This document shows, one piece after another, positions 1 to 64,000 of a stretch of DNA of 64,000 bases. Position numbers and translations under genes: made by a program. The DNA is from Roseivivax sediminis (GTDB lineage Bacteria; Pseudomonadota; Alphaproteobacteria; Rhodobacterales; Rhodobacteraceae): NCBI RefSeq assembly GCF_900112685.1, contig NZ_FOMS01000012.1:62001-126000 (forward strand), given 5' to 3'. How positions within the stretch are numbered: position 1 is the first letter of the stretch; each line of letters starts with the position of its first letter. The notes below the pieces were generated by a model. It was not told the origin of the DNA. It did not search any database and saw only the letters and a list, made by a program, of their open reading frames with translations.

Positions 1-236
1 TCACCCGCGCGGCGGTGCTGCGCTTCGCCCGCGAGGCGCAGATGAAGGTGGAGGAGCGGCCGTTCACGATCGAAGAGGCTCAGGCGGCCGACGAGGCGTT
101 CGTGACCTCGGCCTCGGCCTTCGTGATGCCGGTTGTGGAGATCGACGGCGCGGCCATCGGGGACGGCACGCCGGGGGCGCGGACCGCGCGGCTGCGCGAG
201 ATCTACCTCGACGAGAGCCGCAAGACGGCGGTCTGA
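1..236 (+). CDS. Class IV aminotransferase, D-amino-acid type (C-terminal part)
   Basis: This is the C-terminal end of a PLP-dependent class IV aminotransferase whose start lies outside the window; the frame is open from base 3 and stops at 234-236. The visible part carries the family's late signature: a run reading SASAFVMPVVEIDG followed by IGDGTPG, which in D-amino-acid transaminases contacts the PLP phosphate and ends near the C-terminus. Both D-alanine transaminases and branched-chain aminotransferases share this fold; the SAxxFVMPV wording favours the D-amino-acid branch common in alphaproteobacteria. The catalytic lysine is not in the window, so substrate specificity cannot be checked. 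Confidence 0.8.
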   Translation, partial: TRAAVLRFAREAQMKVEERPFTIEEAQAADEAFVTSASAFVMPVVEIDGAAIGDGTPGARTARLREIYLDESRKTAV

Positions 237-273
237 GCCGCGCAGGGCGGGGCGGTGACCGCCCCGCCGCCGG

Positions 274-909
274 TCAACTGGCGGCCCCCGGATCGCGGGT
301 GAAGCCGCGGAAGTAGACGAAGACCGCCGCCGCGACCACGGCGACCAGCGCCGATTTCACCAGGAAGGCCGGATCCGCGCCGCCGCCGAGCGAGGCCGCG
401 AGCACGGAGACGAGGTCGATCACGACGGTCAGCGCCGCCACGAACATCGCGATATGGGCCAGCCAATCGCGCACGGCGGAGCGGCGCACCAGCCCGTCGG
501 CGCGCGCGGCGCGGGCGACCCGGGCGTTCAGCACAAGGAAGATCGGGAAGAACACGATGACGCTGGCGATCTCCCGGTGGAGGGCGCGGCGGACATAGTC
601 CGGCCGGTCCTCGGGCGGCGGATCGAGCCAGAGGTCGATGACCTCGAAGCCGAGCGACAGCCCCTGGATCACGCTGACGGCAAGCGCGACGAACATCAGC
701 CCGTAAACGAAAGCCTCGCGCGCTGAAACGGCCGGCCGCGGGCGCGGCACCGGGATCGGGAACGGCCCTTCGGCCCAGTCCGCGAGCGCCTTGTTGGCTT
801 CGCCGCGCGACCAGCCGGCCGCGGTCAGCGCGCCGGCGACCTCGGTATGACTGTGGCCGGCGCGCAGCGCCTCAGCGACGAAGGCTGTGAGTCGCTGGGA
901 GGCGCGCAT
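274..909 (-). CDS. DUF5671-like membrane protein
   Basis: A 211-residue protein with a soluble N-terminal part (about residues 1-55, helical, Ala/Gly-rich, reading like a small UBA-like or SHOCT-like helical domain) followed by about four hydrophobic segments ending in FVYFRGF. This arrangement fits the DUF5671 family, whose function is unknown. The ATG at 909 was chosen because it lies 2 bases after the stop of the upstream DUF1244 gene, implying translational coupling; the open frame continues further upstream but inside that gene. It is the last gene of a leftward trio with an N-formylglutamate amidohydrolase. Confidence 0.7.
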   Translation of the reverse strand: MRASQRLTAFVAEALRAGHSHTEVAGALTAAGWSRGEANKALADWAEGPFPIPVPRPRPAVSAREAFVYGLMFVALAVSVIQGLSLGFEVIDLWLDPPPEDRPDYVRRALHREIASVIVFFPIFLVLNARVARAARADGLVRRSAVRDWLAHIAMFVAALTVVIDLVSVLAASLGGGADPAFLVKSALVAVVAAAVFVYFRGFTRDPGAAS

Positions 910-911
910 TG

Positions 912-1226
912 TCAGCTCTTGTCGCCGACGTTCTCCGCGAAGCTCTTCTCGAAGGCCTTCTGCTGGCCGTCGTTCGCGTCGGTCTGGTATTTCGCCTTCC
1001 ACTCGGACATCGGCATACCGTAGAAGATCTCGCGCGCCTCTTCCTTGCCCATGTCGATGCCGCGCGCGTTCGCGGCCTCCTGGTACCAGCGCGACAGGCA
1101 ATTCCGGCAGAACCCGGCGAGGTTCATCATGTCGATGTTCTGCACGTCCGTGCGCTCTTCCATCAGGTGCTGGCGCAGGCGGCGGAAGGCGGCGGCCTCG
1201 AGCTCGATGCGGGTCTGGTCGTCCAT
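912..1226 (-). CDS. DUF1244 family protein
   Basis: A 104-residue soluble protein matching the DUF1244 family, which is small, widespread in alpha- and gammaproteobacteria and of unknown function. Recognisable features are the central GFCRNCLSRWY segment with two cysteines spaced CxxC and the C-terminal GMPMSEWKAKYQ segment. It sits 24 bases downstream of the N-formylglutamate amidohydrolase gene and 2 bases upstream of the DUF5671 gene, so the three are probably co-transcribed. No catalytic motif is evident. Confidence 0.85.
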   Translation of the reverse strand: MDDQTRIELEAAAFRRLRQHLMEERTDVQNIDMMNLAGFCRNCLSRWYQEAANARGIDMGKEEAREIFYGMPMSEWKAKYQTDANDGQQKAFEKSFAENVGDKS

Positions 1227-1250
1227 GGTGTGTCCTCTCGCTTGTCCGTC

Positions 1251-1985
1251 TCAGAGATCGGCCTTTTCCAGCGCCTCTTCAAGGAGCGGGGCGAGCCGTT
1301 GGCCCCACACCGCCTGCGCCGCTTCGGTCGCGATGAGGTCGCTGCGCAGCTCGATCAGCGTGTTGTGCCGGCCGTGGCGCAAGCCGTGACGGTCCATCGT
1401 GTCGCCGGGCAGGTGGCCCGGATAGGGCGCGTTGCGGCCGACGCAGAGATCCGCCTCCGTCTGCAGCAGCCTCAGCAGCGGGTCCGACAGGCGCGAGTCG
1501 CGGCCGTGCAGGATGCCGACATGCCAGGGGCGCGGCGGACGGCCGCGGAGTTGCGGTGTGAAGGAATGGATCGAGACGAGCGCGGTGTCGCTGTGCCGTG
1601 CCGCCAGCGCCGCGACCGCGTCGTCGTAGGGGCGCCAGTAGACCGCCTGCCGGCGGGCCTTTTCCTCCGGGCCGGCATGGCGGTTCGAGGGGATCACCGA
1701 GCCGTCGTAGATCCGCATGAGCTGGGTCGGATCATCCTCTCCGCGATTGGGGTCGATCACGAGGCGCGAGAAGTTCGACAGCACCACCGGAGCCCCCAGC
1801 GCCGCACAGAGCGCCAGCGCCGTGCCGGCCGCGCCGGGATCCCAGGCGATGTGACGCGCCATGTCCGCATCGCTCAGTCCCAGTGTCCCGAGGTCCGGCG
1901 GCACGGTATTCGTGGCATGGTCGCACAGCACCAGTACCCGGCCGGGCCGGTCCGCGCCAACGATCCGGTAGGGTGCGTATGTCAT
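1251..1985 (-). CDS. N-formylglutamate amidohydrolase family protein
   Basis: A 244-residue protein of the N-formylglutamate amidohydrolase family (the fold of HutG-type deformylases), expected to hydrolyse N-formyl-L-glutamate or a related N-acyl amino acid in the cytoplasm. Visible motifs are CDHATN near residue 20, the FSRLVIDPNR segment, SIHSFTP in the middle and the ELRSDLI segment near the end. The start at 1985 is preceded by AGGAGA about ten bases upstream; a longer frame exists but its N-terminus looks non-coding. No histidine-degradation genes are adjacent, so the role is uncertain. It leads a leftward operon with DUF1244 and DUF5671 genes. Confidence 0.82.
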   Translation of the reverse strand: MTYAPYRIVGADRPGRVLVLCDHATNTVPPDLGTLGLSDADMARHIAWDPGAAGTALALCAALGAPVVLSNFSRLVIDPNRGEDDPTQLMRIYDGSVIPSNRHAGPEEKARRQAVYWRPYDDAVAALAARHSDTALVSIHSFTPQLRGRPPRPWHVGILHGRDSRLSDPLLRLLQTEADLCVGRNAPYPGHLPGDTMDRHGLRHGRHNTLIELRSDLIATEAAQAVWGQRLAPLLEEALEKADL

Positions 1986-2181
1986 TGGGGTGTCACTCTC
2001 CTGCCCGATCAGGTGTTGCACGCTCAAGCGGGCCCGCGCACCCATAGGGCAATTGCGGCGCGGACGGAAATCCGTCATAAGCCCGGCGCGTCGTTAGCGA
2101 TAGCGGCCCCGGTCTGGCCCGCGCGACACCACACGCCCGGCGCGCGGCCGGGCCAACACGGACCTGAGGGAGGCCCCGCCT

Positions 2182-3627
2182 ATGAGACGGATGCGCAATG
2201 TGAAGATCGTGGCCACGCTCGGCCCCGCATCGTCGACCTACGAGACGATCCGGGCGCTGCACGAGGCCGGGGCCGATGTTTTCCGGCTCAACATGAGCCA
2301 CGGCACGCAAGAGGACATCGCCGCGCGCCACAAGATCATCCGGCAGGTGGAGCGCGATCTCGATTCGACCATCGCCATCCTCGCGGACCTTCAGGGGCCG
2401 AAGCTGCGTGTCGGCACCTTCGCGGACGGCCCGCAGGAGTTGCAGGAGGGCGCGGCCTTCCGGCTCGACCTCGAGGACAAGCCGGGGGACCTCAGCCGCG
2501 TGCAATTGCCGCATCCGGAGATCTTCGCGGCGCTCGAGCCGGGGGCGACGCTCCTGGTGAACGACGGCAAGGTGCGGCTGAAGGTCGAGGATTGCGGCCC
2601 GGAACACGCCAATTGCGTCGTCAGCGTCGGCGGCACGATCTCGGACCGCAAGGGCGTGAACGTGCCGGACGTGATCCTGCCGCTCGCCGCGCTCAGCGAC
2701 AAGGACCGCGAGGACCTGGAATTCGCCTGCGACCTCGGGGTCGACTGGCTCGCGCTCAGCTTCGTTCAGCGGGCCGAGGACGTGACCGAGGGGCGTGACC
2801 TCGTGCGCGGCCGCGCGGCGGTGATGTCGAAGATCGAGAAACCCGCGGCGATCAAGGAATTCGACGCCATTCTCGAGGCGTCCGACGGGATCATGGTCGC
2901 CCGTGGCGATCTCGGGGTCGAGCTGCCGGTGCAGAACGTCCCGCCGCTGCAGAAGCGCATGACGCGCGCCTGCCGCGCCGCCGCCAAGCCGGTGATCGTC
3001 GCCACCCAGATGCTCGAATCGATGATCGAAAGCCCGATCCCCACCCGCGCCGAGGTCTCGGACGTCGCCACCGCGATCTACGAAGGCTCCGACGCGATCA
3101 TGCTGTCGGCGGAATCGGCTGCCGGGCAGTACCCGGTCGAGGCGGTGACGACGATGGACAACGTCGCCCGCGAGGTCGAGAACGATCCCAACTACCGCCA
3201 GATCATCAACGCCCAGCGGGGGGCGGAGCGGCAGTCCGTGGCGGACGCCATCGTCGCCGCGGCGCGCGAGATCACCGAGACGACGGACGTGAAGGCGATC
3301 TGCTGCTATACCCAGTCGGGCACGACGGCGCTGCTGGTGGCACGCGAACGCCCGCCGGTGCCGATCCTCGCGCTCAGCTCCGAACAGGCGACGGCGCGGC
3401 GGCTGGCGATGAGCTGGGGGACGAACTGCGTGATGACCGGCCCGCTCGACCGGTTCAAGAGCGCCGTGGTCAACGCCGCGCGCGCGGCGCGCAACCTCGG
3501 CTACGCCGACGAGAACGACCAGATCGTCGTGACCGCGGGCGTGCCGTTCAACACCGCCGGCACGACCAACATTCTGCGTGTCGCGCCCTGCAACGAGCGT
3601 TTGATCTACAATACCGATCCGGAGTAA
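2182..3627 (+). CDS. pyk: Pyruvate kinase
   Basis: A 481-residue pyruvate kinase, converting phosphoenolpyruvate and ADP to pyruvate and ATP in the last step of lower glycolysis. The N-terminus reads RNVKIVATLGPAS, followed by the substrate-binding FRLNMSHG; the active-site lysine lies in MSKIEKPAAI, and the MVARGDLGVELP and ATQMLESMI...PTRAEVSDVA segments hold the Mg-binding and PEP-binding residues. Length and full C-terminal allosteric domain are normal. An AGGGAGG ribosome site sits about ten bases before the ATG at 2182. It is transcribed alone; a strong hairpin without a T-run follows. Confidence 0.97.
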   Translation: MRRMRNVKIVATLGPASSTYETIRALHEAGADVFRLNMSHGTQEDIAARHKIIRQVERDLDSTIAILADLQGPKLRVGTFADGPQELQEGAAFRLDLEDKPGDLSRVQLPHPEIFAALEPGATLLVNDGKVRLKVEDCGPEHANCVVSVGGTISDRKGVNVPDVILPLAALSDKDREDLEFACDLGVDWLALSFVQRAEDVTEGRDLVRGRAAVMSKIEKPAAIKEFDAILEASDGIMVARGDLGVELPVQNVPPLQKRMTRACRAAAKPVIVATQMLESMIESPIPTRAEVSDVATAIYEGSDAIMLSAESAAGQYPVEAVTTMDNVAREVENDPNYRQIINAQRGAERQSVADAIVAAAREITETTDVKAICCYTQSGTTALLVARERPPVPILALSSEQATARRLAMSWGTNCVMTGPLDRFKSAVVNAARAARNLGYADENDQIVVTAGVPFNTAGTTNILRVAPCNERLIYNTDPE

Positions 3628-3654
3628 CCTCGGATGATCGGGTAGGGGTGTTCC

Positions 3655-3677
3655 CGGCGGCCGTTACCGGGCCGCCG
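3655..3677 (+). other. Perfect hairpin downstream of pyk
   Basis: CGGCGGCC (3655-3662) pairs perfectly with GGCCGCCG (3670-3677) across a seven-base loop. It starts 28 bases after the pyk stop and ends 21 bases before the ATG of the next small gene. There is no T-run, so it could be a Rho-assisted 3' end for pyk or a barrier to readthrough into the small gene. Confidence 0.5.
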
Positions 3678-3697
3678 CATGAAAAGCGGTGTCGTTC

Positions 3698-3922
3698 ATG
3701 AGCCCGGACCTCAGTCTCACCCTCGGCCTGATCCTGGCCGTCTTCGCCATCCCCTCGATCGTGTCCGCGTTTTCGGACGCACGCAGCCCCCGCGTCTCCG
3801 CGCTGGTCCTTGTCGTCTCGGGCGCGCTCGTCGCGCACGCGATGCGCGTGAAGGAGGGCGGCTACACCCTGCGCGAGGTCCCCGACACGATGATCCGCGT
3901 GATCGCCACCTTCATCGCCTGA
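3698..3922 (+). CDS. Small hydrophobic protein upstream of rpmI
   Basis: A 74-residue protein of unknown function. The N-terminal half is hydrophobic (residues about 7-25 and 33-48 look like two membrane segments) and the C-terminal half is short and amphipathic, ending in IRVIATFIA. Similar small proteins occur upstream of ribosomal L35 genes in Rhodobacteraceae as far as I recall. The ATG at 3698 was preferred to an in-frame GTG three codons upstream; neither has a strong ribosome site. It lies between pyk and rpmI on the same strand. Confidence 0.6.
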   Translation: MSPDLSLTLGLILAVFAIPSIVSAFSDARSPRVSALVLVVSGALVAHAMRVKEGGYTLREVPDTMIRVIATFIA

Positions 3923-4051
3923 ACCGGCCCGGCGCGCCCTTGCAATCGCGCCGCGCCTCGTCTACGGGGACGGCTCGCAGCACAACAGCGCGCGGCCGGC
4001 CGGATCGGTATGCCGAGTCGCGTGACATCTCTGATCGTCAGGAGACATCAA

Positions 4052-4252
4052 ATGCCGAAGATGAAGACGAAGTCGAGCGCCAAGAAACGCTTCAAGGTGT
4101 CGGCGGGGGGCAAGGTCATCGCCGCCCAGGCCGGCAAGCGCCACGGCATGATCAAGCGCACCAACAAGTTCATCCGCGACGCGCGCGGCACGACCACGCT
4201 GTCGAAGCCGGACGCGAAGATCGTCAAGGGCTTCATGCCCTACGACCGCTGA
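4052..4252 (+). CDS. rpmI: 50S ribosomal protein L35
   Basis: A 66-residue basic protein, the full length expected of L35. It begins [15 protein letters not shown] and contains [14 protein letters not shown], both diagnostic. L35 is an rRNA-binding component of the large ribosomal subunit. The ATG at 4052 follows CAGGAG at 4039-4044 with normal spacing; the frame is open upstream but is not protein-like. It is followed 22 bases later by rplT; the usual third partner infC is not in the window. Confidence 0.97.
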
Positions 4253-4274
4253 ACTGACCCAAGGAGTATAGATC

Positions 4275-4640
4275 ATGTCCCGTGTCAAAGGCGGAACCGT
4301 CACCCACGCGCGCCACAAGAAGATCACCAAGGCGGCCAAGGGCTATTACGGCCGGCGCAAGAACACCTTCAAGGTGGCGGCGCAGGCGGTCGACAAGGCG
4401 AACCAGTACGCCACGCGCGACCGCAAGAACCGCAAGCGGAATTTCCGCGCGCTCTGGATCCAGCGGATCAACGCGGCCGTGCGCGCACATGACGAGGCGC
4501 TGACCTATTCGCGCTTCGTCAACGGCCTGTCGCTGGCCGGTATCGAGGTCGACCGCAAGGTGCTGGCCGATCTCGCCGTGCACGAGCCCGAGGCGTTCGG
4601 CGCCATCGTCGAGAAGGCGAAAGGCGCGCTGGCGGCCTGA
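4275..4640 (+). CDS. rplT: 50S ribosomal protein L20
   Basis: A 121-residue L20 protein, needed early in assembly of the large ribosomal subunit through binding to 23S rRNA. The N-terminal basic extension ([17 protein letters not shown]) and the [19 protein letters not shown] segment are typical and the length is normal. AAGGAG precedes the ATG. It forms a two-gene operon with rpmI and is closed by the intrinsic terminator at 4667-4696. Confidence 0.98.
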
Positions 4641-4666
4641 TCGGGCCCAGCGAACCGGTTTGAAAG

Positions 4667-4696
4667 GGCGCGTCGCTTGGGCGGCGCGCCTTTTTT
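4667..4696 (+). terminator. Intrinsic terminator of rpmI-rplT
   Basis: GGCGCGTCGC (4667-4676) pairs with GCGGCGCGCC (4681-4690) over a TTGG loop, giving a ten-pair stem with one G-T pair, followed directly by six T residues. It lies 26 bases after the rplT stop. Confidence 0.9.
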
Positions 4697-4812
4697 CTGT
4701 TTCCGGGGTGGGCAGATTGCCACCCTGCCAGGTCGTGCTGAACTTGCGGGGGGGCGGTTTGGCCCACGCCGTCTTGGCGCGCATGAGGCCGGCGCGCGGT
4801 ATCCCCGGTGCC

Positions 4813-6009
4813 TCAGGCGTAGGCGAAGTCCAGCCCGGCGATCGCCCCGCGCAGCTCCGCCAGCCCCACGTGGCGGCCGACCAGCGGATAACCCGGCTGG
4901 CCCTGCCGCCGCCGGTCGTCGACCATGTGCAGGCCGTGATCGGGGCGGAACGGGATCGAATGGTCGGCCCGGCCCGCGGCGCGGCGCGACCCTTCCTCCG
5001 CGCGGATTGCGGCGAGCAGCGCGACCATGTCCACGTCGCCGTCGAGATGCCCGCTTTCGTAGAACGAGCAGGGGCGCGCATCGCTGTCGCGGCGGACATT
5101 GCGCAGGTGCAGGAAATGCACCCTGTCGCCGAGCCGGGCCATCATCCCCGGCAGGTCGTTGTCGGCCCGCGCGCCAAGCGAGCCCGAGCAGAGCGTCACC
5201 CCGTTCGCCGGCACGTCGACCGCCTCCAGGACCGAGGCGTAGTCGGCCTCCGTCGACATGATGCGCGGCAGGCCCAGAAGCGGGAAGGGCGGGTCGTCGG
5301 GGTGACAGCACAGGCGCAGGCCGAGTCGTTCAGCTTCCGGCGCGACCATCTCCAGGAAGTCGATCAGGTTGCGGCGCAGCCGCTCCTCGCCGAGGTCGCG
5401 GTAGAGATCGAGATGCGCGCGAACGTCCGTAAGCGACATTTCCTCCGCCGCGCCGGGCAGGCCGAAGACCACGTTGCGGGTCAGTGCAACGCGGTCCGCA
5501 TCCGTCATTGCGGCGGCGCGGCGGGCGGCGGCCTCCGTTACGTCCTCGGCGTATTCGGCGCCCGGTCGCTCCAGCACGTGCAGGTCGAAGGCGGCGAAAT
5601 CGACGAGGTCGAAGCGCATGCAGGTCGCCCCGCCCGGCACCGCCCAGTCGAGATCGGTGCGCGTCCAGTCGAGCACCGGCATGAAGTTGTAGCACACCAC
5701 CTCGATCCCGGCGGCGGCGATGTGATGCAGGCTCTGCACCCAGGCGGCGACGTGCTCGCGCCACGCCCCGCTCTGGCGCTTGATGTCCTCGGAGACCGGA
5801 AGGCTTTCGACCACACTCCAGGTAAGATCCGTCGGCGTGCCGGCCGGGCCGGCGACCTCGCGCTGGCGGCGGGCGATCTCCTCGGGGCTCCAGACCGCGC
5901 CGGGGGCGATGTGGTGCAGCGCGGTGACGATGCCGCGCGCCCCGGTCTGGCGCACGTCGTCGATCGTCACCGGGTCCTTCGGCCCGAACCAGCGCCAGCT
6001 TTCCTGCAT
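4813..6009 (-). CDS. uxuA: D-mannonate dehydratase
   Basis: A 398-residue mannonate dehydratase, which removes water from D-mannonate to give 2-keto-3-deoxy-D-gluconate (KDG) in the glucuronate branch of hexuronate catabolism. The MQESWRWFGPKDP start, the HHIAPGAVWS segment, the CCHPDDPP metal-site segment, HLRNV and FRPDHG are characteristic. Length is normal. The gene is divergent from a GntR regulator with 110 bases between starts, and a TRAP transporter follows the regulator, which suggests import and use of a hexuronate or aldonate. No other glucuronate genes (uxaC, uxuB) are in the window. Confidence 0.95.
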   Translation of the reverse strand: MQESWRWFGPKDPVTIDDVRQTGARGIVTALHHIAPGAVWSPEEIARRQREVAGPAGTPTDLTWSVVESLPVSEDIKRQSGAWREHVAAWVQSLHHIAAAGIEVVCYNFMPVLDWTRTDLDWAVPGGATCMRFDLVDFAAFDLHVLERPGAEYAEDVTEAAARRAAAMTDADRVALTRNVVFGLPGAAEEMSLTDVRAHLDLYRDLGEERLRRNLIDFLEMVAPEAERLGLRLCCHPDDPPFPLLGLPRIMSTEADYASVLEAVDVPANGVTLCSGSLGARADNDLPGMMARLGDRVHFLHLRNVRRDSDARPCSFYESGHLDGDVDMVALLAAIRAEEGSRRAAGRADHSIPFRPDHGLHMVDDRRRQGQPGYPLVGRHVGLAELRGAIAGLDFAYA

Positions 6010-6071
6010 CGCGTCCTCCGTCGATTTTCGCGTCCGCCATCAGATCATGCTCTTCCATCGAAGACGACCTG

Positions 6072-6096
6072 TTGACTGGTATGGTAGTATGGGGCA
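6072..6096 (+). promoter_or_regulatory. Candidate GntR operator in the uxuA-gntR spacer
   Basis: The spacer holds a -35-like TTGACT at 6072-6077 running into two overlapping copies of a TGGTA half-site (6077-6081 and 6082-6086). TGGT-type half-sites are typical of FadR-subfamily GntR regulators, but a clean inverted repeat and a convincing -10 are not visible. The assignment rests mainly on position between divergent genes. Confidence 0.3.
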
Positions 6097-6119
6097 GGTT
6101 TGCCCGAGGGAGAACGCCG

Positions 6120-6845
6120 ATGCAAGCCTCGTCACATCACGCCGCGCCGCGCCTCGACGCGAGCCGCCCGATCGGATCGCAGCTGTTCGCGATGCTGCGC
6201 GGCCGGATCGTGCGGGGCGAGATCGCGCCGGGCATGCGCCTGTCCGAGGCCGGCATCGCGGCCGAGTTCCAGATCAGCCGCCAGCCGGTGCGCGAGGCGT
6301 TCATCAAGCTGTCCGAGGAGGGCCTTCTGGAGGTTCGCCCGCAGCGCGGCACGGTGGTGCCGAAGATCTCCGTCGCGATGGTCGAGGATGCCCGCTTCGT
6401 GCGCGAGGCGGTCGAGGCGGACGTGGTGCGGCTTGCCGCCGAACGGTTCGACGGCGCGCAGAAATCGCGGCTCGAATCGCTGCTCGACGAACAGCACCGC
6501 ACCGAGGACGTGCGCGCCTTCATCGACCTCGACGACCGCTTTCACCGGATGCTGGCGGATGGCGTCGGTCGGGCCCATGCCTGGCACGTCATCGAGGCGC
6601 TGAAGGCGCAGCTAGACCGGGTTCGCTATCTCAGCGTCGCGCAGTTTCCCCGCGCCGCGATCCTGTCGCAGCACGCCGAGGTGACGGACGCGATCCGCCG
6701 CGCCGACCCCGCCGCCGCGGAGGCGGCGATGCGCCGGCACCTGCAACTCATCAACGCCGATCTGCCGGCCGTGGCCCGTGCCCACGCCGACTACTTCGAG
6801 GATGCGCCGGACGGCGCGTCGTTCCAGACACCAAAGGGAGGATAA
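6120..6845 (+). CDS. GntR/FadR-family regulator of the hexuronate module
   Basis: A 241-residue transcription factor. Residues about 15-80 form the winged helix (SQLFAMLRGRIVRGEIAPG, then SRQPVREAFIKLSEEGLL and RGTVV), and the rest is an all-helical FCD effector domain with the DDRFHRMLAD and SQHAEVTDAI segments that usually carry metal-binding histidines and aspartates. FCD regulators commonly sense sugar acids. The ATG at 6120 was chosen because GAGGGAGA lies just upstream; a longer in-frame start at 6072 would overlap the candidate promoter. It is divergent from uxuA and directly followed by dctP, so it probably controls both. Confidence 0.88.
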   Translation: MQASSHHAAPRLDASRPIGSQLFAMLRGRIVRGEIAPGMRLSEAGIAAEFQISRQPVREAFIKLSEEGLLEVRPQRGTVVPKISVAMVEDARFVREAVEADVVRLAAERFDGAQKSRLESLLDEQHRTEDVRAFIDLDDRFHRMLADGVGRAHAWHVIEALKAQLDRVRYLSVAQFPRAAILSQHAEVTDAIRRADPAAAEAAMRRHLQLINADLPAVARAHADYFEDAPDGASFQTPKGG

Positions 6846-6847
6846 CC

Positions 6848-7825
6848 ATGCTCGATTTCACCAGAACCACCACGCTCGCCACTGCACTCGCCGCGCTTCT
6901 TGCCGGCGGCGCCGCGGCGCAGGAGCATACGCTCAACATCAACACCGCGCTGGCCGAGAGCGATCCGCTCTATGCCGGGCTCGAGGCGATGCGCGACAAC
7001 GTGGCCGAGGCGTCGGACGGGCGGCTGGCCATCGTGCTCTACCCCAATTCCCAGCTCGGCCCGGACGAGGACGTGCTCGAACAGGCGCGCGCCGGCGCGC
7101 CGGTCGCGGTGGTCGTGGACGGCGGTCGGCTGGCGGCCTACCAGGACGAATTCGGCGTCCTCGGCGCGCCGTTCCTCGCCTCGGGCTACGACGGCATCCG
7201 CAAGGTCGTGACCTCGGACATGTTCGAGGGCTGGGTCGACGAGATGGCCGAGGGGGCCGGCCTTCAGGTCCTCAGCTTCAACTGGTGGCAGGGCGAGCGG
7301 CACCTTCTGACCAACGTGCCGGTGGAGGAGCCCGCCGACCTCGACGGCATCCGCATGCGCACGCCGGGCGCCCCGGTCTGGACCGGCACGATCTCGGCCA
7401 TGGGCGCGACGCCGACCCCGCTGCCCTGGGGCGAGGTCTACTCGGCCCTCAGCTCCAACGTCATCGACGGGGCAGAGGCGCAGATGCCCGCCATCGTCGG
7501 TGCCAACCTGCAGGAGGTGATCAGCCACGTCACCAAGACCGGGCACATCAACCTGATCACCGGGCTCGTGACCTCGGCCGGCTGGTTCGACAGCCTGCCG
7601 GAGGATCTGCAGACCATCCTGCGCGACGAGGCGCTGGAGGCGGGTGACATCGCTTCCTACGGCACGCGCGACAGCCTCGCCGAGATCGAGGAGCAGCTGA
7701 CGGAGGCCGGCGTGACGGTGTCCGAAGTCGACACCGCGCCTTTCCGCGAGGCGACGGCGGGGGTCTACGACGATCTCGGCTACGGCGATCTGCGCGACGA
7801 GCTGCGGGCGATGGCCGAAGAGTGA
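6848..7825 (+). CDS. dctP: TRAP transporter substrate-binding protein (DctP type)
   Basis: A 325-residue periplasmic solute-binding protein of a tripartite ATP-independent transporter. Residues 1-24 are a Sec signal peptide ending AAA-QE. The mature part has the family layout: LYPNSQLGPDEDVLEQ, the LNGIRMRTPG-like segment here reading LDGIRMRTPG with the arginine that clamps the substrate carboxylate, and LSSNVIDGAEAQ. It starts two bases after the regulator stop with AAAGGGAGG upstream. Linkage to uxuA suggests a hexuronate, aldonate or similar sugar acid as ligand; the sequence alone does not fix it. Confidence 0.9.
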   Translation: MLDFTRTTTLATALAALLAGGAAAQEHTLNINTALAESDPLYAGLEAMRDNVAEASDGRLAIVLYPNSQLGPDEDVLEQARAGAPVAVVVDGGRLAAYQDEFGVLGAPFLASGYDGIRKVVTSDMFEGWVDEMAEGAGLQVLSFNWWQGERHLLTNVPVEEPADLDGIRMRTPGAPVWTGTISAMGATPTPLPWGEVYSALSSNVIDGAEAQMPAIVGANLQEVISHVTKTGHINLITGLVTSAGWFDSLPEDLQTILRDEALEAGDIASYGTRDSLAEIEEQLTEAGVTVSEVDTAPFREATAGVYDDLGYGDLRDELRAMAEE

Positions 7826-7839
7826 TGCACGGCGCCTTG

Positions 7840-7868
7840 CCCGCCGGCGCGGTGCGCGCGCCGGCGGG
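7840..7868 (+). other. Intercistronic hairpin between dctP and dctQ
   Basis: CCCGCCGGCGCG (7840-7851) pairs perfectly with CGCGCCGGCGGG (7857-7868) around a five-base loop. It begins 14 bases after the dctP stop and lies 66 bases before dctQ. There is no T-run. Such hairpins after a binding-protein gene usually protect its message and lower expression of the membrane subunits. Confidence 0.75.
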
Positions 7869-7934
7869 TCGCGTCGCGCCAAGGCGGCCGGCGGACCCTC
7901 TCCCCGCCGGCCGCACCCGAGGAGGATCTGACAC

Positions 7935-8441
7935 ATGCCACAGCTTTACCGCCGGGCGGAATTCGCCGTCGGCGCCACCATCCTTGCGGTGATCACCGGG
8001 CTCGTCTTCGTGGCGGCGGTCATGCGCTTCTTCGGCCAGCCGCTGATCTGGTCGGTGGACATGGCGCAGCTTCTGTTCATCTGGCTGTGCTTCATCGGCG
8101 CCACCCGCGCGCTGCGCGAACGCGCGCATCTGGGCGTGGACCTTCTGATCCGGTTTCTGCCCTTCGCCGCGCGGCGCTGGGTGGAGACGGTCATCGCGCT
8201 CGCCACGCTGGTCTTTCTCGGCATCCTCGCCTGGCAGGGCTACGGGCTGACGATGATGAACCTCGAACGCCAGTTCGGCGACAGCGGGCTGAGCTATGCC
8301 TGGGTCACCATCGCCGTGCCGGTCGGTTGCGTCCTGCTCTCGGTCGCCATCGTGAGGAACTTGGTGCAGTCCTGGCGCTCCGCCGACGAGCTGATCTTCG
8401 CCCGCAACCCGGTGCGCGAGACCGCGCCCTCGGAGCTTTGA
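7935..8441 (+). CDS. dctQ: TRAP transporter small membrane subunit (DctQ type)
   Basis: A 168-residue integral membrane protein with four predicted membrane segments, as expected for the DctQ subunit. The conserved WSVDMAQLLFIWLCFIGA segment and the following RERAHLGVDLL loop are diagnostic. It pairs with DctM to form the sodium-driven membrane complex that receives substrate from the binding protein. AGGAGG precedes the ATG and dctM begins one base after its stop. Confidence 0.92.
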   Translation: MPQLYRRAEFAVGATILAVITGLVFVAAVMRFFGQPLIWSVDMAQLLFIWLCFIGATRALRERAHLGVDLLIRFLPFAARRWVETVIALATLVFLGILAWQGYGLTMMNLERQFGDSGLSYAWVTIAVPVGCVLLSVAIVRNLVQSWRSADELIFARNPVRETAPSEL

Positions 8442-8442
8442 C

Positions 8443-9723
8443 ATGGGTCTGATCTCGGTCGTCTTCCTCGTGCTGCTGCTGATCGGCGCGCCGGTGGCCA
8501 TCGCCATCGGCATGGCCGGCTTCACCTTCTTCCTGACCTCTCCGGTCATGCCGCTGTCCATCGGCGTGCAGAAGATCGCGACGGTCAGCCAGAGCTTCCC
8601 GCTGCTCGCGGTGCCGTTCTTCGTGCTCGCCGGGCACCTGATGAACGAAAGCGACATCACCGACCGGCTCTTCCGGTTCTCGCGCGTCGCGGTGAGCTGG
8701 ATGACCGGCGGTCTGGCGCAGGTATCGATCATCCTGTCGACGCTGATGGGCGGGGTCAGCGGTTCGGCCGTCGCCGACGCCGCGATGCAGAGCCGGGTGG
8801 TCGGCCCGCAGATGATCGCGCAGGGTTACGCGCGCGGCTACACCGCCGCGGTGATCGCGCTCAGTTCGCTGATCACCGCCACGATTCCGCCGTCGATCGG
8901 GCTCATCCTCTACGGCTATGTCGGGCAGGTTTCCATCGGGCGGCTCTTCATGGCCGGGATCGTGCCGGGCGTGCTGATGATGCTGTTCCTGATGGTCGCG
9001 GCCTGGGCGGTGGCCAAGCGTCGCGGCTACGGTGTCGCCAGCCCCGAACCGCCCGAGCCCGGCGCGCTGGGCCGTGCCGCGTGGGACGCGAAATGGGCGC
9101 TTCTGTTTCCGGTGTTGCTGATCGTGTCGATTCGCGGCGGGGTCTTTACGCCGTCCGAGGTCGGCGCCTTCGCGGTGGTCTATGCGCTGCTTGTCGGCAC
9201 GGTCGGCCACCGCGTGATGACGTGGGAGAGGGTCACCCGCGCGTTCGCCTTCGCGCTGTCGGATATCGGGATGATCATGCTCATCATCCTGATGTCGGGG
9301 ATGCTCGGCTTTGCCATCATCTTCCTGCGCGTGCCGCAGGAGGTCGCGGACCTGCTGCTGGGCGGTCTTTCGAACCCCCTGGTGATTATAGCGGTGATCC
9401 TGATCGGGCTGTTCCTCGCCGGGCTCTTCATCGAAAGCACGATTCTGGTGCTGCTGCTGACACCGATCCTGGTGCCGGTGGTGCGTGACGTGGGCGTCGA
9501 CCCGGTGCATTTCGGCATCCTGATGATGAGCATCGTCACGCTCGGCGGCATGACACCGCCGGTGGGCGTGGCGATGTTCACCGTGTGCAGCCTGCTCGAT
9601 ACCCCGATCGAGGACTACATCCGCGACAGCCTGCCGTTCTTCGTGGCCATTGTCACGCTGATCCTGGTGTTGCTGTTCTTCCCGGGCCTCACGCTCTTCC
9701 TGCCGAACCTCATGTTCGGCTGA
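8443..9723 (+). CDS. dctM: TRAP transporter large membrane subunit (DctM type)
   Basis: A 426-residue, very hydrophobic protein, the transport channel of the TRAP system. The family motifs are visible: PLLAVPFFVLAGHLM, the GGVSGSAVADAA motif, TATIPPSIGLILYG and, near the end, LGGMTPPVGVAMF. Length is normal for DctM. It is the last gene of the gntR-dctPQM unit and ends nine bases from the convergent stop of the acyl-CoA ligase gene. Confidence 0.95.
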   Translation: MGLISVVFLVLLLIGAPVAIAIGMAGFTFFLTSPVMPLSIGVQKIATVSQSFPLLAVPFFVLAGHLMNESDITDRLFRFSRVAVSWMTGGLAQVSIILSTLMGGVSGSAVADAAMQSRVVGPQMIAQGYARGYTAAVIALSSLITATIPPSIGLILYGYVGQVSIGRLFMAGIVPGVLMMLFLMVAAWAVAKRRGYGVASPEPPEPGALGRAAWDAKWALLFPVLLIVSIRGGVFTPSEVGAFAVVYALLVGTVGHRVMTWERVTRAFAFALSDIGMIMLIILMSGMLGFAIIFLRVPQEVADLLLGGLSNPLVIIAVILIGLFLAGLFIESTILVLLLTPILVPVVRDVGVDPVHFGILMMSIVTLGGMTPPVGVAMFTVCSLLDTPIEDYIRDSLPFFVAIVTLILVLLFFPGLTLFLPNLMFG

Positions 9724-9732
9724 AGGCGCCGG

Positions 9733-11262
9733 TCAGCCCGCCGGCGTGTCGTCCAGAAGATCCGCAAAATGTGTCATGAGCGCGTGCTTGAGGATCTTGC
9801 CGGTCGATGCGGCGGGCAGGGCCTCCACCACGAAGATCCGCCCGGGGCGCTTGTAGCCTGCCAGCCGGTCGGCGGCAAATCGGGCCAGTTCCCCGGACGT
9901 GACCGCACCGGGGGCGACCGGCTGGCAAAAGGCGAGCACCTCCTCGTCGCCGTCCGCCGCGCGTCCGATCACCGCCGATTGAACCACGGCGGGATGGTCG
10001 TTCAACGCTGCCTCCACTTCCGGCGGGTAGACGTTGAAGCCGCCTCGGATGATCAACTCCTTGGCGCGGCCGACAATGTGCAGCCGGCCGCCTGCGTCGA
10101 TCCGGCCGAGATCGCCGGTGCGCATGAAGCCTTCGGGCGTGATCGCCGCCGCGGTCGCCTCGGGCGCGCGGTAATACCCCTTCATCACGTGCGGCCCGCG
10201 GGTCAGCACCTCGCCGACGTCTGGCTCCGCCCCGACGCTGTCGTCGAGCGTCACCTCCACCCCCGGCAGCGGTGGGCCGACGGAGATGTCGGGATCGCCG
10301 ATGGCGTTGCGCGTGCCGCTGACACCGGCGGTCGTCTCGGTCATGCCGTAGCCATTCTGGAGCGGCAGGCCGTAGAACGCCTCCGCCTTGCGCTTCCACG
10401 CAGGGTCCAGCGGTGCCGCCCCGGAGGAGACGTAGCGCAGCCGCGCCTCGGGGCCGAGCCTGTCGTGTCCGGCGGTCGCGGCATGCGCCATCAGGAGCGC
10501 GTGCATCTGCGGCACCCCGGGAAAGACCGTGACCCCGCGGCTCAGCGCCGCGAACAGCGCTTCTGCCGAGAAGCGCGCGGAAAACTCGACCGTGCAGCCG
10601 GTCAGCGCGGAGGCCATGAGCATGGAGGCGAGGCCGAAGACATGCGTCATCGGCAGCGCGCCGTAGACATGGTCATCCGGCGTGAGCGCGCGCAGATCGC
10701 GCGAGGCGCCGGCGGCAAAGGCCAGATTGGCGTGGCTCAGCATGACGCCCTTGGGCGTGCCGGTGGTGCCGGTGGTATAGAGCATCGCCGCCACCTGCTC
10801 CGGCCCCTCGGCGACCGGATCGGGCGAGGCCGCGCCGGTGCCGGGGGAGAGGCGCAGCTCCCCGGCGCGCAAGGGGCAGGGACGGGCGCCGGCGGCCTCG
10901 GCATGCGCGGCGGCATCGGTGGAGACGTGCGCGGCGTAGAGGATGCAGCGCGGATCGGCGTGCTGTGCCACCCGGTCGATCTCTGCCGCCGTCAGGCGCG
11001 CGTTGACCGGTACCGCAACGGCGTCGAGCCGGCTGGCTGCGAAGATCAGCGCGGCGAGCGCGAGGCAGTTCTCAGCGACGATCAGTACGCGGTCGCCGGG
11101 GCCGACGCCCTCGTCCGCCAGCATCCCGGCCGCTTCGGCGATGCAGGCGTCGTAGTCTCTCCAGCCTATCGCTGCGCCGCCGATATCGATGACGGCGCAG
11201 GCGTCCGGCCGGGCCGCGACATGCGGGGCGAGCATCTCGTGGATGCGGGTGATGTGGCTCAT
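9733..11262 (-). CDS. AMP-forming acyl-CoA ligase of the pim-like operon
   Basis: A 509-residue acyl/aryl-CoA synthetase that would activate a carboxylic acid with ATP and CoA. The AMP-binding signature is MLYTTGTTGTPKGVMLSH, followed by GYGMTETTAG, TGDLGRID, the hinge region KELIIRGGFNVYPPEVE and the C-terminal catalytic lysine in STGKILKHAL. The ATG at 11262 follows GGAGGGAGG; a start eight codons upstream would overlap this site. It is the distal gene of the run dctPQM-iclR-hydratase/dehydrogenase-thiolase-two dehydrogenases, in the position and role of PimA, which activates dicarboxylates such as pimelate. Confidence 0.85.
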   Translation of the reverse strand: MSHITRIHEMLAPHVAARPDACAVIDIGGAAIGWRDYDACIAEAAGMLADEGVGPGDRVLIVAENCLALAALIFAASRLDAVAVPVNARLTAAEIDRVAQHADPRCILYAAHVSTDAAAHAEAAGARPCPLRAGELRLSPGTGAASPDPVAEGPEQVAAMLYTTGTTGTPKGVMLSHANLAFAAGASRDLRALTPDDHVYGALPMTHVFGLASMLMASALTGCTVEFSARFSAEALFAALSRGVTVFPGVPQMHALLMAHAATAGHDRLGPEARLRYVSSGAAPLDPAWKRKAEAFYGLPLQNGYGMTETTAGVSGTRNAIGDPDISVGPPLPGVEVTLDDSVGAEPDVGEVLTRGPHVMKGYYRAPEATAAAITPEGFMRTGDLGRIDAGGRLHIVGRAKELIIRGGFNVYPPEVEAALNDHPAVVQSAVIGRAADGDEEVLAFCQPVAPGAVTSGELARFAADRLAGYKRPGRIFVVEALPAASTGKILKHALMTHFADLLDDTPAG

Positions 11263-11333
11263 GCGGATGTCCTCCCTCCAGGACACGGGGCCCCCCTCCG
11301 CCGCCGCGACCCCGGTCCGTCGTTGAAGCCGCC

Positions 11334-12449
11334 TCAGGCGGCGCTCAGCCGGATGAAGCGTTCGAGGTGGTGGTCGGCATCGCCGAAGCGGTGGTCGACC
11401 ATGATCAGCCGCTTGGCGAAGTGACCCAACGCGTATTCCTGCGTCATGCCGATCCCGCCATGCATCTGTATCGCTTCCTCGGCCACGAGCCGCCCGGCGC
11501 GGCCGATCAGGTTCTTGGTCGCGCTCACGTGCCGCTCGCGCTCCGCCCGGTCCGCGCCGAGGTGCCCGGCGAGGTTGATGACGGCAGAGCGCGCCTGCTC
11601 GATCTCGATCAGCACGTCGGCCATGCGGTGCTGCAGCGCCTGGAACTTGCCGATGGGCTGGCCGAATTGCTTGCGCCCGCGCAGGTAGTCGACGGTCAGC
11701 GCGCGGATCGTCTCCATCAGCCCCAGCGCCTCGGCAGAGAGGGCGCAGGTCGCGCGCGCATGGGCGCGTTCGAGCGCGTCGAAGGCGCCGCCCTCGGGGC
11801 CGATCAGCGCCTCGGCGGGCACGCCGTCGAGCGCCACCTCCGCCGCGCGGCCGCCGCCGTTCATCGGGTAGTCGCGAAGCGTCAGCCCCTCGGCCTCCGC
11901 CGGCACGCGGAAGAGCGAGATGCCGTCCGTGTCCGCTGCCTCTCCGCCCGTGCGGGCCGAGACGATCAGCGTCTCTGCCGCCGCGGCGAAGCCGACGACG
12001 CTCTTGCGGCCCGAAAGGCGCCAGCCGCCGTCGTGCTGCTCGGCCCGCGTCTCCACATGCTCCAGCGTGTAGCGCGAACCGGGCTCGGCATGGGCGAGCG
12101 TCAGGACCGTGCCGGCGATGGCGGCCTCGGCCGCCTCAGTCTCGCCGAACTCCGCCAGGAGCCCCGCGGCGAGTACGCCGCTTTCGATCAGGGGCACCAC
12201 GGCGCCGGCGCGGCCGATTTCCTCGAAGACCACCGAGATATCGAAGCCGGCGCCGCCGAAACCGCCCGCGTCCTCGGGCAGGAGCGCGCCGATCACCCCC
12301 ATCTCCGACAGCCCAGACCAGAGGCCCGGGTCGAATCCTGTCTCACCCTCGGTCGCCTTGGCGGTCGCCTCGTGCGAGGCGGTGTCCCCCAGGTAGCGGC
12401 GCAGGCTGTCGGAGAGCATGCGCCGTTCGTCGGTCAGCTCGAAATTCAT
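11334..12449 (-). CDS. pimD: Acyl-CoA dehydrogenase, PimD-like small subunit
   Basis: A 371-residue FAD-dependent acyl-CoA dehydrogenase. It has an N-terminal helical domain (MNFELTDERRMLSDSLRRYL), a middle barrel domain and the C-terminal RKQFGQPIGKFQALQH and IQMHGGIGMTQEY segments. It starts 2 bases after the stop of a second, 398-residue dehydrogenase, and such pairs act as heteromers, as in pimeloyl-CoA dehydrogenase (PimC-PimD). The wording of the N-terminus matches the small-subunit class. Expected role: the first oxidation step of beta-oxidation of an imported acyl or dicarboxyl-CoA. The exact substrate is inferred from the operon. Confidence 0.78.
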   Translation of the reverse strand: MNFELTDERRMLSDSLRRYLGDTASHEATAKATEGETGFDPGLWSGLSEMGVIGALLPEDAGGFGGAGFDISVVFEEIGRAGAVVPLIESGVLAAGLLAEFGETEAAEAAIAGTVLTLAHAEPGSRYTLEHVETRAEQHDGGWRLSGRKSVVGFAAAAETLIVSARTGGEAADTDGISLFRVPAEAEGLTLRDYPMNGGGRAAEVALDGVPAEALIGPEGGAFDALERAHARATCALSAEALGLMETIRALTVDYLRGRKQFGQPIGKFQALQHRMADVLIEIEQARSAVINLAGHLGADRAERERHVSATKNLIGRAGRLVAEEAIQMHGGIGMTQEYALGHFAKRLIMVDHRFGDADHHLERFIRLSAA

Positions 12450-12451
12450 CG

Positions 12452-13648
12452 TCAGAGCTCCAGGATCGCCTTGGTGATGATCTGGCGCTGCACCTCGTTG
12501 GAGCCGCCGTAGATCGAAAGCTTGCGGTTGTTGAAATAGGTCTGTGTCGCGGGCATCGCGTAGTCGGGGCCCACCGGTTCGACATTGCTGCCTTCGTCCA
12601 GCGCCTCGGACACGAAGGGCAGGGCGTAGGGGCCAACCGCCTGCCGGGTGAGCGCGTTGATCTCCTGCCGGATCACCGTGCCCTTGATCTTGAGCATCGA
12701 CGATTCCGCGCCGGGCGCCTGGCCCGCGGCGGCGGCGGCGAGGGTGCGCAGGTTGGTGGTGGCCATCGCCATCAGGTCGATTTCCACCTGCGCCATCTTC
12801 GCAGCGAAGATCGGGTTCTCGATCAGCGGCCGGCCGCCCGCCCGTTCCAGCCCGGCGATGCGGCGCAGGTTTTCCAGCCCCGCGCGGGCGAACCCGACGC
12901 CGGCGATGTTGGTGCGCTCATGGGTCAGAAGGTACTTGGCGATGGTCCAGCCCTGGTTCTCTTCGCCCACGAGGTTCTCGGCCGGGACCTCCACGTTGTC
13001 GAACCAGACTTCGTTCACCTCCGCCTCGCCGTCGATCAGCACGATCGGGCGGACCTCCACGCCGGGGCTGTCCATGTCGATCAGCAGGAAGGAGATCCCC
13101 GCCTGCGGCTTGCCCTCTTTCGAGGTGCGCACGAGGCAGAAGATCTTGTCGGCGTACTGGCCGAGCGTCGTCCAGGTCTTCTGGCCGTTGACCACGTAGC
13201 TGTCGCCCTTGCGCTCTGCCGTGGTCTTGAGCGAAGCGAGGTCGGAGCCGGCGCCCGGCTCCGAATAGCCCTGGCACCACCAGTCGGTGCCGTCGAGGAT
13301 GCGCGGGAGGTAATGGTCCTGCTGCGCCGTGCTGCCGAAGGTCATCAGCACGGGCGCGAGCATGTTGATCCCGAAGGGCACGATGCGCGGGGCGTGGGCG
13401 CGCGTGGTCTCTTCCTCGAAGATGTGCCGCTCCACCGCGTCCCAGCCGGGCCCGCCGAAGCTTTCGGGCCATGTCACGCCGAGCCAGCCGCGCTCGTTGA
13501 GGATCGCGTGCCATTCCTCGTAATCGGCCTTTTCCAGCCGCTTGCCGGTGCGCACCTTGTCCTCCAGCCGCCGGGGCAGCTTTTCGGCAAGAAAGGCCCG
13601 CACCTCGTCGCGAAAGGCGATCTGGTCGTCGGTATAGCTGAGGTCCAT
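12452..13648 (-). CDS. pimC: Acyl-CoA dehydrogenase, PimC-like large subunit
   Basis: A 398-residue acyl-CoA dehydrogenase with the usual helical-barrel-helical layout. The FAD-binding CQGYSEPGAGSDLASLKT segment and the WTTLGQYADKIFCLVRT segment are clear. Near the C-terminus it reads IYGGSNEVQRQII, so the position that carries the catalytic glutamate in the IYEGT motif of medium-chain enzymes is glycine (about residue 381); the base may be elsewhere in this protein or in the partner. The ATG at 13648 lies 17 bases after the thiolase stop. Pairing with the 371-residue dehydrogenase is as in PimC-PimD. Confidence 0.8.
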   Translation of the reverse strand: MDLSYTDDQIAFRDEVRAFLAEKLPRRLEDKVRTGKRLEKADYEEWHAILNERGWLGVTWPESFGGPGWDAVERHIFEEETTRAHAPRIVPFGINMLAPVLMTFGSTAQQDHYLPRILDGTDWWCQGYSEPGAGSDLASLKTTAERKGDSYVVNGQKTWTTLGQYADKIFCLVRTSKEGKPQAGISFLLIDMDSPGVEVRPIVLIDGEAEVNEVWFDNVEVPAENLVGEENQGWTIAKYLLTHERTNIAGVGFARAGLENLRRIAGLERAGGRPLIENPIFAAKMAQVEIDLMAMATTNLRTLAAAAAGQAPGAESSMLKIKGTVIRQEINALTRQAVGPYALPFVSEALDEGSNVEPVGPDYAMPATQTYFNNRKLSIYGGSNEVQRQIITKAILEL

Positions 13649-13665
13649 GGGCGGCCCCCTTCCTT

Positions 13666-14841
13666 TCAGAAGATCTCGAACAGGCCGGCGGCGCCCTGGC
13701 CGCCGCCGATGCACATGGTCACGACGCCAAGCTTGGCGCCCCGGCGGTGCCCCTCGATCAGAAGATGCCCGGTCATCCGTGCGCCGGTCATGCCGAACGG
13801 GTGGCCGACCGCGATCGACCCGCCGTCGACATTGACGATGTCGTTGTCGATCCCCAGCCGGTCGCGGCAGTAAAGCGCCTGGCTCGCGAAGGCCTCGTTC
13901 AGCTCCCACAGGTCGATGTCGGAGACCGAGAGCCCGTGACGTTCCAGCAGGCGCGGCACCGCGAAGACCGGGCCGATGCCCATCTCGTCGGGCTCGCACC
14001 CGGCGACGGCGAAGCCGCGGAAGCGGCCCAGCGGCGCCAGCCCCGCGCGCTCGGCCTCGGACGCGTCCATCATCACCAGCGCGGCGGCCCCGTCCGAGAG
14101 CTGCGATGCGTTGCCGGCGGTGATGTACTTGCCCTCGCCGCGCACCGGCTGGAGCTTTTCGAGCCCTTCGAGCGTGGTGGAGGGGCGGTTGCACTCGTCG
14201 CGGTCGATGGTGACCTCTTCGTGCGTGACCTCGCCCGTCTCCTTGTTCTTCACGGCCTTGGTGACCGTCATCGGCACGATCTCGTCGTCGAAGCGGCCGG
14301 CCTCCTGCGCGGCGGCGGTGCGCATCTGGCTCTGGTAGCCCAGCTCGTCCTGCGCCTGACGCGAGACGCCGTAGCGCTCGGCCACGATGTCGGCGGTGTC
14401 GATCATCGGCAGGTAGAGGTCGGGCTTGTGTTCGAGGATCCAGTCGTTGGGCGCATCGTCGGGCGGCGGCTGCACGCCCGAGATCGACTCGACCCCGCCG
14501 ACCAGCACCGCGCGCGCGCCCTCGGCGCCGATCATGTGCCCGCCCATGGCGATGGCCTGCAGGCCCGAGGCGCAGAAGCGGTTGACCGTGGTGCCGGCGA
14601 TGCTGACCGGCAGGCCGGCGCGGATCACCGCCTGCCGCGCGACGTTGCGGCCCGTCACTCCCTGCGGATAGCCGCAGCCCCAGATCGAGTCCTCGATCAA
14701 CGCGGGGTCGATGCCGGCGCGCTTGACCGCCTCGGCAGCGACATGGCCGGTCAGGTCCGCGCCGTGGGTGATGTTGAACGTGCCGCGCCCGGCCTTGCCG
14801 ATGGCGGTGCGGGCGGCGGATACGATGACGGCGTCGGTCAT
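13666..14841 (-). CDS. Acetyl-CoA acyltransferase (thiolase), PimB/FadA-like
   Basis: A 391-residue thiolase that would cleave a 3-ketoacyl-CoA with CoA to release acetyl-CoA. Visible catalytic features are the nucleophilic cysteine in [13 protein letters not shown] (about residue 88), the NEAFA motif, [17 protein letters not shown] with its histidine, and the late [13 protein letters not shown] with the second cysteine. Its ATG overlaps the stop of the upstream fused hydratase/dehydrogenase gene by four bases, so the two are translationally coupled, as in fadBA pairs. It occupies the PimB position of the operon. Confidence 0.92.
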
Positions 14842-16949
14842 GCGGCATCTCCGGTTTGTGCGTCGTTGAGATCCTGGAAGCTGCGGCCCTCGGCCACGAG
14901 GCGCTTCAGAAGCGGGGCGGGCTGCCAGAAGAAGGGGTCTTCCTCGGCGTAGCGTTCGATATCGGCCAGAAGGGCGGGCAGCCCTTCGCTGTCGGCCCAG
15001 TGCATCGGCCCGCCGCGCCAGCGCGGGAAGCCGTAGCCGTAAAGGAACGTTACGTCGATATCGAGCGGGCGCTGCGCGATGCCCTCCTCGAGCACGCGGG
15101 CGGCCTCGTTCACCAGCGCGGCCATGTAGCGGCGCTGGATCTCGGCCTCGGTGAACTCGCGGCGGCTGGCGCCCTGCGCCTCGCGGGCTTTCTCGATCAG
15201 GTCGAGCACCTCCGGATCCTCGGTGCCGCCGCGGGCGCCTTCCTCGTAGATGTAATAGCCGCGCCCGGTCTTCTGGCCGAGCCGGCCGAGATGGTAGAGC
15301 TCGTCCGCCCAGGTCGGCACGATGTCGCGCGGATCGCGCGTCGTGGCCCGGCGCTGGCGGGTGGCATAGCCAATGTCGAGACCGGCCAGGTCGCCCATCT
15401 CGTAGGGGCCCATCGGCCAGCCGAAGGCGCGCACCGCGCGGTCGACCTCGTAGGGGCTGGCGCCGGCCAGCACCATGCGGTCGGCGCTGGCACGGTAGGC
15501 CGACAGGATGCGGTTGCCGATGAACCCGTCGCAGACCCCGGCGCGCACCGCGGTCTTGCCCATCTTCTTGGCGAGCGCGAAGGCGGTGGCGGTCACCTCC
15601 GGCGCCGTGGTGTCGGGCACGACGACTTCCAGCAGCTTCATCACGTGCGCGGGCGAGAAGAAGTGCAGACCGATCACGTCGGCGGGCCGCGAGGTGGTCG
15701 CCGCGATGGCCGCCACGTCGAGGTAGGAGGTGTTCGTCGCCAGCACCGCGCCCGGCTTCATCACCCGGTCGAGCGTGGCGAAGACCTCCGTCTTGACGTC
15801 CATGTCCTCGAACACCGCCTCGACGGCCAGGTCGGCGTCGGAAAGCGCGTCATACTCCGTCGCGGTGCGGAAGGCGCCCGAGAGGATGGCGTCGCGCTTG
15901 TCCTCAGCGAGCTTGCCGCGCTTGACCGCGCCGTCGAGCGTGCGGGTCACGGTCGCTTGCGCCTTCTCCGCCGCCGCGTCGTCGCGTTCGATCAGCGTCA
16001 CGTCGAGCCCGCCGAGCAGCGCCGAGGCGGCGATACCCGATCCCATCGTGCCGCCGCCGATCACGCCGATCCGGGACACGTCGCGGGGGGTCACGCCCTT
16101 CAGCTCCGGCAGCTTGGCGGTCTTGCGTTCGTTGAAGAAGGCGTGGATCAGCCCGGCGCGCTGGGGCGTGTCGATCATCTCCTGGAAGATGCGCCGCTCC
16201 TCGGCCATGCCGTCCGCGATGTCGCGCGCACAGGCGGCTTCGATCGCGTCGATGGCGGCGAGGCGCGCGACCTCTCCGCGGTTGCGCCTGGCCCAGTGGG
16301 CGCGCGCCTCTTCCAGCGCGGCGTCGTCCGCCTCGGGACAGGGCAGGGTGCCGACCGGGTGCGGCGCGGCGCCGTCCGCCACCAGGTCCCGCGCGTAGGC
16401 AAGGCCGGCCGCCTTCGGCGCGCCCTCGCCGAGCCGGTCGGCGAGGCCGATCTCGACCGCCTCTTCGGCGGCGACCGATCCGCCGGCGGGAATGATTTCC
16501 AGCGCCTTCTTCAACCCGACGAGGCGCGGCAGCCGCTGAGTGCCGCCCGCGCCCGGAATGATGCCGAGCGTCACCTCGGGCAGGCCGAGCTTGGCGCCCG
16601 GCATCGCGACGCGGTAGTGACAGCCGAGCGCGACCTCCAGCCCGCCGCCGAGCGCCGCGCCCTGGATGGCGCAGATCACCGGCTTCGGCGCGGCCTCGAT
16701 GTGGCCGACGAGGTCCGGCAGGCTCGGCTCCTTCGGCGGCTTGCCGAATTCGGAGATGTCGGCGCCGCCGAGGAACAGCTTGCCTTCCCCCAGCACCAGC
16801 GCGGCCTTCGCGGCGTCGTCGCCGGCGAAGCGGTCGATGGCCTGCCAGAGCCCCTCGCGCACGGCATGGCCGAGCGCGTTGACCGGGGGATTGTCGATGG
16901 TGATGACGGCGATGCCGTCCTCGATTTCGTAGGACACGGGGGTGGTCAC
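14838..16949 (-). CDS. Fused enoyl-CoA hydratase / 3-hydroxyacyl-CoA dehydrogenase
   Basis: A 703-residue bifunctional beta-oxidation enzyme. The N-terminal crotonase part (about residues 1-190) has the oxyanion segment [19 protein letters not shown] and the [19 protein letters not shown] segment with both catalytic glutamates. The Rossmann part begins near residue 290 ([14 protein letters not shown]), with the [15 protein letters not shown] catalytic histidine segment and two C-terminal helical repeats. Architecture and length match FadJ and PimF. The start codon is GTG at 16949 after GAGAGAGG. It follows an iclR gene by 26 bases and is coupled to the thiolase gene. Confidence 0.93.
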
Positions 16950-16975
16950 GTCTGCGCCTCTCTCAATCGTCTCGT

Positions 16976-17806
16976 TCAGTCTCGGGTCGCCAGGCTCGAT
17001 CCCTGGCCCATGATGCGTTCGAGGTCTTCCACCGCCTCGGCCAGCCTCGGGCCGAGATCCTCGCGCATCCGTTCGACGCTTAGGTCCTGCGGCAGCGCCC
17101 CGCAGGTGAAGATCACCGGCTCGGACAGATCGCGCGACCGGAAGGGCCGGGCGACGGCGTGGATGGACGGGGCGAAGTACTCGCCCGGGTCGGTGAGCAC
17201 GTAGCCCTGGCCGAGCAATTGTCCCCAGGCGTGGCGGCGCACCGCCTCCGCCCTCTCGCGGGTGAGGCCGCGGTCGCCGTCCACTGCCGCCAGCGTCTCG
17301 CGGAAGAGCCGCGCATCCATTGCCGCGAGCATCGCGTGACCCGAGGACGAGCCGTTGAACGGCACCCGGTGCCCGACCTCGAGCCAGAGCGAGGACACGC
17401 CGCGCGGTCGCCAGGTGCGCACGATCAGCATCTTGCGCCCGTCGCGCACCAGCATCAGCGCCAGCGTCCCGGTCTCGTCCGCGAGCCGCTGCATGATCGG
17501 GCCGGCGATCTCCACGAAGGTGATCGACGCCGCCGCGACATTGCCGAGCGCCAGAAGCGCCGGGCCGGGCCGGTAGAGGTCGTGGCGCCCGGCATGGGTG
17601 AGATAGCCGAGGCTCTGCAGCGTGAAGGTCAGCCGCGAGACGGTGGATTTCGGCAGGCCCGTCCGCTCGGCGATCTCGCCGTTGCCGAGCCCGTCGTCCG
17701 AGGCGCGGAAGGCCCGCAGCACCGCCAACCCGCGCGCCAGCGTCTCCGCGAAGCGGCGGTCGCGCTGCGGCGCGGGCGGGGTGTCGGTCTGGCCGGTCTC
17801 GGTCAT
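16976..17806 (-). CDS. IclR-family regulator inside the TRAP/pim-like operon
   Basis: A 276-residue IclR-family transcription factor. Residues about 22-80 form the winged helix (LARGLAVLRAFRA, GNGEIAERTGLPKSTVSRL), and the C-terminal half is the effector-binding GAF-like domain with PFNGSSSGHAMLAA and GYVLTDPGEYFAPSIHAVA. It begins ten bases after dctM and ends 26 bases before the beta-oxidation genes, so it sits in the middle of one leftward transcript. IclR proteins usually sense small organic acids, so it likely responds to the imported acid or its CoA-pathway product and controls this operon; that is inference from position. Confidence 0.88.
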   Translation of the reverse strand: MTETGQTDTPPAPQRDRRFAETLARGLAVLRAFRASDDGLGNGEIAERTGLPKSTVSRLTFTLQSLGYLTHAGRHDLYRPGPALLALGNVAAASITFVEIAGPIMQRLADETGTLALMLVRDGRKMLIVRTWRPRGVSSLWLEVGHRVPFNGSSSGHAMLAAMDARLFRETLAAVDGDRGLTRERAEAVRRHAWGQLLGQGYVLTDPGEYFAPSIHAVARPFRSRDLSEPVIFTCGALPQDLSVERMREDLGPRLAEAVEDLERIMGQGSSLATRD

Positions 17807-17816
17807 CGCGTCCTCT

Positions 17817-19154
17817 TCACATGCTCGACGGGATTAACAGCGACAGGATCGGGAAAGCCATCAGCAGGCCCAGCACGACCATGTCCACGCCCAGGAACCG
17901 CAGAATCCCGGCAAAGATCCGGTCGATGGGCACGTCGCGGCCGACCACGCCCGAAATGACGAACACGTTTAGCCCCACCGGCGGCGTGATCAACCCGATC
18001 TCCAGAAGCTTGATGACCACCACGCCGAACCAGATCAGGTCCCAGCCGTAGCTTTCCACCAGCGGCACCATCAGCGGCAGCGTCAGCACCATGATCCCGA
18101 TCGGGTCGAGGAACATGCCGAGAAGGATGTAGATCGCCCCGATCGCCACCAGCAGGACCAGGGTCGACAGTTCTGCCGCCGACACCGCCGCGACGATGTC
18201 GTTGGCCACGCCGGTCAGCGCGATGAACGCCACGAATATCTTCGCGCCGGCGGCGATGAGGAAGATCGACGTGGTCTGGATCACTGTCTCGCGCAGGCTC
18301 TCCCACAGGCCCGCGAAGGTCAGCTTGCGCTGGGCGAAGCCGATCAGGACCGCCGCGCTGACGCAGACCGCGGCGGCCTCCGTCGCGGTGAAGAAGCCGC
18401 CGTAGATGCCGCCCACGATGATGGCGAAGAGCGCCGCGGCCGGCCAGGCCTCGCGCGCCGCGTGCCAGCGCTCGGCCGCTGTCACGGTGCCCGTGAAGGC
18501 CGGCGCCGCCTCCGGGTCGCGCTTGACCCAGACGAAGATCACCAGAAGGAACCCCGCGAGGGTCAGAAGCCCCGGAATGATCCCGGCGAGGAACAGCGCG
18601 GAGATCGAGGTTTCCGTAAAGATACCGTAGATGATGAAGAGGACCGACGGCGGGATCAGCGACCCCAGCGTGCCGCCTGCCGCAACTGACGCCGTGGCCA
18701 GTCGCTTGTCGTAGCCCAGCCGCAGCATTTCCGGGCTGCAGATCCGCCCCATGGTCGAGGCGCAGGCGATGGACGATCCGGTGATCGCCGAGAAACCGCC
18801 GCACCCCATGACCGAGGCCATCGCCACCCCGCCGGGCACGCGCACCAGCCAGACCCGCGCGGCGTGGTAGATCCGCGTCGTGATCTCGGCCCGGTAGGCG
18901 ATGTGCCCAAGCGCCACGAACAGCGGGATCATCGACAGGTCGTAGGAATGGATGAGGTCGAAGGAGTTCGAGAAGACGAGGCTCGCCGTCGGGGTCCAGG
19001 CGCGCTCGGGCAGGAACTCTCCGGTGCGCAGGGCGAAGATCACGAAGGTGCCGAGGCTCGCCACGCCCGCCAGCGCGAAGGCGATGGGCACGCGCAGGGC
19101 CAGCAGCCCGATGACAGAGGCGAAGGCGACAAGGCCGATGAGTGTTCCGTCCAT
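17817..19154 (-). CDS. dctM: TRAP transporter large membrane subunit (DctM type)
   Basis: A 445-residue multi-spanning membrane protein, the second DctM in the window. It contains SMIPLFVALGHIAYRAEI, the GCGGFSAITGSSIACASTMG segment, GGTLGSLIPPSVLFIIYG and, near the end, IGLITPPVGLNVFVISG. It differs from the 8.4-kb copy in the N-terminal motifs, indicating a distinct TRAP subgroup rather than a local duplication. It lies three bases after dctQ and ten before the internal iclR gene. Confidence 0.93.
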   Translation of the reverse strand: MDGTLIGLVAFASVIGLLALRVPIAFALAGVASLGTFVIFALRTGEFLPERAWTPTASLVFSNSFDLIHSYDLSMIPLFVALGHIAYRAEITTRIYHAARVWLVRVPGGVAMASVMGCGGFSAITGSSIACASTMGRICSPEMLRLGYDKRLATASVAAGGTLGSLIPPSVLFIIYGIFTETSISALFLAGIIPGLLTLAGFLLVIFVWVKRDPEAAPAFTGTVTAAERWHAAREAWPAAALFAIIVGGIYGGFFTATEAAAVCVSAAVLIGFAQRKLTFAGLWESLRETVIQTTSIFLIAAGAKIFVAFIALTGVANDIVAAVSAAELSTLVLLVAIGAIYILLGMFLDPIGIMVLTLPLMVPLVESYGWDLIWFGVVVIKLLEIGLITPPVGLNVFVISGVVGRDVPIDRIFAGILRFLGVDMVVLGLLMAFPILSLLIPSSM

Positions 19155-19157
19155 TGC

Positions 19158-19667
19158 TCAGCGCACCTCGCCGTATCCGGTGGGTGCCAGCGGCTGTCCT
19201 CGGCGCAGGGCGCGCAGATCGCCCGCCACCATCAGCGCCAGCCGCAGCCAGCAGATCGACACGCCGAGAAGGAAGATCGCCCGCCCGGGCCATTTCGGCA
19301 GGGTCAGGTCGCCGAAGAAATAGGCGCCGGAGGCGAGGGCGCCGGTCGTCTCGCGCCAGCCGGCCCAGATCAGCGGCGCCAGCGCCAGAAGCCCGAAGAC
19401 CGACCCGAAGATCACCAGCGCGTCGCGGCCCCTTTCGGGCAGCCGGTTGGAGAACACCTCCACCACGATATGCGCGCGGTTCGCGGTGGTGGCGGCCATC
19501 GGCAGAACGATGGCCGCCACCATCAGCTCGCGCACCAGTACGATCGCGTCCGGCACGCTGCCGTTCACGAGAATGCGCAGGAGCACGGTCGCGGTGATCA
19601 GCAGGCCGAGCCCGAGCACGGACAGGATGGCCAGTTGCACCAGCAGCATCTCGACGCGGCGCAGCAT
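19158..19667 (-). CDS. dctQ: TRAP transporter small membrane subunit (DctQ type)
   Basis: A 169-residue protein with four predicted membrane segments, the DctQ partner of the adjacent DctM. VLVRELMVAAIVLPMAATTANRAHI-like wording (LVRELMVAAIV, then NRAHIVVEVF) is typical of the small subunit. The ATG at 19667 was chosen because GAGGG lies upstream; a longer frame reaches into the dctP-dctQ spacer hairpin and is rejected. Confidence 0.88.
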   Translation of the reverse strand: MLRRVEMLLVQLAILSVLGLGLLITATVLLRILVNGSVPDAIVLVRELMVAAIVLPMAATTANRAHIVVEVFSNRLPERGRDALVIFGSVFGLLALAPLIWAGWRETTGALASGAYFFGDLTLPKWPGRAIFLLGVSICWLRLALMVAGDLRALRRGQPLAPTGYGEVR

Positions 19668-19699
19668 GTGGAACCCTCGTTCAGGTAAGACGGATCGGA

Positions 19700-19724
19700 G
19701 CGCGCGCCGCGGCACGGCGCGCGC
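19700..19724 (-). other. Intercistronic hairpin between dctP and dctQ (second TRAP)
   Basis: GCGCGCGCCG (19700-19709) pairs perfectly with CGGCGCGCGC (19715-19724) over a five-base loop. It lies 21 bases after the dctP stop in the transcribed direction and has no T-run. It is the positional counterpart of the hairpin at 7840-7868 in the other TRAP operon, though the stem sequence differs. Confidence 0.7.
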
Positions 19725-19745
19725 GAGGAGGCGGATGGCGCGGGC

Positions 19746-20795
19746 TCAGCCGTCGCCGTTCTCCCAAGGGTAGCCGTCGCTGTCGCGTTGCCCGGCGTAC
19801 TTGTCCAAGAGGCTCTTGTAGGTCTCCAGGATGTCGGCGCCGTCGAGCCCCATGCCGTTGACCTGGTCCACCCATTCGTCGACATAGGTGGCGCCGGCCT
19901 CCACGAGCCGGGCGCGGTCCTCCTCGGGCAGTTCGATGATCTCGACACCGGCCTCGCGCATGGTCTCGATCGCGGCCTCGTTGTCGGCTGTGATGAGCCG
20001 GCCGAGTTCGTCCGACATCTTATCGCCGGCCTCGAGCAGGATTTCCTGCTTCGGCGGCTCCAGACGGTCGAAGGCGTCCTTGTTCATGAATACGCCGAGC
20101 GCGCCGGTCTGGCCCCAGTTGAGGAGCGTGTAGCTGTCGATCACCTCCTGCTGCTTCAGCGCCGCCGTGGCGTAGGAATAGGTCTGCGAGCAATCCAGCA
20201 GGCCGGTGTCGAGCCCCTGGTAGGCGTCGTAGATCGACATCGGCACGAGGTTGGCGCCGAAATCCGCGAAGGTGTCGCCGTAGGCCCCCACGCCGCGGAC
20301 CTTGAGCCCCTCGATATCCTCGACCGACCGGATCGCAGCGCCCTGACAGGCGATATGCACCGCCGAGGTGGTGAAGGTGCCGAGATAGACGAGGTTTTCC
20401 GCCGCCATCGCCTGTTTGAGGCCGTCATGGGTGCGCATCATCTCGTCGGTGGCCTTCATGCCGACCCAGGCGTCGGCGTTCTCCAGCGGCATGTCGGCGA
20501 TGCGGTAGGGGGCCATTTCCTTGGGGAAGTACACCGCGATGATCGTGCCCATGTCGGCCACGCCGTCGGCGATGCCCGACAGGGCTGCGCTCGCCTTGAA
20601 GAGCGCGCCGCCCCACTGGATGTCGAGATTCATTTCACCGTCCGACAGTGTGTCCACCTGCTCGGCGAAATACGACAGCGCCTCGCCGCGGGCGCCGCGG
20701 TTCGGGCCGGCCTCCCCGACAAAGAACGTCTGCGCGCCGGCGGCTCCGGCCGACAGCATCAGAGTGCCCGCAAGCGCGGATCTCAGCATGGTCAT
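19746..20795 (-). CDS. dctP: TRAP transporter substrate-binding protein (DctP type)
   Basis: A 349-residue periplasmic binding protein and the first gene of the leftward dctPQM-iclR-pim-like run. Residues 1-21 form a signal peptide ending SAGAAGA-QT. The mature protein has the family segments SDGEMNLDIQWGGALFKASA, IEGLKVRGVGAYGDTF with the substrate arginine, and YQGLDTGLLDCSQTY. It is only distantly like the 325-residue DctP at 6.8 kb. Linkage to acyl-CoA pathway genes suggests a mono- or dicarboxylic acid ligand such as pimelate or adipate; this is inference. A GGGAGG site precedes the ATG at 20795. Confidence 0.9.
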   Translation of the reverse strand: MTMLRSALAGTLMLSAGAAGAQTFFVGEAGPNRGARGEALSYFAEQVDTLSDGEMNLDIQWGGALFKASAALSGIADGVADMGTIIAVYFPKEMAPYRIADMPLENADAWVGMKATDEMMRTHDGLKQAMAAENLVYLGTFTTSAVHIACQGAAIRSVEDIEGLKVRGVGAYGDTFADFGANLVPMSIYDAYQGLDTGLLDCSQTYSYATAALKQQEVIDSYTLLNWGQTGALGVFMNKDAFDRLEPPKQEILLEAGDKMSDELGRLITADNEAAIETMREAGVEIIELPEEDRARLVEAGATYVDEWVDQVNGMGLDGADILETYKSLLDKYAGQRDSDGYPWENGDG

Positions 20796-20837
20796 GGTGG
20801 TCCTCCCTTTTCCACTATGCAGAATTTATTTTTGCCA

Positions 20838-20866
20838 AGTGAAACTCAGGTCGCAGAAAACGTCAA
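20838..20866 (-). promoter_or_regulatory. Candidate promoter of the TRAP/pim-like operon
   Basis: On the minus strand TTGACG (20861-20866) and TTCACT (20838-20843) are 17 bases apart, about 43 bases upstream of the dctP ATG. The -35 matches sigma-70 consensus at five of six positions; the -10 is weaker. Confidence 0.4.
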
Positions 20867-21018
20867 CCGGGGCCGCGCCAGGGGCGCGGGGTCTTGCCGA
20901 GCCGGATTTCATCGTAAGGACGCGGCTGTAGGATGCGCCTGCTCAGGCGCGGGAATACGGGCGCATCTGCCGATGCCGCGCGCCGGGCCGGTGGCCTGCC
21001 GATCCGGCCCGAAGCGCC

Positions 21019-21849
21019 TCAGCCGGCTCCGACCGGCGACGCCGTGCCGATGGCGGCGCCGCTATAGCCGAGCGCGCGGGACGCCTCGAGTCCGGCCGCG
21101 CGCAGTTGGGCGGCGATCTCGGGTTTCTTCGCCTCGTCGAAGCGGAAGAGCGGAAAGGCCACGCTGATCGCCGCCGCCGAGGTGCCCATGTGGTCGAGCA
21201 CCGGCGTCGCCATGCAGCGCACACCGGCCTCGCTTTCCTCGATCTCCTCGGCGATGCCGGTGGCGCGGACCTGCATGAGCTCTGTGTGCAGCGTTGCGGC
21301 ATCGGTGATGGTGCGCGGCGCGAGCTTCACGAACTGCATCCGCGCCAGGCGGTCGTTCACCTCGTCATCGGCGCGAAAGGCCAGCAGCGCCTTGCCGAGC
21401 GACGTCGAGTGCAGCGGGTTGCGGTAGCCCAGCTTGGACTGCATCGCGAGGCTGTAGGTGCTGTCGTATTTGTGAATGTAGGTGACGCGCTGGTCGTGAC
21501 CGTCCATCACGCCGAGATTGATCGCTTCGCCCGTGGCCCGGGACAGCCCGCCCATGACCCGGTCCGCGACGCGCAGGACGTCCTCCTGCCCGCGCAGGGA
21601 CTTGGCGCCCAGGCTGAAGAGCTTCAGCGTCAGGTGGTATTTCTCGGTGTCGGGATCCTGCGCGACATAGCCGAGGTCGGCCATGGTCTGCAGCAGACGG
21701 TGCGCGGTGCTCTTGGATGTCATCGCCGTATGCGCGAGGTCGGCCAGCCCGGCGCTGCGCTCCTCGACGAGTGCCTCCAGCACCGAGAAGACCTTCAGGA
21801 CCGCGGCGACGTTTTCCGTCTTCGGGGAGTGCTGGCTGGACATGGACAT
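21019..21849 (-). CDS. kdgR: IclR-family regulator, KdgR-like
   Basis: A 276-residue IclR-family regulator. The winged helix covers about residues 12-75 (VAAVLKVFSVLEALVEE, MTSKSTAHRLLQTMADLGYV) and the effector domain follows, with NPLHSTSLGKALLAF and the GVRCMATPVLDHMG segment. It is divergent from kduI-kduD with 345 bases between starts, the arrangement expected for the repressor of unsaturated-uronate catabolism, whose inducer in the characterised KdgR proteins is KDG or an upstream intermediate. The call KdgR is therefore family plus context. Several palindromes lie in the shared spacer. Confidence 0.8.
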   Translation of the reverse strand: MSMSSQHSPKTENVAAVLKVFSVLEALVEERSAGLADLAHTAMTSKSTAHRLLQTMADLGYVAQDPDTEKYHLTLKLFSLGAKSLRGQEDVLRVADRVMGGLSRATGEAINLGVMDGHDQRVTYIHKYDSTYSLAMQSKLGYRNPLHSTSLGKALLAFRADDEVNDRLARMQFVKLAPRTITDAATLHTELMQVRATGIAEEIEESEAGVRCMATPVLDHMGTSAAAISVAFPLFRFDEAKKPEIAAQLRAAGLEASRALGYSGAAIGTASPVGAG

Positions 21850-21869
21850 CCCGTGTTTTCTGGAATTGG

Positions 21870-21898
21870 AGTCTGAAATCTGGCGACAGGCGAGTCAA
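21870..21898 (-). promoter_or_regulatory. Candidate kdgR promoter
   Basis: On the minus strand TTGACT (21893-21898) and CAGACT (21870-21875) are separated by 17 bases, with the -10 ending about 20 bases before the regulator ATG. The -10 matches the consensus at only three positions. Confidence 0.3.
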
Positions 21899-21951
21899 CG
21901 TGTCTGAGATGTGTGGCATAGTGCGTTGGTATCGATCTTTTATATGCGAAA

Positions 21952-22021
21952 TGGAGCGTCGTTCCAATTTTGGTTGATCCACTCCGGAAACCATGTTCCC
22001 TTATTTCCGAAATGCTGTTTC
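21952..22021. promoter_or_regulatory. Cluster of IclR-type palindromes between kdgR and kduI
   Basis: The 345-base spacer holds several inverted repeats. TGGAGCGTCGTTCCA (21952-21966) pairs at six of seven positions around its centre and resembles the IclR consensus TGGAAATnATTTCCA. GGAA-N6-TTCC lies at 21987-22000, ATTTCCGAAAT (22003-22013) is a perfect palindrome, and GAAATGCTGTTTC (22009-22021) resembles the enterobacterial KdgR box. I regard them as candidate KdgR operators. A small open frame across 21970-22167 looks non-coding. Nothing else is evident in the spacer. Confidence 0.5.
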
Positions 22022-22194
22022 AAAAACTGATGCAGCGGGACAGGGACGAGATCGCAGTGCAGTCGCCGCCCGGATTCGGGGTTCGGACAGGCGCCCGCTG
22101 GGACATGCGCCCGCTGATCTGCCTCGTCACCTTCGGGCTGGGCGCGGCCTCGGCCCCTGATCCCTGACGTCCCGAACCGATCAAGGAGTTTCCC

Positions 22195-23019
22195 ATGCAA
22201 ACAGTTGAGACCCGCCACGCGGTGCATCCCGATCACGTGCGGAGCATGGACACCACCGCGCTGCGCGACCATTTCCTCGCACCCGGGCTCTTTGCCGCCG
22301 GCGAGATCCGCCTGTGCTACACGCATTACGACCGCATGGTGATCGGCGGCGTGGTGCCGGACGGCAAGGCGCTGACGCTCGAGACGGTGGAGGAGACGCG
22401 CACCGCCACCTTCCTGGAGCGCCGGGAAATGGGGGTCGTGAATATCGGCGGCGCCGGGAGCGTGACCGCGGACGGCACCACGCACGAGATGAAGCGCGGC
22501 GACGTGCTTTACCTCGGCATGGGCACCGGGCCGGTGTCTTTCGCGGGACAGGGGCGGTTCTACGTCGCTTCCGCCCCCGCGCACCGCTCCTGTCCGACCG
22601 CTCTGGTGACGGTGGAGGGCGCCAGGGAGGTGACGATGGGCGCCGCGGAGACCTCCAACAAGCGCACCATCCGACAGTTCATCCATCCCGAGGTGATCGA
22701 CAGCTGCCAGTTGACGCTCGGCTACACCGCGCTCGAGGCGGGCTCGGTCTGGAACACGATACCCAGCCACGTCCACGATAGACGGATGGAGGCCTATCTC
22801 TACTGGGGCATGGACGACGAGGCGCGGGTTCTGCATCTCATGGGTGAGCCGCAGGAGACACGCCATCTGTTCGTGGCCAACGAACAGGCCGTGATCTCTC
22901 CGCCCTGGTCGATCCATTCCGGCGCGGGCATCGGGGAATACACCTTCATCTGGTGCATGGCCGGGGACAACAAGGATTTCACCGACATGGATTTCGTGCA
23001 GCCGAAGGAGATGAGATGA
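22195..23019 (+). CDS. kduI: 5-dehydro-4-deoxy-D-glucuronate isomerase
   Basis: A 274-residue cupin-fold isomerase that converts 5-keto-4-deoxyuronate (from unsaturated uronides released by pectin, hyaluronan or ulvan lyases) to 2,5-diketo-3-deoxygluconate. Full family length; the metal-binding cupin histidines lie in IPSHVHDRRMEAYLYW and the HSGAGIGEYTFIWCMAGDN segment. AAGGAG precedes the ATG at 22195. It overlaps kduD by four bases. No polysaccharide lyase is in the window, so the source of the uronide is elsewhere or external. Confidence 0.96.
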   Translation: MQTVETRHAVHPDHVRSMDTTALRDHFLAPGLFAAGEIRLCYTHYDRMVIGGVVPDGKALTLETVEETRTATFLERREMGVVNIGGAGSVTADGTTHEMKRGDVLYLGMGTGPVSFAGQGRFYVASAPAHRSCPTALVTVEGAREVTMGAAETSNKRTIRQFIHPEVIDSCQLTLGYTALEAGSVWNTIPSHVHDRRMEAYLYWGMDDEARVLHLMGEPQETRHLFVANEQAVISPPWSIHSGAGIGEYTFIWCMAGDNKDFTDMDFVQPKEMR

Positions 23020-23756
23020 CCGCCTTTTCGCTCGATGGACGAACCGCGCTGGTGACCGGCGCCAATACCGGGATCGGCCGGGCGATCGCGGTGGCTCTGG
23101 CCGGGGCGGGCGCGCGGGTCCTGTGCGCCGGCCGCCGCTCCTGCGAGGCGACGGTGGCCGAGATCGCCGATGCGGGCGGCGCGGCCGAGGACATGCGGCT
23201 CGATTTTTCCGACCCGATGGCAGCGACAGGCCTTTTCGCGGAGCGCGAGATCGACATTCTGGTCAACAATGCCGGGATCATCCGGCGCGAGGAGTCCGTC
23301 GACTTCTCCGAGGCCGACTGGGACGAGGTCATGGACGTGAACGCCAAGGCGGTGTTCTTCACCTGCCAGGCCTTCGCCAGGGCGGTGATGGCGCGCGGCG
23401 GCGCCGGCAAGATCGTCAACATCGCCTCCCTCCTGTCGTTCCAGGGCGGCATCCGGGTGCCGTCCTACACCGCGTCGAAACACGCGGTGGCGGGGCTGAC
23501 CAAGGTCTTGTGCAACGAATGGGCGGGGCAGGGCGTGAACGTGAACGCCATCGCACCGGGCTACATCGCCACCAACAACACCGAGGCGCTGCGGAGCGAT
23601 CCCGAGCGGTCGAAGGCGATCCTCGACCGCATTCCCGCCGGCCGCTGGGGTGCGGCCGAGGACATCGCGCAAACGGCGGTGTACCTGTCGGCGCCGGCTT
23701 CGGACTACGTGCACGGCGCGGTCATCAACGTCGACGGCGGTTGGCTGGCGCGCTGA
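23016..23756 (+). CDS. kduD: 2-keto-3-deoxygluconate 5-dehydrogenase
   Basis: A 246-residue short-chain dehydrogenase that reduces the KduI product to 2-keto-3-deoxygluconate (KDG) with NAD(P)H. The coenzyme motif TGANTGIG, NNAG, the catalytic serine in NIASLLSFQGG and YTASKHA with the Tyr-Lys pair are intact, and it ends in the usual VDGGWLAR. Its ATG overlaps the kduI stop by four bases. Its product is the same KDG made by UxuA at 4.8 kb. It ends convergently 119 bases from the Nit1C cluster. Confidence 0.93.
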   Translation: MTAFSLDGRTALVTGANTGIGRAIAVALAGAGARVLCAGRRSCEATVAEIADAGGAAEDMRLDFSDPMAATGLFAEREIDILVNNAGIIRREESVDFSEADWDEVMDVNAKAVFFTCQAFARAVMARGGAGKIVNIASLLSFQGGIRVPSYTASKHAVAGLTKVLCNEWAGQGVNVNAIAPGYIATNNTEALRSDPERSKAILDRIPAGRWGAAEDIAQTAVYLSAPASDYVHGAVINVDGGWLAR

Positions 23757-23875
23757 GCGCTGGCGGTCGGCACTGGAAAGGCGGTCTGCACGGGTGAACG
23801 TCGGCAGATCGACGAGGGTTGGCCCGGTCGAAACGCTGTCCCCGCGCGGCTCAGCGCCACGCCGCGACCGGTTCC

Positions 23876-25141
23876 TCACGATGCGGCGCGGGCCTCGAGC
23901 TGTTCGGCGATGCGGGCGGCGAGGTAGCGGCTGTCCTCCTCGATCCCGAGGAAGCGGCCCGATCCCCAGGTGTTCAGCCAGCCGAGCCCGATGAAGCAGA
24001 GCCCCGGCACCGCCGTCACCCCGCGGTGGTACTCCGGCTTGCCGTGCGGATCGAAGACGTCCGCCTCGATCCAGCCGTAGTCGGGCCGGAAGCCGATCGC
24101 CCAGATAACCGAGGTGATGCCCGCCTCCGCCAGATCGATATCGGTCGCTTCCTCCGCGGGCTCCCAGACCTTCTCGAAGGGCGGCTCTTCCGGCGCGTCG
24201 ATGCCTTCGCGGGCGATATGGGCATCGATCTGCTCGCGGATCCCGAGATAGGAGCGATCGGCGTCGTCGAGGTTCTTCGCCAGATCGGGCAGGAAACCTG
24301 CGCGCGTGCCGTCCATGTCCGCGAGTGAGCCGTAGAGCGACAGCCCGTGATCGACGTGGAAGCGGCGCAGGTCGATCTCCTTGCCGCCATCGCGGCCGGA
24401 CATGTAGTGATTGGTCTGGCCGAGCGCCTTCTCCGGGTCCGGATGGGCGTCGATGGTCACGGAATAATGCCCGGCATCGTAGAGCCAGTCGGTCGCGTCG
24501 CGCCCGCGATAGTGCCGCGGGCTGCGCGGCGCGGGACCGACGGCCAGGTGCACGTCGCGCCCGTCGCGGATGCAATCCTCCATGATCTGCACGCCCGACT
24601 GGCCGGTGCCGACGATCAGCACGCCGCCCTCCGGCAACTGGCCGGGGTTGCGATAGTCCGCGGAATGGATCTGCGCGATCTCCGGCGACAGGCGCTGCGC
24701 GAACCCAGGCTCGATCGGCTTGTCGTAGCCGCCGGTGGCGATTACAACCGCCTCCGCCGTCCAGCGGCCATCCGAGGTCTCCACCACGAAGCCGCCGCCG
24801 AGGCGCTGCGCCACGCGCGTGACCTCGACGCCTTCGCGCAGGTCGGGCCGCACCCTTTCGGCGAAGGCGTCGAGATAGTCCGCGATCTCGTCCTTCGGCA
24901 TGAAACCGTGCGGGTCGGTGCCGCCATAGTCGCGGCCGTAGTGGAAATCCGGCAGGCGGCACTGCCAGTTCGGCGTGACGAGGCAAAAGCTGTCCCAGCG
25001 GTTGCGCTTCCAGGAGTGGAACGCGCGGTGCCGCTCGAAGATCACGCTGTCGATGCCATGCTGGCGCAGGCAATGGGCTGTGGACAGGCCGGCCTGCCCA
25101 CCGCCGACGATGGCGACGGGGATGTGCTGGGGGCGGGTCAT
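23876..25141 (-). CDS. nitH: Nit1C flavin-dependent oxidoreductase (MSMEG_0569 family)
   Basis: A 421-residue flavoprotein with two Rossmann motifs, GGGQAG near residue 13 for FAD and GTGQSG near residue 178 for NAD(P)H, and the flavin-monooxygenase-type layout (the late ATGGYD and IGLGWLNTWGSG segments). It matches the MSMEG_0569 family that is found almost only in Nit1C clusters. The ATG overlaps the nitG stop by four bases. Its reaction is unknown; an oxygenase or an oxidase acting on the product of the cluster is possible. It is the last gene of the leftward operon. Confidence 0.88.
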   Translation of the reverse strand: MTRPQHIPVAIVGGGQAGLSTAHCLRQHGIDSVIFERHRAFHSWKRNRWDSFCLVTPNWQCRLPDFHYGRDYGGTDPHGFMPKDEIADYLDAFAERVRPDLREGVEVTRVAQRLGGGFVVETSDGRWTAEAVVIATGGYDKPIEPGFAQRLSPEIAQIHSADYRNPGQLPEGGVLIVGTGQSGVQIMEDCIRDGRDVHLAVGPAPRSPRHYRGRDATDWLYDAGHYSVTIDAHPDPEKALGQTNHYMSGRDGGKEIDLRRFHVDHGLSLYGSLADMDGTRAGFLPDLAKNLDDADRSYLGIREQIDAHIAREGIDAPEEPPFEKVWEPAEEATDIDLAEAGITSVIWAIGFRPDYGWIEADVFDPHGKPEYHRGVTAVPGLCFIGLGWLNTWGSGRFLGIEEDSRYLAARIAEQLEARAAS

Positions 25142-25437
25142 GTGCGGGGTCCTCCGGTGGAGAGGGTCAGGCAGAGGATCTCGGCCCCGGGGTCGTCCAG
25201 GCGGTCGAGCCGCGTCTCGATCCGGCCGAGTTCCTCCATCGCCGCGCTGCAGGCGAAGCCGTAGCTTTGCCGCACCCGCTCCGACGCGCGTTCGAGAGCG
25301 GTGCGGGCGCGGCGCCGGAATTCGGGCGCCGGGTAGCTCCGGCCCGGCTCGAACAGTTCGGCCACCACGGAGGAAGGAGAATACAGCGCCTCTTCGGCCC
25401 CGTCGGGCCAGCGCACGGTCCAGTATGTCTCAGGCAA
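25138..25437 (-). CDS. nitG: Nit1C small protein (MSMEG_0570 family)
   Basis: A 99-residue soluble protein of the MSMEG_0570 family, described in databases as nitrogen-starvation response proteins, with no known activity. It opens with YWTVRWPDGAEEALYSPSSVV, has a central FRRRARTALERASERVR helix and a C-terminal strand. It overlaps nitF by eight bases and nitH by four, so it is tightly coupled. It may be a partner or chaperone for a neighbour; that is guesswork. Confidence 0.82.
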   Translation of the reverse strand: MPETYWTVRWPDGAEEALYSPSSVVAELFEPGRSYPAPEFRRRARTALERASERVRQSYGFACSAAMEELGRIETRLDRLDDPGAEILCLTLSTGGPRT

Positions 25438-26410
25438 CGCGGCCTCCGAGGTCGAGATAGGGGGTTGCGGCGTGATCCCAGAAAAGCGCCGTGTCGGTAC
25501 CGTCGGTCAGCGCCACCTTGCTGCCATGCGTGACGTGGCCGATGGCGCGGGCGTCGATGCCGCGCGCATCGAAACGGGCCGAGAGGGCGGCGGCGTCTTC
25601 TGGCGTCACCGACAGCAGGAAACCGAAGCTGGGGAAGCTGCGCAGCCAGCGCGTCACCGGCACGCCGCCGGGCGGCGCCAGCGCGGACACGTCCAGAACC
25701 ATCCCCACGCCGGAGCATTCCGCCAGCATCAGCGCCGTTCCGGCGATCCCGCCCTGGCTGATGTCCTTGCCGGCGCGCACGAGCCCCGCCTCGGCCAGTT
25801 CGGGCAGGAGCGCGAGATCGGCGCGGAGCCGTGCCGCCGGTGCCTCCCCGGCGGCGAAGAAATTGTCGAAGCTGCGATACGCGCCGCGCCGGTCGATGGC
25901 GGCGATCAACACGTCGCCCGGGGTCGCGTCGAAACTGGTGATGACCCGTGTCGCCCGGCCGAAGACGGAGGCGGCGAGGCCCAGTTCCCCGGCGGCGAAA
26001 TTCGTGTGCCCGCCGACGAGCGGTACGCCGTAGGCGGCCGACGCGTCCCGCAGACCTTGCAGGAGCGGTGCGGCAGCCTCGGCGCCCGGCGCCCAGACCT
26101 GGCTGAGGATGGCGCTGGCGCGGCCGCCCATCGCGGCGATGTCCGACAGGTTGACCATGACCGCGCACCAGCCCGCGAACCACGGATCGTCCGCGACGAA
26201 GCCGGGGATGAACCCTTCGCCGGCGAGAAGGTCGAAGCCCCCCTCGCGCGGCAGCACCGCGGCGTCGTCGCCGGGCGCCCCGGCACTGCCCGCGTCGAGT
26301 CCGAGCGCGCGGACTGCCGACCCGATTGCCAGCTTGGAGCGGATCGCGGGATGCGCGCGCAGCTCTTCGGCAAGCGCGGCCAGGGGCGACAGAGCCGTGT
26401 TCACGTTCAT
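25430..26410 (-). CDS. nitF: Nit1C AIR-synthase-like protein (sll0787 family)
   Basis: A 326-residue member of the PurM/SelD/HypE/ThiL ATP-binding fold. An N-terminal GDDAAVL motif (about residue 47), a GGHTNF segment and the C-terminal domain with GKDISQGGIAGTALMLAE are visible. Proteins of this fold phosphorylate carboxylates, amides or thio-compounds through acyl-phosphates; the substrate here is unknown. It is specific to Nit1C clusters. The ATG at 26410 overlaps the nitE stop by four bases; a longer frame upstream is not protein-like. Confidence 0.85.
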   Translation of the reverse strand: MNVNTALSPLAALAEELRAHPAIRSKLAIGSAVRALGLDAGSAGAPGDDAAVLPREGGFDLLAGEGFIPGFVADDPWFAGWCAVMVNLSDIAAMGGRASAILSQVWAPGAEAAAPLLQGLRDASAAYGVPLVGGHTNFAAGELGLAASVFGRATRVITSFDATPGDVLIAAIDRRGAYRSFDNFFAAGEAPAARLRADLALLPELAEAGLVRAGKDISQGGIAGTALMLAECSGVGMVLDVSALAPPGGVPVTRWLRSFPSFGFLLSVTPEDAAALSARFDARGIDARAIGHVTHGSKVALTDGTDTALFWDHAATPYLDLGGRVA

Positions 26411-26961
26411 CGCGCCGCCTCTTCGCGCGGCGGGCAGCGGTGATACCAGCCGGCGACCGGGTCGGGGCAGGGCGGGTAGGCCGCGAGGTCTGCCTGCATC
26501 CGCATGTGGGGTACGCCGTGCAGGGACACCTCCTGGATGTCCTGCCAGTGGAGGCGGCGGAACATCGGCACGTTCTGCATCTGCACATGCGCCAGGAACG
26601 TCGTGCAGCCGCGCGCCCGCGCGGTGCGGACAGCGAGGCGGATAAGTTCCACCCCCAGCCGGCTGATGGCGCGGAAATCGCGGTCGACCGCGAGGCGCGA
26701 GCCCCACCAGAGGCCGGGCGCGTCCTCGTGGATGCGCACGGTGCCGACGATCTCGTCGGCCTCGCTGGCATAGGTCGACAGCGCGACGAGATGCGTGGCC
26801 ACAAGGTCGATCTCGTCGCGGTCGTGGCCCTCGAAGATGCGCTGCTCGGTCACGAAGACGCGGTGACGCAGCGCCGCCGCGCCGCGCGCCTCGAACGGGG
26901 TCGAGGCGGCGCGGATGTAGTAGCCCGGGCACTGGAACTGGCGCGGTTCGACCTCGATCAT
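26407..26961 (-). CDS. nitE: Nit1C GNAT N-acetyltransferase (MSMEG_0567 family)
   Basis: A 184-residue GNAT-fold acetyltransferase. The N-terminal FRHRVFVTEQ-like segment (LRHRVFVTEQRIF), the VGTVRIHEDAPGLWWGSRLAVDRDFR strands and the acetyl-CoA loop around SRLGVELIRLAV are typical. The MSMEG_0567/Sll0786 family is confined to Nit1C clusters; its acyl acceptor is unknown. It is coupled to nitD and nitF by four-base overlaps. Confidence 0.85.
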   Translation of the reverse strand: MIEVEPRQFQCPGYYIRAASTPFEARGAAALRHRVFVTEQRIFEGHDRDEIDLVATHLVALSTYASEADEIVGTVRIHEDAPGLWWGSRLAVDRDFRAISRLGVELIRLAVRTARARGCTTFLAHVQMQNVPMFRRLHWQDIQEVSLHGVPHMRMQADLAAYPPCPDPVAGWYHRCPPREEAAR

Positions 26962-28082
26962 GCCGCGCCCTCCGCCGGCACGCGCAGCGTCTCGTAGGAG
27001 GCAAGGGCCGAACAGGCGCCGCAGCGGCCGCAGCCGGCCTTGATGTCCTCCGACCGGATGCCGGCGCGCACGATCATCTCGCCCAGGGGGCGCAGGAGCG
27101 AGGCCATGAACTCGGGCGTCGGCGCCGGGTGGCTTTCCAGCGGCGTGCCGGAGATCGGCACGAACGGCACCACGAAGGGATAGACGCCGAGCGCGCAGAG
27201 CCTTTCGGCGGTCGACAGGATCGCCTCGCGCGTGTCGCCGAGCCCGGCGAGGATGTAGGTCGAGACCTGCCCGCGGCCGAACACGCGCACCGCCGCCTCG
27301 AAGCTGCTCCAGTACTTCTCGAGCGGCACCGACGCCTTGCCCGGCATGATGCGCTGGCGGACCTCGGGCGTCACCGCCTCCAGATGCATGCCGAGGCTGT
27401 CGATCCCGGCTTCGGCCATGCGGGCGTGCCAGGCATCGTCCTCGGGCGGCTCCACCTGCGCCTGAAGCGGCAGGTCGACGGCGGCGCGGATGGCGCGGGC
27501 GCTGTCGACCATCACCGCCGCGCCCCGGTCCTTGCCGCGGGGCGTGCCGGTGGTCAGCACCATGTGCCTGACACCGTCAAGCTCCACCGCCGCCTTCGCG
27601 ACCTCGGCAAGCTGCGCGGGCGTCTTGTGCGCGACGGTGCGGCCGGCGGCGAGCGACTGGCCGATGGCGCAGAACTGGCATGTCTTCTTGCGGCTTTCGT
27701 AGCGGATGCAGGTCTGCAGCACGGTGGTCGCCAGCACGTCGCGCGAATGGAGCGCGGCGATATGGCTATAGGGGATGCCGTCCGCGGTGCGCAGCGCGTA
27801 GAACTTCGCCCGCGTGGGGAAGCGAACCGTCGCGACCTCGCGCCCCTCGCAGGTCACGCGGGCCGCGCCGGTGTCGTCGGGCGCATCGACGAGGTAGGGG
27901 CTGTCGAAGCTGGGCGCGGTGTGCACAGGGATCATCACGGTTCTCTCGCCGATGGTGATCGCCTTGTGGTCCGACGGGCCCGCGCCGCCGCGCCGGCTGT
28001 CGTGCCCGGCACGCGGATCGACGAGCCGCATCCCCCGCGTCTGCAATTCGTTGATGAGGCCGGAGTGCGAAAGTTCAGACAT
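26958..28082 (-). CDS. nitD: Nit1C radical SAM protein (MSMEG_0568 family)
   Basis: A 374-residue radical SAM enzyme. The cluster-binding cysteines are C125, C135 and C138, giving the spacing CX9CX2C rather than the canonical CX3CX2[10 protein letters not shown] follows as the SAM-binding region and the TIM-barrel strands continue to about residue 320. A second cysteine set, CGRCGAC (C351, C354, C357), sits near the C-terminus and could bind another cluster or substrate. The overall fold is biotin-synthase-like. Its reaction is unknown. It overlaps nitC by eight bases and nitE by four. Confidence 0.88.
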
Positions 28083-29049
28083 CCTGCTCTTCCTCCGTAG
28101 CTGGAAGGGGATCGGGAAATGTAGTCGCGTGCCTCGGCCGGGCGGGGCGCGTGTCGTGCGACAGGCTCAGAAGCTCGGGCCGGGCGTAATGGCCGACGCT
28201 GTCCATCATCCGCTTGCGCTTGGCGATCAGGCGCATGTCGAGATCGGCGATCAGGATGCCTTCGTTCTGCGTCAGCGGCTCGGCCAGGTGCCGGCCCTCG
28301 GGGGAGACGATGCAGGTCATGCAGCCATCGCGAAGGCCCTTCTGAAGCGCGGGGTCGGGGTGGATCGCGGCGATCTGCTCTTCGCTCAGCCAGCCGGTGG
28401 CGTTGACCACGAAGCAGCCCGCCTCCAGCGCGTGGTGGCGCATGGTCACCTCGATCTGCTCGCCGAAGACCGGGCCGACGAGCGATCCGGGGAACTGCGC
28501 GGCGTGGATCTCTTCGTGCTGGGTCATCAGCGCGTAGCGGGCGAGGGGATTGTAATGCTCCCAGCAGGCCAGCGCGCCGACGCGGCCGACGCGGGTCTGG
28601 ACCACCGAAAGCCCGGCGCCGTCGCCTTGGCCCCAGACCATGCGCTCATGGTAGGTCGGCGTGATCTTGCGACGCCTCAGCGCCAGCATGCCGTCCGCGT
28701 CGAAGATGAGCTGCGTGTTGTAGAGCGATCCGTGATCGCGTTCGTTCACGCCAAGCACCACCACCACGCCGCGCTTGGCGCAGGCATCGGCCACCGCCTG
28801 AGTCTCGGGCGAGGGGACGACCACGGCCTCTGCCATCAGCTCCAGATGCGGCTTGCCCTGCTGCACGGGCGGCAGCACGAAGGAGAAGTAGGGATAGTAG
28901 GGCACGAAGGTCTCGGGGAAGACGATGAACTCGGCCCCCTTGTCGCCGGCTTCCGCGATGGCGTTCAGCACACGCTCCATTGTGCCGGCGCGGCCCGAAA
29001 GGTCGGGCGCGATCTGGACGGCGGCGGCGCGGACGGTGTCGGTTCTCAT
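28075..29049 (-). CDS. nitC: Nit1C nitrilase
   Basis: A 324-residue nitrilase of the Nit6803 class, cleaving a nitrile to carboxylate and ammonia. The catalytic triad is complete: E46 in [16 protein letters not shown]128 in [19 protein letters not shown] and C162 in [11 protein letters not shown]. The ATG at 29049 fits the conserved N-terminus; the frame is open 14 codons further. In other bacteria this cluster is required for growth on cyanide as nitrogen source, so cyanide or a cyanide-derived nitrile is the suspected substrate. It lies 73 bases after nitB and overlaps nitD. Confidence 0.93.
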
Positions 29050-29122
29050 TCTCGTGGCCTTTCCGGGGAAGGGAATGGCCCGGGCCGCCAACGCGCGGCG
29101 GCCCGGCGACGGGCGGCGGCTC

Positions 29123-29605
29123 TCACACCGTCCAGGTGTCGAGGATCACGGCGTCGGCCTTCTTGTGCAGCAGGATGCAGTCGAGCACGTCCTGCGGCGC
29201 GATCGGCGTGATCCCGGGCAACAGCGACGGCTCCCCGTGGCCATAGAGCGCCTGCAACGCGAAGCGGCAGGCATAGATCTTGCCGCCTTCGCCCATGAAC
29301 TTATTGAGGTTGGCGGCGAAATTCTGGTGGCCGGGAAACGCCTCGTCCCCGAGCGTCGGAAACCCGCGCTGGATGCCCAGCGTCACGCCCGGCCCATAGA
29401 GCAGGATCGACGTCTCGTAGCCCTTCCGGTTGAGCCGGATGGCGTTGAGGATGTTCACGAGCCCGATGGACCCCTCGAAGGCCACCGTGTGGAAGGTGAC
29501 GAGCGCCTTCTCCCCTCCCTCGGCCTTCACGTCCTCGAAGACCTTGTCCTCGTAGTCGACGAAGTAGTCGCCGTCCTTGTGCGCTTCCGCGGTGACTGCA
29601 GGCAT
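29123..29605 (-). CDS. nitB: Nit1C leader protein (MSMEG_0572 family)
   Basis: A 160-residue protein of the MSMEG_0572/Sll0783 family, first gene of the Nit1C operon and of unknown activity. It contains [30 protein letters not shown] and a C-terminal [10 protein letters not shown], reading like a DsrE-type alpha/beta fold, although the family assignment rests mainly on context and wording. CAGGAG lies eleven bases upstream of the ATG. A 258-base spacer separates it from the divergent MocR gene. Confidence 0.87.
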
Positions 29606-29678
29606 CTTCCACTCCTGTTGGTTACGTGAGTCGGATGGAGCCTGCTGCGATTGATCCGATCAAATGGCAGTGTAATAT

Positions 29679-29806
29679 GCATACAATAATTGCCCCGGTT
29701 TGATGGCTGCAGGCGTTACAAACGCATAAAGCGCGTGCATAAGCTGCCTTGAGGAGCAGAACGTAAAACCAAGCGGAGGGCATGGAGCATTCAATTTTGC
29801 ATACAA
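29679..29806. promoter_or_regulatory. GCATA-type operator array between nitB and mocR gene
   Basis: The 258-base divergent spacer has four same-orientation sites: GCATACAA at 29679-29686 and again at 29799-29806 (exactly 120 bases apart), and GCATAA at 29724-29729 and 29737-29742 (13 bases apart). The last copy sits inside the near-palindrome CAATTTTGCATACAAATTG (29792-29810). MocR-type regulators commonly bind direct repeats, so these are candidate sites for the adjacent regulator. The local AT content is much higher than in flanking genes. Confidence 0.5.
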
Positions 29807-29863
29807 ATTGGGTTCAATCGGCCATGCGGGTCACGTAGAACCTGACAACACGGGGGACGATTC

Positions 29864-31231
29864 GTGACGGACTGGATACCGGGGACGCTCGAGCGCGGCG
29901 CGCCGCGCTACATCGCCATCGCGGACGCCATCGCCCGCGACATAAGGGACGGCCGGCTATCGGACGGGATGCGCCTGCCGCCGCAGCGCCAGCTTGCCGA
30001 AGCGCTGGGCATCGACTTCACCACCGTCTCGCGCGCCTACGCGGAGGCGCGGGCGCGAGGACACGTCGAGGGGCATGTCGGCCGCGGCACCTTCGTGCGC
30101 GGCAGCGTCGTGTCGACCCGGCCCGATCCCGCGCGGACGGGTGAGGCGGATTTCTCCATGAACATGCCACCCGAGCCGGCGGACCCCGCCCTTTGCCGTC
30201 GGATGCAGGAGGGGCTGGGCTACGTGTCGGCAAACCTCGTCGCGCTGCTGCGCTACCAGGCGCCGCTGGGCTCGGACCGCGACAAGGCCGCGGCGTCGAG
30301 CTGGCTGTCCATGCGCGGCATGGTGCCGAGCCTCGAACGGGTGGCGGTCACGCCCGGCGCGCACGCGACCATGGCCGCGATCCTCTCCATCGTCACCCGC
30401 CCCGGCGATACCGTGCTGTGCGAGGCCGTCACCTATCCCGGCTTTCGCAACGTCGCGGGCCGTTTCGGCCTGCGGCTCGTCGGGATCGAGATGGATGATT
30501 GCGGCATTGTGCCCGAGGCGCTGGAGGCGGAGATCCGGGCGCATGGGCCGAAGGCGCTTTATCTCAACCCGACACTCCAGAACCCCACGACGCTGACCAT
30601 GCCGCCGGCGCGGCGCGAGGCTGTGGCGGAGATCCTGCTGCGCCATGGCCTGCGTCTGATCGAGGACGACGCCTACGGCTTCATCCCGGTCAAGGCGCCG
30701 GCGCCCATCGCGCTCGCCGCGCCGGAGCTGACCTGGCATATCGGCGGGCTGGCCAAGTGCATCGGGGCGGGGCTGCGCCTCGCCTTCACCATCGCACCGA
30801 CGCCCGATTGCGCGCATCGGCTGTTCCAGGCGATCCGGGCGCTGTCGGTGATGCCCTCGCCCCTGTCGATGGCGCTGACAACCCAGTGGATCGAGGACGG
30901 CACCGCCGACGGCATCCGCCGCTTCATCCGCGCCGAAAGCGCCGCGCGGCAGGACATCGCGGCGGAGGTCCTGAGCGCCCTGCGGTTCCGCGCCGCGGAC
31001 CACGCCTTCAACCTCTGGCTCGACCTGCCCGAAGGCGTCAGCCGCGCGGAGGTGGTGGCGCGCATGACGCGCCGGCCGCTCGGCCTGATGCCCTCGGACA
31101 CCTTCACCGTGGAGGGGCCGCCGGCCGAACGGCTGCGCGTCTGTCTCGGCGGTCCGATCGGGCGCGAGGCGCTGCGCGAGAACCTGCGCCACCTCGTGAA
31201 CGCCTGTGGCGCGCCCGCCTTCATCGGGTAG
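29864..31231 (+). CDS. MocR/PdxR-type regulator (GntR HTH fused to aminotransferase fold)
   Basis: A 455-residue chimera: a GntR winged helix (about residues 14-80, LPPQRQLAEALGIDFTTVSRAYAEARARG) joined to a fold-type I aminotransferase domain. The PLP lysine is K298 in GGLAKCIGAGLRLAF and the tyrosine-rich YLNPTLQNPTT segment is the usual PLP contact. Such proteins sense a small amino compound or PLP adduct. The start codon is GTG. It is divergent from nitB and so is the obvious regulator of the Nit1C cluster; its effector is unknown. It ends nine bases from the convergent M20 gene. Confidence 0.9.
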   Translation: MTDWIPGTLERGAPRYIAIADAIARDIRDGRLSDGMRLPPQRQLAEALGIDFTTVSRAYAEARARGHVEGHVGRGTFVRGSVVSTRPDPARTGEADFSMNMPPEPADPALCRRMQEGLGYVSANLVALLRYQAPLGSDRDKAAASSWLSMRGMVPSLERVAVTPGAHATMAAILSIVTRPGDTVLCEAVTYPGFRNVAGRFGLRLVGIEMDDCGIVPEALEAEIRAHGPKALYLNPTLQNPTTLTMPPARREAVAEILLRHGLRLIEDDAYGFIPVKAPAPIALAAPELTWHIGGLAKCIGAGLRLAFTIAPTPDCAHRLFQAIRALSVMPSPLSMALTTQWIEDGTADGIRRFIRAESAARQDIAAEVLSALRFRAADHAFNLWLDLPEGVSRAEVVARMTRRPLGLMPSDTFTVEGPPAERLRVCLGGPIGREALRENLRHLVNACGAPAFIG

Positions 31232-31240
31232 GGGTGGCCC

Positions 31241-32404
31241 TCAGCGGGCCGGCAGGCGCCGCTCCACGATCTCGGCCCACCACGAACAGCCGGCGGGAAT
31301 CGTCTCGTCGTTGAAGTCGTAATCGGGCGAATGCACCGACGCGGTGTCGCCGTTGCCGACGAGGATGTAGGCGCCGGGCCGCTCTTCCAGCATGAAGGCG
31401 AAATCCTCGCCGCCCATGACGAGGTCCGCATCCTCGCAGCTTCCCGCGACAGCCTGCGCCACCTCGGCGGCAAAGGCGGTCTGTTCCTCGGCGTTCACCA
31501 TCACCGGGTAGTTGCGGATGTAATCGACGCTCGCCCGCGCGCCGAAGGCTTCCGCCACGGAGGTGCAGATCGCGGTGAGCCGCGTTTCGGCCAGGTCGCG
31601 CACCTCGGGCGACAGGGTGCGCACGGTGCCCTTCAGGTGGACCTTCTGCGGGATCACGTTGAAGGCCGAGGACGAGGTCCGGAACGACGTGACCGACACC
31701 ACCACTTGCGCCACCGGGTCGGCGTTGCGGCTGGCGATGGTCTGGAGCGCGGTGACGATCTGCGCGGCGACGACCGTGGTGTCGATGGTCTCGTGCGGCT
31801 TGGCGGCATGGCCGCCGCGGCCCTCCACCTCGACCTCGAAGAGGTCGGTGGCGGCGAAGAAGGGACCGGGGCGGATCTGGAACTGGCCCACCGGCACGCC
31901 GGGCCAGTTGTGCATGCCGTAGACCTCCTCGATCCCCCAGCGGTCCATCATCCCGTCGCGGCACATCTCGCGCCCGCCGCCGCCGCCCTCCTCGGCCGGC
32001 TGGAAGATCACCACGACGGTGCCGTCGAAATTGCGCGTCTCGCACAGGTACTGCGCCGCGCCCAGCAGCATCGCCGTGTGTCCGTCATGGCCGCAGGCAT
32101 GCATCGCCCCGTCGACCGTGGAGGCATGATCGGCCCCCGTGGTCTCGTGGATCGGCAGCGCGTCCATGTCCGCGCGCAACCCGATCGTCCGCCCCGAGGC
32201 GGTGGAGCGCCCTCGGATCACCCCGACGACGCCGGTGCGCCCGATGCCGGTCGTGACCTCGTCGCAGCCGAAGGCGCGCAGCTTCTCGGCCACGATGCCG
32301 GCGGTGCGGTGCGTCTCGAACAGGATCTCGGGGTGCCGGTGCAGGTCGCGGCGCCAGGCGGTGATGTCGCCGTGCAGTTCGGCAAAGCGGTTCTTGACCG
32401 GCAT
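31241..32404 (-). CDS. M20D-family amidohydrolase (hippurate hydrolase-like)
   Basis: A 387-residue zinc amidohydrolase. Metal ligands are visible in ADMDALPI, HACGHDGHT, EEGGGGG and the late GGEDFAFM; the dimerisation domain includes GGHAAKPHETID. Proteins of this group remove N-acyl groups from amino acids or hydrolyse indole-acetyl and benzoyl amides. The ATG at 32404 gives the family's usual start (FAELHGDITAWRRDLHRHPE); a much longer open frame upstream overlaps the divergent argE region and is not used. It is divergent from argE with 148 bases between starts. Confidence 0.9.
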   Translation of the reverse strand: MPVKNRFAELHGDITAWRRDLHRHPEILFETHRTAGIVAEKLRAFGCDEVTTGIGRTGVVGVIRGRSTASGRTIGLRADMDALPIHETTGADHASTVDGAMHACGHDGHTAMLLGAAQYLCETRNFDGTVVVIFQPAEEGGGGGREMCRDGMMDRWGIEEVYGMHNWPGVPVGQFQIRPGPFFAATDLFEVEVEGRGGHAAKPHETIDTTVVAAQIVTALQTIASRNADPVAQVVVSVTSFRTSSSAFNVIPQKVHLKGTVRTLSPEVRDLAETRLTAICTSVAEAFGARASVDYIRNYPVMVNAEEQTAFAAEVAQAVAGSCEDADLVMGGEDFAFMLEERPGAYILVGNGDTASVHSPDYDFNDETIPAGCSWWAEIVERRLPAR

Positions 32405-32552
32405 GAAGGCTCCGAAGGATTTGATCAGGTTTCCGCGACACTGCCCGAGCGCACGCCGGGCTGCAAGGTCGCCGCCGGCTCCGGGCCCCGTGCCGGGCGG
32501 CGCGGTGGGCAGGCTCTGGCCCCTTGCGCCGCAACGCGCTACCGCTGGGGCC

Positions 32553-33716
32553 ATGACCGCCCGCCTGTCCCCCCGCGAAATCCTCGATGCGCTCGTCGCC
32601 TTCCCGACGGTGAGCCGCGACAGCAACCTTGCGCTCGTCGACTGGGTCGAGCGCTACCTCGCCGCGCACGGCATCGCCGCGCACCGCCACTGGAACGAGG
32701 CGGGGGACAAGGCGGCGCTCTACGCCCATGTCGGGCCGGATGTGCCCGGCGGCGTCATCCTGTCCGGGCACAGCGACGTGGTGCCGGTCGACGGGCAGGA
32801 CTGGACCGTCGATCCCTGGACGGTGACGGAGCGGGACGGGAAACTGATCGGGCGCGGCACGACCGACATGAAGGGCTTCGACGCGCTGGCAATCTGGGCG
32901 CTGGTGGAGGCTCGGCACGCGCGCCTTTCGCGCCCCCTGCAACTTGCCCTGTCCTACGACGAGGAGATCGGCTGCGCCGGCGCGCCGCCGCTCATCGCCG
33001 CGATGGCGAGGCTGCCGCGCGCGGGCACGGTCATCGTCGGTGAGCCGACGGGGCTGCGCCCCGTAACCGGCCACAAGGGCGGCGTGAGCTTCGCCGTCCA
33101 TGTCCTTGGATTTGAAATACATTCCTCCATGCAGCACCGCGGCGTGTCGGCGATCATGTGGGGTGCGAAGCTGATCGACTGGGCCAACGGGGTAAACGAG
33201 TCCGGCTTCGCGGCGGAGCCCAGCGCACTGGCCGCGCCGTTCGAGCCATCGTGCACCACGCTGCATGTGGGGCAGATTTCCGGCGGCACCGCCCACAACA
33301 TCACCGCGAAGGACTGCACCTTTTCGCTCGGCGCGCGGGTCGTCCCGGGCGAGTCGCCCGACGACTGGCGCGCGCGGATCCGGGGCGCGGCGGCAGCCAT
33401 TTCCACCGACATGCGCGCGGTCCGCCCCGAGACCGGCATCGAGATCACCGAAACCTTCGCGCTGCCCCCGCTGGTGCCCGAAGCGGGCGGTGCGGCCGAG
33501 GCCCTGGTGCGCCGCCTGACCGGCGACAACGGCCCGGCCGGGGCGGTCAGCTTCGGCACGGAGGCGAGCCATTTCCAGGCCGCCGGCTACTCGACGGTGG
33601 TCTGCGGGCCGGGCGACATCGCCGTCGCGCATCAGCCGGACGAGTTCATCACCGTCGCCCAGTTCGAAGCCGGCCACGCCTTCATGCACCGCCTGATCGA
33701 GGAGCTGTCCGCATGA
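32553..33716 (+). CDS. argE: Acetylornithine deacetylase
   Basis: A 387-residue M20 peptidase-family enzyme matching ArgE, which deacetylates N2-acetylornithine. The zinc-site segments are HSDVVPVDGQDW, GRGTTDMKGFDA, SYDEEIGCAG and the late HQPDEFITVAQF. Because alphaproteobacteria usually make ornithine by ArgJ, this copy may act in catabolism of other N-acyl amino acids; the following FAD oxidoreductase, overlapping by four bases, fits that idea. Confidence 0.85.
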   Translation: MTARLSPREILDALVAFPTVSRDSNLALVDWVERYLAAHGIAAHRHWNEAGDKAALYAHVGPDVPGGVILSGHSDVVPVDGQDWTVDPWTVTERDGKLIGRGTTDMKGFDALAIWALVEARHARLSRPLQLALSYDEEIGCAGAPPLIAAMARLPRAGTVIVGEPTGLRPVTGHKGGVSFAVHVLGFEIHSSMQHRGVSAIMWGAKLIDWANGVNESGFAAEPSALAAPFEPSCTTLHVGQISGGTAHNITAKDCTFSLGARVVPGESPDDWRARIRGAAAAISTDMRAVRPETGIEITETFALPPLVPEAGGAAEALVRRLTGDNGPAGAVSFGTEASHFQAAGYSTVVCGPGDIAVAHQPDEFITVAQFEAGHAFMHRLIEELSA

Positions 33717-35056
33717 CCTTCCCCTTCACGATGCCCGCCGAGCCCGAACATGGCGGCGCGCTGCCCGAGGCCGCGGATGTCGTGGTCATCGGCGGCGGCG
33801 TGATCGGCGTGTCCGCCGCGCTCTGGCTGGCGCGCGCCGGGGTTTCCGTGGTGCTCCTCGAAAAGGGCCGCGTCGCCGCGGAGCAGAGCTCCCGCAACTG
33901 GGGCTGGATCCGCGTGCAGGGCCGGGACCCGGCCGAGATCCCCCTCGCGCTCGAGGCGCAGCGCCTCTGGCAGGACCTGGAGGCGGAGTGCCAGGGCCGG
34001 CTCGGCCTGCGCCGGATCGGGGTGAACTACCTCGCCAACAGCGAGGCCGAGGTCGCGAAGTACGAAGCCTGGCTCGACTCGGCGAAACCCCTCGGCGTTT
34101 CCAGCCACATCCTCGGCCGCGAGGCGCTGGCCGACCACATTCCCGGCGCGCAGGCGGGATGGGCCGGGGCGCTCTGCACGCCCACCGACATGAAGGCCGA
34201 GCCCTGGGTGGCGGTGCCCGAGCTGGCCCGCCTCGCCGCCGCCTCGGGCGCCACGATCCGCGAAGCCTGCGCGGTCCGCGCGCTCGACATCGAGGCCGGG
34301 CGCGTGGCCGGCGTGATCACCGAACGCGGCCGCATCCGCGCGGCAGAGGTGCTGGTCGCGGGCGGCGCCTGGTCCTCGCTGTTCCTGCGCCGGCAGGGCG
34401 TGTCGATCCCGCAGCTCTCGGTGCGCGCCACGGCGCTGGAGACAGGGCCGTTGCCGCAGGTCACCGGCACCGCCGGGGTCGACCGTCATCTCGCCTTCCG
34501 CCCACGTGCGGACGGCGGCTACACGCTCGCCCCCTCGACCGCGTCCGAGATCTATGTCGGCCCCGACGCGCTCCGCGCCGCGCGCAAGTACTGGACGGTG
34601 CTGCGCGAGATCGGCTTCGACATCCGCCTGCACCCGCGCGCCCCTTCCGGTTTTCCCGATGCCTGGGGCACCCCGCGACGATGGGCGGAGGACGAGGAGA
34701 CCCCGTTCGAGCGCAAGCGCATCCTCACGCCTCCGCCGAACATGACCAAGGCGGAGGCCGCCTGCGCCGCCTTCGCCCGGACCTTCCCCGAGGTCGGCAC
34801 GGTCCGGCCCCGCACCGCCTGGGCCGGCATGATCGACACCATGCCCGACGTCGTCCCGGTGGTCGACCGCACCGCCGCTCTGCCCGGCCTGACCATCGCC
34901 ACCGGCATGAGCGGCCATGGCTTCGGCATCGGCCCCGCCTTCGGCCGTGTCGCCGCCGACCTGATCCGCGGCGCGGCGCCGGGCCACGACCTCTCGCGCT
35001 TCCGCCTCACGCGCTTCACCGACGGCTCCCCCATGCGCCCCGGCCCCGGCTTCTGA
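33713..35056 (+). CDS. FAD-dependent amino-acid oxidoreductase (DAO family)
   Basis: A 447-residue flavoprotein of the D-amino-acid oxidase/GlpD-type DAO family. The FAD motif is VVVIGGGVIGVSAALWLARAG, followed by SSRNWGWIRVQGRDP; the C-terminal GLTIATGMSGHGFGIGPAFGR segment is the second flavin contact. The family oxidises amines, imino acids or D-amino acids in the cytoplasm. It is translationally coupled to argE, so an ornithine- or N-acyl-amino-acid-derived substrate is plausible. No signal peptide is visible. Confidence 0.85.
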   Translation: MTFPFTMPAEPEHGGALPEAADVVVIGGGVIGVSAALWLARAGVSVVLLEKGRVAAEQSSRNWGWIRVQGRDPAEIPLALEAQRLWQDLEAECQGRLGLRRIGVNYLANSEAEVAKYEAWLDSAKPLGVSSHILGREALADHIPGAQAGWAGALCTPTDMKAEPWVAVPELARLAAASGATIREACAVRALDIEAGRVAGVITERGRIRAAEVLVAGGAWSSLFLRRQGVSIPQLSVRATALETGPLPQVTGTAGVDRHLAFRPRADGGYTLAPSTASEIYVGPDALRAARKYWTVLREIGFDIRLHPRAPSGFPDAWGTPRRWAEDEETPFERKRILTPPPNMTKAEAACAAFARTFPEVGTVRPRTAWAGMIDTMPDVVPVVDRTAALPGLTIATGMSGHGFGIGPAFGRVAADLIRGAAPGHDLSRFRLTRFTDGSPMRPGPGF

Positions 35057-35108
35057 GGCCGCGCCGACGATAGGGTCACGCCGCCCCGGACAAGCCGGCG
35101 CCCCTGTC

Positions 35109-35157
35109 TTCATCTGCCCTCAAATACCCCGGGGAGCGCGAGGGGCTGGCCCCTCGC
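35109..35157 (+). repeat. Intergenic hairpin repeat, copy 1
   Basis: One of three copies of a repeat with a conserved head (TTCATCTGCCC, then AAATA and CCCGGGG) followed by a hairpin. Here the stem is GCGAGGGG (35138-35145) with CCCCTCGC (35150-35157) over CTGG. It starts 53 bases after the stop of the DAO oxidoreductase gene. Confidence 0.75.
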
Positions 35158-35240
35158 TCCGCCGGTTGCCGCTCGCGTTGGCCGACGGTCCGCACCGACC
35201 GCCCTTGCCGCGCCCCGGCCCGCCGGGTAATCGACGCGGC

Positions 35241-36038
35241 ATGGAGCGCGCGACGATCGTCTGCATCAAGTGGGGCACCCTGTTCGGGGCGGATTACGTG
35301 AACCGGCTCTATTCCGGCGTGCGCCGCAACCTCTCGCGCCCGGTGCGCTTCGTCTGCATGACCGAGCATCCCGAAGGCCTGCACCCGGACGTGGAGGTCC
35401 TCGACCTGCCGACCGAACCCTTCCGGGCCGAGATGGACGCCGCGCTGGCCGTCGCCAACCGGCAGGGGGCGATGCGCAAGGTGTCCCTGTTCCGTCCCGG
35501 CGCGATCCCGAACCTGACCGGTCCGGTGCTGGGCTTCGATCTCGACGTGGTGATCACCGGCGCGCTCGATCCGATCCTCGATCTGGCGCCGGGCCATGTC
35601 GCGATGCGTCACGACTGGACCGAGAAGCGCAAGGGGCGCCCGACCGGCCACGGGTCGGTCTTCCGCTTCGATCCTTCGGTGCACGGCTTTCTCTACGACG
35701 ACCTCGCCGCCGCCCCCTACGCCGAGACCGAGAAGGCCCGCGGCTCGGAGCAGCGCTACACCAGTCACAAGGCGATGGACCGGGGTCGTTTTTCCTATAT
35801 TCCAGAGCGTTGGGTCGTGTCCTTCAAGTATGACTGCAACCCGTTTCCGGGCAACTGGCTGCGTCCGCCGCATCTGCCGGAGGACGCCCGCGTCGTCTGC
35901 TTCCACGGCCGCCCGAAGATGCCGGAGGCGATCGAGGGCTATTCCGGCTCCCTCATCCGCCGCTCGCGGCCCTGCGGCTGGCTGCGCGAGCACTGGATCG
36001 ACCGGGCGCGCGCCGATCTCGGCCCCGACTGGGCCTAA
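35241..36038 (+). CDS. Glycosyltransferase-like protein
   Basis: A 265-residue soluble protein resembling small glycosyltransferases found in Rhodobacteraceae. It opens with a strand and loop (ERATIVCIKWGTLFGADYVNRLY) and has GFDLDVVITGALDPI near residue 95, where the D-x-D pair would bind the nucleotide-sugar metal. A late VCFHGRPKMPEAI segment is also typical. Donor and acceptor are unknown and no sugar-pathway gene is adjacent. The ATG at 35241 was chosen to match the start of the folded domain; an upstream in-frame start lies in repeat-rich spacer. Confidence 0.65.
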   Translation: MERATIVCIKWGTLFGADYVNRLYSGVRRNLSRPVRFVCMTEHPEGLHPDVEVLDLPTEPFRAEMDAALAVANRQGAMRKVSLFRPGAIPNLTGPVLGFDLDVVITGALDPILDLAPGHVAMRHDWTEKRKGRPTGHGSVFRFDPSVHGFLYDDLAAAPYAETEKARGSEQRYTSHKAMDRGRFSYIPERWVVSFKYDCNPFPGNWLRPPHLPEDARVVCFHGRPKMPEAIEGYSGSLIRRSRPCGWLREHWIDRARADLGPDWA

Positions 36039-36152
36039 AGACCCGCCCTCTCGGCGATAATCCGATCAGCTCGAGGCCCGGTCGCTCTTGCTCCTGTCCC
36101 CCGCCGCGGGATAAGACCGTCGCCGTCGATAACGCGAGGAAGGGCAGCCGAA

Positions 36153-37412
36153 ATGCGTCGAGTCGTGGTCACCGGAATGGGCCTTGTCACCCCGCTCGCC
36201 TGCGGGCTGGAGGAAAGCTGGACGCGGATCCTGGACGGCAAGTCCGGCGCCGGGACCATCACGCGGTTCGACGCCAGCCATCTGGCCACCACCTATGCGT
36301 GCGAAGTGCCCTATGGCGACGGTTCGGACGGCAGCTTCAATCCCGACGACTGGCTCTCCGCGAAAGAGCGGCGCAAGGTCGACGATTTCATCCTTTACGG
36401 CATCGCCGCCGCCGAACAGGCGGTGGCGCAGGCCGGCTACAAGGATGTGTCCGAAGAGGCCAGGCTGCGCACCGGCGTGATGATCGGCTCGGGGATCGGC
36501 GGGCTCAATTCCATCGCCGAGACCGCCTACCTCATCCGCGACAAGGGCGCGCGGCGCGTGTCGCCGTTCTTCATCCCCGGCGCGCTGATCAACCTGATCT
36601 CCGGTCAGGTGTCGATCCGCTACGGCTTCAAGGGGCCGAACCATTCGGTGGTGACGGCCTGCTCTACGGGTGCGCACGCCATCGGCGATGCGGCGCGGCT
36701 CATCCGCGACGACGATGCCGACGTGATGATCGCCGGCGGCGCCGAAAGCGCCATCTCGGAGATCGGCATCGCCGGCTTCAACGCCTGCAAGGCGCTCTCC
36801 ACCAAGCGCGGGAACGCGCCCGAGACCGCCTCGCGCCCCTATGACAGCGACCGCGACGGCTTCGTGATGGGCGAGGGCGCGGGCGTCGTCGTTCTGGAAG
36901 AATACGAACACGCCAAGGCCCGCGGCGCGACCATCTTCGCCGAAGTGATCGGTTACGGTCTGTCGGGCGACGCCTACCACATCACCGCCCCGTCCGAGGA
37001 CGGCGACGGCGCCGAACGCTCCATGCGCGCGGCGCTCAAGCGCGCGGGCCTGGAGCCGGGCGATCTCGACTACATCAACGCGCACGGCACCTCGACCATG
37101 GCCGACGTGATCGAGCTCGGCGCGGTGGAGAGGATGCTCGGCGACGCCGCCGGCAAGGTCACGATGTCGTCGACGAAATCCGCGACCGGGCACCTTCTGG
37201 GCGCCGCCGGCGCGATCGAGGCGATCTTCTCCATCCTCGCGATCCGCGACCAGGTGGCGCCGCCGACCATCAACCTCGACGATCCGGCGGTGGAGACCGC
37301 CATCGACCTCGCTCCCAACGCAAAGCGCGAGCGCGAGATCACCTACGCGCTGTCGAACTCCTTCGGGTTCGGCGGCACCAATGCCAGCGTCCTCTTCGGA
37401 AAGGTGGCCTGA
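36153..37412 (+). CDS. fabF: 3-oxoacyl-ACP synthase II
   Basis: A 419-residue beta-ketoacyl-ACP synthase II, extending acyl-ACP by condensation with malonyl-ACP in fatty-acid synthesis. The catalytic cysteine is in VTACSTGAHAIG, and the two histidines are in NAHGTSTMAD and SATGHLLGAAGA. It starts RRVVVTGMGLVTPL and ends FGFGGTNASVLF, full length. mltG begins four bases after its stop, a common alphaproteobacterial arrangement. acpP, often just upstream, is not here. Confidence 0.97.
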   Translation: MRRVVVTGMGLVTPLACGLEESWTRILDGKSGAGTITRFDASHLATTYACEVPYGDGSDGSFNPDDWLSAKERRKVDDFILYGIAAAEQAVAQAGYKDVSEEARLRTGVMIGSGIGGLNSIAETAYLIRDKGARRVSPFFIPGALINLISGQVSIRYGFKGPNHSVVTACSTGAHAIGDAARLIRDDDADVMIAGGAESAISEIGIAGFNACKALSTKRGNAPETASRPYDSDRDGFVMGEGAGVVVLEEYEHAKARGATIFAEVIGYGLSGDAYHITAPSEDGDGAERSMRAALKRAGLEPGDLDYINAHGTSTMADVIELGAVERMLGDAAGKVTMSSTKSATGHLLGAAGAIEAIFSILAIRDQVAPPTINLDDPAVETAIDLAPNAKREREITYALSNSFGFGGTNASVLFGKVA

Positions 37413-37416
37413 CCTC

Positions 37417-38580
37417 ATGTGGCGACACATCGCCTCCAACGCCCTGACCTTTCTGGTCGTCGCCGTCTTCCTCGTCGGGGGTGTGCTGATCTGGGCGAAG
37501 TCCGAATACGACAATCCGGGCCCGCTGGCCCAGGCGATCTGTCTCGATGTGCCGCGCGGCACGAACATGGGCGCGGTATCCGAGAACCTTGCCGGCGAAG
37601 GCGCGGTCAGCTCGGCCATGCTGTTCCGCCTGGGCGCCGACTACAACGACAAGGCGGGATCGCTGAAGGCCGGCTCCTACCTCGTGCCCGAAGGCGCCTC
37701 GATGGCCGAGATCGTCGACATCGTCACCCGCGGCGGCGCGTCGACCTGCGGCACCGAAGTGATCTACCGCATCGGCATCAACGCCGCCGAGGTGGAGGTG
37801 CGAGAGCTCGACCCGGCCACCGGTCGCTTCGCCGAGGTGGTGGAGTTCGATCCGGCCGCCGACGAGACGCCCGAGGAATATGCCCGCGTGCGCGACGCCG
37901 CCGATACCCGGTTTCGTGTCGCTCTCGCCGAGGGTGTGACCTCCTGGCAGGTGGTCGAGGAACTGAAGTCGGTCGACGTTCTCGACGGCGAGGTGGAGGT
38001 GCCCGAGGAAGGCTCGCTCGCGCCCGACGCCTACGAGATCGCGCCGGGCGACGACCGCGCGGACCTGATCGACCGGATGCAGCGCGCGCAGGAGGCGATC
38101 CTGGCCGAGGCCTGGGCGAACCGCGCCGAGGATCTGCCACTGGAGTCGCCGGCCGACGCGCTCATCCTCGCCTCCATCGTCGAGAAGGAAACCGGTGTCG
38201 CCGAGGAACGCCCGCAGGTGGCAAGCGTCTTCGTCAACCGCCTGCGCCGCGGCATGCGCCTGCAGACCGACCCGACGGTGATCTACGGCATCACCGAGGG
38301 GGAGGGTGTGCTCGGACGCGGCATCCGCCAATCGGAGCTGCGCGCGGCGACGCCCTACAACACCTACGTGATCGAGGGCCTGCCGCCGACGCCCATTGCC
38401 AATCCGGGCCGCGCGGCGATCGAGGCCGCGCTCAATCCGGCCGAGACGCGCTACGTCTTCTTCGTCGCCGATGGCACCGGGGGGCACGCCTTCGCCGAAA
38501 CCCTCGACGAGCACAACGAGAACGTCGCCCGCTGGCGCCAGATCGAGGCGGAGCGCGGCGAGGAGACGCAGGCCAACTGA
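37417..38580 (+). CDS. mltG: Endolytic murein transglycosylase
   Basis: A 387-residue MltG (YceG-family) enzyme that cleaves nascent peptidoglycan strands at the inner membrane and sets glycan chain length. Residues about 9-27 are a single membrane anchor, a LysM-like region follows, and the catalytic glutamate lies in LASIVEKETG (E256). RLQTDPTVIYG and LPPTPIANPG are further family segments. The ATG at 37417 fits the anchor; it is coupled to fabF. Confidence 0.95.
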   Translation: MWRHIASNALTFLVVAVFLVGGVLIWAKSEYDNPGPLAQAICLDVPRGTNMGAVSENLAGEGAVSSAMLFRLGADYNDKAGSLKAGSYLVPEGASMAEIVDIVTRGGASTCGTEVIYRIGINAAEVEVRELDPATGRFAEVVEFDPAADETPEEYARVRDAADTRFRVALAEGVTSWQVVEELKSVDVLDGEVEVPEEGSLAPDAYEIAPGDDRADLIDRMQRAQEAILAEAWANRAEDLPLESPADALILASIVEKETGVAEERPQVASVFVNRLRRGMRLQTDPTVIYGITEGEGVLGRGIRQSELRAATPYNTYVIEGLPPTPIANPGRAAIEAALNPAETRYVFFVADGTGGHAFAETLDEHNENVARWRQIEAERGEETQAN

Positions 38581-38670
38581 GCGCGACGCCGGGCGCGGGC
38601 GCGCTCGGTCCCTCCCAAACGAGATCGGCCCCGGCACGGCGCCCTGCGCCGGCTGGGCGTCGCCCCTGTT

Positions 38671-38716
38671 TTCATCTGCCCGGAAATATCCCGGGGGTGT
38701 GGGGGCTGGCCCCCAC
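38671..38716 (+). repeat. Intergenic hairpin repeat, copy 2
   Basis: Second copy of the repeat: head TTCATCTGCCC at 38671-38681, then AAATAT and CCCGGGGG, then a stem of GTGGGGG (38699-38705) with CCCCCAC (38710-38716) over CTGG. It lies between the convergent mltG and yebC genes, in the same orientation as copy 1. Confidence 0.75.
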
Positions 38717-38763
38717 TGCGCCCCGGGCCGCCCCGCGCACGGGGCGCGGTCGGCGCCCTGCGC

Positions 38764-39504
38764 TCAGAGCTGCTCCATCACCTCGTCGGAGGCCTCGAAA
38801 TTGGTCGTCACGCGCTGCACGTCGTCGTCGTCCTCCAGCGCGTCGATCAGCTTCATCAGAGACTGCATGCCCTCGAGGTCAAGCTCGGTCGTGTTCTGCG
38901 GCTTCCAGACCAGTTTTGTCGACTGGCTCTCGCCGAGCTGCTCTTCCAGCATTGTCGAGACATCGTTGAGATCGGTGTCCGCGCACCAGATCACGTGCCC
39001 GTCCTCGGAGCTCTCGACGTCCTCCGCCCCGGCCTCGATGGCTGCCTCGAGCACGTCCTCGGCGCCACCGACCTCGGCCGGGTAGACGATCTCGCCCTTG
39101 CGGTCGAACATGAAGCCGACGGAGCCCGTCTCGCCCATGTTGCCGCCGTTCTTGGAGAAGGTGGATCGGACGTTGGACGCGGTGCGGTTGCGGTTGTCGG
39201 TCATCGCCTCGACGATCACCGCAACACCGTTCGGCCCGTAGCCTTCGTAGCGGATCTCCTCGTAGGCGTCGCCGTCACCGCCGGTCGCCTTCTTGATGGC
39301 GCGGTCGATGTTGTCCTTGGGCATGGACTGCCCCTTGGCTTCCTTGACCGCCATCCGCAGGCGCGGATTCTTCTCGGGGTCGGGATCGCCCATCTTCGCG
39401 GCGACGGTGATCTCTTTCGAGAGTTTCGAGAAGAGCTTGGAGCGCGCCGCATCCTGCCGCCCCTTGCGGTGCTGGATGTTCGCCCATTTGGAATGGCCGG
39501 CCAT
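38764..39504 (-). CDS. yebC: YebC/PmpR-family transcriptional regulator
   Basis: A 246-residue YebC-family protein. The start [19 protein letters not shown] and the later [21 protein letters not shown] and GSVGFMF segments are diagnostic. Members have been described as DNA-binding regulators and, more recently, as factors easing translation of proline-rich stretches. It is transcribed alone and convergent with mltG. Confidence 0.96.
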
Positions 39505-39610
39505 GATCGTGCCTCGTCAGATCGGATGTCCTGAAATCGCCCGTCTCTATAGGGCAGGGCGGCGGGGCGGAGCAAGCCTACGCTACGATGCCTCCTGGCG
39601 CGGCCGCGGA

Positions 39611-40360
39611 TCAGCCCGGAAGCGTCAGGACGATGGCGCGGCCCGCGGTCGCGACAACGGTGTGTTCGTATTGCACGACCGGGGCGACGGGCTCGGCCGT
39701 CAGGGTCCAGCCGTCCGTCTCCTGCGCGGCCCAGAGCGCGCCGGTGGACAGGAACGGCTCCACCGTCAGCACGAGGCCGTCGGTGATGCGCCGCCGGTCG
39801 CCGCGTGTCGGCCAGGTGGCGATTTCCTCGGGATATTCGTGCAGCGCTCGGCCGACGCCGTGGCTGGCGAGGTTGCGCACCAGCGTGTAGCCCCGATCCG
39901 AGGCGAAGCGCCCGATTGCGTGGCCGATAGTGGCCACCGGCCGTCCCTCGCGGACCTGAGCGATGCCGATCTGCATCGCGCGCCGCCCGTCGCGGCAAAG
40001 CCGGTCGATGGAGGGGCGCACCGGCGGCACGCGGACGCTGGCGCCGGTATCGGCGAAATAGCCGTCCTTCGACGCGGAGACGTCGATGTTCACGAGGTCC
40101 CCAGCAGCGATCGTCCGGTCGCCCGGGATGCCGTGGGCAATCTCTTCGTTCACGCTGATGCAGGTTGCGCCGGGAAAGCCGTAGGTGGACTCGGGCGCAG
40201 GTTCCGCGCCCGAGCGGTCAAGCAGGGCACGCCCGATGTCGTCCAGTTCCGCGGTGGTCATGCCCGGCTCGAGCGCATGGGCCATCGCCTGCAGGGTGTT
40301 GGCGACGATGCGGCCGATCTCCCGCATGCCGCGCAGCTCGTCTTCGTTGCCGATGGTCAT
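39611..40360 (-). CDS. map: Type I methionine aminopeptidase
   Basis: A 249-residue M24 peptidase that removes N-terminal methionine from new proteins. The five metal ligands are seen in NIDVSASKDGYFADTG (two Asp), SHGVGRALHEYP (His), LTVEPF (Glu) and YEHTVV (Glu), and the substrate histidine is in IAHGIPGD. There is no N-terminal zinc-finger extension. It is divergent from the LysE-family exporter gene. Its wording differs somewhat from housekeeping Map, so it may be a second paralogue. Confidence 0.93.
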   Translation of the reverse strand: MTIGNEDELRGMREIGRIVANTLQAMAHALEPGMTTAELDDIGRALLDRSGAEPAPESTYGFPGATCISVNEEIAHGIPGDRTIAAGDLVNIDVSASKDGYFADTGASVRVPPVRPSIDRLCRDGRRAMQIGIAQVREGRPVATIGHAIGRFASDRGYTLVRNLASHGVGRALHEYPEEIATWPTRGDRRRITDGLVLTVEPFLSTGALWAAQETDGWTLTAEPVAPVVQYEHTVVATAGRAIVLTLPG

Positions 40361-40478
40361 CTCTTGCCCTTTCCCGAACGTCCCCCGTCGGCACGCTAGA
40401 CCGGTTGTCCGGGGATGTCTGCCACCGATCGCACCGATGGTGCTGGCCTGCGCCGCGGCGGCGGGATAGGTCGCGCCC

Positions 40479-41087
40479 ATGCCAGGACCGGACCTCACCG
40501 CTGCGCTGGCCGGCTTCACGCTCGGGCTGTCGCTGATCCTCGCCATCGGGGCGCAGAACGCCTTCGTGCTGCGGCAGGGGCTGGTGCGGCGCCACGTTCT
40601 GGCGGTGGTGCTGACCTGTGCGGCCTCGGACGCGGCACTGATCGCCGCGGGGGTGTCCGGGATGGGCGCGCTCGGCGCGCGCCTGCCGTGGTTCGCGCCG
40701 GCGATGCGCCTCGGCGGGGCGGCGTTCCTGCTCTGGTACGGCGCGCGCGCCCTGCACACGGCCTGGCGCGGCGGCATGACGATGGAGGCAGGGGGCGCGG
40801 CGCAGTCGCTGCGCGCGGCGCTTCTGACCTGCCTCGCGCTCACCTGGCTGAACCCGCATGTCTACCTCGATACCGTGGTTCTGCTGGGGGCGGTGGCGGC
40901 GGGCTACGACAACCGTCTCGCCTTCGGGATCGGGGCCGTCACGGCGTCCTTCGTGTTCTTCTTCGCGCTTGGCTACGGGGCACGGGCACTGGCGCCGCTC
41001 TTTGCCGCACCGGCCGCGTGGCGGGCGCTCGACGCCGTCGTCGGGGTGACCATGTGGGCGATCGCGGCGTCCCTGCTGCTTCACTGA
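40479..41087 (+). CDS. LysE/ArgO-family amino acid exporter
   Basis: A 202-residue membrane protein with about six membrane segments. The family signature near the N-terminus, GLSLILAIGAQNAFVLRQGL, and TWLNPHVYLDTVVLLG in the middle are characteristic of LysE/ArgO exporters of basic amino acids. The ATG at 40479 is the first in frame. It stands alone, followed by an intergenic repeat. Confidence 0.93.
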   Translation: MPGPDLTAALAGFTLGLSLILAIGAQNAFVLRQGLVRRHVLAVVLTCAASDAALIAAGVSGMGALGARLPWFAPAMRLGGAAFLLWYGARALHTAWRGGMTMEAGGAAQSLRAALLTCLALTWLNPHVYLDTVVLLGAVAAGYDNRLAFGIGAVTASFVFFFALGYGARALAPLFAAPAAWRALDAVVGVTMWAIAASLLLH

Positions 41088-41118
41088 GCCGTCCCGGGTG
41101 CGGGCGTCGCGGGACGGA

Positions 41119-41162
41119 CCGGGGCGCTGCCCCGGACCCCGGGATATTTCGGGGCAGATGAA
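41119..41162 (-). repeat. Intergenic hairpin repeat, copy 3
   Basis: Third copy, inverted relative to the other two. On the minus strand it reads TTCATCTGCCC (41162-41152), then GAAATATCCCGGGG, then a stem CCGGGG with CCCCGG (41119-41124 and 41130-41135) over a five-base loop. It lies between the LysE-family and EamA-family genes. Confidence 0.75.
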
Positions 41163-41287
41163 ATCCGGGGGCGGGCGCACACGCGCCGGCGGGGCAGCGG
41201 GGGACATCGGGAAGGGGTGAGCGTGCGCCGCGTGCTTCCGGGGCAATCGACTTGCATGTCGGGCCGGGCGCGCGCTTGATGCGCGGC

Positions 41288-42256
41288 ATGACACAGGCGG
41301 GACAGACAGGGATGACGCAAGCTGCGGGGCCGGCTGCCACGGCGGAGGAGGCGGCGGCGACCCCGGCGGGCCGGCCGCTCGAGGGTATCTTGTGGATGGC
41401 CGTCACGGGCATGTGCTTCGTGATGGTCACGGCGCTGGTCAAGACGCTGGGCGGGCGCATCCCCGCCGCCGAAAGCGCTTTCCTGCGCTACCTCCTCGGG
41501 CTGGTGTTTCTCGTGCCGGCCTGGCGCCAGCTGGCCGCGCTGCGCCTGACGCGGCGGGAGGGCGGTCTTTTCGCGCTGCGCGGGGTATTCCACACCGCGG
41601 CGGTCATCTGCTGGTTCTATGCGATGACGCGCATCCCGCTCGCCGAGGTCACGGCGATGAACTATCTCAACCCGGTCTATGTCTCGATCCTCGCGGTGGT
41701 CTTTCTGGGCGAACGCATGGCGGCGCGGCGCATTCTGGCGGTCTGCGCGGCGCTGGCCGGTGCGCTGCTGATCCTGCGGCCGGGGGTGCGGACGCTCGAT
41801 CCCGGGCACATCGCGATGCTGTTCACCGCGCTTTTCTTCGCGGGATCGTATCTCGTGATGAAGATCCTGTCGGGGCGGCATTCGGCGGCCGTGGTGGTGG
41901 CGATGATGTCGATCACGGTGACCGTCGGCCTTGCCCCTTTCGCGATTGCCGACTGGGTCACGCCGGGTTGGGGCGAGCTCGCGCTTCTCTTCGGGGTCGC
42001 CTGTTTCGCCACCGCCGGGCATTACACGATGACGCGCGCCTTCGCCGCCGCGCCGGTCACGGTGACGCAGCCGGTGACCTTCCTGCAGCTCGTCTGGTCG
42101 GTGGCGATCGGCGCGCTGTTCTTCGCCGAGCCGCCCGACCCCTTCGTGATCGCCGGCGGCGGCCTCATCATCGCCGCGGTGACCTTCATCACCTGGCGCG
42201 AGGCGCGGGCGCGCCGGCGGCAGGTCATGCCGCCGATCCACGCAACAAAGTACTGA
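41288..42256 (+). CDS. EamA/DMT-family transporter
   Basis: A protein of about 322 residues with ten predicted membrane segments arranged as two EamA repeats (the first ending in LGERMAARRILAVCAALAGALLI, the second in FFAEPPDPFVIAGGGLIIAA). The family exports metabolites or imports nucleotide precursors and related solutes; the substrate cannot be told. Four in-frame starts lie within 60 bases (41252, 41279, 41288, 41312); 41288 is a compromise, with no strong ribosome site for any. Confidence 0.88.
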   Translation: MTQAGQTGMTQAAGPAATAEEAAATPAGRPLEGILWMAVTGMCFVMVTALVKTLGGRIPAAESAFLRYLLGLVFLVPAWRQLAALRLTRREGGLFALRGVFHTAAVICWFYAMTRIPLAEVTAMNYLNPVYVSILAVVFLGERMAARRILAVCAALAGALLILRPGVRTLDPGHIAMLFTALFFAGSYLVMKILSGRHSAAVVVAMMSITVTVGLAPFAIADWVTPGWGELALLFGVACFATAGHYTMTRAFAAAPVTVTQPVTFLQLVWSVAIGALFFAEPPDPFVIAGGGLIIAAVTFITWREARARRRQVMPPIHATKY

Positions 42257-42367
42257 TCGACACAATTGTTGTTTCCGATCCGGAAAATCGCCGCGTGGAG
42301 CGCAAGGTGCTGCCGCATTTCCGGTGGATTGTCTCAGTTACACCAACTTGCGGAGGAGTGGACCGAG

Positions 42368-42565
42368 ATGTTTGCCGACAATACCCTGACCGACAATTTT
42401 CGCGACGTGCGTGCCTTCATCCTCGCCGAGCGCGAGAAGACCGTGTCGGATCGCGAATGGAGTTTCCGCTTGCGCGGCTACGGCTACCGCCTGAACAAGA
42501 CCGAGCGCGGCTACGAAGTGGCGCGGCTGTCGCGGGGCGAGGTGCTTGGCGTGATCGACGCCTGA
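42368..42565 (+). CDS. Small conserved-looking soluble protein
   Basis: A 65-residue protein without a recognised domain. It is charged and probably folded: a helix (TDNFRDVRAFILAEREKT) then WSFRLRGYGYRLNKTERGYEVARL, reading like a small winged or beta-hairpin unit. GGAGGAG lies ten bases upstream of the ATG at 42368, and a probable intrinsic terminator follows, supporting a real, separately transcribed gene. Function unknown. Confidence 0.6.
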   Translation: MFADNTLTDNFRDVRAFILAEREKTVSDREWSFRLRGYGYRLNKTERGYEVARLSRGEVLGVIDA

Positions 42566-42610
42566 CCGCCACATGACAGTCCGGACCTGACAGCCCGGCC
42601 GGTCCCGCGC

Positions 42611-42662
42611 GGATCGCGCCGGGTTTGCTGTTTCCACAACCGGCGATCCGGGCGCCTTTTTT
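42611..42662 (+). terminator. Probable terminator of the 65-residue protein gene
   Basis: GGATC...GCCGG (from 42611) pairs with CCGGC...GATCC (ending 42649) with small bulges, and six T residues follow at 42657-42662 after seven bases. The gap before the T-run makes it less than ideal. Confidence 0.5.
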
Positions 42663-42675
42663 CTCCGATAGGTTG

Positions 42676-42725
42676 CGTCAAGTCAGGAATGCACGCTTGA
42701 CGTGTTTTCCTTCGCACTGGATACT
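42676..42725 (+). promoter_or_regulatory. Promoter and operator of the haloperoxidase gene
   Basis: TTGACG (42697-42702) and GATACT (42720-42725) are 17 bases apart, a good sigma-70 pair, about 57 bases upstream of the ATG. An inverted repeat CGTCAAG (42676-42682) / CTTGACG (42696-42702), with arms 20 bases apart start to start, overlaps the -35, as a repressor or activator site would. Confidence 0.55.
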
Positions 42726-42781
42726 CACGGCACTTTACGCGACGTCACTTTATTTGAAATCCAGATTTCGGAGAAGTCATC

Positions 42782-44854
42782 ATGCCTGAAGATATGCGGA
42801 GCAGCACGCCAATCCTGCCGACCGACCGCCACGCCACGGCCAAGCGCGTCCGCGAGAAGGTGGCCGATTTTCACAATGCCGGGGCCTTCGAACCCGAACA
42901 GCCGAACGGCGACGAGGCCGCGCCGTACCTTTTCAGCTTCACCAAGGGGCTCGAACACGACGCGCACGGCCTTCTCATCGACGACGCGCATTTCGCCGCG
43001 TTCCGCACCGGCACGCTGTCGGCAGATCCCAAGATCTTCGAGCAGGTGCCATTGGTGAACCGCAAGGAGGTCTTTCCCGGCCACGGCGCGTTCCCGGACG
43101 CCTTCGGCGATCCGGTGCGCAAGTGGGAGAGCCCGACCGCCGGCTTTTGCTACGTGCTGCAGGGCCCCGATCCGCAGGCGATCAAGATGCCGCCGGCGCC
43201 GGCCGCCGGCAGCGACGAGCTTGCCGCAGAGATGGCCGAAGTCTACCAGATGGCGCTGCACCGGGATCTTCCGGTCGCGGCCTACATGGAGGAGAGCCTC
43301 GTCGACGCGCTCGACGATCCTTTCGCCAGCGCCTCTTTCGGCGCGGTGGAGGCGGCGAGCGGGACCCTCTCGACCCTGCGCTGGTTCGCCGGCAAGACGG
43401 AGTTCGGAGACGGCGCACCGGACGTGGCGCTGACGCCGGAGGTCGCCGCGCACCGCCGCTGCGGCCAGGCGCAGACCCCGGCCTCGCTGTTCCGCGGCGT
43501 GGGCGAGGGCACGCAGGACGGCCCGTTCGTGTCGCAGTTCATGGTGGTGGGCACCAGGGCCCCGAAGGCCGACAGGCCCGGCAGGGCCAGCGGCAAGGTG
43601 CGGTACGGCAACCAGGTCCTGCCGCAGATTGTCCGGATGGCCCATCCCCACGTAGACTACATGACCGCCTGGGGCGACTGGTTGGACGTACAGAACGGGC
43701 TGCATGCGCGCCGCCTGAACGAGCTGACGGGCAAGTCGGAATTCGTCACCGACGCGGACGGTATCGTGCACCGGCCGATCGCGACGCTTCGGGATCTGGC
43801 GACCTACGTGCACGACGATGCGCTCTACCAGGCGTATCTGAACGCCGCGCTCATCCTGCTGTCTGAAGGGGCTGAGACGGACCGGGGCATTCCCTACCAC
43901 GGCTCCGCGCACAACCTGTTCGGCGGCAACCAGGCGCCCTTTGCCGTCTTCGGCGGGCCGCACCTGCTCACGCTGGTGACGGAAGTGTCGAGCCGGGCGC
44001 TGCGCGCGGTCCGGGCCAACAAGTTTTCCATCCATCGCCGGCTGCGGCCCGAGGCGCTCGGCGGGCTCTTCCACATGGTGCTGAGTGGTTACACGCCGAA
44101 CGGGGCGGACGAATTCGGTGGCGACGACGACACCGATCTGCGGCGGACGGCGCGGGCGCAGTTGGCCGACAAGATCGCGCCCTACACCCATCCGACCGAC
44201 AAGCCACCGCGCGAGCCCGGACTCTACAAGATCCTCGAGAAGGTGCGCGAGCACAACGGGGCGACGGGGCATGCCCCGAGCTGGCTGTTGCCCATGGCCT
44301 TCCCCGAAGGATCGCCCATGCACCCGGCCTACGGCGCGGGCCATGCGACCGTGGCGGGGGCCTGCGTGACGGTGCTCAAGGCGTTCTTCGAGATGAACGC
44401 TTACGACGACAGCGGGAAGAAGACCGGACGCAAGCTCTTCGTCGATCCCGCCGACACGGAGACCGACGCCAATGTCGCCTACGTGCCGGTGGCGGCGAAC
44501 GCTCAGGACCCGCACGCGCGGCTGAAGGCGCTGGAGATCCCTTGCGGGCTGACGCTGGTGGGTGAGCTCAACAAGCTGGCCTGGAACATCTCCAACGCGC
44601 GCAACATCGCCGGGGTGCATTACTACACCGACTACATCGAGTCGCTGCTTCTGGGTGAGGCGATTACCATCGGCATCCTGCGCGAGCAGATGTGCACCTA
44701 CGATCCCGAGGAAAAGGTGTCGATGACGCTGCCGCTCTTCGTGCCGCGGCGGCTGCCGGCGGTGCTGCTCGGCGGGTCCGACATCAAGCCGGACGACGTG
44801 GTCGAGGAGATCGTGATCCGCTCCGACGGGACGCTGGCGCTGCCGCAGCACTGA
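42782..44854 (+). CDS. Vanadium-dependent haloperoxidase
   Basis: A 690-residue enzyme of the algal-type vanadium haloperoxidase branch, which uses hydrogen peroxide to oxidise bromide or iodide. Vanadate ligands and contacts by family comparison: K414 and R422 in KFSIHRRLRPE, G520-H521 in HPAYGAGHAT, R607 and the axial H613 in NARNIAGVHYYTDY. H514 of algal bromoperoxidases is also kept. The serine that hydrogen-bonds vanadate in algal enzymes is alanine here (A519). No signal peptide is visible, so a cytoplasmic location is likely unless exported otherwise. It has its own promoter and a following terminator. Confidence 0.92.
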   Translation: MPEDMRSSTPILPTDRHATAKRVREKVADFHNAGAFEPEQPNGDEAAPYLFSFTKGLEHDAHGLLIDDAHFAAFRTGTLSADPKIFEQVPLVNRKEVFPGHGAFPDAFGDPVRKWESPTAGFCYVLQGPDPQAIKMPPAPAAGSDELAAEMAEVYQMALHRDLPVAAYMEESLVDALDDPFASASFGAVEAASGTLSTLRWFAGKTEFGDGAPDVALTPEVAAHRRCGQAQTPASLFRGVGEGTQDGPFVSQFMVVGTRAPKADRPGRASGKVRYGNQVLPQIVRMAHPHVDYMTAWGDWLDVQNGLHARRLNELTGKSEFVTDADGIVHRPIATLRDLATYVHDDALYQAYLNAALILLSEGAETDRGIPYHGSAHNLFGGNQAPFAVFGGPHLLTLVTEVSSRALRAVRANKFSIHRRLRPEALGGLFHMVLSGYTPNGADEFGGDDDTDLRRTARAQLADKIAPYTHPTDKPPREPGLYKILEKVREHNGATGHAPSWLLPMAFPEGSPMHPAYGAGHATVAGACVTVLKAFFEMNAYDDSGKKTGRKLFVDPADTETDANVAYVPVAANAQDPHARLKALEIPCGLTLVGELNKLAWNISNARNIAGVHYYTDYIESLLLGEAITIGILREQMCTYDPEEKVSMTLPLFVPRRLPAVLLGGSDIKPDDVVEEIVIRSDGTLALPQH

Positions 44855-44882
44855 CGCCGGAACGCACGACACCACCGGCCCG

Positions 44883-44915
44883 CGCCGCGACCCGAAAGGG
44901 CCGCGGCGTTTCTCG
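44883..44915 (+). terminator. Terminator after the haloperoxidase gene
   Basis: CGCCGCG (44883-44889) pairs with CGCGGCG (44902-44908); within the loop CC-GAAA-GG can also pair. A T-rich stretch follows directly. It starts 28 bases after the haloperoxidase stop and separates it from the bet genes. Confidence 0.7.
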
Positions 44916-44936
44916 TTCGTCTTTGCAAGGCGCTAT

Positions 44937-44954
44937 TGATTGACGAGTCAATCA
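44937..44954 (+). promoter_or_regulatory. BetI-type operator upstream of betC
   Basis: TGATTGACGAGTCAATCA is a perfect 18-base inverted repeat, 49 bases before the betC ATG. It resembles TetR-family BetI boxes (TTGA...TCAA arms), and a -35-like TTGACG at 44940-44945 lies within it. Repression by a BetI encoded elsewhere and relief by choline would be the expected behaviour. Confidence 0.75.
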
Positions 44955-45003
44955 GCGACCTGTAACGCTGCCGAGGACGGACATGCGCACAAGGGAGGCC
45001 GGC

Positions 45004-46512
45004 ATGGCGAAGCCCAACATCCTCGTTCTGATGGTGGATCAGCTGAACGGGACGCTGTTTCCCGACGGGCCGGCCGACTGGCTTCACGCGCCGAACCTCA
45101 AGCGGCTGGCGGCGCGCTCCACCCGGTTCCGGAACGCCTACACGGCCTCCCCTCTCTGCGCGCCGGGGCGGGCGTCGTTCATGTCCGGCCAGCTTCCGAG
45201 CGTCAGCCGGGTCTACGACAACGCCGCCGAGTTCTCCTCGGACATTCCGACCTATGCCCATCACCTGCGGCGCGCGGGGTACCAGACGTGCCTGTCGGGC
45301 AAGATGCATTTCGTCGGGCCGGACCAGCTGCACGGCTTCGAGGAGCGTCTGACCACCGACATCTACCCGGCCGATTTCGGCTGGACGCCCGATTACCGCA
45401 AGCCGGGGGAGCGGATCGACTGGTGGTACCACAACCTCGGCTCGGTCACCGGCGCGGGCGTGGCGGAGATCTCCAACCAGATGGAATACGACGACGAGGT
45501 TGCCTACGAGGCGGAGCGCAAGCTCTATGACCTCTCGCGCGATCACGATGCGCGGCCCTGGATGCTGACGGTCAGCTTCACGCATCCGCACGATCCTTAC
45601 GTCGCGCGCCGCAAGTACTGGGATCTCTACGCGGAGTGCGAGCACCTGCAGCCGGAAGTGCCGGCCTTCGATTACGAGGACCACGACCCGCATTCCAAGC
45701 GCATCTTCGACGCCAACGACTGGCGCAAGTTCGACATCACCGAGACCGATATCGAACGCTCGCGCCGCGCCTACTTCGCCAACATCTCGTATCTCGACGA
45801 CAAGATCGGCCAGATCCTCGACGTGCTGGAGCGCACGCGGCAGGAGGCGATCGTGGTCTTCGTGTCCGATCACGGGGACATGCTGGGCGAGCGGGGGCTG
45901 TGGTTCAAGATGTCGCTCCACGAGGGTTCCGCCCGCGTGCCGCTGATGATCTCCGCCCCGGACATGGAGCCGGGACTGGTGGAGGCGCCGGTGTCGACCA
46001 TCGACGTCTGCCCGACGCTTTGCGATCTCGCCGGCGTGTCGATGGCCGAGGTGATGCCCTGGACCGAGGGCGAAAGCCTGGTGAAGCTGGGGCAGGGCGG
46101 CGCGCGGAAGAGCCCGGTGGCGATGGAATACGCCGCGGAGGCCTCCTATTCGCCGCTGATCGCGCTGCGCGAGGGGCGGTGGAAATACACCAATTGCGCG
46201 CTCGACCCCGAGCAGCTTTTCGACCTCGAGGCCGATCCGCACGAGCTGACCAACCTCGCCGAGGATCCCGAACATGCCGCGGTGCTGGAGCGCTTCCGCG
46301 AGATGGCGGCCCTGCGCTGGGATCTCGAACGTTTCGACGGCGAGGTGCGGCAGAGCCAGGCGCGCCGCTGGGTGGTCTACGACGCGCTGCGCCAGGGCGG
46401 CTATTACCCGTGGGACTTCCAGCCGCTCAAGACCGCCTCCGAGCGGTACATGCGCAACCACATGGATCTGAACATCGTCGAGGAGAGCCAGCGCTTCCCG
46501 CGCGGCGAGTGA
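45004..46512 (+). CDS. betC: Choline-sulfatase
   Basis: A 502-residue sulfatase that hydrolyses choline-O-sulfate to choline and sulfate. The formylglycine cysteine is C52 in SPLCAPGRASF (motif CxPxR), the N-terminal metal aspartate is in LVLMVDQLNG, and FVSDHGDMLGERGLWFKMS supplies further metal ligands. Length equals characterised BetC. The ATG at 45004 was chosen because GGGAGG precedes it; an upstream ATG at 44983 lacks one. A BetI-like operator lies upstream and betB starts directly after the stop. An anaerobic or FGE-type maturase is not in the window. Confidence 0.95.
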   Translation: MAKPNILVLMVDQLNGTLFPDGPADWLHAPNLKRLAARSTRFRNAYTASPLCAPGRASFMSGQLPSVSRVYDNAAEFSSDIPTYAHHLRRAGYQTCLSGKMHFVGPDQLHGFEERLTTDIYPADFGWTPDYRKPGERIDWWYHNLGSVTGAGVAEISNQMEYDDEVAYEAERKLYDLSRDHDARPWMLTVSFTHPHDPYVARRKYWDLYAECEHLQPEVPAFDYEDHDPHSKRIFDANDWRKFDITETDIERSRRAYFANISYLDDKIGQILDVLERTRQEAIVVFVSDHGDMLGERGLWFKMSLHEGSARVPLMISAPDMEPGLVEAPVSTIDVCPTLCDLAGVSMAEVMPWTEGESLVKLGQGGARKSPVAMEYAAEASYSPLIALREGRWKYTNCALDPEQLFDLEADPHELTNLAEDPEHAAVLERFREMAALRWDLERFDGEVRQSQARRWVVYDALRQGGYYPWDFQPLKTASERYMRNHMDLNIVEESQRFPRGE

Positions 46513-47973
46513 ATGATGAGCTACGACACGAAGCCGAATGCCAGCCATTTCGTGGACGGCCAATACGTCGAGGACACGGACGGCGAGCCGATCGAGGTGA
46601 TCTATCCCGCCACCGGTGAGGTGATCGCGACCGTGCACGCCGCGACCGACGCCGTGATCGAGCGTGCTTTCGAAAGCGCGCGCGCCGCGCAGGAAGCGTG
46701 GGCGGCAACGTCGCCGCGCGAGCGCGGCCGGGTGCTGACCCGCGCCGCGCAGCTCCTGCGCGAGCGCAACCGCGAGCTGTCGGAACTGGAGACGCGCGAC
46801 ACCGGCAAGCCGCTGCAGGAAACGCTGGTCGCGGACGCGACCTCGGGCGCCGATGCGCTGGAATATTTCGGCGGCATCGCGGCGGGCCTGACCGGCGAGC
46901 ACATTCCGCTGGGTGAGGACTGGGCCTACACGATCCGCGAGCCGCTCGGCGTCTGCGTCGGCATCGGCGCGTGGAACTATCCCACGCAGATCGCCTGCTG
47001 GAAGGCGGGCCCGGCGCTCGCCTGTGGCAACGCGATGGTGTTCAAACCCTCCGAGACGACGCCGCTGTGTACGCTGAAGGTGGCGGAAATCCTCGTGGAG
47101 GCGGGGCTGCCCGCCGGCCTGTTCAACGTGGTGCAGGGGGCGGGGCCGGTGGGCGCCGCGCTCACCACCGATCCGCGCGCCGACAAGGTGTCGCTGACGG
47201 GATCGGTGCCGACGGGGCGCAAGGTCTATTCCGCCGCCGCCGAGAGCATGAAGCACGTCACGATGGAGCTTGGGGGCAAGTCCCCGATGCTGGTCTTCGA
47301 CGATGCCGATCTCGAGGATGCGATCGGCGGCGCGATCCTTGGCAACTTCTATTCCTCGGGCCAGATCTGCACCAACGGCACGCGGGTCTTCGTGCAGAAG
47401 GGCCTGCGCGAGCGGTTCGTCGCGCGCATGGCCGAGCGGATGCAGGGCGCGGTGATCGGCGATCCGCTGGACGAGGAGACGAATTTCGGCCCGATGGTCT
47501 CGGCGCGGCAGATGGAGATCGTGGAGCGCTACCTGAAGATCGCCGAGGACGAGGGCGCCCGGCGCGTCTGCGGCGGCGAGCGGCTGGACCGGCCGGGCTA
47601 CTGGCTGACGCCGGCGCTCTTCGACGGCGTGACCGACGAGATGACCATGGCGCGCGAGGAGATCTTCGGGCCGGTCCTTTCGGTTCTGGAATTCGTGGAC
47701 GAGGACGAGGGCATCGCGCGCGCCAACGCGACGGAGTTCGGGCTGTCCGCGGGTGTGTTCACACGTGACATCTCCCGCGCGCACCGGGTGATCGGGCGGC
47801 TGCGGGCCGGGACCTGTTTCATCAACTCCTACAACGACGCGCCGGTGGAGATGCCCTTCGGCGGCGTGAAGATGTCGGGGATCGGCCGCGAGAACGCCAA
47901 GGCGGCGATCGAGCATTACAGTCAGGTGAAGTCCGTCTACGTGCGGATGGGGCGCGTCGAGGCGCCGTTCTGA
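46513..47973 (+). CDS. betB: Betaine-aldehyde dehydrogenase
   Basis: A 486-residue aldehyde dehydrogenase that oxidises betaine aldehyde to glycine betaine with NAD(P)+. The catalytic glutamate is in [10 protein letters not shown], the cysteine in [11 protein letters not shown], and [20 protein letters not shown] is the coenzyme segment. It begins immediately after the betC stop and is followed by a 252-base structured spacer before betA. Confidence 0.96.
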
Positions 47974-47974
47974 G

Positions 47975-48007
47975 GGCATCTCATCCGCCCTTGCGGGCGT
48001 CTTCGAG
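47975..48007 (+). repeat. 33-base repeat, copy 1
   Basis: Identical over 33 bases to 51092-51124. It contains a hairpin CGCCC-TTGC-GGGCG and starts just after the betB stop. Confidence 0.8.
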
Positions 48008-48125
48008 CCGACCGCCGGCCCCGGAATGGCGGGCCGGTCGAGGGGCGGATGCGAGAAAGAATTTGCTGAGAGGCGCCCCGGAGGCAGGTCTGCCCCACGA
48101 GGCGCCATGTCGAGTGTGATGGGCC

Positions 48126-48202
48126 CGCCACCCGAGCCTCAAGGACGCTGCGCGCCGCCTGCCGGCGGTGGCCTGACGGCCATCCTTGACCCTCGGGCGG
48201 CG
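48126..48202 (+). other. Multibranch inverted repeat between betB and betA
   Basis: A 20-base arm at 48126-48145 pairs with 48183-48202 at 17 of 20 positions. The enclosed loop holds two further perfect hairpins: CCGCC-TGCC-GGCGG (48155-48168) and GGCC-TGAC-GGCC (48170-48181). The whole folds as a three-way junction ending 23 bases before the betA ATG. Together with the 33-base repeat it fills most of the 252-base spacer, which has no open frame worth calling. Confidence 0.6.
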
Positions 48203-48225
48203 CGCCGTGGCGGGAGACGGGTGTG

Positions 48226-49866
48226 ATGGAAGCGGATTACGTGATCGTCGGGGCGGGCAGCGCGGGCTGCGCCATGGCCTTTCGGCTGGCCGAGGCCGGC
48301 AAGTCGGTGATCGTGGTGGAGCATGGCGGCTGGGACGGCGGCCCGTTCATCAACATGCCAGGCGCGCTCAGTTACCCGATGAACATGAAGCGCTACGACT
48401 GGGGCTATTTGTCCGAGCCCGAGCCGCATCTCGGCGGGCGGCGGCTGGCGGCGCCGCGCGGCAAGGTGATCGGCGGGTCGTCCTCGATCAACGGCATGGT
48501 CTACGTGCGCGGGCACGCGATGGACTATGACCACTGGCGCGACCAGGGCGCGGACGGCTGGGGCTATGCCGACGTGCTGCCCTATTTCAAGCGTCTGGAG
48601 ACGAGCCATGGCGGCCAGGAGGGCTGGCGCGGCACGGACGGGCCGCTGCATGTGAGCCGCGGCAAGCGGGACAATCCGCTGACCCGCGCCTTCGAGGCGG
48701 CGGGCCGCGAGGCCGGTTACGAGACCACCGCCGATTACAACGGCGAGAAGCAGGAAGGCTTCGGCCCGATGGAGGCGACGATCCATCGTGGCGCGCGCTG
48801 GTCGGCGGCGCGGGCCTATCTGCGTCCGGCGCAGAAGATGGGGGCGGTGCTGCATCGCGGGATGGTCACGCGCGTGGTCATGGACGAGGGGCGCGCAACC
48901 GGCGTCGAGGTGGAGCGCGGCGGCGCGCGAGAGATCGTGCGCGCCCGTGCGGAGGTGATCCTGTCGGCCTCGGCCTTCAACACGCCGAAGCTTCTGATGC
49001 TGTCGGGGATCGGGCCGGCGGCGCACCTGGCCGAGCACGGCATCGACTTGGTCGCCGACCGTCCGGGCGTCGGCGGCAATCTGCAGGACCACCTGGAGCT
49101 CTATCTGCAAATGGCGGCGACGCAGCCGGTGAGCCTGTTCAAGTACTGGAACCTTGCGGGGAAGGCCTATGTCGGGGCGCGCTGGCTCCTGACGCGGACG
49201 GGGCCGGGGGCGTCGAACCAGTTCGAGAGCGCGGCCTTCATCCGCTCGAAGGCCGGCGTGCAGTACCCTGATATCCAGTATCATTTCCTGCCGATCGCGG
49301 TGCGCTACGACGGCCAGGCGGCGGCCGAGGGGCACGGTTTCCAGGCGCATGTGGGGCCGATGCGTTCGGCCTCGCGCGGGTCTGTGCGGCTGACCTCGGC
49401 CGATCCGGCGGCGGCGCCGGAGATCCGCTTCAACTACATGAGCGAGGCGAGCGACTGGGAGGATTTCCGCACCTGCATCCGGCTGACGCGCGAGATTTTC
49501 GCGCAGCCGGCCTTTGCCCCCCATGCCGGCCACGAGATCCAGCCGGGCGCGGCGGTGCAGTCGGATGCGGAACTCGACGGCTTCATCCGCGAGCATGTGG
49601 AGAGCGCCTATCACCCCTGCGGCACCTGCCGGATGGGGCGGCGCGACGATCCCGGCGCGGTGGTCGACCCCGAGGGCCGGGTGATCGGGGTCGAGGGGCT
49701 GCGCGTGGCCGACAGTTCGGTCTTTCCGCGCATCACCAACGGCAACCTCAACGGGCCGTCGATTCTCGTGGGCGAGAAGATCGCCGATCACGTGCTGGGC
49801 CGGCGCCTGCCGCCCGAGAACGCGGCGCCGTGGATTCATCCGGAGTGGCAGACCGAGCAGCGCTGA
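48226..49866 (+). CDS. betA: Choline dehydrogenase
   Basis: A 546-residue GMC-family flavoprotein that oxidises choline to betaine aldehyde at the membrane. The FAD motif is [21 protein letters not shown], the GMC signature [18 protein letters not shown] follows, and the catalytic histidine lies in [12 protein letters not shown] near the C-terminus. The ATG at 48226 was chosen over a GTG directly before it. With BetC and BetB it completes choline-O-sulfate to glycine betaine, an osmoprotectant and carbon source. Confidence 0.95.
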
Positions 49867-49938
49867 CACTTGATCCGGATCAAGGACTCGAGCGCCGCGG
49901 GCGGGACAGAGTGCGCGCATCCAGAGAGGAAGAGCGCC

Positions 49939-50208
49939 ATGACACACACGCCCCACCGCCTTGCCGAAGAGTTCCCGGCCTTTCGCGAAACGATTGCCGA
50001 GCTGCGGCGCAGCGATGCGCATTTCGCCAAGATCGCTGCGGAGTACGAGGCCGTGAACGACGAGATACACCTCGCCGAAAGCAACGTGCATCCGATGGAA
50101 GACCTGCAAGAGGTGCACAAGCGCAAGGAGCGCGCGGCGCTCAAGGATGCGATCTACGCGATGCTTACCCGCGAGGGGTTGAAAGAAGAGGCTCGATCCG
50201 AGACGTGA
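49939..50208 (+). CDS. YdcH-type DUF465 protein
   Basis: An 89-residue, highly charged helical protein matching DUF465 (YdcH). It has the usual HRLAEEFPAFRETIAELRRSD start and the HPMEDLQEVHKRKERAALKDAIYAML C-terminal helix, probably a coiled coil. Function unknown; members are frequent downstream of metabolic operons. GAGGAAGAG precedes the ATG at 49939. Its 3' end overlaps the convergent glutathione peroxidase gene by 44 bases. Confidence 0.85.
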   Translation: MTHTPHRLAEEFPAFRETIAELRRSDAHFAKIAAEYEAVNDEIHLAESNVHPMEDLQEVHKRKERAALKDAIYAMLTREGLKEEARSET

Positions 50209-50698
50209 TCGCGGCGGACAGCGGCTGCGTCGACGAGCCCCAGGTCGCCTCGACCTCGCCCGCCGGGTCGATCAGGACCTTGTTGAAGTTCCAGGCGGGC
50301 TCGAACGCCGCCTCCGTCGCGAGCCAGCGGTAGAAGGGGTGCGCGGCGGGCCCGCGAACATGGGTGATCGTGGTCATCGGAAGATCGAGGTTGAAGTTCA
50401 GCGCGCAGAAATCCTTCACCGCTTCGTCGGAGCCGAGCTCCTGGCGGAAATCGTCGGAGGGTACGGCGAGGACGACAAGGCCCCGGTCGCGGTAGCGATC
50501 GTAGAGCGCCTGGAGCGCGTCGTATTGCGGCGTGAAGGCGCAGCGCGAGGCGGTGTTGACCACGAGCACCGGCCGGCCCTTCCAGTCGTCGCTGTCGATG
50601 GTGCCGCCGTCGATCGACCGGAAGGTGACACGGTCGAGCGCGGCGGCGGGCAGCGCCGAGAAGAGGGCGAGCGCGAGGGCGGTGAGCAGGCGGATCAT
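50165..50698 (-). CDS. Exported glutathione-peroxidase-family protein
   Basis: A 177-residue thioredoxin-fold peroxidase. Residues 1-20 are a signal peptide ending AAALDR, so it acts in the periplasm. The peroxidatic residue is cysteine, not selenocysteine, in VVNTASRCAFTPQYDALQALY, and the tryptophan segment WNFNKVLIDP is present. Such Cys enzymes generally use thioredoxin-like donors rather than glutathione. The 3' end overlaps the YdcH gene on the other strand by 44 bases. Confidence 0.88.
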   Translation of the reverse strand: MIRLLTALALALFSALPAAALDRVTFRSIDGGTIDSDDWKGRPVLVVNTASRCAFTPQYDALQALYDRYRDRGLVVLAVPSDDFRQELGSDEAVKDFCALNFNLDLPMTTITHVRGPAAHPFYRWLATEAAFEPAWNFNKVLIDPAGEVEATWGSSTQPLSAAITSRIEPLLSTPRG

Positions 50699-50810
50699 GT
50701 GGCCTCCGTCAGTTGACGCCGAGGTAGGCCATGTCCGCCCGGCGTCGAGACGGGACTGGCCAGCGCCGGGCCCGACGTGGCAGAATGCCGCTCTGGCACA
50801 GGAGGATTCC

Positions 50811-51080
50811 ATGGCCGGAGGCTGGACCCGGGACGGCGCCGTCGGTGAGCAGATCGAGGCGTCGATCAACGAGGAACTGGAGCGGTTGCGCGGGCGCGCG
50901 GCGCCGGCGGGCGAGAGCCGGACGCATTGCGCCGAATGCGAGGAGCCGATCCCCGAAAAGCGGCGCCAGGCGCTGCCGGGGGTGAAGCTTTGCATCGACT
51001 GCCAGGAGGAGCGTGACGGCCGCGCGGCGCCGCGCGGCGGGATCAACCGGCGCGGGTCGAAGGACAGCCAGCTGAAATAG
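50811..51080 (+). CDS. DksA/TraR-type zinc-finger protein
   Basis: An 89-residue protein with an N-terminal helix (IEASINEELERLRGRA) and a C4 zinc finger: CAEC near residue 44 and CIDC about 18 residues later, with PIPEKRRQALPGVKL between. This is the short TraR-like form of DksA proteins, which act in the RNA polymerase secondary channel. GGAGG lies ten bases before the ATG at 50811. It is followed by the second copy of the 33-base repeat. Confidence 0.85.
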   Translation: MAGGWTRDGAVGEQIEASINEELERLRGRAAPAGESRTHCAECEEPIPEKRRQALPGVKLCIDCQEERDGRAAPRGGINRRGSKDSQLK

Positions 51081-51091
51081 CGCGGGGGCGG

Positions 51092-51124
51092 GGCATCTCA
51101 TCCGCCCTTGCGGGCGTCTTCGAG
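51092..51124 (+). repeat. 33-base repeat, copy 2
   Basis: Identical to 47975-48007 over 33 bases, including the CGCCC-TTGC-GGGCG hairpin. Here it lies between the convergent DksA-like and kpsC genes. Confidence 0.8.
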
Positions 51125-51134
51125 CGGGCCGCGC

Positions 51135-53159
51135 TCAGCGCCAGAGGTGGGCGCGGGAGGCCAGCAGGCCTTGCAGCTTGGACAGCGCGCGATTGCCGGC
51201 GCCGGGATGCGCCACCACGCCGCGGGCGAGTCGTTCGGCGACGATTTCGGGCGGGCAGGGGCGCCGCGTGAGCGGATCGAGGTAGCGCGGATAGGCGATC
51301 AGCGTCGCATGCACGAGCCCTTCGAGCGTCGGGCGCGGCCCGCCGAGGCGGCGCGCGGGCACCGGGCCGAGATCGCGGGTCAGCCCCCAGCCGGCGTAGA
51401 ACGGCGCGCCCAGCGTCACCACCCGGCAGCCGCGCAGGAGCGCCTCGAATCCCGTCAGCGAGGTCATCGTCCAGATCTCGTCGACCTGGGACAGAAGCGC
51501 CGCGATGTCGCCCGTGACCACTGCGTCGGCCCAAAGCTCGGGCGTTTCCACCGCGCCGGGCCGCAGGCCGGCGATCACGTCGGGATGCGGTTTCCAGACG
51601 ATGACGGCGCGCGGGTTCTCCGCCCGCGTGCGCCGCAGGAGCGCTTCGTTGGACTGCATTTCCGGGCTGCCGAGGCGGATGGAGGCGTCGTCCTCCACCT
51701 GGCCCGGCACCAGGATGCGGTGGCCCGGCGGCAGACGCGGGATCTCTCCGGCGAGGTTGTATTTCGACAGCGCGTTGGTGACGAGGAAGCGGATCAGCTG
51801 GCGCGCGCGCGCCTCGGCGTCGGATGGCAGCGGGGCGCTTTCGGCGATCAGTTGCTCGAGCCGCGAGGGCCGGCCCGGGTCGTAGTAGATGCCGAGGTCG
51901 TCGGCGACGAGGGAGGCCGGCGGCACCAGCTCCGCGCCGAGCCCGCGCGAGCGCAGGAAGCCGTCCTCGATGCGCACGGCATTGTCGCCTTCGGCAGCAC
52001 GGCCGGCCCAGACCATGACCCGCCGACCAGTGCGCGCCGCGAGAAAGTCCGCTCCGGCCTCGGCGAACCGAATGCGCCGCTGGCTGCCGTAGAAGCGCTG
52101 CAGCGGCCGGCGTTTCCAGAGGCGCATGCCGCGCGCGACCCAGCCGGCGCGGTCCTCGCGCCAGGCCCGTACCTCGGCTTCGAGCGCGCCGATCGCGTCC
52201 TCGATTTCGCCCCTGCGGTCGCGGTAGGGATCGTACCAGACCGGGTAGAGGATCGCTGCCCCGGCAAAGAGCTGCGCGCGGGTCAGCCGGCGGCTGCGGC
52301 GCGCGACGGGACGGTCGTCATCGGTCAGGCCCCAGCCGGCATAGAACGGCTGGCCGAAGACGCGCGGGCGGTGCCCGGCCAGGATCGCCTCGAACCCGAG
52401 CTGCGAGGAGATCGTGTAGACCCCCACGGCGCCGTCGAGCAGGGCCCAGGGCGACAGGTCCGCGTCGCAGAAGGCGATCCGGTCCGACAGGTCGGCCTCG
52501 GTGAAGTGGCCGGGGCGGAAGCCTTGCGCGGTTTCCGGATGGGTCTTGATGAGGATCCGGGTGCCGGGATGTTCCTCTTGCGCGAAGATCAGCATCTCGC
52601 GGAACCGTGCCGTGTCGGCGCCGCTGGCGCGGACCGAGGCGTCGCCGCGCGTCTGGTCAATCACCAGGACGTAGCCGGGCGCCGGTGCGGGCAGGGCGGG
52701 GTCGACCGCGCTGTACTTGGTCAGATGCGCGCGACGGATGCGGGCGACGGCATGGCGCGCCCGGGTCAGGAGGGCCGCGTCGTCGAGCGGATGCGTGGCC
52801 AGCAGGTCCTCCAGATCGGAGGGTTGCGCGGGGTCGAAATGCAGGCCCCTGCGGTCGATCAAAAGGCCGATGGGGGGCTCGCCCGCGCGGCCCGGATGCA
52901 GCGAACGCAGCCAGGCATCCTCGATCCGCACCAGCGGGGCGCCGCTGCGCGCTGCCACGCGCTCGCCGCGCCAGGCATGGGGGGAGGCGCCCCAGACGCC
53001 GACCGCGTCGCCGGCGCGCGGCCAGCCGAGCGACACGCGTTCTCCACCTAGCGCGAGGATGCGGCGGATGCGGGCGCTGCGCGCGATCCCCGCGGCGTAG
53101 ACGCAAAGACGCCGGGGCGCGGCGGCCCCGGCGTCACCGTGCTGACCCGGTCGGGTCAT
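51135..53159 (-). CDS. kpsC: Capsule polysaccharide Kdo transferase, KpsC-like
   Basis: A 674-residue protein with two related retaining Kdo-transferase domains (about residues 20-315 and 350-640). The duplication is visible in matched segments: IKTHPET and WKPHPDV, YTISSQLGFEAILAG and WTMTSLTGFEALLRG, FGQPFYAGWGLTDD and LGAPFYAGWGLTRD. In group 2 capsules KpsC and KpsS build the poly-Kdo linker on the lipid anchor. The ATG at 53159 lies two bases after the export-protein stop; the frame stays open far upstream but inside that gene. Confidence 0.92.
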   Translation of the reverse strand: MTRPGQHGDAGAAAPRRLCVYAAGIARSARIRRILALGGERVSLGWPRAGDAVGVWGASPHAWRGERVAARSGAPLVRIEDAWLRSLHPGRAGEPPIGLLIDRRGLHFDPAQPSDLEDLLATHPLDDAALLTRARHAVARIRRAHLTKYSAVDPALPAPAPGYVLVIDQTRGDASVRASGADTARFREMLIFAQEEHPGTRILIKTHPETAQGFRPGHFTEADLSDRIAFCDADLSPWALLDGAVGVYTISSQLGFEAILAGHRPRVFGQPFYAGWGLTDDDRPVARRSRRLTRAQLFAGAAILYPVWYDPYRDRRGEIEDAIGALEAEVRAWREDRAGWVARGMRLWKRRPLQRFYGSQRRIRFAEAGADFLAARTGRRVMVWAGRAAEGDNAVRIEDGFLRSRGLGAELVPPASLVADDLGIYYDPGRPSRLEQLIAESAPLPSDAEARARQLIRFLVTNALSKYNLAGEIPRLPPGHRILVPGQVEDDASIRLGSPEMQSNEALLRRTRAENPRAVIVWKPHPDVIAGLRPGAVETPELWADAVVTGDIAALLSQVDEIWTMTSLTGFEALLRGCRVVTLGAPFYAGWGLTRDLGPVPARRLGGPRPTLEGLVHATLIAYPRYLDPLTRRPCPPEIVAERLARGVVAHPGAGNRALSKLQGLLASRAHLWR

Positions 53160-53161
53160 GC

Positions 53162-54313
53162 CTAACTGCCGGATCCCGAAACCGCGTCGGCCGTGGTGGC
53201 GAGGGTGGAGACCGTGCCGAGCGTCCCCGTGATCGAGGAGATCACCTTGCTCCACTGCGTGAACGGCGCCTCGGTGACGTAGACGGTGTCCTGGTCGCGG
53301 ATGACGAAATCGCGCGCGGTGAACATGCCGTTCGGCTGCGTGAGGTCGAGCACGTAGACGAAACGCTGCGCGCCGATCAGGTCGTCGCGTCCGAGCACCT
53401 GGTTGGCGATGTCCGCCGGTTCGTTGCGGAACACGAAGACGCCCGTCGGGTCGGAGGCAGTGGCGACGAGGCCGCCGACCTGTGCCAGCGCCTCGACCGC
53501 GGAAATCGTCTGGCTCTCGAACGGCACGCGCGCCTGGGTGCCGGTCGCGCCGAGCGCGGTGAAGGAGCGGGTGTCCTCCTCCACCAGGATCTTGTCGCCG
53601 CCGCGCAGCGCGATGTCCATCGACGGGTGGTCGTAGAGGTCCTGGAACCAGACCGTGCCCGTGGAACCGCCGCGCTGCAGCTTGATCTGCGCGATCTCGG
53701 GCTCGATCGCGACCCCGCCGGCATTGGCTAGCATGGCGCCGAGCGTGCGGGTCGGCCGTTCGATCGGATAGACGCCCTGCGCGCCGACGGCGCCGAGGAT
53801 CGACACGGTCTGCCCGTCGCCAGCCAGGCGGCGCACCTGCACCTGCGGATCGGGCGTCTGGTCGCCGAGCCGGTCGGTAATGATCCGGCGCACGGACTCG
53901 GGCGAATTCCCGGCGGCGCGGATGCGCCCGGCATAGGGCACGAAGATGAAGCCCGACCCGTCCACCTGCACCTCTTCGAGGAGGGTGGCGTTGGTGCCTT
54001 CGCCGGCCAGAAGGCCGTCGTCGACGTTTTCCCAGATCGTTAGACCGAGCGTGTCGCCGGGAGATATCGTGTCGGAGCCGACGACGCCGGCGCCCTGAAG
54101 CTGGTCGGCGAAACCGAGAGCGGGGACGACTGCGGTGGCGCGGGTGACGCGATCGTTGGCCTCGACGACGAAGGCGTCGCCCTGGCGCTGTACGGAGCCT
54201 GCGAAGATTTCGCGTTTGTTGGGGCCGACACGGGGCAAGCCGCAGGACGCCAGAACGGAGGCGGCGACCAAAAGGGCGACACCCCGCGTGAGGCGCGATG
54301 GGGTACGTTTCAC
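53162..54313 (-). CDS. Capsule polysaccharide export lipoprotein (Wza/KpsD-like)
   Basis: A 383-residue outer-membrane polysaccharide export protein. The signal ends in a lipobox LASC with the acylated cysteine near residue 24. A polysaccharide-export N domain (DTISPGDTLGLTIWENVDDG, then VDGSGFIFVPYAGRIRAAG) is followed by SLBB-type repeats (SILGAVGAQGVYPIERPTRTLGAMLANAGGV). The start codon is GTG at 54313 with GGAG upstream. It is coupled to kpsC and follows kpsS after a 407-base gap. Confidence 0.9.
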   Translation of the reverse strand: MKRTPSRLTRGVALLVAASVLASCGLPRVGPNKREIFAGSVQRQGDAFVVEANDRVTRATAVVPALGFADQLQGAGVVGSDTISPGDTLGLTIWENVDDGLLAGEGTNATLLEEVQVDGSGFIFVPYAGRIRAAGNSPESVRRIITDRLGDQTPDPQVQVRRLAGDGQTVSILGAVGAQGVYPIERPTRTLGAMLANAGGVAIEPEIAQIKLQRGGSTGTVWFQDLYDHPSMDIALRGGDKILVEEDTRSFTALGATGTQARVPFESQTISAVEALAQVGGLVATASDPTGVFVFRNEPADIANQVLGRDDLIGAQRFVYVLDLTQPNGMFTARDFVIRDQDTVYVTEAPFTQWSKVISSITGTLGTVSTLATTADAVSGSGS

Positions 54314-54720
54314 TGCACGGTCTCCTCGACCTGTTCTTGTCTGCCTCGGTGTTTTTTTGCCACTCTAGCAAAGTTTCGAGTGAACGGAAGCTTGTCGCGG
54401 TGGCGGCGCCGGCCGGGTGCGGCGGTGTTGCCGCAGCGCCGCGGTTGGCTTGCGCCGCAATTTCAGTCGGCTGCGTCGCCGGTCGGCTGCATCGCGATGT
54501 TGTCGCCTGCCCCGGCCGAGCGCGGCAGCGATCCGCCCGAACAGCACCGCGGGCCTCGGATGCGCGCCGGACCGTCCCGCGGTCTGGCGCGATGTCGCCC
54601 TCGTGCACCGGTCGGATGACGGAGGTATATGGCTGGCATGAAGCGCGGACCTCCGAGCTCGCAGCGCCAGCCCCCGGTCCGGTGCGCGCCGACGCCTTCC
54701 GCGGTCGCTGGCAGGACCTT
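54314..54720 (-). other. 407-base gap between kpsS and the export gene
   Basis: No convincing gene is present; the short open frames are arginine-rich and codon-atypical. On the minus strand a -10-like TAGAGT occurs at 54362-54367, about 48 bases before the GTG start, with only a poor -35 (CTTCCG at 54385-54390). It may hold an independent promoter for the export and kpsC genes. Confidence 0.35.
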
Positions 54721-56013
54721 TCAGGTCACCACGCGCAGGACCTGACGCGGCGTGGCCGTGCCGTGGCGCAGCGCGTCGTAGGGATCGTCCGGCGCCAGCA
54801 TCATGTCGACCACCTGGCGCAGGAGCTGGCGCCGGCCGCGCGCGGAATAGAAACCGCCGGGAAGCTGGCTCGTCTCCAGCAGGTAACGCCGGTAGTCCTT
54901 GTAGGCGCGGTTGTCGGGACGCGAGGGCTGGGCGAAGAACTCCGCCAGCGGCTGGGTCGAGACGAATTCGGGCTTGGCATAGACCGCGTCGCCGAAGACC
55001 TTGAGCGGGATGCCGCGCCACAGTACCTGCTGTGCCGCGGTGGAATTCACGGTGACCGCCGTGCGAGCGTCGTTGAGAAGCTGCGCGAGCTTGCCGCCGC
55101 GCACGAAATGCACGCGGTCCGCGACGCCGTGCGCCGAGGCCAGATCCCGGATCGTGCGGCGCACGGGCACGCGGCCATCCTCCAGCGGATGGGCCTTGAA
55201 CACCAGGTGGTGATGGCCCGGCGCACCCTTGGCGAACCCCTCGATCACCACCGACAGGAAGTCCGTCAGGGTCGAGAAGGGCGAATGCTTCTGGAAGCTC
55301 GAGTCGTGTTCGAGCTGCAGGAGCGCCAGGTGATACGGAAAGCCGCCCAGGCGGATGCGCGATTGCGCCACGGCCCGGTCGAGTGCCGTGTACGGCATCA
55401 GCATCAGCCGCCGCAGGTAGAGCGCGAATTCCTGCCGCACGCTGAGCGCGCGGTGCGGGCGGAAGGTGCGGTAGGCCCCGTTCCGGCAAAGCACGAAGAA
55501 ATGATACAGCGCGCCGTAGAAGATGTGGTGGCGCATGTCGCCCCAATGCGCTGGCGGCAGCGGTGCCTCCATGTCCGACTGGGCCAGCGCCGCCTGCATG
55601 TCGGCGATCGACATCTCCATCAGCCGCGAATGCCCGTTCGACCCGCCGCGTTCGTAGCTTACCCAGTACGGGCGCATGTAGCCTTCCTCGAACACGTGCA
55701 CGGTGATCCCGCTGGTGCGCGCCTGCGCCACCGCTTCGGCGTGGATCGGGCGCACGTCGCCGTAGAGAACAAGGTCGGTGACCCCTTTCGCCTCGATCAG
55801 GCGGGCGAAATGCCCGGGCCATGACTCTTGCGTGTCGGCATGCGAGATGTATGACGCGCGGTGCGGCCAGAAGGCGCGATCCCCGGCGTTGAAGCCGACG
55901 CGCCAGACCTCCGCCCCGGTCTTGCGCAGCATCGCGCCGAGCCGGTGGAAGAACGGCCCGTGCGGTCCCTGCAGGAACAGAAAAACCCGTCTCTCTCCGG
56001 TTGCGTTGGTCAT
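54721..56013 (-). CDS. kpsS: Capsule polysaccharide Kdo transferase, KpsS-like
   Basis: A 430-residue protein of the KpsS family, partner of KpsC in starting the poly-Kdo linker of group 2 capsules. It shows FLFLQGPHGPFFHRLGAMLR at the N-terminus, HVFEEGYMRPYWVSYERGG, LVFKAHPLEDGR and VTVNSTAAQQVLWRGIPLKVFG, all typical. Full length. It is divergent from ribE with 111 bases between starts. The transporter subunits KpsM, KpsT and KpsE are not in the window. Confidence 0.92.
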   Translation of the reverse strand: MTNATGERRVFLFLQGPHGPFFHRLGAMLRKTGAEVWRVGFNAGDRAFWPHRASYISHADTQESWPGHFARLIEAKGVTDLVLYGDVRPIHAEAVAQARTSGITVHVFEEGYMRPYWVSYERGGSNGHSRLMEMSIADMQAALAQSDMEAPLPPAHWGDMRHHIFYGALYHFFVLCRNGAYRTFRPHRALSVRQEFALYLRRLMLMPYTALDRAVAQSRIRLGGFPYHLALLQLEHDSSFQKHSPFSTLTDFLSVVIEGFAKGAPGHHHLVFKAHPLEDGRVPVRRTIRDLASAHGVADRVHFVRGGKLAQLLNDARTAVTVNSTAAQQVLWRGIPLKVFGDAVYAKPEFVSTQPLAEFFAQPSRPDNRAYKDYRRYLLETSQLPGGFYSARGRRQLLRQVVDMMLAPDDPYDALRHGTATPRQVLRVVT

Positions 56014-56124
56014 GGGCTGCGACTATTCCCGAGGCCGTTCGGAGCGCCACGTTACGTGTGGAGTTCGGCGAAATTAAGGCCCGTGCGCCGGATTGGGGCG
56101 GGACAGCCCGAAAGGGGGCAGCGC

Positions 56125-56712
56125 ATGTTTACCGGAATCGTGACCGACGTGGGCGAGATCCGCGATGTCGAGCAGAGGGGCGATCTGCGCGCGCGCATCG
56201 CCACCGCATACGACACCGCGACCATCGAACTGGGGGCGTCCATCGCCTGTGACGGCGTCTGCCTGACGGTGATCGGCACCGGCACCGACTGGTTCGACGT
56301 GGAGATCAGCGCAGAGACCGTCTCCAAGACCAATCTCGGCGCCTGGAACGTGGGCTACCGGCTCAATCTCGAGAGGTCGCTGAAGGTCGGCGACGAATTG
56401 GGCGGGCACATCGTGTCGGGGCACGTCGACGGCGTCGCCGAGGTTCTGTCGATCCGGGACGAGGGCGACAGCACCCGGGTGCGTCTGCGCGCGCCGGAGG
56501 CTCTGGCGCGGTTCATCGCGCCGAAGGGGTCGATCGCGCTCAACGGCACGTCGCTGACGGTGAACGAGGTCGAGGGCGCGGAATTCGGCATCAACTTCAT
56601 CCCGCACACCAAGGAGGTCACGACCTGGGGCGCGGTGGAGGTCGGCGACCGCGTGAACCTCGAGATCGACACGCTGGCGCGCTATGTCGCGCGGCTCGCC
56701 GAGGCGGGCTGA
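56125..56712 (+). CDS. ribE: Riboflavin synthase alpha subunit
   Basis: A 195-residue riboflavin synthase that dismutates two 6,7-dimethyl-8-ribityllumazine molecules to riboflavin and a pyrimidine. It starts MFTGIVTDVGEI and consists of two lumazine-binding domains (about 1-95 and 96-190); GGHIVSGHVDGVAE marks the boundary and ALNGTSLTVNEV mirrors the first-domain ACDGVCLTVI. Length is normal. AAAGGGGG precedes the ATG. ribD, often adjacent, is absent from the window, and no FMN riboswitch is seen. Confidence 0.95.
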   Translation: MFTGIVTDVGEIRDVEQRGDLRARIATAYDTATIELGASIACDGVCLTVIGTGTDWFDVEISAETVSKTNLGAWNVGYRLNLERSLKVGDELGGHIVSGHVDGVAEVLSIRDEGDSTRVRLRAPEALARFIAPKGSIALNGTSLTVNEVEGAEFGINFIPHTKEVTTWGAVEVGDRVNLEIDTLARYVARLAEAG

Positions 56713-56769
56713 CGCCGTCGCCGCGCCAGCGCGACGGGGCCAGCGCAGCGATCGGCACGCGCCGCCGCC

Positions 56770-56961
56770 TCACGCGGGCGACGACATTCCCGAGACGAGG
56801 CCGAAGAGCAGGCCGCAGAGGCTCAGCAGCGACAGCGCGAGACCGATCGCGCTGCCGGCGCCGGGATAGGCGGCCGGCCGGACGGCGGCGATCTTGGCGA
56901 GCTGGTCGGACGCGCCCGGACCGGCGGCCCGAAGGGCGAAGATGGTGATCTTGGTGCGCAA
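56770..56961 (-). CDS. Hypothetical small membrane protein
   Basis: A 63-residue open frame starting with TTG at 56961 after GAGGGG, with one C-terminal hydrophobic segment (IGLALSLLSLCGLLFGLVSG). It fits the space between ribE and the cation exporter gene. No family recognised; it may be a real small membrane protein, but the rare start codon and lack of recognised relatives keep confidence low. Confidence 0.4.
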   Translation of the reverse strand: MRTKITIFALRAAGPGASDQLAKIAAVRPAAYPGAGSAIGLALSLLSLCGLLFGLVSGMSSPA

Positions 56962-57057
56962 TGTGTCCCCTCAGGCCACGCGGACGGTGCGCGGCCAAGC
57001 CGTGCCCTTGATCGCGCGGTCCCCCTGGCCCTACCTCTTGCGCGTAACGGAGAGTCC

Positions 57058-57972
57058 ATGCCCCACGATCATCATCATGCCCATGTGGGCCCGGAGGCGG
57101 GTGACCGGCGCGTTGCGGCCGCCGTTGGCGTCAACCTTCTGCTGACCGTCGTGCAGATCGTCGGCGGGCTGCTGTCGGGATCGCTCGCCATGATCGCCGA
57201 CGCGATCCACAACCTCTCCGACGCCGCGTCGCTGGTGATCGCCTTCGTCGCGCGGCGCATCGCCCGGCGCCCGGCGGATGCGGCGATGACCTTCGGCTAC
57301 GGCCGGGCCGAGGTGGTCGCGGCACTGGTGAACTACACCACGCTGGTGCTGATCGGGCTCTACCTCGTCTACGAGGCGGTGCTGCGCATCTTTGCGCCCG
57401 AGCCCGTGACCGGCTGGCTGGTCGTGGTGATCGCCGCCGTTGCGCTGGTGGTGGACCTCGCAACCGCGGCGCTGACCTGGGCGATGTCGAAGGACAGCAT
57501 GAACATCCGCGCGGCCTTCCTGCACAACCTCGCCGACGCGCTGGGATCGGTCGCGGTGATCGCTGCGGGCACGCTGATCCTGCTCTTCGGCTGGACCTGG
57601 GTGGACCCGGTCGTGACGCTGGCCATCGCCGGCTACATCCTCTGGATGAGCCTGTCGGAGATGCCGGGGGTGATCCGAATCCTGATGCTGGGCGCCCCGC
57701 CGCAGATCGACGCCGAAGCGGTGGTCGAGGCGGCGCGCACGGTGCCGGGCGTCGCAGAGATCCACCATGCGCATCTGTGGCAGATGCAAGAGCATGCCGC
57801 CTCCTTCGAGGCGCACGTGGTCGTGGCGCCGGGCGCCTGGGACCGGGCCGACGCGATCAAGGCCGCTGTAAAGGAGCGTCTGCGGGAGCGCTTCGGCATC
57901 GCCCATTCGACGCTGGAGATGGAATGCTCGGCCCATGCCTGCGCTGACGTTCAGGTGTTCGGCGCGGCCTGA
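57058..57972 (+). CDS. Cation diffusion facilitator (zinc-type)
   Basis: A 304-residue CDF exporter with six membrane segments and a C-terminal cytoplasmic domain. The metal site is visible as HNLSD in segment 2 (IADAIHNLSDAAS) and HNLAD in segment 5 (AAFLHNLADALGS), the HxxxD pairing typical of Zn/Cd carriers. The N-terminus is histidine-rich (HDHHHAH) and HHAHLWQMQEHAASFEAHV forms the C-terminal metal-sensing part. No adjacent metal regulator. Confidence 0.94.
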   Translation: MPHDHHHAHVGPEAGDRRVAAAVGVNLLLTVVQIVGGLLSGSLAMIADAIHNLSDAASLVIAFVARRIARRPADAAMTFGYGRAEVVAALVNYTTLVLIGLYLVYEAVLRIFAPEPVTGWLVVVIAAVALVVDLATAALTWAMSKDSMNIRAAFLHNLADALGSVAVIAAGTLILLFGWTWVDPVVTLAIAGYILWMSLSEMPGVIRILMLGAPPQIDAEAVVEAARTVPGVAEIHHAHLWQMQEHAASFEAHVVVAPGAWDRADAIKAAVKERLRERFGIAHSTLEMECSAHACADVQVFGAA

Positions 57973-58105
57973 GTGTGGCGCCCGCGTGCAACGTCCGCTG
58001 CCACCGCTGAATCGCCGTGCGCCCCTTGCGGGTGCTCCGGGCCGTCACTAAGACTCCCTTAAAGCCGTACGGGCTACACTTTCCGGCAATTCGAGGCAGG
58101 CGACA

Positions 58106-58738
58106 ATGACCGATCCGTTCGAGACCTACATGAACACGCTGGTGCCGATGGTGGTCGAACAGACCAGCCGCGGCGAGCGTGCCTACGACATCTTCTCGCG
58201 CCTGTTGAAGGAGCGGATCATCTTCGTGAACGGCCCCGTCCACGACGGGATGTCGTCGCTGATCGTGGCGCAGCTTCTGCACCTCGAGGCGGAGAATCCG
58301 TCGAAGGACATCTCCATGTACATCAATTCGCCCGGCGGCGTGGTGACGAGCGGGCTGTCGATCTACGACACGATGCAGTACGTGAAGCCGAAGGTGTCCA
58401 CGCTGGTGATCGGGCAGGCGGCCTCCATGGGCTCGCTCCTGCTGACCGCGGGCGCGCCGGGCATGCGCTTTTCGCTGCCCAACAGCCGCATCATGGTGCA
58501 CCAGCCCTCCGGCGGCTACCAGGGTCAGGCGACGGATATCATGATCCACGCCGAAGAGACGCTGAAGCTGAAAAAGCGGCTCAACGAGATCTATGTGAAG
58601 CACACCGGCCAGACACTCAAGAAGGTGGAAGCGGCGCTGGAGCGCGACCACTTCATGTCGCCCGAGGATGCGAAGGACTGGGGCCTCATCGACGAGATCG
58701 TCGAGAACCGCGAAGCCGCAACCGACACGGCCGGCTAG
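58106..58738 (+). CDS. clpP: ATP-dependent Clp protease proteolytic subunit
   Basis: A 210-residue serine protease. The catalytic triad is in [14 protein letters not shown] (Ser), [17 protein letters not shown] (His) and the aspartate near [16 protein letters not shown]. It forms the two-ring chamber fed by ClpX and ClpA. Full length. clpX follows after 161 bases with its own candidate promoter. Confidence 0.98.
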
Positions 58739-58786
58739 GCGTTAAGCACGTATGCGGGGGTGACGGTCCCGTGACAACATTTCGGA

Positions 58787-58815
58787 TTGTGACAGGCAGC
58801 CCACTGTCCTAGTCT
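58787..58815 (+). promoter_or_regulatory. Candidate clpX promoter
   Basis: TTGTGA (58787-58792) and TAGTCT (58810-58815) are separated by 17 bases, about 85 bases upstream of the clpX ATG. This would allow clpX to be expressed apart from clpP. Confidence 0.4.
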
Positions 58816-58899
58816 CCTCGTCAAGCTGTCGCTCCGCGGGCCGTGCGGGGCGACGGACAGAGGTGGCCGAAGACTGACGAAGGCCGGGAAAGGTTTGAT

Positions 58900-60165
<1,266 letters not shown>

Positions 60166-60206
60166 CCGTTCCGCCCGGGGGCGATAGGCAGCTTATATAC
60201 CCTTAC

Positions 60207-60239
60207 GACGGCCGCGACTTCCGCGGCCGTCTTTTTTTT
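60207..60239 (+). terminator. Intrinsic terminator of clpX
   Basis: GACGGCCGCG (60207-60216) pairs perfectly with CGCGGCCGTC (60222-60231) over ACTTC, followed by eight T residues. Confidence 0.95.
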
Positions 60240-60330
60240 GTCCTGGAGCGTCTCTTTCGATTTTGGAACGTGCGCCGACTGCACGTGTTTCGGGGATGAC
60301 CCGCAACGCAAAGGCAAAGGGAGCCACGTT

Positions 60331-60840
60331 ATGAAAACGATGTTCGCAACCACCGCCGCCGCGCTTCTTGGTACGGTCGCCATGGCCGACAATCACAACC
60401 AGGAGGCCGACGCCTCCGGCAGCATGCAGTCCGAGTCCGGCAACGAGGTGCAAGCCGCATCCAATGACGGCAACATGGACAGCAACGATCTGTCGGCCAT
60501 GCAAGGTCAACTGATCCGCACGACCGACATCACCGGCGCACCCATCTACACGACCAACGAAGCCCAGGACGAAGGCTGGGATCCGGATTTCACCTATGAT
60601 GCCGTCGGTGGCGACTGGAACCAGATCGGCACGATCACCGATGTCGCGCTCGACCAATCCGGGAACCTGCGCGGCTTCGTCGCCTCGATTGGCGGGTTCC
60701 TCGACATTGGCGACAAGGACGTGCTGATCTCCGTCGAAGACGCGAACTTCGTGGCGGCGGACGATTATTCCTTCGTGACCCGTCTCAACGAGGAAGACCT
60801 CGAATCCATGGACAGCGTCAGCGCCGATTTCTGGAGCTGA
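60331..60840 (+). CDS. Exported PRC-barrel protein
   Basis: A 169-residue protein with a signal peptide (residues about 1-19, ending AMA-DN), then an acidic, Asn/Ser-rich linker (about 20-75) and a PRC-barrel domain (about 85-155: NQIGTITDVALDQSGNLRGFVASIGGFLDIGDKDVLI). PRC-barrel proteins of this type are common in the alphaproteobacterial periplasm and of uncertain role. CAAAGGGAG lies eleven bases before the ATG at 60331. It is flanked by terminators on both sides, so it is a single-gene transcript. Confidence 0.88.
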   Translation: MKTMFATTAAALLGTVAMADNHNQEADASGSMQSESGNEVQAASNDGNMDSNDLSAMQGQLIRTTDITGAPIYTTNEAQDEGWDPDFTYDAVGGDWNQIGTITDVALDQSGNLRGFVASIGGFLDIGDKDVLISVEDANFVAADDYSFVTRLNEEDLESMDSVSADFWS

Positions 60841-60852
60841 GACGCGATATCC

Positions 60853-60883
60853 ATCCGGGGCCTGCAGGGCCCCGGATTTGTTC
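60853..60883 (+). terminator. Hairpin terminator after the PRC-barrel gene
   Basis: ATCCGGGGCC (60853-60862) pairs perfectly with GGCCCCGGAT (60868-60877) over TGCAG, followed by the T-rich TTGTT. Efficient termination is likely though the T-run is short. Confidence 0.7.
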
Positions 60884-61005
60884 CGGGGACATTCTCAGAA
60901 AACCGATTGCCCCCGTGCCGCGCGACCGCGCGTCGTTTTCTCCGACACCACTGGACCTATGCGCCGCCCTGCGGCATAACCGGCCCGTTCACAACGGAGT
61001 CGTCC

Positions 61006-61389
61006 ATGGGCATCCTCAAGACGCTGCTGCAAGCCGTCACCTGGTGGAACGGTGGCACGCTGAACACTCTGATCTATACCCGCCGTAACGGGCAGAAGGT
61101 GGGCGAGGACGCACAAGGCAATACGTTCTACCAGACCAAGGACGGTAAGCGCCGCTGGGTGATCTTCAACGGCGAAGCCGAGGCGAGCCGGGTCGACCCC
61201 GACTGGCACGGCTGGCTGCACCACACCTGGAAGGAGCCGCCGACGGAACGGCCGCTGGTTCACCGGGCTTGGGAAAAACCCCACGTGGAGAACCTGACCG
61301 GCACCGCTCTGGCCTATGCGCCGAAGGGCTCCATCCGGCAGGACAAACCCGTGGAGCGCGCCGACTACGAGGCGTGGAGCCCCGAATAA
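61006..61389 (+). CDS. NADH:ubiquinone oxidoreductase accessory subunit NDUFA12
   Basis: A 127-residue member of the NDUFA12/B17.2 family, an accessory subunit of respiratory complex I shared by alphaproteobacteria and mitochondria. [37 protein letters not shown] is the core (seen here with [18 protein letters not shown]). The ATG at 61006 follows CGGAG. Its stop overlaps the start of the DUF2155 gene by one base, a pairing usual in Rhodobacterales. Confidence 0.93.
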
Positions 61390-61757
61390 TGCGTCTGCAC
61401 ATGCTGGCGGGGGCCTTGGGCCTCTGGGCCGCGGCAAGCTGCGCCTCGGCGCAGCAGGCGACCGCGCAGGGCGGCGGAGCGGCACTCCGCGCGCTCGACA
61501 AGTTGACTGGTCAGGTGTCGGACGTCGAACTGGCTGCCGGGGGAACGCAGTCCGTGGGCCGGATCGAGATCGAGCTGGGCGAATGCCGCTATCCTCAGGG
61601 CGATCCCGCCGGAGACGCCTTCGCCTTTCTCACCGTGCGCGAGATCGGCGTGGCCGAGCCTGTCTTCCGCGGCTGGATGATCGCCACGGCCCCGGCGCTC
61701 AATCCGATGGATCATCCGCGCTACGACGTCTGGGTGATGCGCTGCACCACGTCCTGA
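61389..61757 (+). CDS. DUF2155 exported protein
   Basis: A 122-residue DUF2155 protein. Residues 1-21 form a signal peptide (ending SCASA-QQ), and the domain shows ALDKLTGQVSDVELAAG, IELGECRYPQGDP and [13 protein letters not shown]-like wording ([17 protein letters not shown]). Four cysteines suggest disulfides. Role unknown. Its 3' end overlaps the convergent aat gene by 37 bases. Confidence 0.88.
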   Translation: MRLHMLAGALGLWAAASCASAQQATAQGGGAALRALDKLTGQVSDVELAAGGTQSVGRIEIELGECRYPQGDPAGDAFAFLTVREIGVAEPVFRGWMIATAPALNPMDHPRYDVWVMRCTTS

Positions 61758-62356
61758 CCGCTGGCGGCCAGCGGGACGGCGTGAAAATCGGCGGATTGCG
61801 CCATCGCCTCCTTCAGCCGGGCATGATAGTCCGCGCGCGGGATCTCCACTCCGCCGAGCGAGGCGAGGTGCGCGGTCAGGAACTGCGTGTCGAACAGCCG
61901 GAACCCGGCGCGGTTCAGGTGATCGACCAGCCAGGCCAGGGCGATCTTCGATCCGTCGCGGATCCGGCTGAACATGCTCTCGCCGCAAAACACCGCGTCG
62001 AAGGTGACGCCGTAAACGCCGCCGGCCAGCGCGCCGTCCTGCCAGACCTCAAGCGAATGGGCGTCGCCGCGCGCGTGCAGCGCTGCGTATAACGCCGTGA
62101 TCTCTTCGTTGATCCAGGTCTCCGGCCGATCGGCGCAGGCGGACATCACGCCCTCGAAGTCCCGGTCGAGTGTCACCTCGTAGCGGTTCCGCCGCAGCGT
62201 CCGGGCGAGACTGCGCGAGACGTGGAACCCGTCCAGCGGTAGGATGCCGCGATGACGCGGATCGACCCAGAAGATCTCGGGATCGTTGCGATGCTCCGCC
62301 ATTGGGAAGACACCGACGCGGTAGGCCTGCAGGACGAGGTCCGGAGAGACCGTCAC
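61721..62356 (-). CDS. aat: Leucyl/phenylalanyl-tRNA-protein transferase
   Basis: A 211-residue Aat enzyme that transfers Leu or Phe from tRNA to N-terminal Arg/Lys, marking proteins for ClpS-ClpAP. [23 protein letters not shown], the [20 protein letters not shown] segment and [13 protein letters not shown] are diagnostic. The start is GTG at 62356, overlapping the accC stop, which gives the family's standard N-terminus; longer frames run into accC. It follows accB-accC in one leftward transcript. Confidence 0.94.
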
Positions 62357-63699
62357 GCCTCGCCCTGGGCCAGCCATTGCTCCAGCCAGTGAATGTTGTA
62401 GGCGCCGGTTTTCACCGCCTCTTCCTCCAGCAGCGCCCGGAACAGCGGGATCGTGGTGTCCACGCCGTCGACGATCAGCTCGCCAAGCGCGCGGTTCATG
62501 CGGGCCAGCGCCTCGTCGCGGTCGCGGCCGTGCACGATGAGCTTGCCGATCAGGCTGTCGTAATAGGGCGGGATCCGGTAGCCGTCGTAGAGCGCGCTGT
62601 CGATCCGCACGCCAAGCCCGCCGGGCGCGTGGTACTGCGTGATCCGGCCGGGGGAGGGCGCAAAGCTCGGCAGTTTCTCCGCGTTGATGCGCGCCTCGAT
62701 GGCGTGACCGTTGATCTTCAGGTCCTCCTGCGCGAAGGACAGCGGCGCGCCTGCGGCGACGCGGATCTGTTCGCGGACGAGATCGACACCGAAGATCGCC
62801 TCGGTCACCGGATGCTCGACCTGCAGTCGGGTGTTCATCTCGATGAAGTAGAACTCGCCGTTCTCGTAGAGGAACTCGATCGTGCCGGCCCCGGCATAGC
62901 CGATCTCGGCCACCGCGTCCGCGCAGACCTTGCCGATGCGCGCGCGTTCCTCGCCGCTGATCGACGGGCCGGGCGCCTCTTCGAGCACCTTCTGGTGCCG
63001 GCGCTGCAGCGAACAGTCGCGCTCGCCGAGATGTACGGCGCCGCCCTTGCCGTCGCCGAAAACCTGCACCTCGATGTGGCGGGGCGTGGTCAGATATTTC
63101 TCGATATAGACGGCGTCGTTGCCAAAGGCGGCCTGCGCCTCGGAGCGCGCGGTCTGGAAGGCGCGCTCGAGCTCGGCCTCGGTGCCGGCAACCTTCATGC
63201 CGCGCCCGCCGCCGCCGGCGGTTGCCTTGATGATCACCGGGTAGCCCATGTCCGCCGCCAGCTCGCGCGCGGTATCGAGATCGGCAACCCCGCCTTCGGA
63301 GCCGGGCACGCAGGGCACGCCGAGCGCCTTCATCGTCTCCTTCGCGGTGATCTTGTCACCCATTATGCTGATGTGTTCGGAGGACGGGCCGATGAAGGTC
63401 AGCCCGTGATCCTCCACGATCTGTACGAAGCGCGCGTTTTCGGACAGGAAGCCGTAGCCGGGATGGATCGCCTGGGCGCCGGTGACCTCGCAGGCGGAGA
63501 TGATCGCCGGGATCGACAGGTAGGATTGCGCGGAAGGGGCGGGGCCGATGCAGATCGTCTCGTCGGCCATGCGCACATGCATGGCGTCGGCGTCGGCGGT
63601 GGAATGCACGGCGACGCTGGCGATGCCCATCTCGCGGCAGGCCCGGATGACACGCAGCGCGATCTCGCCCCGGTTGGCGATAAGGATCTTGTCGAACAT
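62353..63699 (-). CDS. accC: Acetyl-CoA carboxylase biotin carboxylase subunit
   Basis: A 448-residue biotin carboxylase that carboxylates the biotin of AccB with ATP and bicarbonate, starting fatty-acid synthesis. [20 protein letters not shown] opens it; the ATP-grasp glycine loop is GGGGRGMKV and [14 protein letters not shown] holds catalytic residues. Full length. The ATG at 63699 lies five bases after the accB stop. Confidence 0.98.
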
Positions 63700-63704
63700 G
63701 GGGC

Positions 63705-64000
63705 TCACTCGAGGATGACGAGGGGGGCGCCGTATTCGACCGGCGCGCCGTCGTCGACGAGGATCTGCTTCACGGTGCCGGAACGGGGCGCGGGGATATG
63801 GTTCATCGTCTTCATCGCCTCGACGATGAGCAGCGTGTCGCCTTCGCTGACTTGCGCGCCCACGCTGATGAAGGCGCCCGCGCCGGGTTCGGGTTGCATG
63901 TAGACGGTGCCGACCATTGGCGAGGTCACTGCGCCGGGATGCTGTGCCGGGTCCTCGGGTTCAGCCGGCGCCTCGGCCTGCGGCGCGGGGGCGGGTTGCT
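63705..64000 (-). CDS. accB: Biotin carboxyl carrier protein of acetyl-CoA carboxylase (partial)
   Basis: The C-terminal 98 codons of AccB; the N-terminus is beyond the window end. A Pro/Ala/Glu/Gln-rich linker is followed by the biotinyl domain [16 protein letters not shown], with the biotinylated lysine in [11 protein letters not shown]. It is followed by accC and aat in one leftward operon. Confidence 0.96.

Follow-up and report, generated by a model that had tools for sequence, protein, structure and literature searches.

This locus raises the question of what a complete Nit1C gene cluster, sitting beside a divergent MocR-type regulator, senses and does. The window, that is, the whole stretch of DNA analysed, comprises 64,000 nucleotides of the marine bacterium Roseivivax sediminis (contig NZ_FOMS01000012.1), and the pairing with a MocR protein gives a handle on both parts of the question. 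Our preferred reading, taken loosely and leaving aside the acceptor step discussed below, is that the operon is under a dedicated PLP-binding regulator, here named NitR, with a cyanide-linked signal, and we give it a probability of about 60%.

The Nit1C operon

The window holds the full operon, nitB-H, at 23876-29605 on the minus strand. Its genes and the divergent regulator gene are given below, with NCBIfam scores and curated cut-offs.

29123-29605, minus: nitB, 160 aa, TIGR04044 (277 bits, cut-off 110), predicted DsrE/DsrF-type fold
28075-29049, minus: nitC, ATG start, nitrilase of Nit6803 type, TIGR04048 (546 bits, cut-off 503)
26958-28082, minus: nitD, radical SAM protein, TIGR04043 (580 bits, cut-off 304)
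26407-26961, minus: nitE, GNAT acyltransferase, TIGR04045 (212 bits, cut-off 68)
25430-26410, minus: nitF, AIR-synthase-related, ThiL-like protein, TIGR04049 (411 bits, cut-off 321)
25138-25437, minus: nitG, 99 aa, TTG start, TIGR04042 (111 bits, cut-off 80)
23876-25141, minus: nitH, FAD-dependent oxidoreductase, TIGR04046 (576 bits, cut-off 498)
29864-31231, plus: nitR (mocR), GTG start, divergent MocR-type GntR/aminotransferase regulator

The coordinates and gene order proposed in an earlier note on this DNA hold, and all seven proteins, encoded in a single cluster, score above their cut-offs. The cluster is Nit1C, an already known kind of cluster first described in 2005 by Podar et al. (PMC1199592); it has the same seven families as that description and the Pseudomonas clusters (PMC1199592, PMC11049912, PMC8567248), and shares with proteobacterial Nit1C the order B-C-D-E-F-G-H and a divergent upstream regulator. 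The same note had six genes joined by 4- or 8-base overlaps, and nitC to nitH are indeed chained by five (nitC/nitD 8, nitD/nitE 4, nitE/nitF 4, nitF/nitG 8, and nitG/nitH 4 bases), with a gap of 73 bases between nitB and nitC; the overlaps in nitC-H suggest coupling only, short of the stoichiometric co-expression implied in the note. Co-inheritance of the seven genes, which the note had put up as a test, is seen in 71 of the 73 named loci whose flanks were long enough, and canonical order and strand in 66 of the 73; within the family, all 16 loci with room carry all seven genes. These and all later counts across genomes and loci are raw, ignoring kinship. An extra gene directly follows nitH in 22 of 56 loci, a survey that includes at least one duplicate contig (L044/L093), and was classified as LnmK/Pnap_2097-like in one locus.

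NitC and the case for cyanide

The nitrilase triad reported earlier, E46-K128-C162, is present in NitC; across 87 aligned rows each of its residues is conserved in at least 97%, and C162 in all 87. In some of the protein alignments rows were omitted or trimmed, among them L101 and L121. NitC is a nitrilase of the Nit6803 subfamily (PDB 3wuy, E 1.3e-143). In Pseudomonas, NitB-H are induced by a cyanide-containing residue and a NitC mutant cannot assimilate cyanide (PMC8567248, PMC5333837). Nit1C is in our best reading a cyanide-responsive operon in which NitC would free ammonium by hydrolyzing a nitrile, for example the cyanohydrin that cyanide forms with a keto acid, as published for the Pseudomonas homologue.

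A rather unlikely alternative is that Nit1C serves mainly the salvage of natural nitriles or amino-nitriles under nitrogen starvation, with growth on cyanide as a by-product and NitR sensing a nitrogen-rich amino compound. A link to nitrogen starvation has been described for the Synechocystis operon, where sll0783 and its neighbors are upregulated and have been proposed to use unusual nitriles (PMC3901256), msmeg_0567 is upregulated under nitrogen limitation (PMC4617892), and 3-cyanoalanine also induces the Nit1C proteins of P. pseudoalcaligenes (PMC8567248). The PLP lysine and R425 of NitR, both conserved, would suit amino-compound sensing. However, the induction by the cyanide-containing residue and the NitC mutant phenotype speak for cyanide itself, and nitrogen salvage would not readily explain why NitR tracks DUF983 as well.

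The non-nitrilase proteins

The earlier note regarded the cluster as a small biosynthetic or salvage pathway rather than simple nitrile hydrolysis; what we found in favor is circumstantial, namely the proximity of NitD to lipoyl and biotin synthases, the predicted fold of NitB, and the frequent extra gene after nitH. Podar et al. (PMC1199592) wrote that none of the Nit1C genes had been connected with a known transformation, and we found no later literature that settles the roles of the non-nitrilase proteins.

C113 of NitB occurs in 87/87 rows, and the predicted model of the protein (pLDDT 71.7, moderate) shows a DsrE-type fold (Foldseek 3mc3, E 7.3e-6, probability 1.00). Sequence comparison with E. 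coli TusD gave nothing useful, and C113 did not come into alignment with C78 of TusD, the active-site cysteine that carries the persulfide there. NitB would be like the DsrE/DsrF/Tus sulfur-relay proteins in predicted fold and in one invariant cysteine, while sequence similarity to them was not detected and sulfur transfer by NitB is a predicted possibility only. Sequence search gave no credible PDB match for NitB or NitG; C63 of NitG is found in 75/75 rows.

NitD is a radical SAM protein by its three-cysteine motif, PF04055, and partial TIM barrel fold, and passes the NCBIfam domain model "variant_rSAM" (176 bits, cut-off 125). Each cysteine of C125-x9-C135-x2-C138 and C351-x2-C354-x2-C357 is present in 86/86 rows. 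The nearest solved folds are lipoyl synthase and biotin synthase, with TM-scores below 0.5 by query length, and the sequence profile gave weak matches only, to ThiH, RlmN, and biotin synthase (E 0.015-0.07). The usual radical SAM motif, found in lipoyl and biotin synthases, is CX3CX2C, whereas NitD has CX9CX2C, the motif of Elp3. A split Elp3 made up of NitD and NitE was rejected, the fold matches listed for NitD being to lipoyl and biotin synthases and to further radical SAM enzymes, its sequence profile giving only the weak matches above, and NitE matching SACOL1063-type acetyltransferases. The only cysteines of NitF are C82 (cysteine in 67/82 rows) and C232 (54/82). HypE has a catalytic terminal cysteine and SelD an N-terminal cysteine or selenocysteine; a HypE-like cyanide-forming or a SelD-like function of NitF was rejected, since the required cysteines are absent and its best PDB matches by sequence are ThiL.

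NitB, D, E, F, G, and H might make, activate, or recycle an acceptor, carbonyl or thiol, that would trap cyanide ahead of NitC, and the folds and invariant cysteines of NitB and the lipoyl/biotin-synthase-like NitD would point to sulfur chemistry in this step. We offer the acceptor role as a tentative proposal.

Identity of NitR

NitR combines a GntR winged helix-turn-helix (PF00392) with a fold-type-I aminotransferase domain (PF00155) carrying the PLP lysine, K298, and is a MocR protein. K298 and R425, at the position of EnuR R429, are kept in 62/62 rows. An amino compound as the signal, suggested earlier from the PLP-binding domain, is not borne out by this conservation, because all MocR groups compared have the arginine, which therefore says little on the ligand. 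At pocket position 100 NitR has an Asn unlike the EnuR rows, but this carries little weight as well: the residue is common in other MocRs, and our alignment disagrees there with the paper.

EnuR/EhuR (PMC8739950) shares with NitR the MocR architecture, the PLP lysine, the Asn244/Phe417/Arg429 pocket positions, and ATTG-type operators like those predicted for NitR, but its sites are inverted repeats, those predicted for NitR are direct repeats, and the target genes differ. Could the regulator be such an ectoine-type protein placed beside Nit1C by chance, sensing N-acetyl-diaminobutyrate, with the downstream amidohydrolase in the same pathway? EhuR (NF052286) is the top NCBIfam match, and the gene after nitR (31241-32404) matches DoeB2 with 330 bits, below the cut-off of 550. 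However, NitR scores 396.8 bits against an EhuR cut-off of 480, in the tree the 19 EnuR rows cluster together (98*) and the NitR clade is separate (99*), the amidohydrolase is outside the three neighbor families seen in at least 7 of 56 loci (with a crude gene caller), and NitR tracks Nit1C across classes. NitR is a MocR clade separate from EnuR; the EnuR identity was rejected on the sub-cut-off score and the tree, and we consider the chance placement highly improbable. Counting against our preferred reading, the label "Nit1C-linked" has to change five times on the tree, with no fewer than three of these changes forced, and NitR-clade proteins also occur without Nit1C.

Predicted operators and distribution

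Two candidate sites lie between nitR and nitB.

29650-29689, minus: nitB-proximal predicted operator, core ATTGTATG at 29680-29687 (minus strand)
29790-29819, minus: nitR-proximal operator-like site, TTGTATG at 29800-29806, ATTGAA nearby

The 73 intergenic regions extracted, window included, were reduced to 63 by removing 10 exact duplicates; L119, whose MocR lies on the nitB strand, and L053, without a MocR match, are outside this set, and mocR starts were extrapolated from alignments. The alphaproteobacterial statistics use 57 regions, and the alignment 55 after removal of near-duplicates. With motif words picked by eye before shuffle testing, ATTGTATG occurs in 57/57 distinct alphaproteobacterial regions (shuffled mean 0.5), with a copy 78-106 nt ahead of nitB in 54, and a related direct repeat is present in 13 of the 18 regions from other groups (six non-alphaproteobacterial and 12 from Pseudomonadales; shuffled mean 0). 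The assembly as a whole contains the nitB-proximal pattern ATTGTATGNAT once and its reversed control also once, so the count excludes a second exact copy and says no more. A search of 29600-29870 gave no sigma-70-like promoter, and the position of the sites therefore does not tell repression from activation. Podar et al. (PMC1199592) were unable to recognize conserved sites upstream of Nit1C; here we define a conserved predicted operator.

Of 394 genomes of the family, 19 are NitD-positive, and every one of these has NitR divergent from nitB; of 286 Pseudomonadales, 16 are NitB-positive and 13 of them show this arrangement. The comparison across relatives that the earlier note called for shows the pairing to be widespread, with conserved intergenic sites. 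We found no report of it in the literature.

Cytochrome oxidase is the target of cyanide. NitR is retained beside DUF983 where Nit1C is lost, and operator-like words, again picked by eye beforehand, precede DUF983 in 5 of 9 Nit1C-linked cases (shuffled mean 0.1) and, within 130 nt, in 8 of 10 NitR-linked loci with Nit1C lost or decayed (shuffled mean 0.15); L065, a copy of L031, was omitted from the DUF983 count. In some relatives NitR also seems to control this membrane protein, whose family has been linked by one paper to cytochrome oxidase operons.

NitR and Nit1C might simply move as a unit, the shared sites binding another factor or serving NitR autoregulation alone. The unit seems mobile, the window cluster resembling one from Salipiger (NitB 96%) more than that of a same-genus genome (G357, NitB 87%), and retention of NitR beside DUF983 alone would fit co-transfer. 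Against it speak the two distinct sites, of which one keeps an almost constant distance to nitB, and the words ahead of DUF983, and we judge co-transfer alone improbable.

Proposed mechanism

Returning to NitR as a dedicated regulator, we suggest that it binds ATTG-type direct repeats, about one helical turn apart, between nitR and nitB. From co-distribution and the conserved sites, NitR very probably controls nitB-H, and probably also itself. The signal would arise from cyanide or nitrile exposure and reach NitR through the PLP-lysine aldimine; we lean slightly toward a cyanide-linked signal. A bolder version, which we consider a long shot, has NitR as a direct cyanide sensor (an aminonitrile forming at the PLP-lysine internal aldimine, with vitamin B6 as the sensing group), a regulon of Nit1C and DUF983 (oxidase protection) in some relatives, and a cysteine sulfur relay of NitB, NitD, NitG, and NitH building the cyanide acceptor, whose nitrile adduct is cleaved by NitC. 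The conserved cysteines of these four proteins and the DUF983 link provide testable hypotheses on how marine bacteria may capture cyanide and protect their oxidases. The ligand of NitR would name the pathway signal or an intermediate, and the regulator with its predicted operator offers a direct experimental route.

Regulators at other loci

The published Pseudomonas Nit1C regulator is the sigma-54 activator NitA, and a published MocR is at the cio cluster (PMC8567248, PMC11049912), so the regulator type of Nit1C is not fixed; the window has a MocR at nitB instead of a divergent PAS/sigma-54 activator. The cio MocR of P. pseudoalcaligenes is tied to cyanide physiology and suggested to repress its cluster, but unlike NitR it adjoins cio, not nit1C (PMC8567248). 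In G591 and G609 the sole MocR match listed is more than 60 kb from every cyd gene found. Among the 73 named loci with sufficient flanks, 18 lack NitR (Bacteroidota, Verrucomicrobiota, and Cyanobacteria, plus L053), which counts against the pairing, and the remaining three NitB-positive Pseudomonadales (L240-L242) have a NitA-like activator at nitB, as published for Pseudomonas. In a draw of 293 Pseudomonadales, MocR matches of at least 315 bits adjoin Nit1C in 13/13 cases, and matches of at most 256 bits in 0/8 inspected. A SelD-like gene was seen by eye near three of these eight lower-scoring loci (L233, L234, and L238).

Organization and inheritance of the Nit1C cluster

The seven nit genes lie on the minus strand and a MocR-type regulator gene, for which we propose the name NitR, diverges from them on the plus strand, as an earlier note had claimed:

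22195 to 23756, kduI and kduD, uronate-breakdown enzymes adjoining nitH, apparently unrelated
23876 to 29605, minus strand, Nit1C cluster, nitB to nitH
29864 to 31231, plus strand, MocR-type regulator NitR

The six genes nitC to nitH are joined by five overlaps of 8, 4, 4, 8, and 4 bases, in agreement with that note, and nitB and nitC are 73 bases apart. All seven proteins pass their curated NCBIfam cut-offs, and the nitrilase triad of NitC is indeed intact (E46, K128, C162). The solved structure closest to NitC in a PDB sequence search is 3wuy (titled Nitrilase, E 1.3e-143), which we take to be the Synechocystis nitrilase, with cyanide dihydratases ranking behind it (E about 1e-48 to 1e-49).

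Co-inheritance, whose absence the earlier note would have counted against its reading, is borne out. From 87 relatives matched with NitB we kept 80 named loci, and 71 of the 73 with at least 6.5 kb 3′ of nitB carry all seven genes (L063 and L111 are incomplete), 66 of them in the canonical order and strand; the five loci of non-canonical order are from one cyanobacterium and four Verrucomicrobiota. Within Rhodobacteraceae, NitD exceeds its cut-off in 19 of 394 genomes. The copy of G357, from the same genus as the window, is clearly different (loci L042/L091; NitB 87%, NitC 77% identity), and that of Salipiger L048 is nearer (NitB 96%, NitC 86%), which suggests that the whole regulator-operon unit moved horizontally. 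G212, a family genome 62% complete, has two separate copies (L043 and L046, contigs 53 and 114). A Candidatus Endobugula bin (L101:11360-12478) has a stop codon inside the NitD range and a partial NitC match, perhaps through decay of the cluster or an error in sequencing.

Pairing of Nit1C with NitR

The divergent pairing recurs across relatives in the kind of synteny comparison that the earlier note had proposed: each of the 19 family genomes with NitD over its cut-off has a MocR diverging from nitB, which makes 20 loci with the window. Among the alphaproteobacterial named loci L047 to L094, a MocR match occupies the divergent position in 47 of 48, counting a partial match in L063; no MocR match was found upstream of Nit1C in L053 (Poseidonocella, 1-4352). 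The latter region resembles, by eye, mobile-element debris. The pairing is also seen in gammaproteobacteria (L101, L102, L115, L116, L126) and in a Solirubrobacterales bin (L118), and in an Acetobacter bin (L119) MocR lies upstream of nitB on the same strand. Where 2.2 kb 5′ of nitB was available (73 named loci), MocR is present in 54 and absent in 19, namely L053 and members of Bacteroidota, Verrucomicrobiota, or Cyanobacteria.

A search of 293 Pseudomonadales genomes gave 13 with MocR scores of at least 315 bits, the next match scoring 255.5, and a complete Nit1C adjoins all 13 (12 newly fetched and L126) and none of the eight lower-scoring matches inspected. NitB exceeds its cut-off in 16 of 286 Pseudomonadales genomes, these being the same 13 and three more in which a divergent PAS/sigma-54 activator takes the place of MocR; both counts ignore relatedness.

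Nit1C was reportedly linked to growth on cyanide in a 2018 paper. In the available text of published work it appears in 2005 as seven clustered genes with no pathway assigned (PMC1199592); for Pseudomonas, that text reports induction of NitB-H by a cyanide-containing residue (PMC5333837), loss of cyanide assimilation in a NitC mutant, induction of NitC also by 3-cyanoalanine (both PMC8567248), and a divergent regulator of sigma-54 type, NitA (PMC11049912, PMC8567248). The Pseudomonas MocR BN5_1899 adjoins the cio oxidase cluster, of which it is the proposed repressor (PMC8567248, PMC11049912), and appears in a list among other genes in PMC5333837. A MocR beside Nit1C was not reported in any of the text available to our literature search; the papers found to name both concern that Pseudomonas strain or its genus, and the term "nitrilase" is absent from the main text of a MocR regulon survey (PMC5320631).

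Phylogeny of NitR

In a tree of 100 MocR rows, built by a quick method and carrying long-branch warnings, 19 rows of the ectoine-type regulator EnuR form one group (support 98), and the 62 Nit1C-linked MocRs group apart from these, together with 13 further rows (99). Five changes of the label "Nit1C-linked" are required on this tree, at least three of them forced, because ten of those 13 further rows sit inside the alphaproteobacterial NitR group (100). None of these ten comes from one of the 26 genomes in which the family search matched NitD at all, and the simplest reading is that their genomes lost Nit1C and retained NitR.

Predicted operator sites

Every one of the 57 distinct alphaproteobacterial intergenic regions contains, read towards nitB, the word ATTGTATG, which like the other site words was picked after the sequences had been inspected; after dinucleotide shuffling it is present in 0.5 regions on average and in at most 3. 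A copy stands 78 to 106 nt ahead of the nitB start in 54 of the 57. The strongest alignment columns are ATTGTATG-N-AT-ATTG-N-AC-TG-N3-ATTGA, the later part being less strict, and 31 of the 57 regions match ATTGTATG-N3-ATTG exactly. Regions of other groups carry the direct repeat TTGAT[TAC]G-N3-5-TTGATTG (13 of 18; shuffled mean 0, maximum 0), whereas the EnuR consensus given in the available text of PMC8739950 is an inverted repeat, ATTGTN6ACAAT. By eye, the alphaproteobacterial and other sites look like the same kind, with ATTG-type half-sites spaced 11 to 12 bp. ATTGTATGNAT occurs once in this genome, at the nit promoter; the lack of a second exact copy has no statistical weight, since a reversed control pattern also occurs once. 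Inspection of the nitB-nitR intergenic region turned up no sigma-70-like promoter. On the comparative evidence as a whole, NitR very probably controls the nit operon (roughly 0.9).

Cyanide attacks cytochrome oxidase. In an operon scheme for this oxidase, DUF983 proteins are drawn and COX4-like signatures are noted in them (available text of PMC4013037). Operator-like words stand within 130 nt of DUF983 genes in five of nine loci near Nit1C (shuffled mean 0.1) and in eight of ten NitR-linked loci lacking an intact Nit1C (shuffled mean 0.15); the stretch inspected at this genome's two DUF983 genes has no such word, the frame of L244 being ambiguous. Through the tie of DUF983 to cytochrome oxidase, a NitR regulon would be sensible as a cyanide response. 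We lean slightly towards a cyanide-linked signal for NitR. Nine of the ten nested MocRs have a divergent DUF983 gene alongside; in L166 and L167 its identity is confirmed by Pfam (PF06170), and in the remaining ones it is assigned by similarity. The tenth (L165:7473-11123, G361) retains MocR, nitB, and a 31-residue nitH piece, with no nitC to nitG match within the 17 kb fetched, and has DUF983 with an operator-like site, as in a decaying Nit1C.

Ligand pocket of NitR

Numbered via the EnuR row L145, whose PLP peptide equals the published one, K298, N240, and R425 are kept in all 62 NitR rows, F414 in 61 of them. All 62 have Asn at position 100, against Leu (16), Ser (2), or Met (1) in EnuR rows; this column may be misaligned, because our alignment does not reproduce the strict or high conservation of EnuR Ser104 (available text of PMC8739950). 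All 12 Pseudomonadales NitR agree at these five positions. Asn at position 100 also occurs in 6/8 and 3/8 rows of two other MocR groups, and R425 is kept in every MocR group compared. These pocket residues do not point to any one ligand.

The non-nitrilase proteins

Comparative evidence lends good support to the regulatory reading and not to the chemistry, and we rather doubt that the non-nitrilase genes serve to make an acceptor. NitB of 33 other rows, drawn from several phyla, is 69% to 96% identical to the window copy, and C113 is invariant (87/87 rows); the first matches of the predicted NitB model (pLDDT 71.7) are DsrE/DsrF-type structures (3mc3, E 7.3e-6), and Podar et al. tentatively suggested a YchN-like fold (available text of PMC1199592). 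NitD is a radical SAM protein whose predicted model (pLDDT 91.1) comes closest to lipoyl and biotin synthases, and six cysteines are kept in 86/86 rows (C-x9-C-x2-C, and C-x2-C-x2-C near the C-terminus). C63 of NitG (75/75 rows) and C61 of NitH, an FAD-dependent oxidoreductase (85/85), are likewise invariant; the NitF alignment has no invariant cysteine. NitF is ThiL-like by PDB sequence search, and its next NCBIfam relative is methanogenesis marker 2, which it matches at 175 bits where 365 are required. NitE belongs to the GNAT family; its residues 88-144 give a partial match to FeeM that passes the Pfam cut-off (39 bits against 27), and its best PDB matches are SACOL1063-type acetyltransferases (E 3e-10).

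Two neighbour families besides an extra gene occur in at least seven loci, DUF983 (8 of 56 alphaproteobacterial loci) and one in 10 of 56 whose representative resembles a wrong reading frame. The extra gene lies downstream of nitH in 22 of the 56 (median gap 15 bases); none was seen directly behind nitH in the window, and the sole one classified (L083:15734-16594) is LnmK/Pnap_2097-like (TIGR04099, over cut-off).
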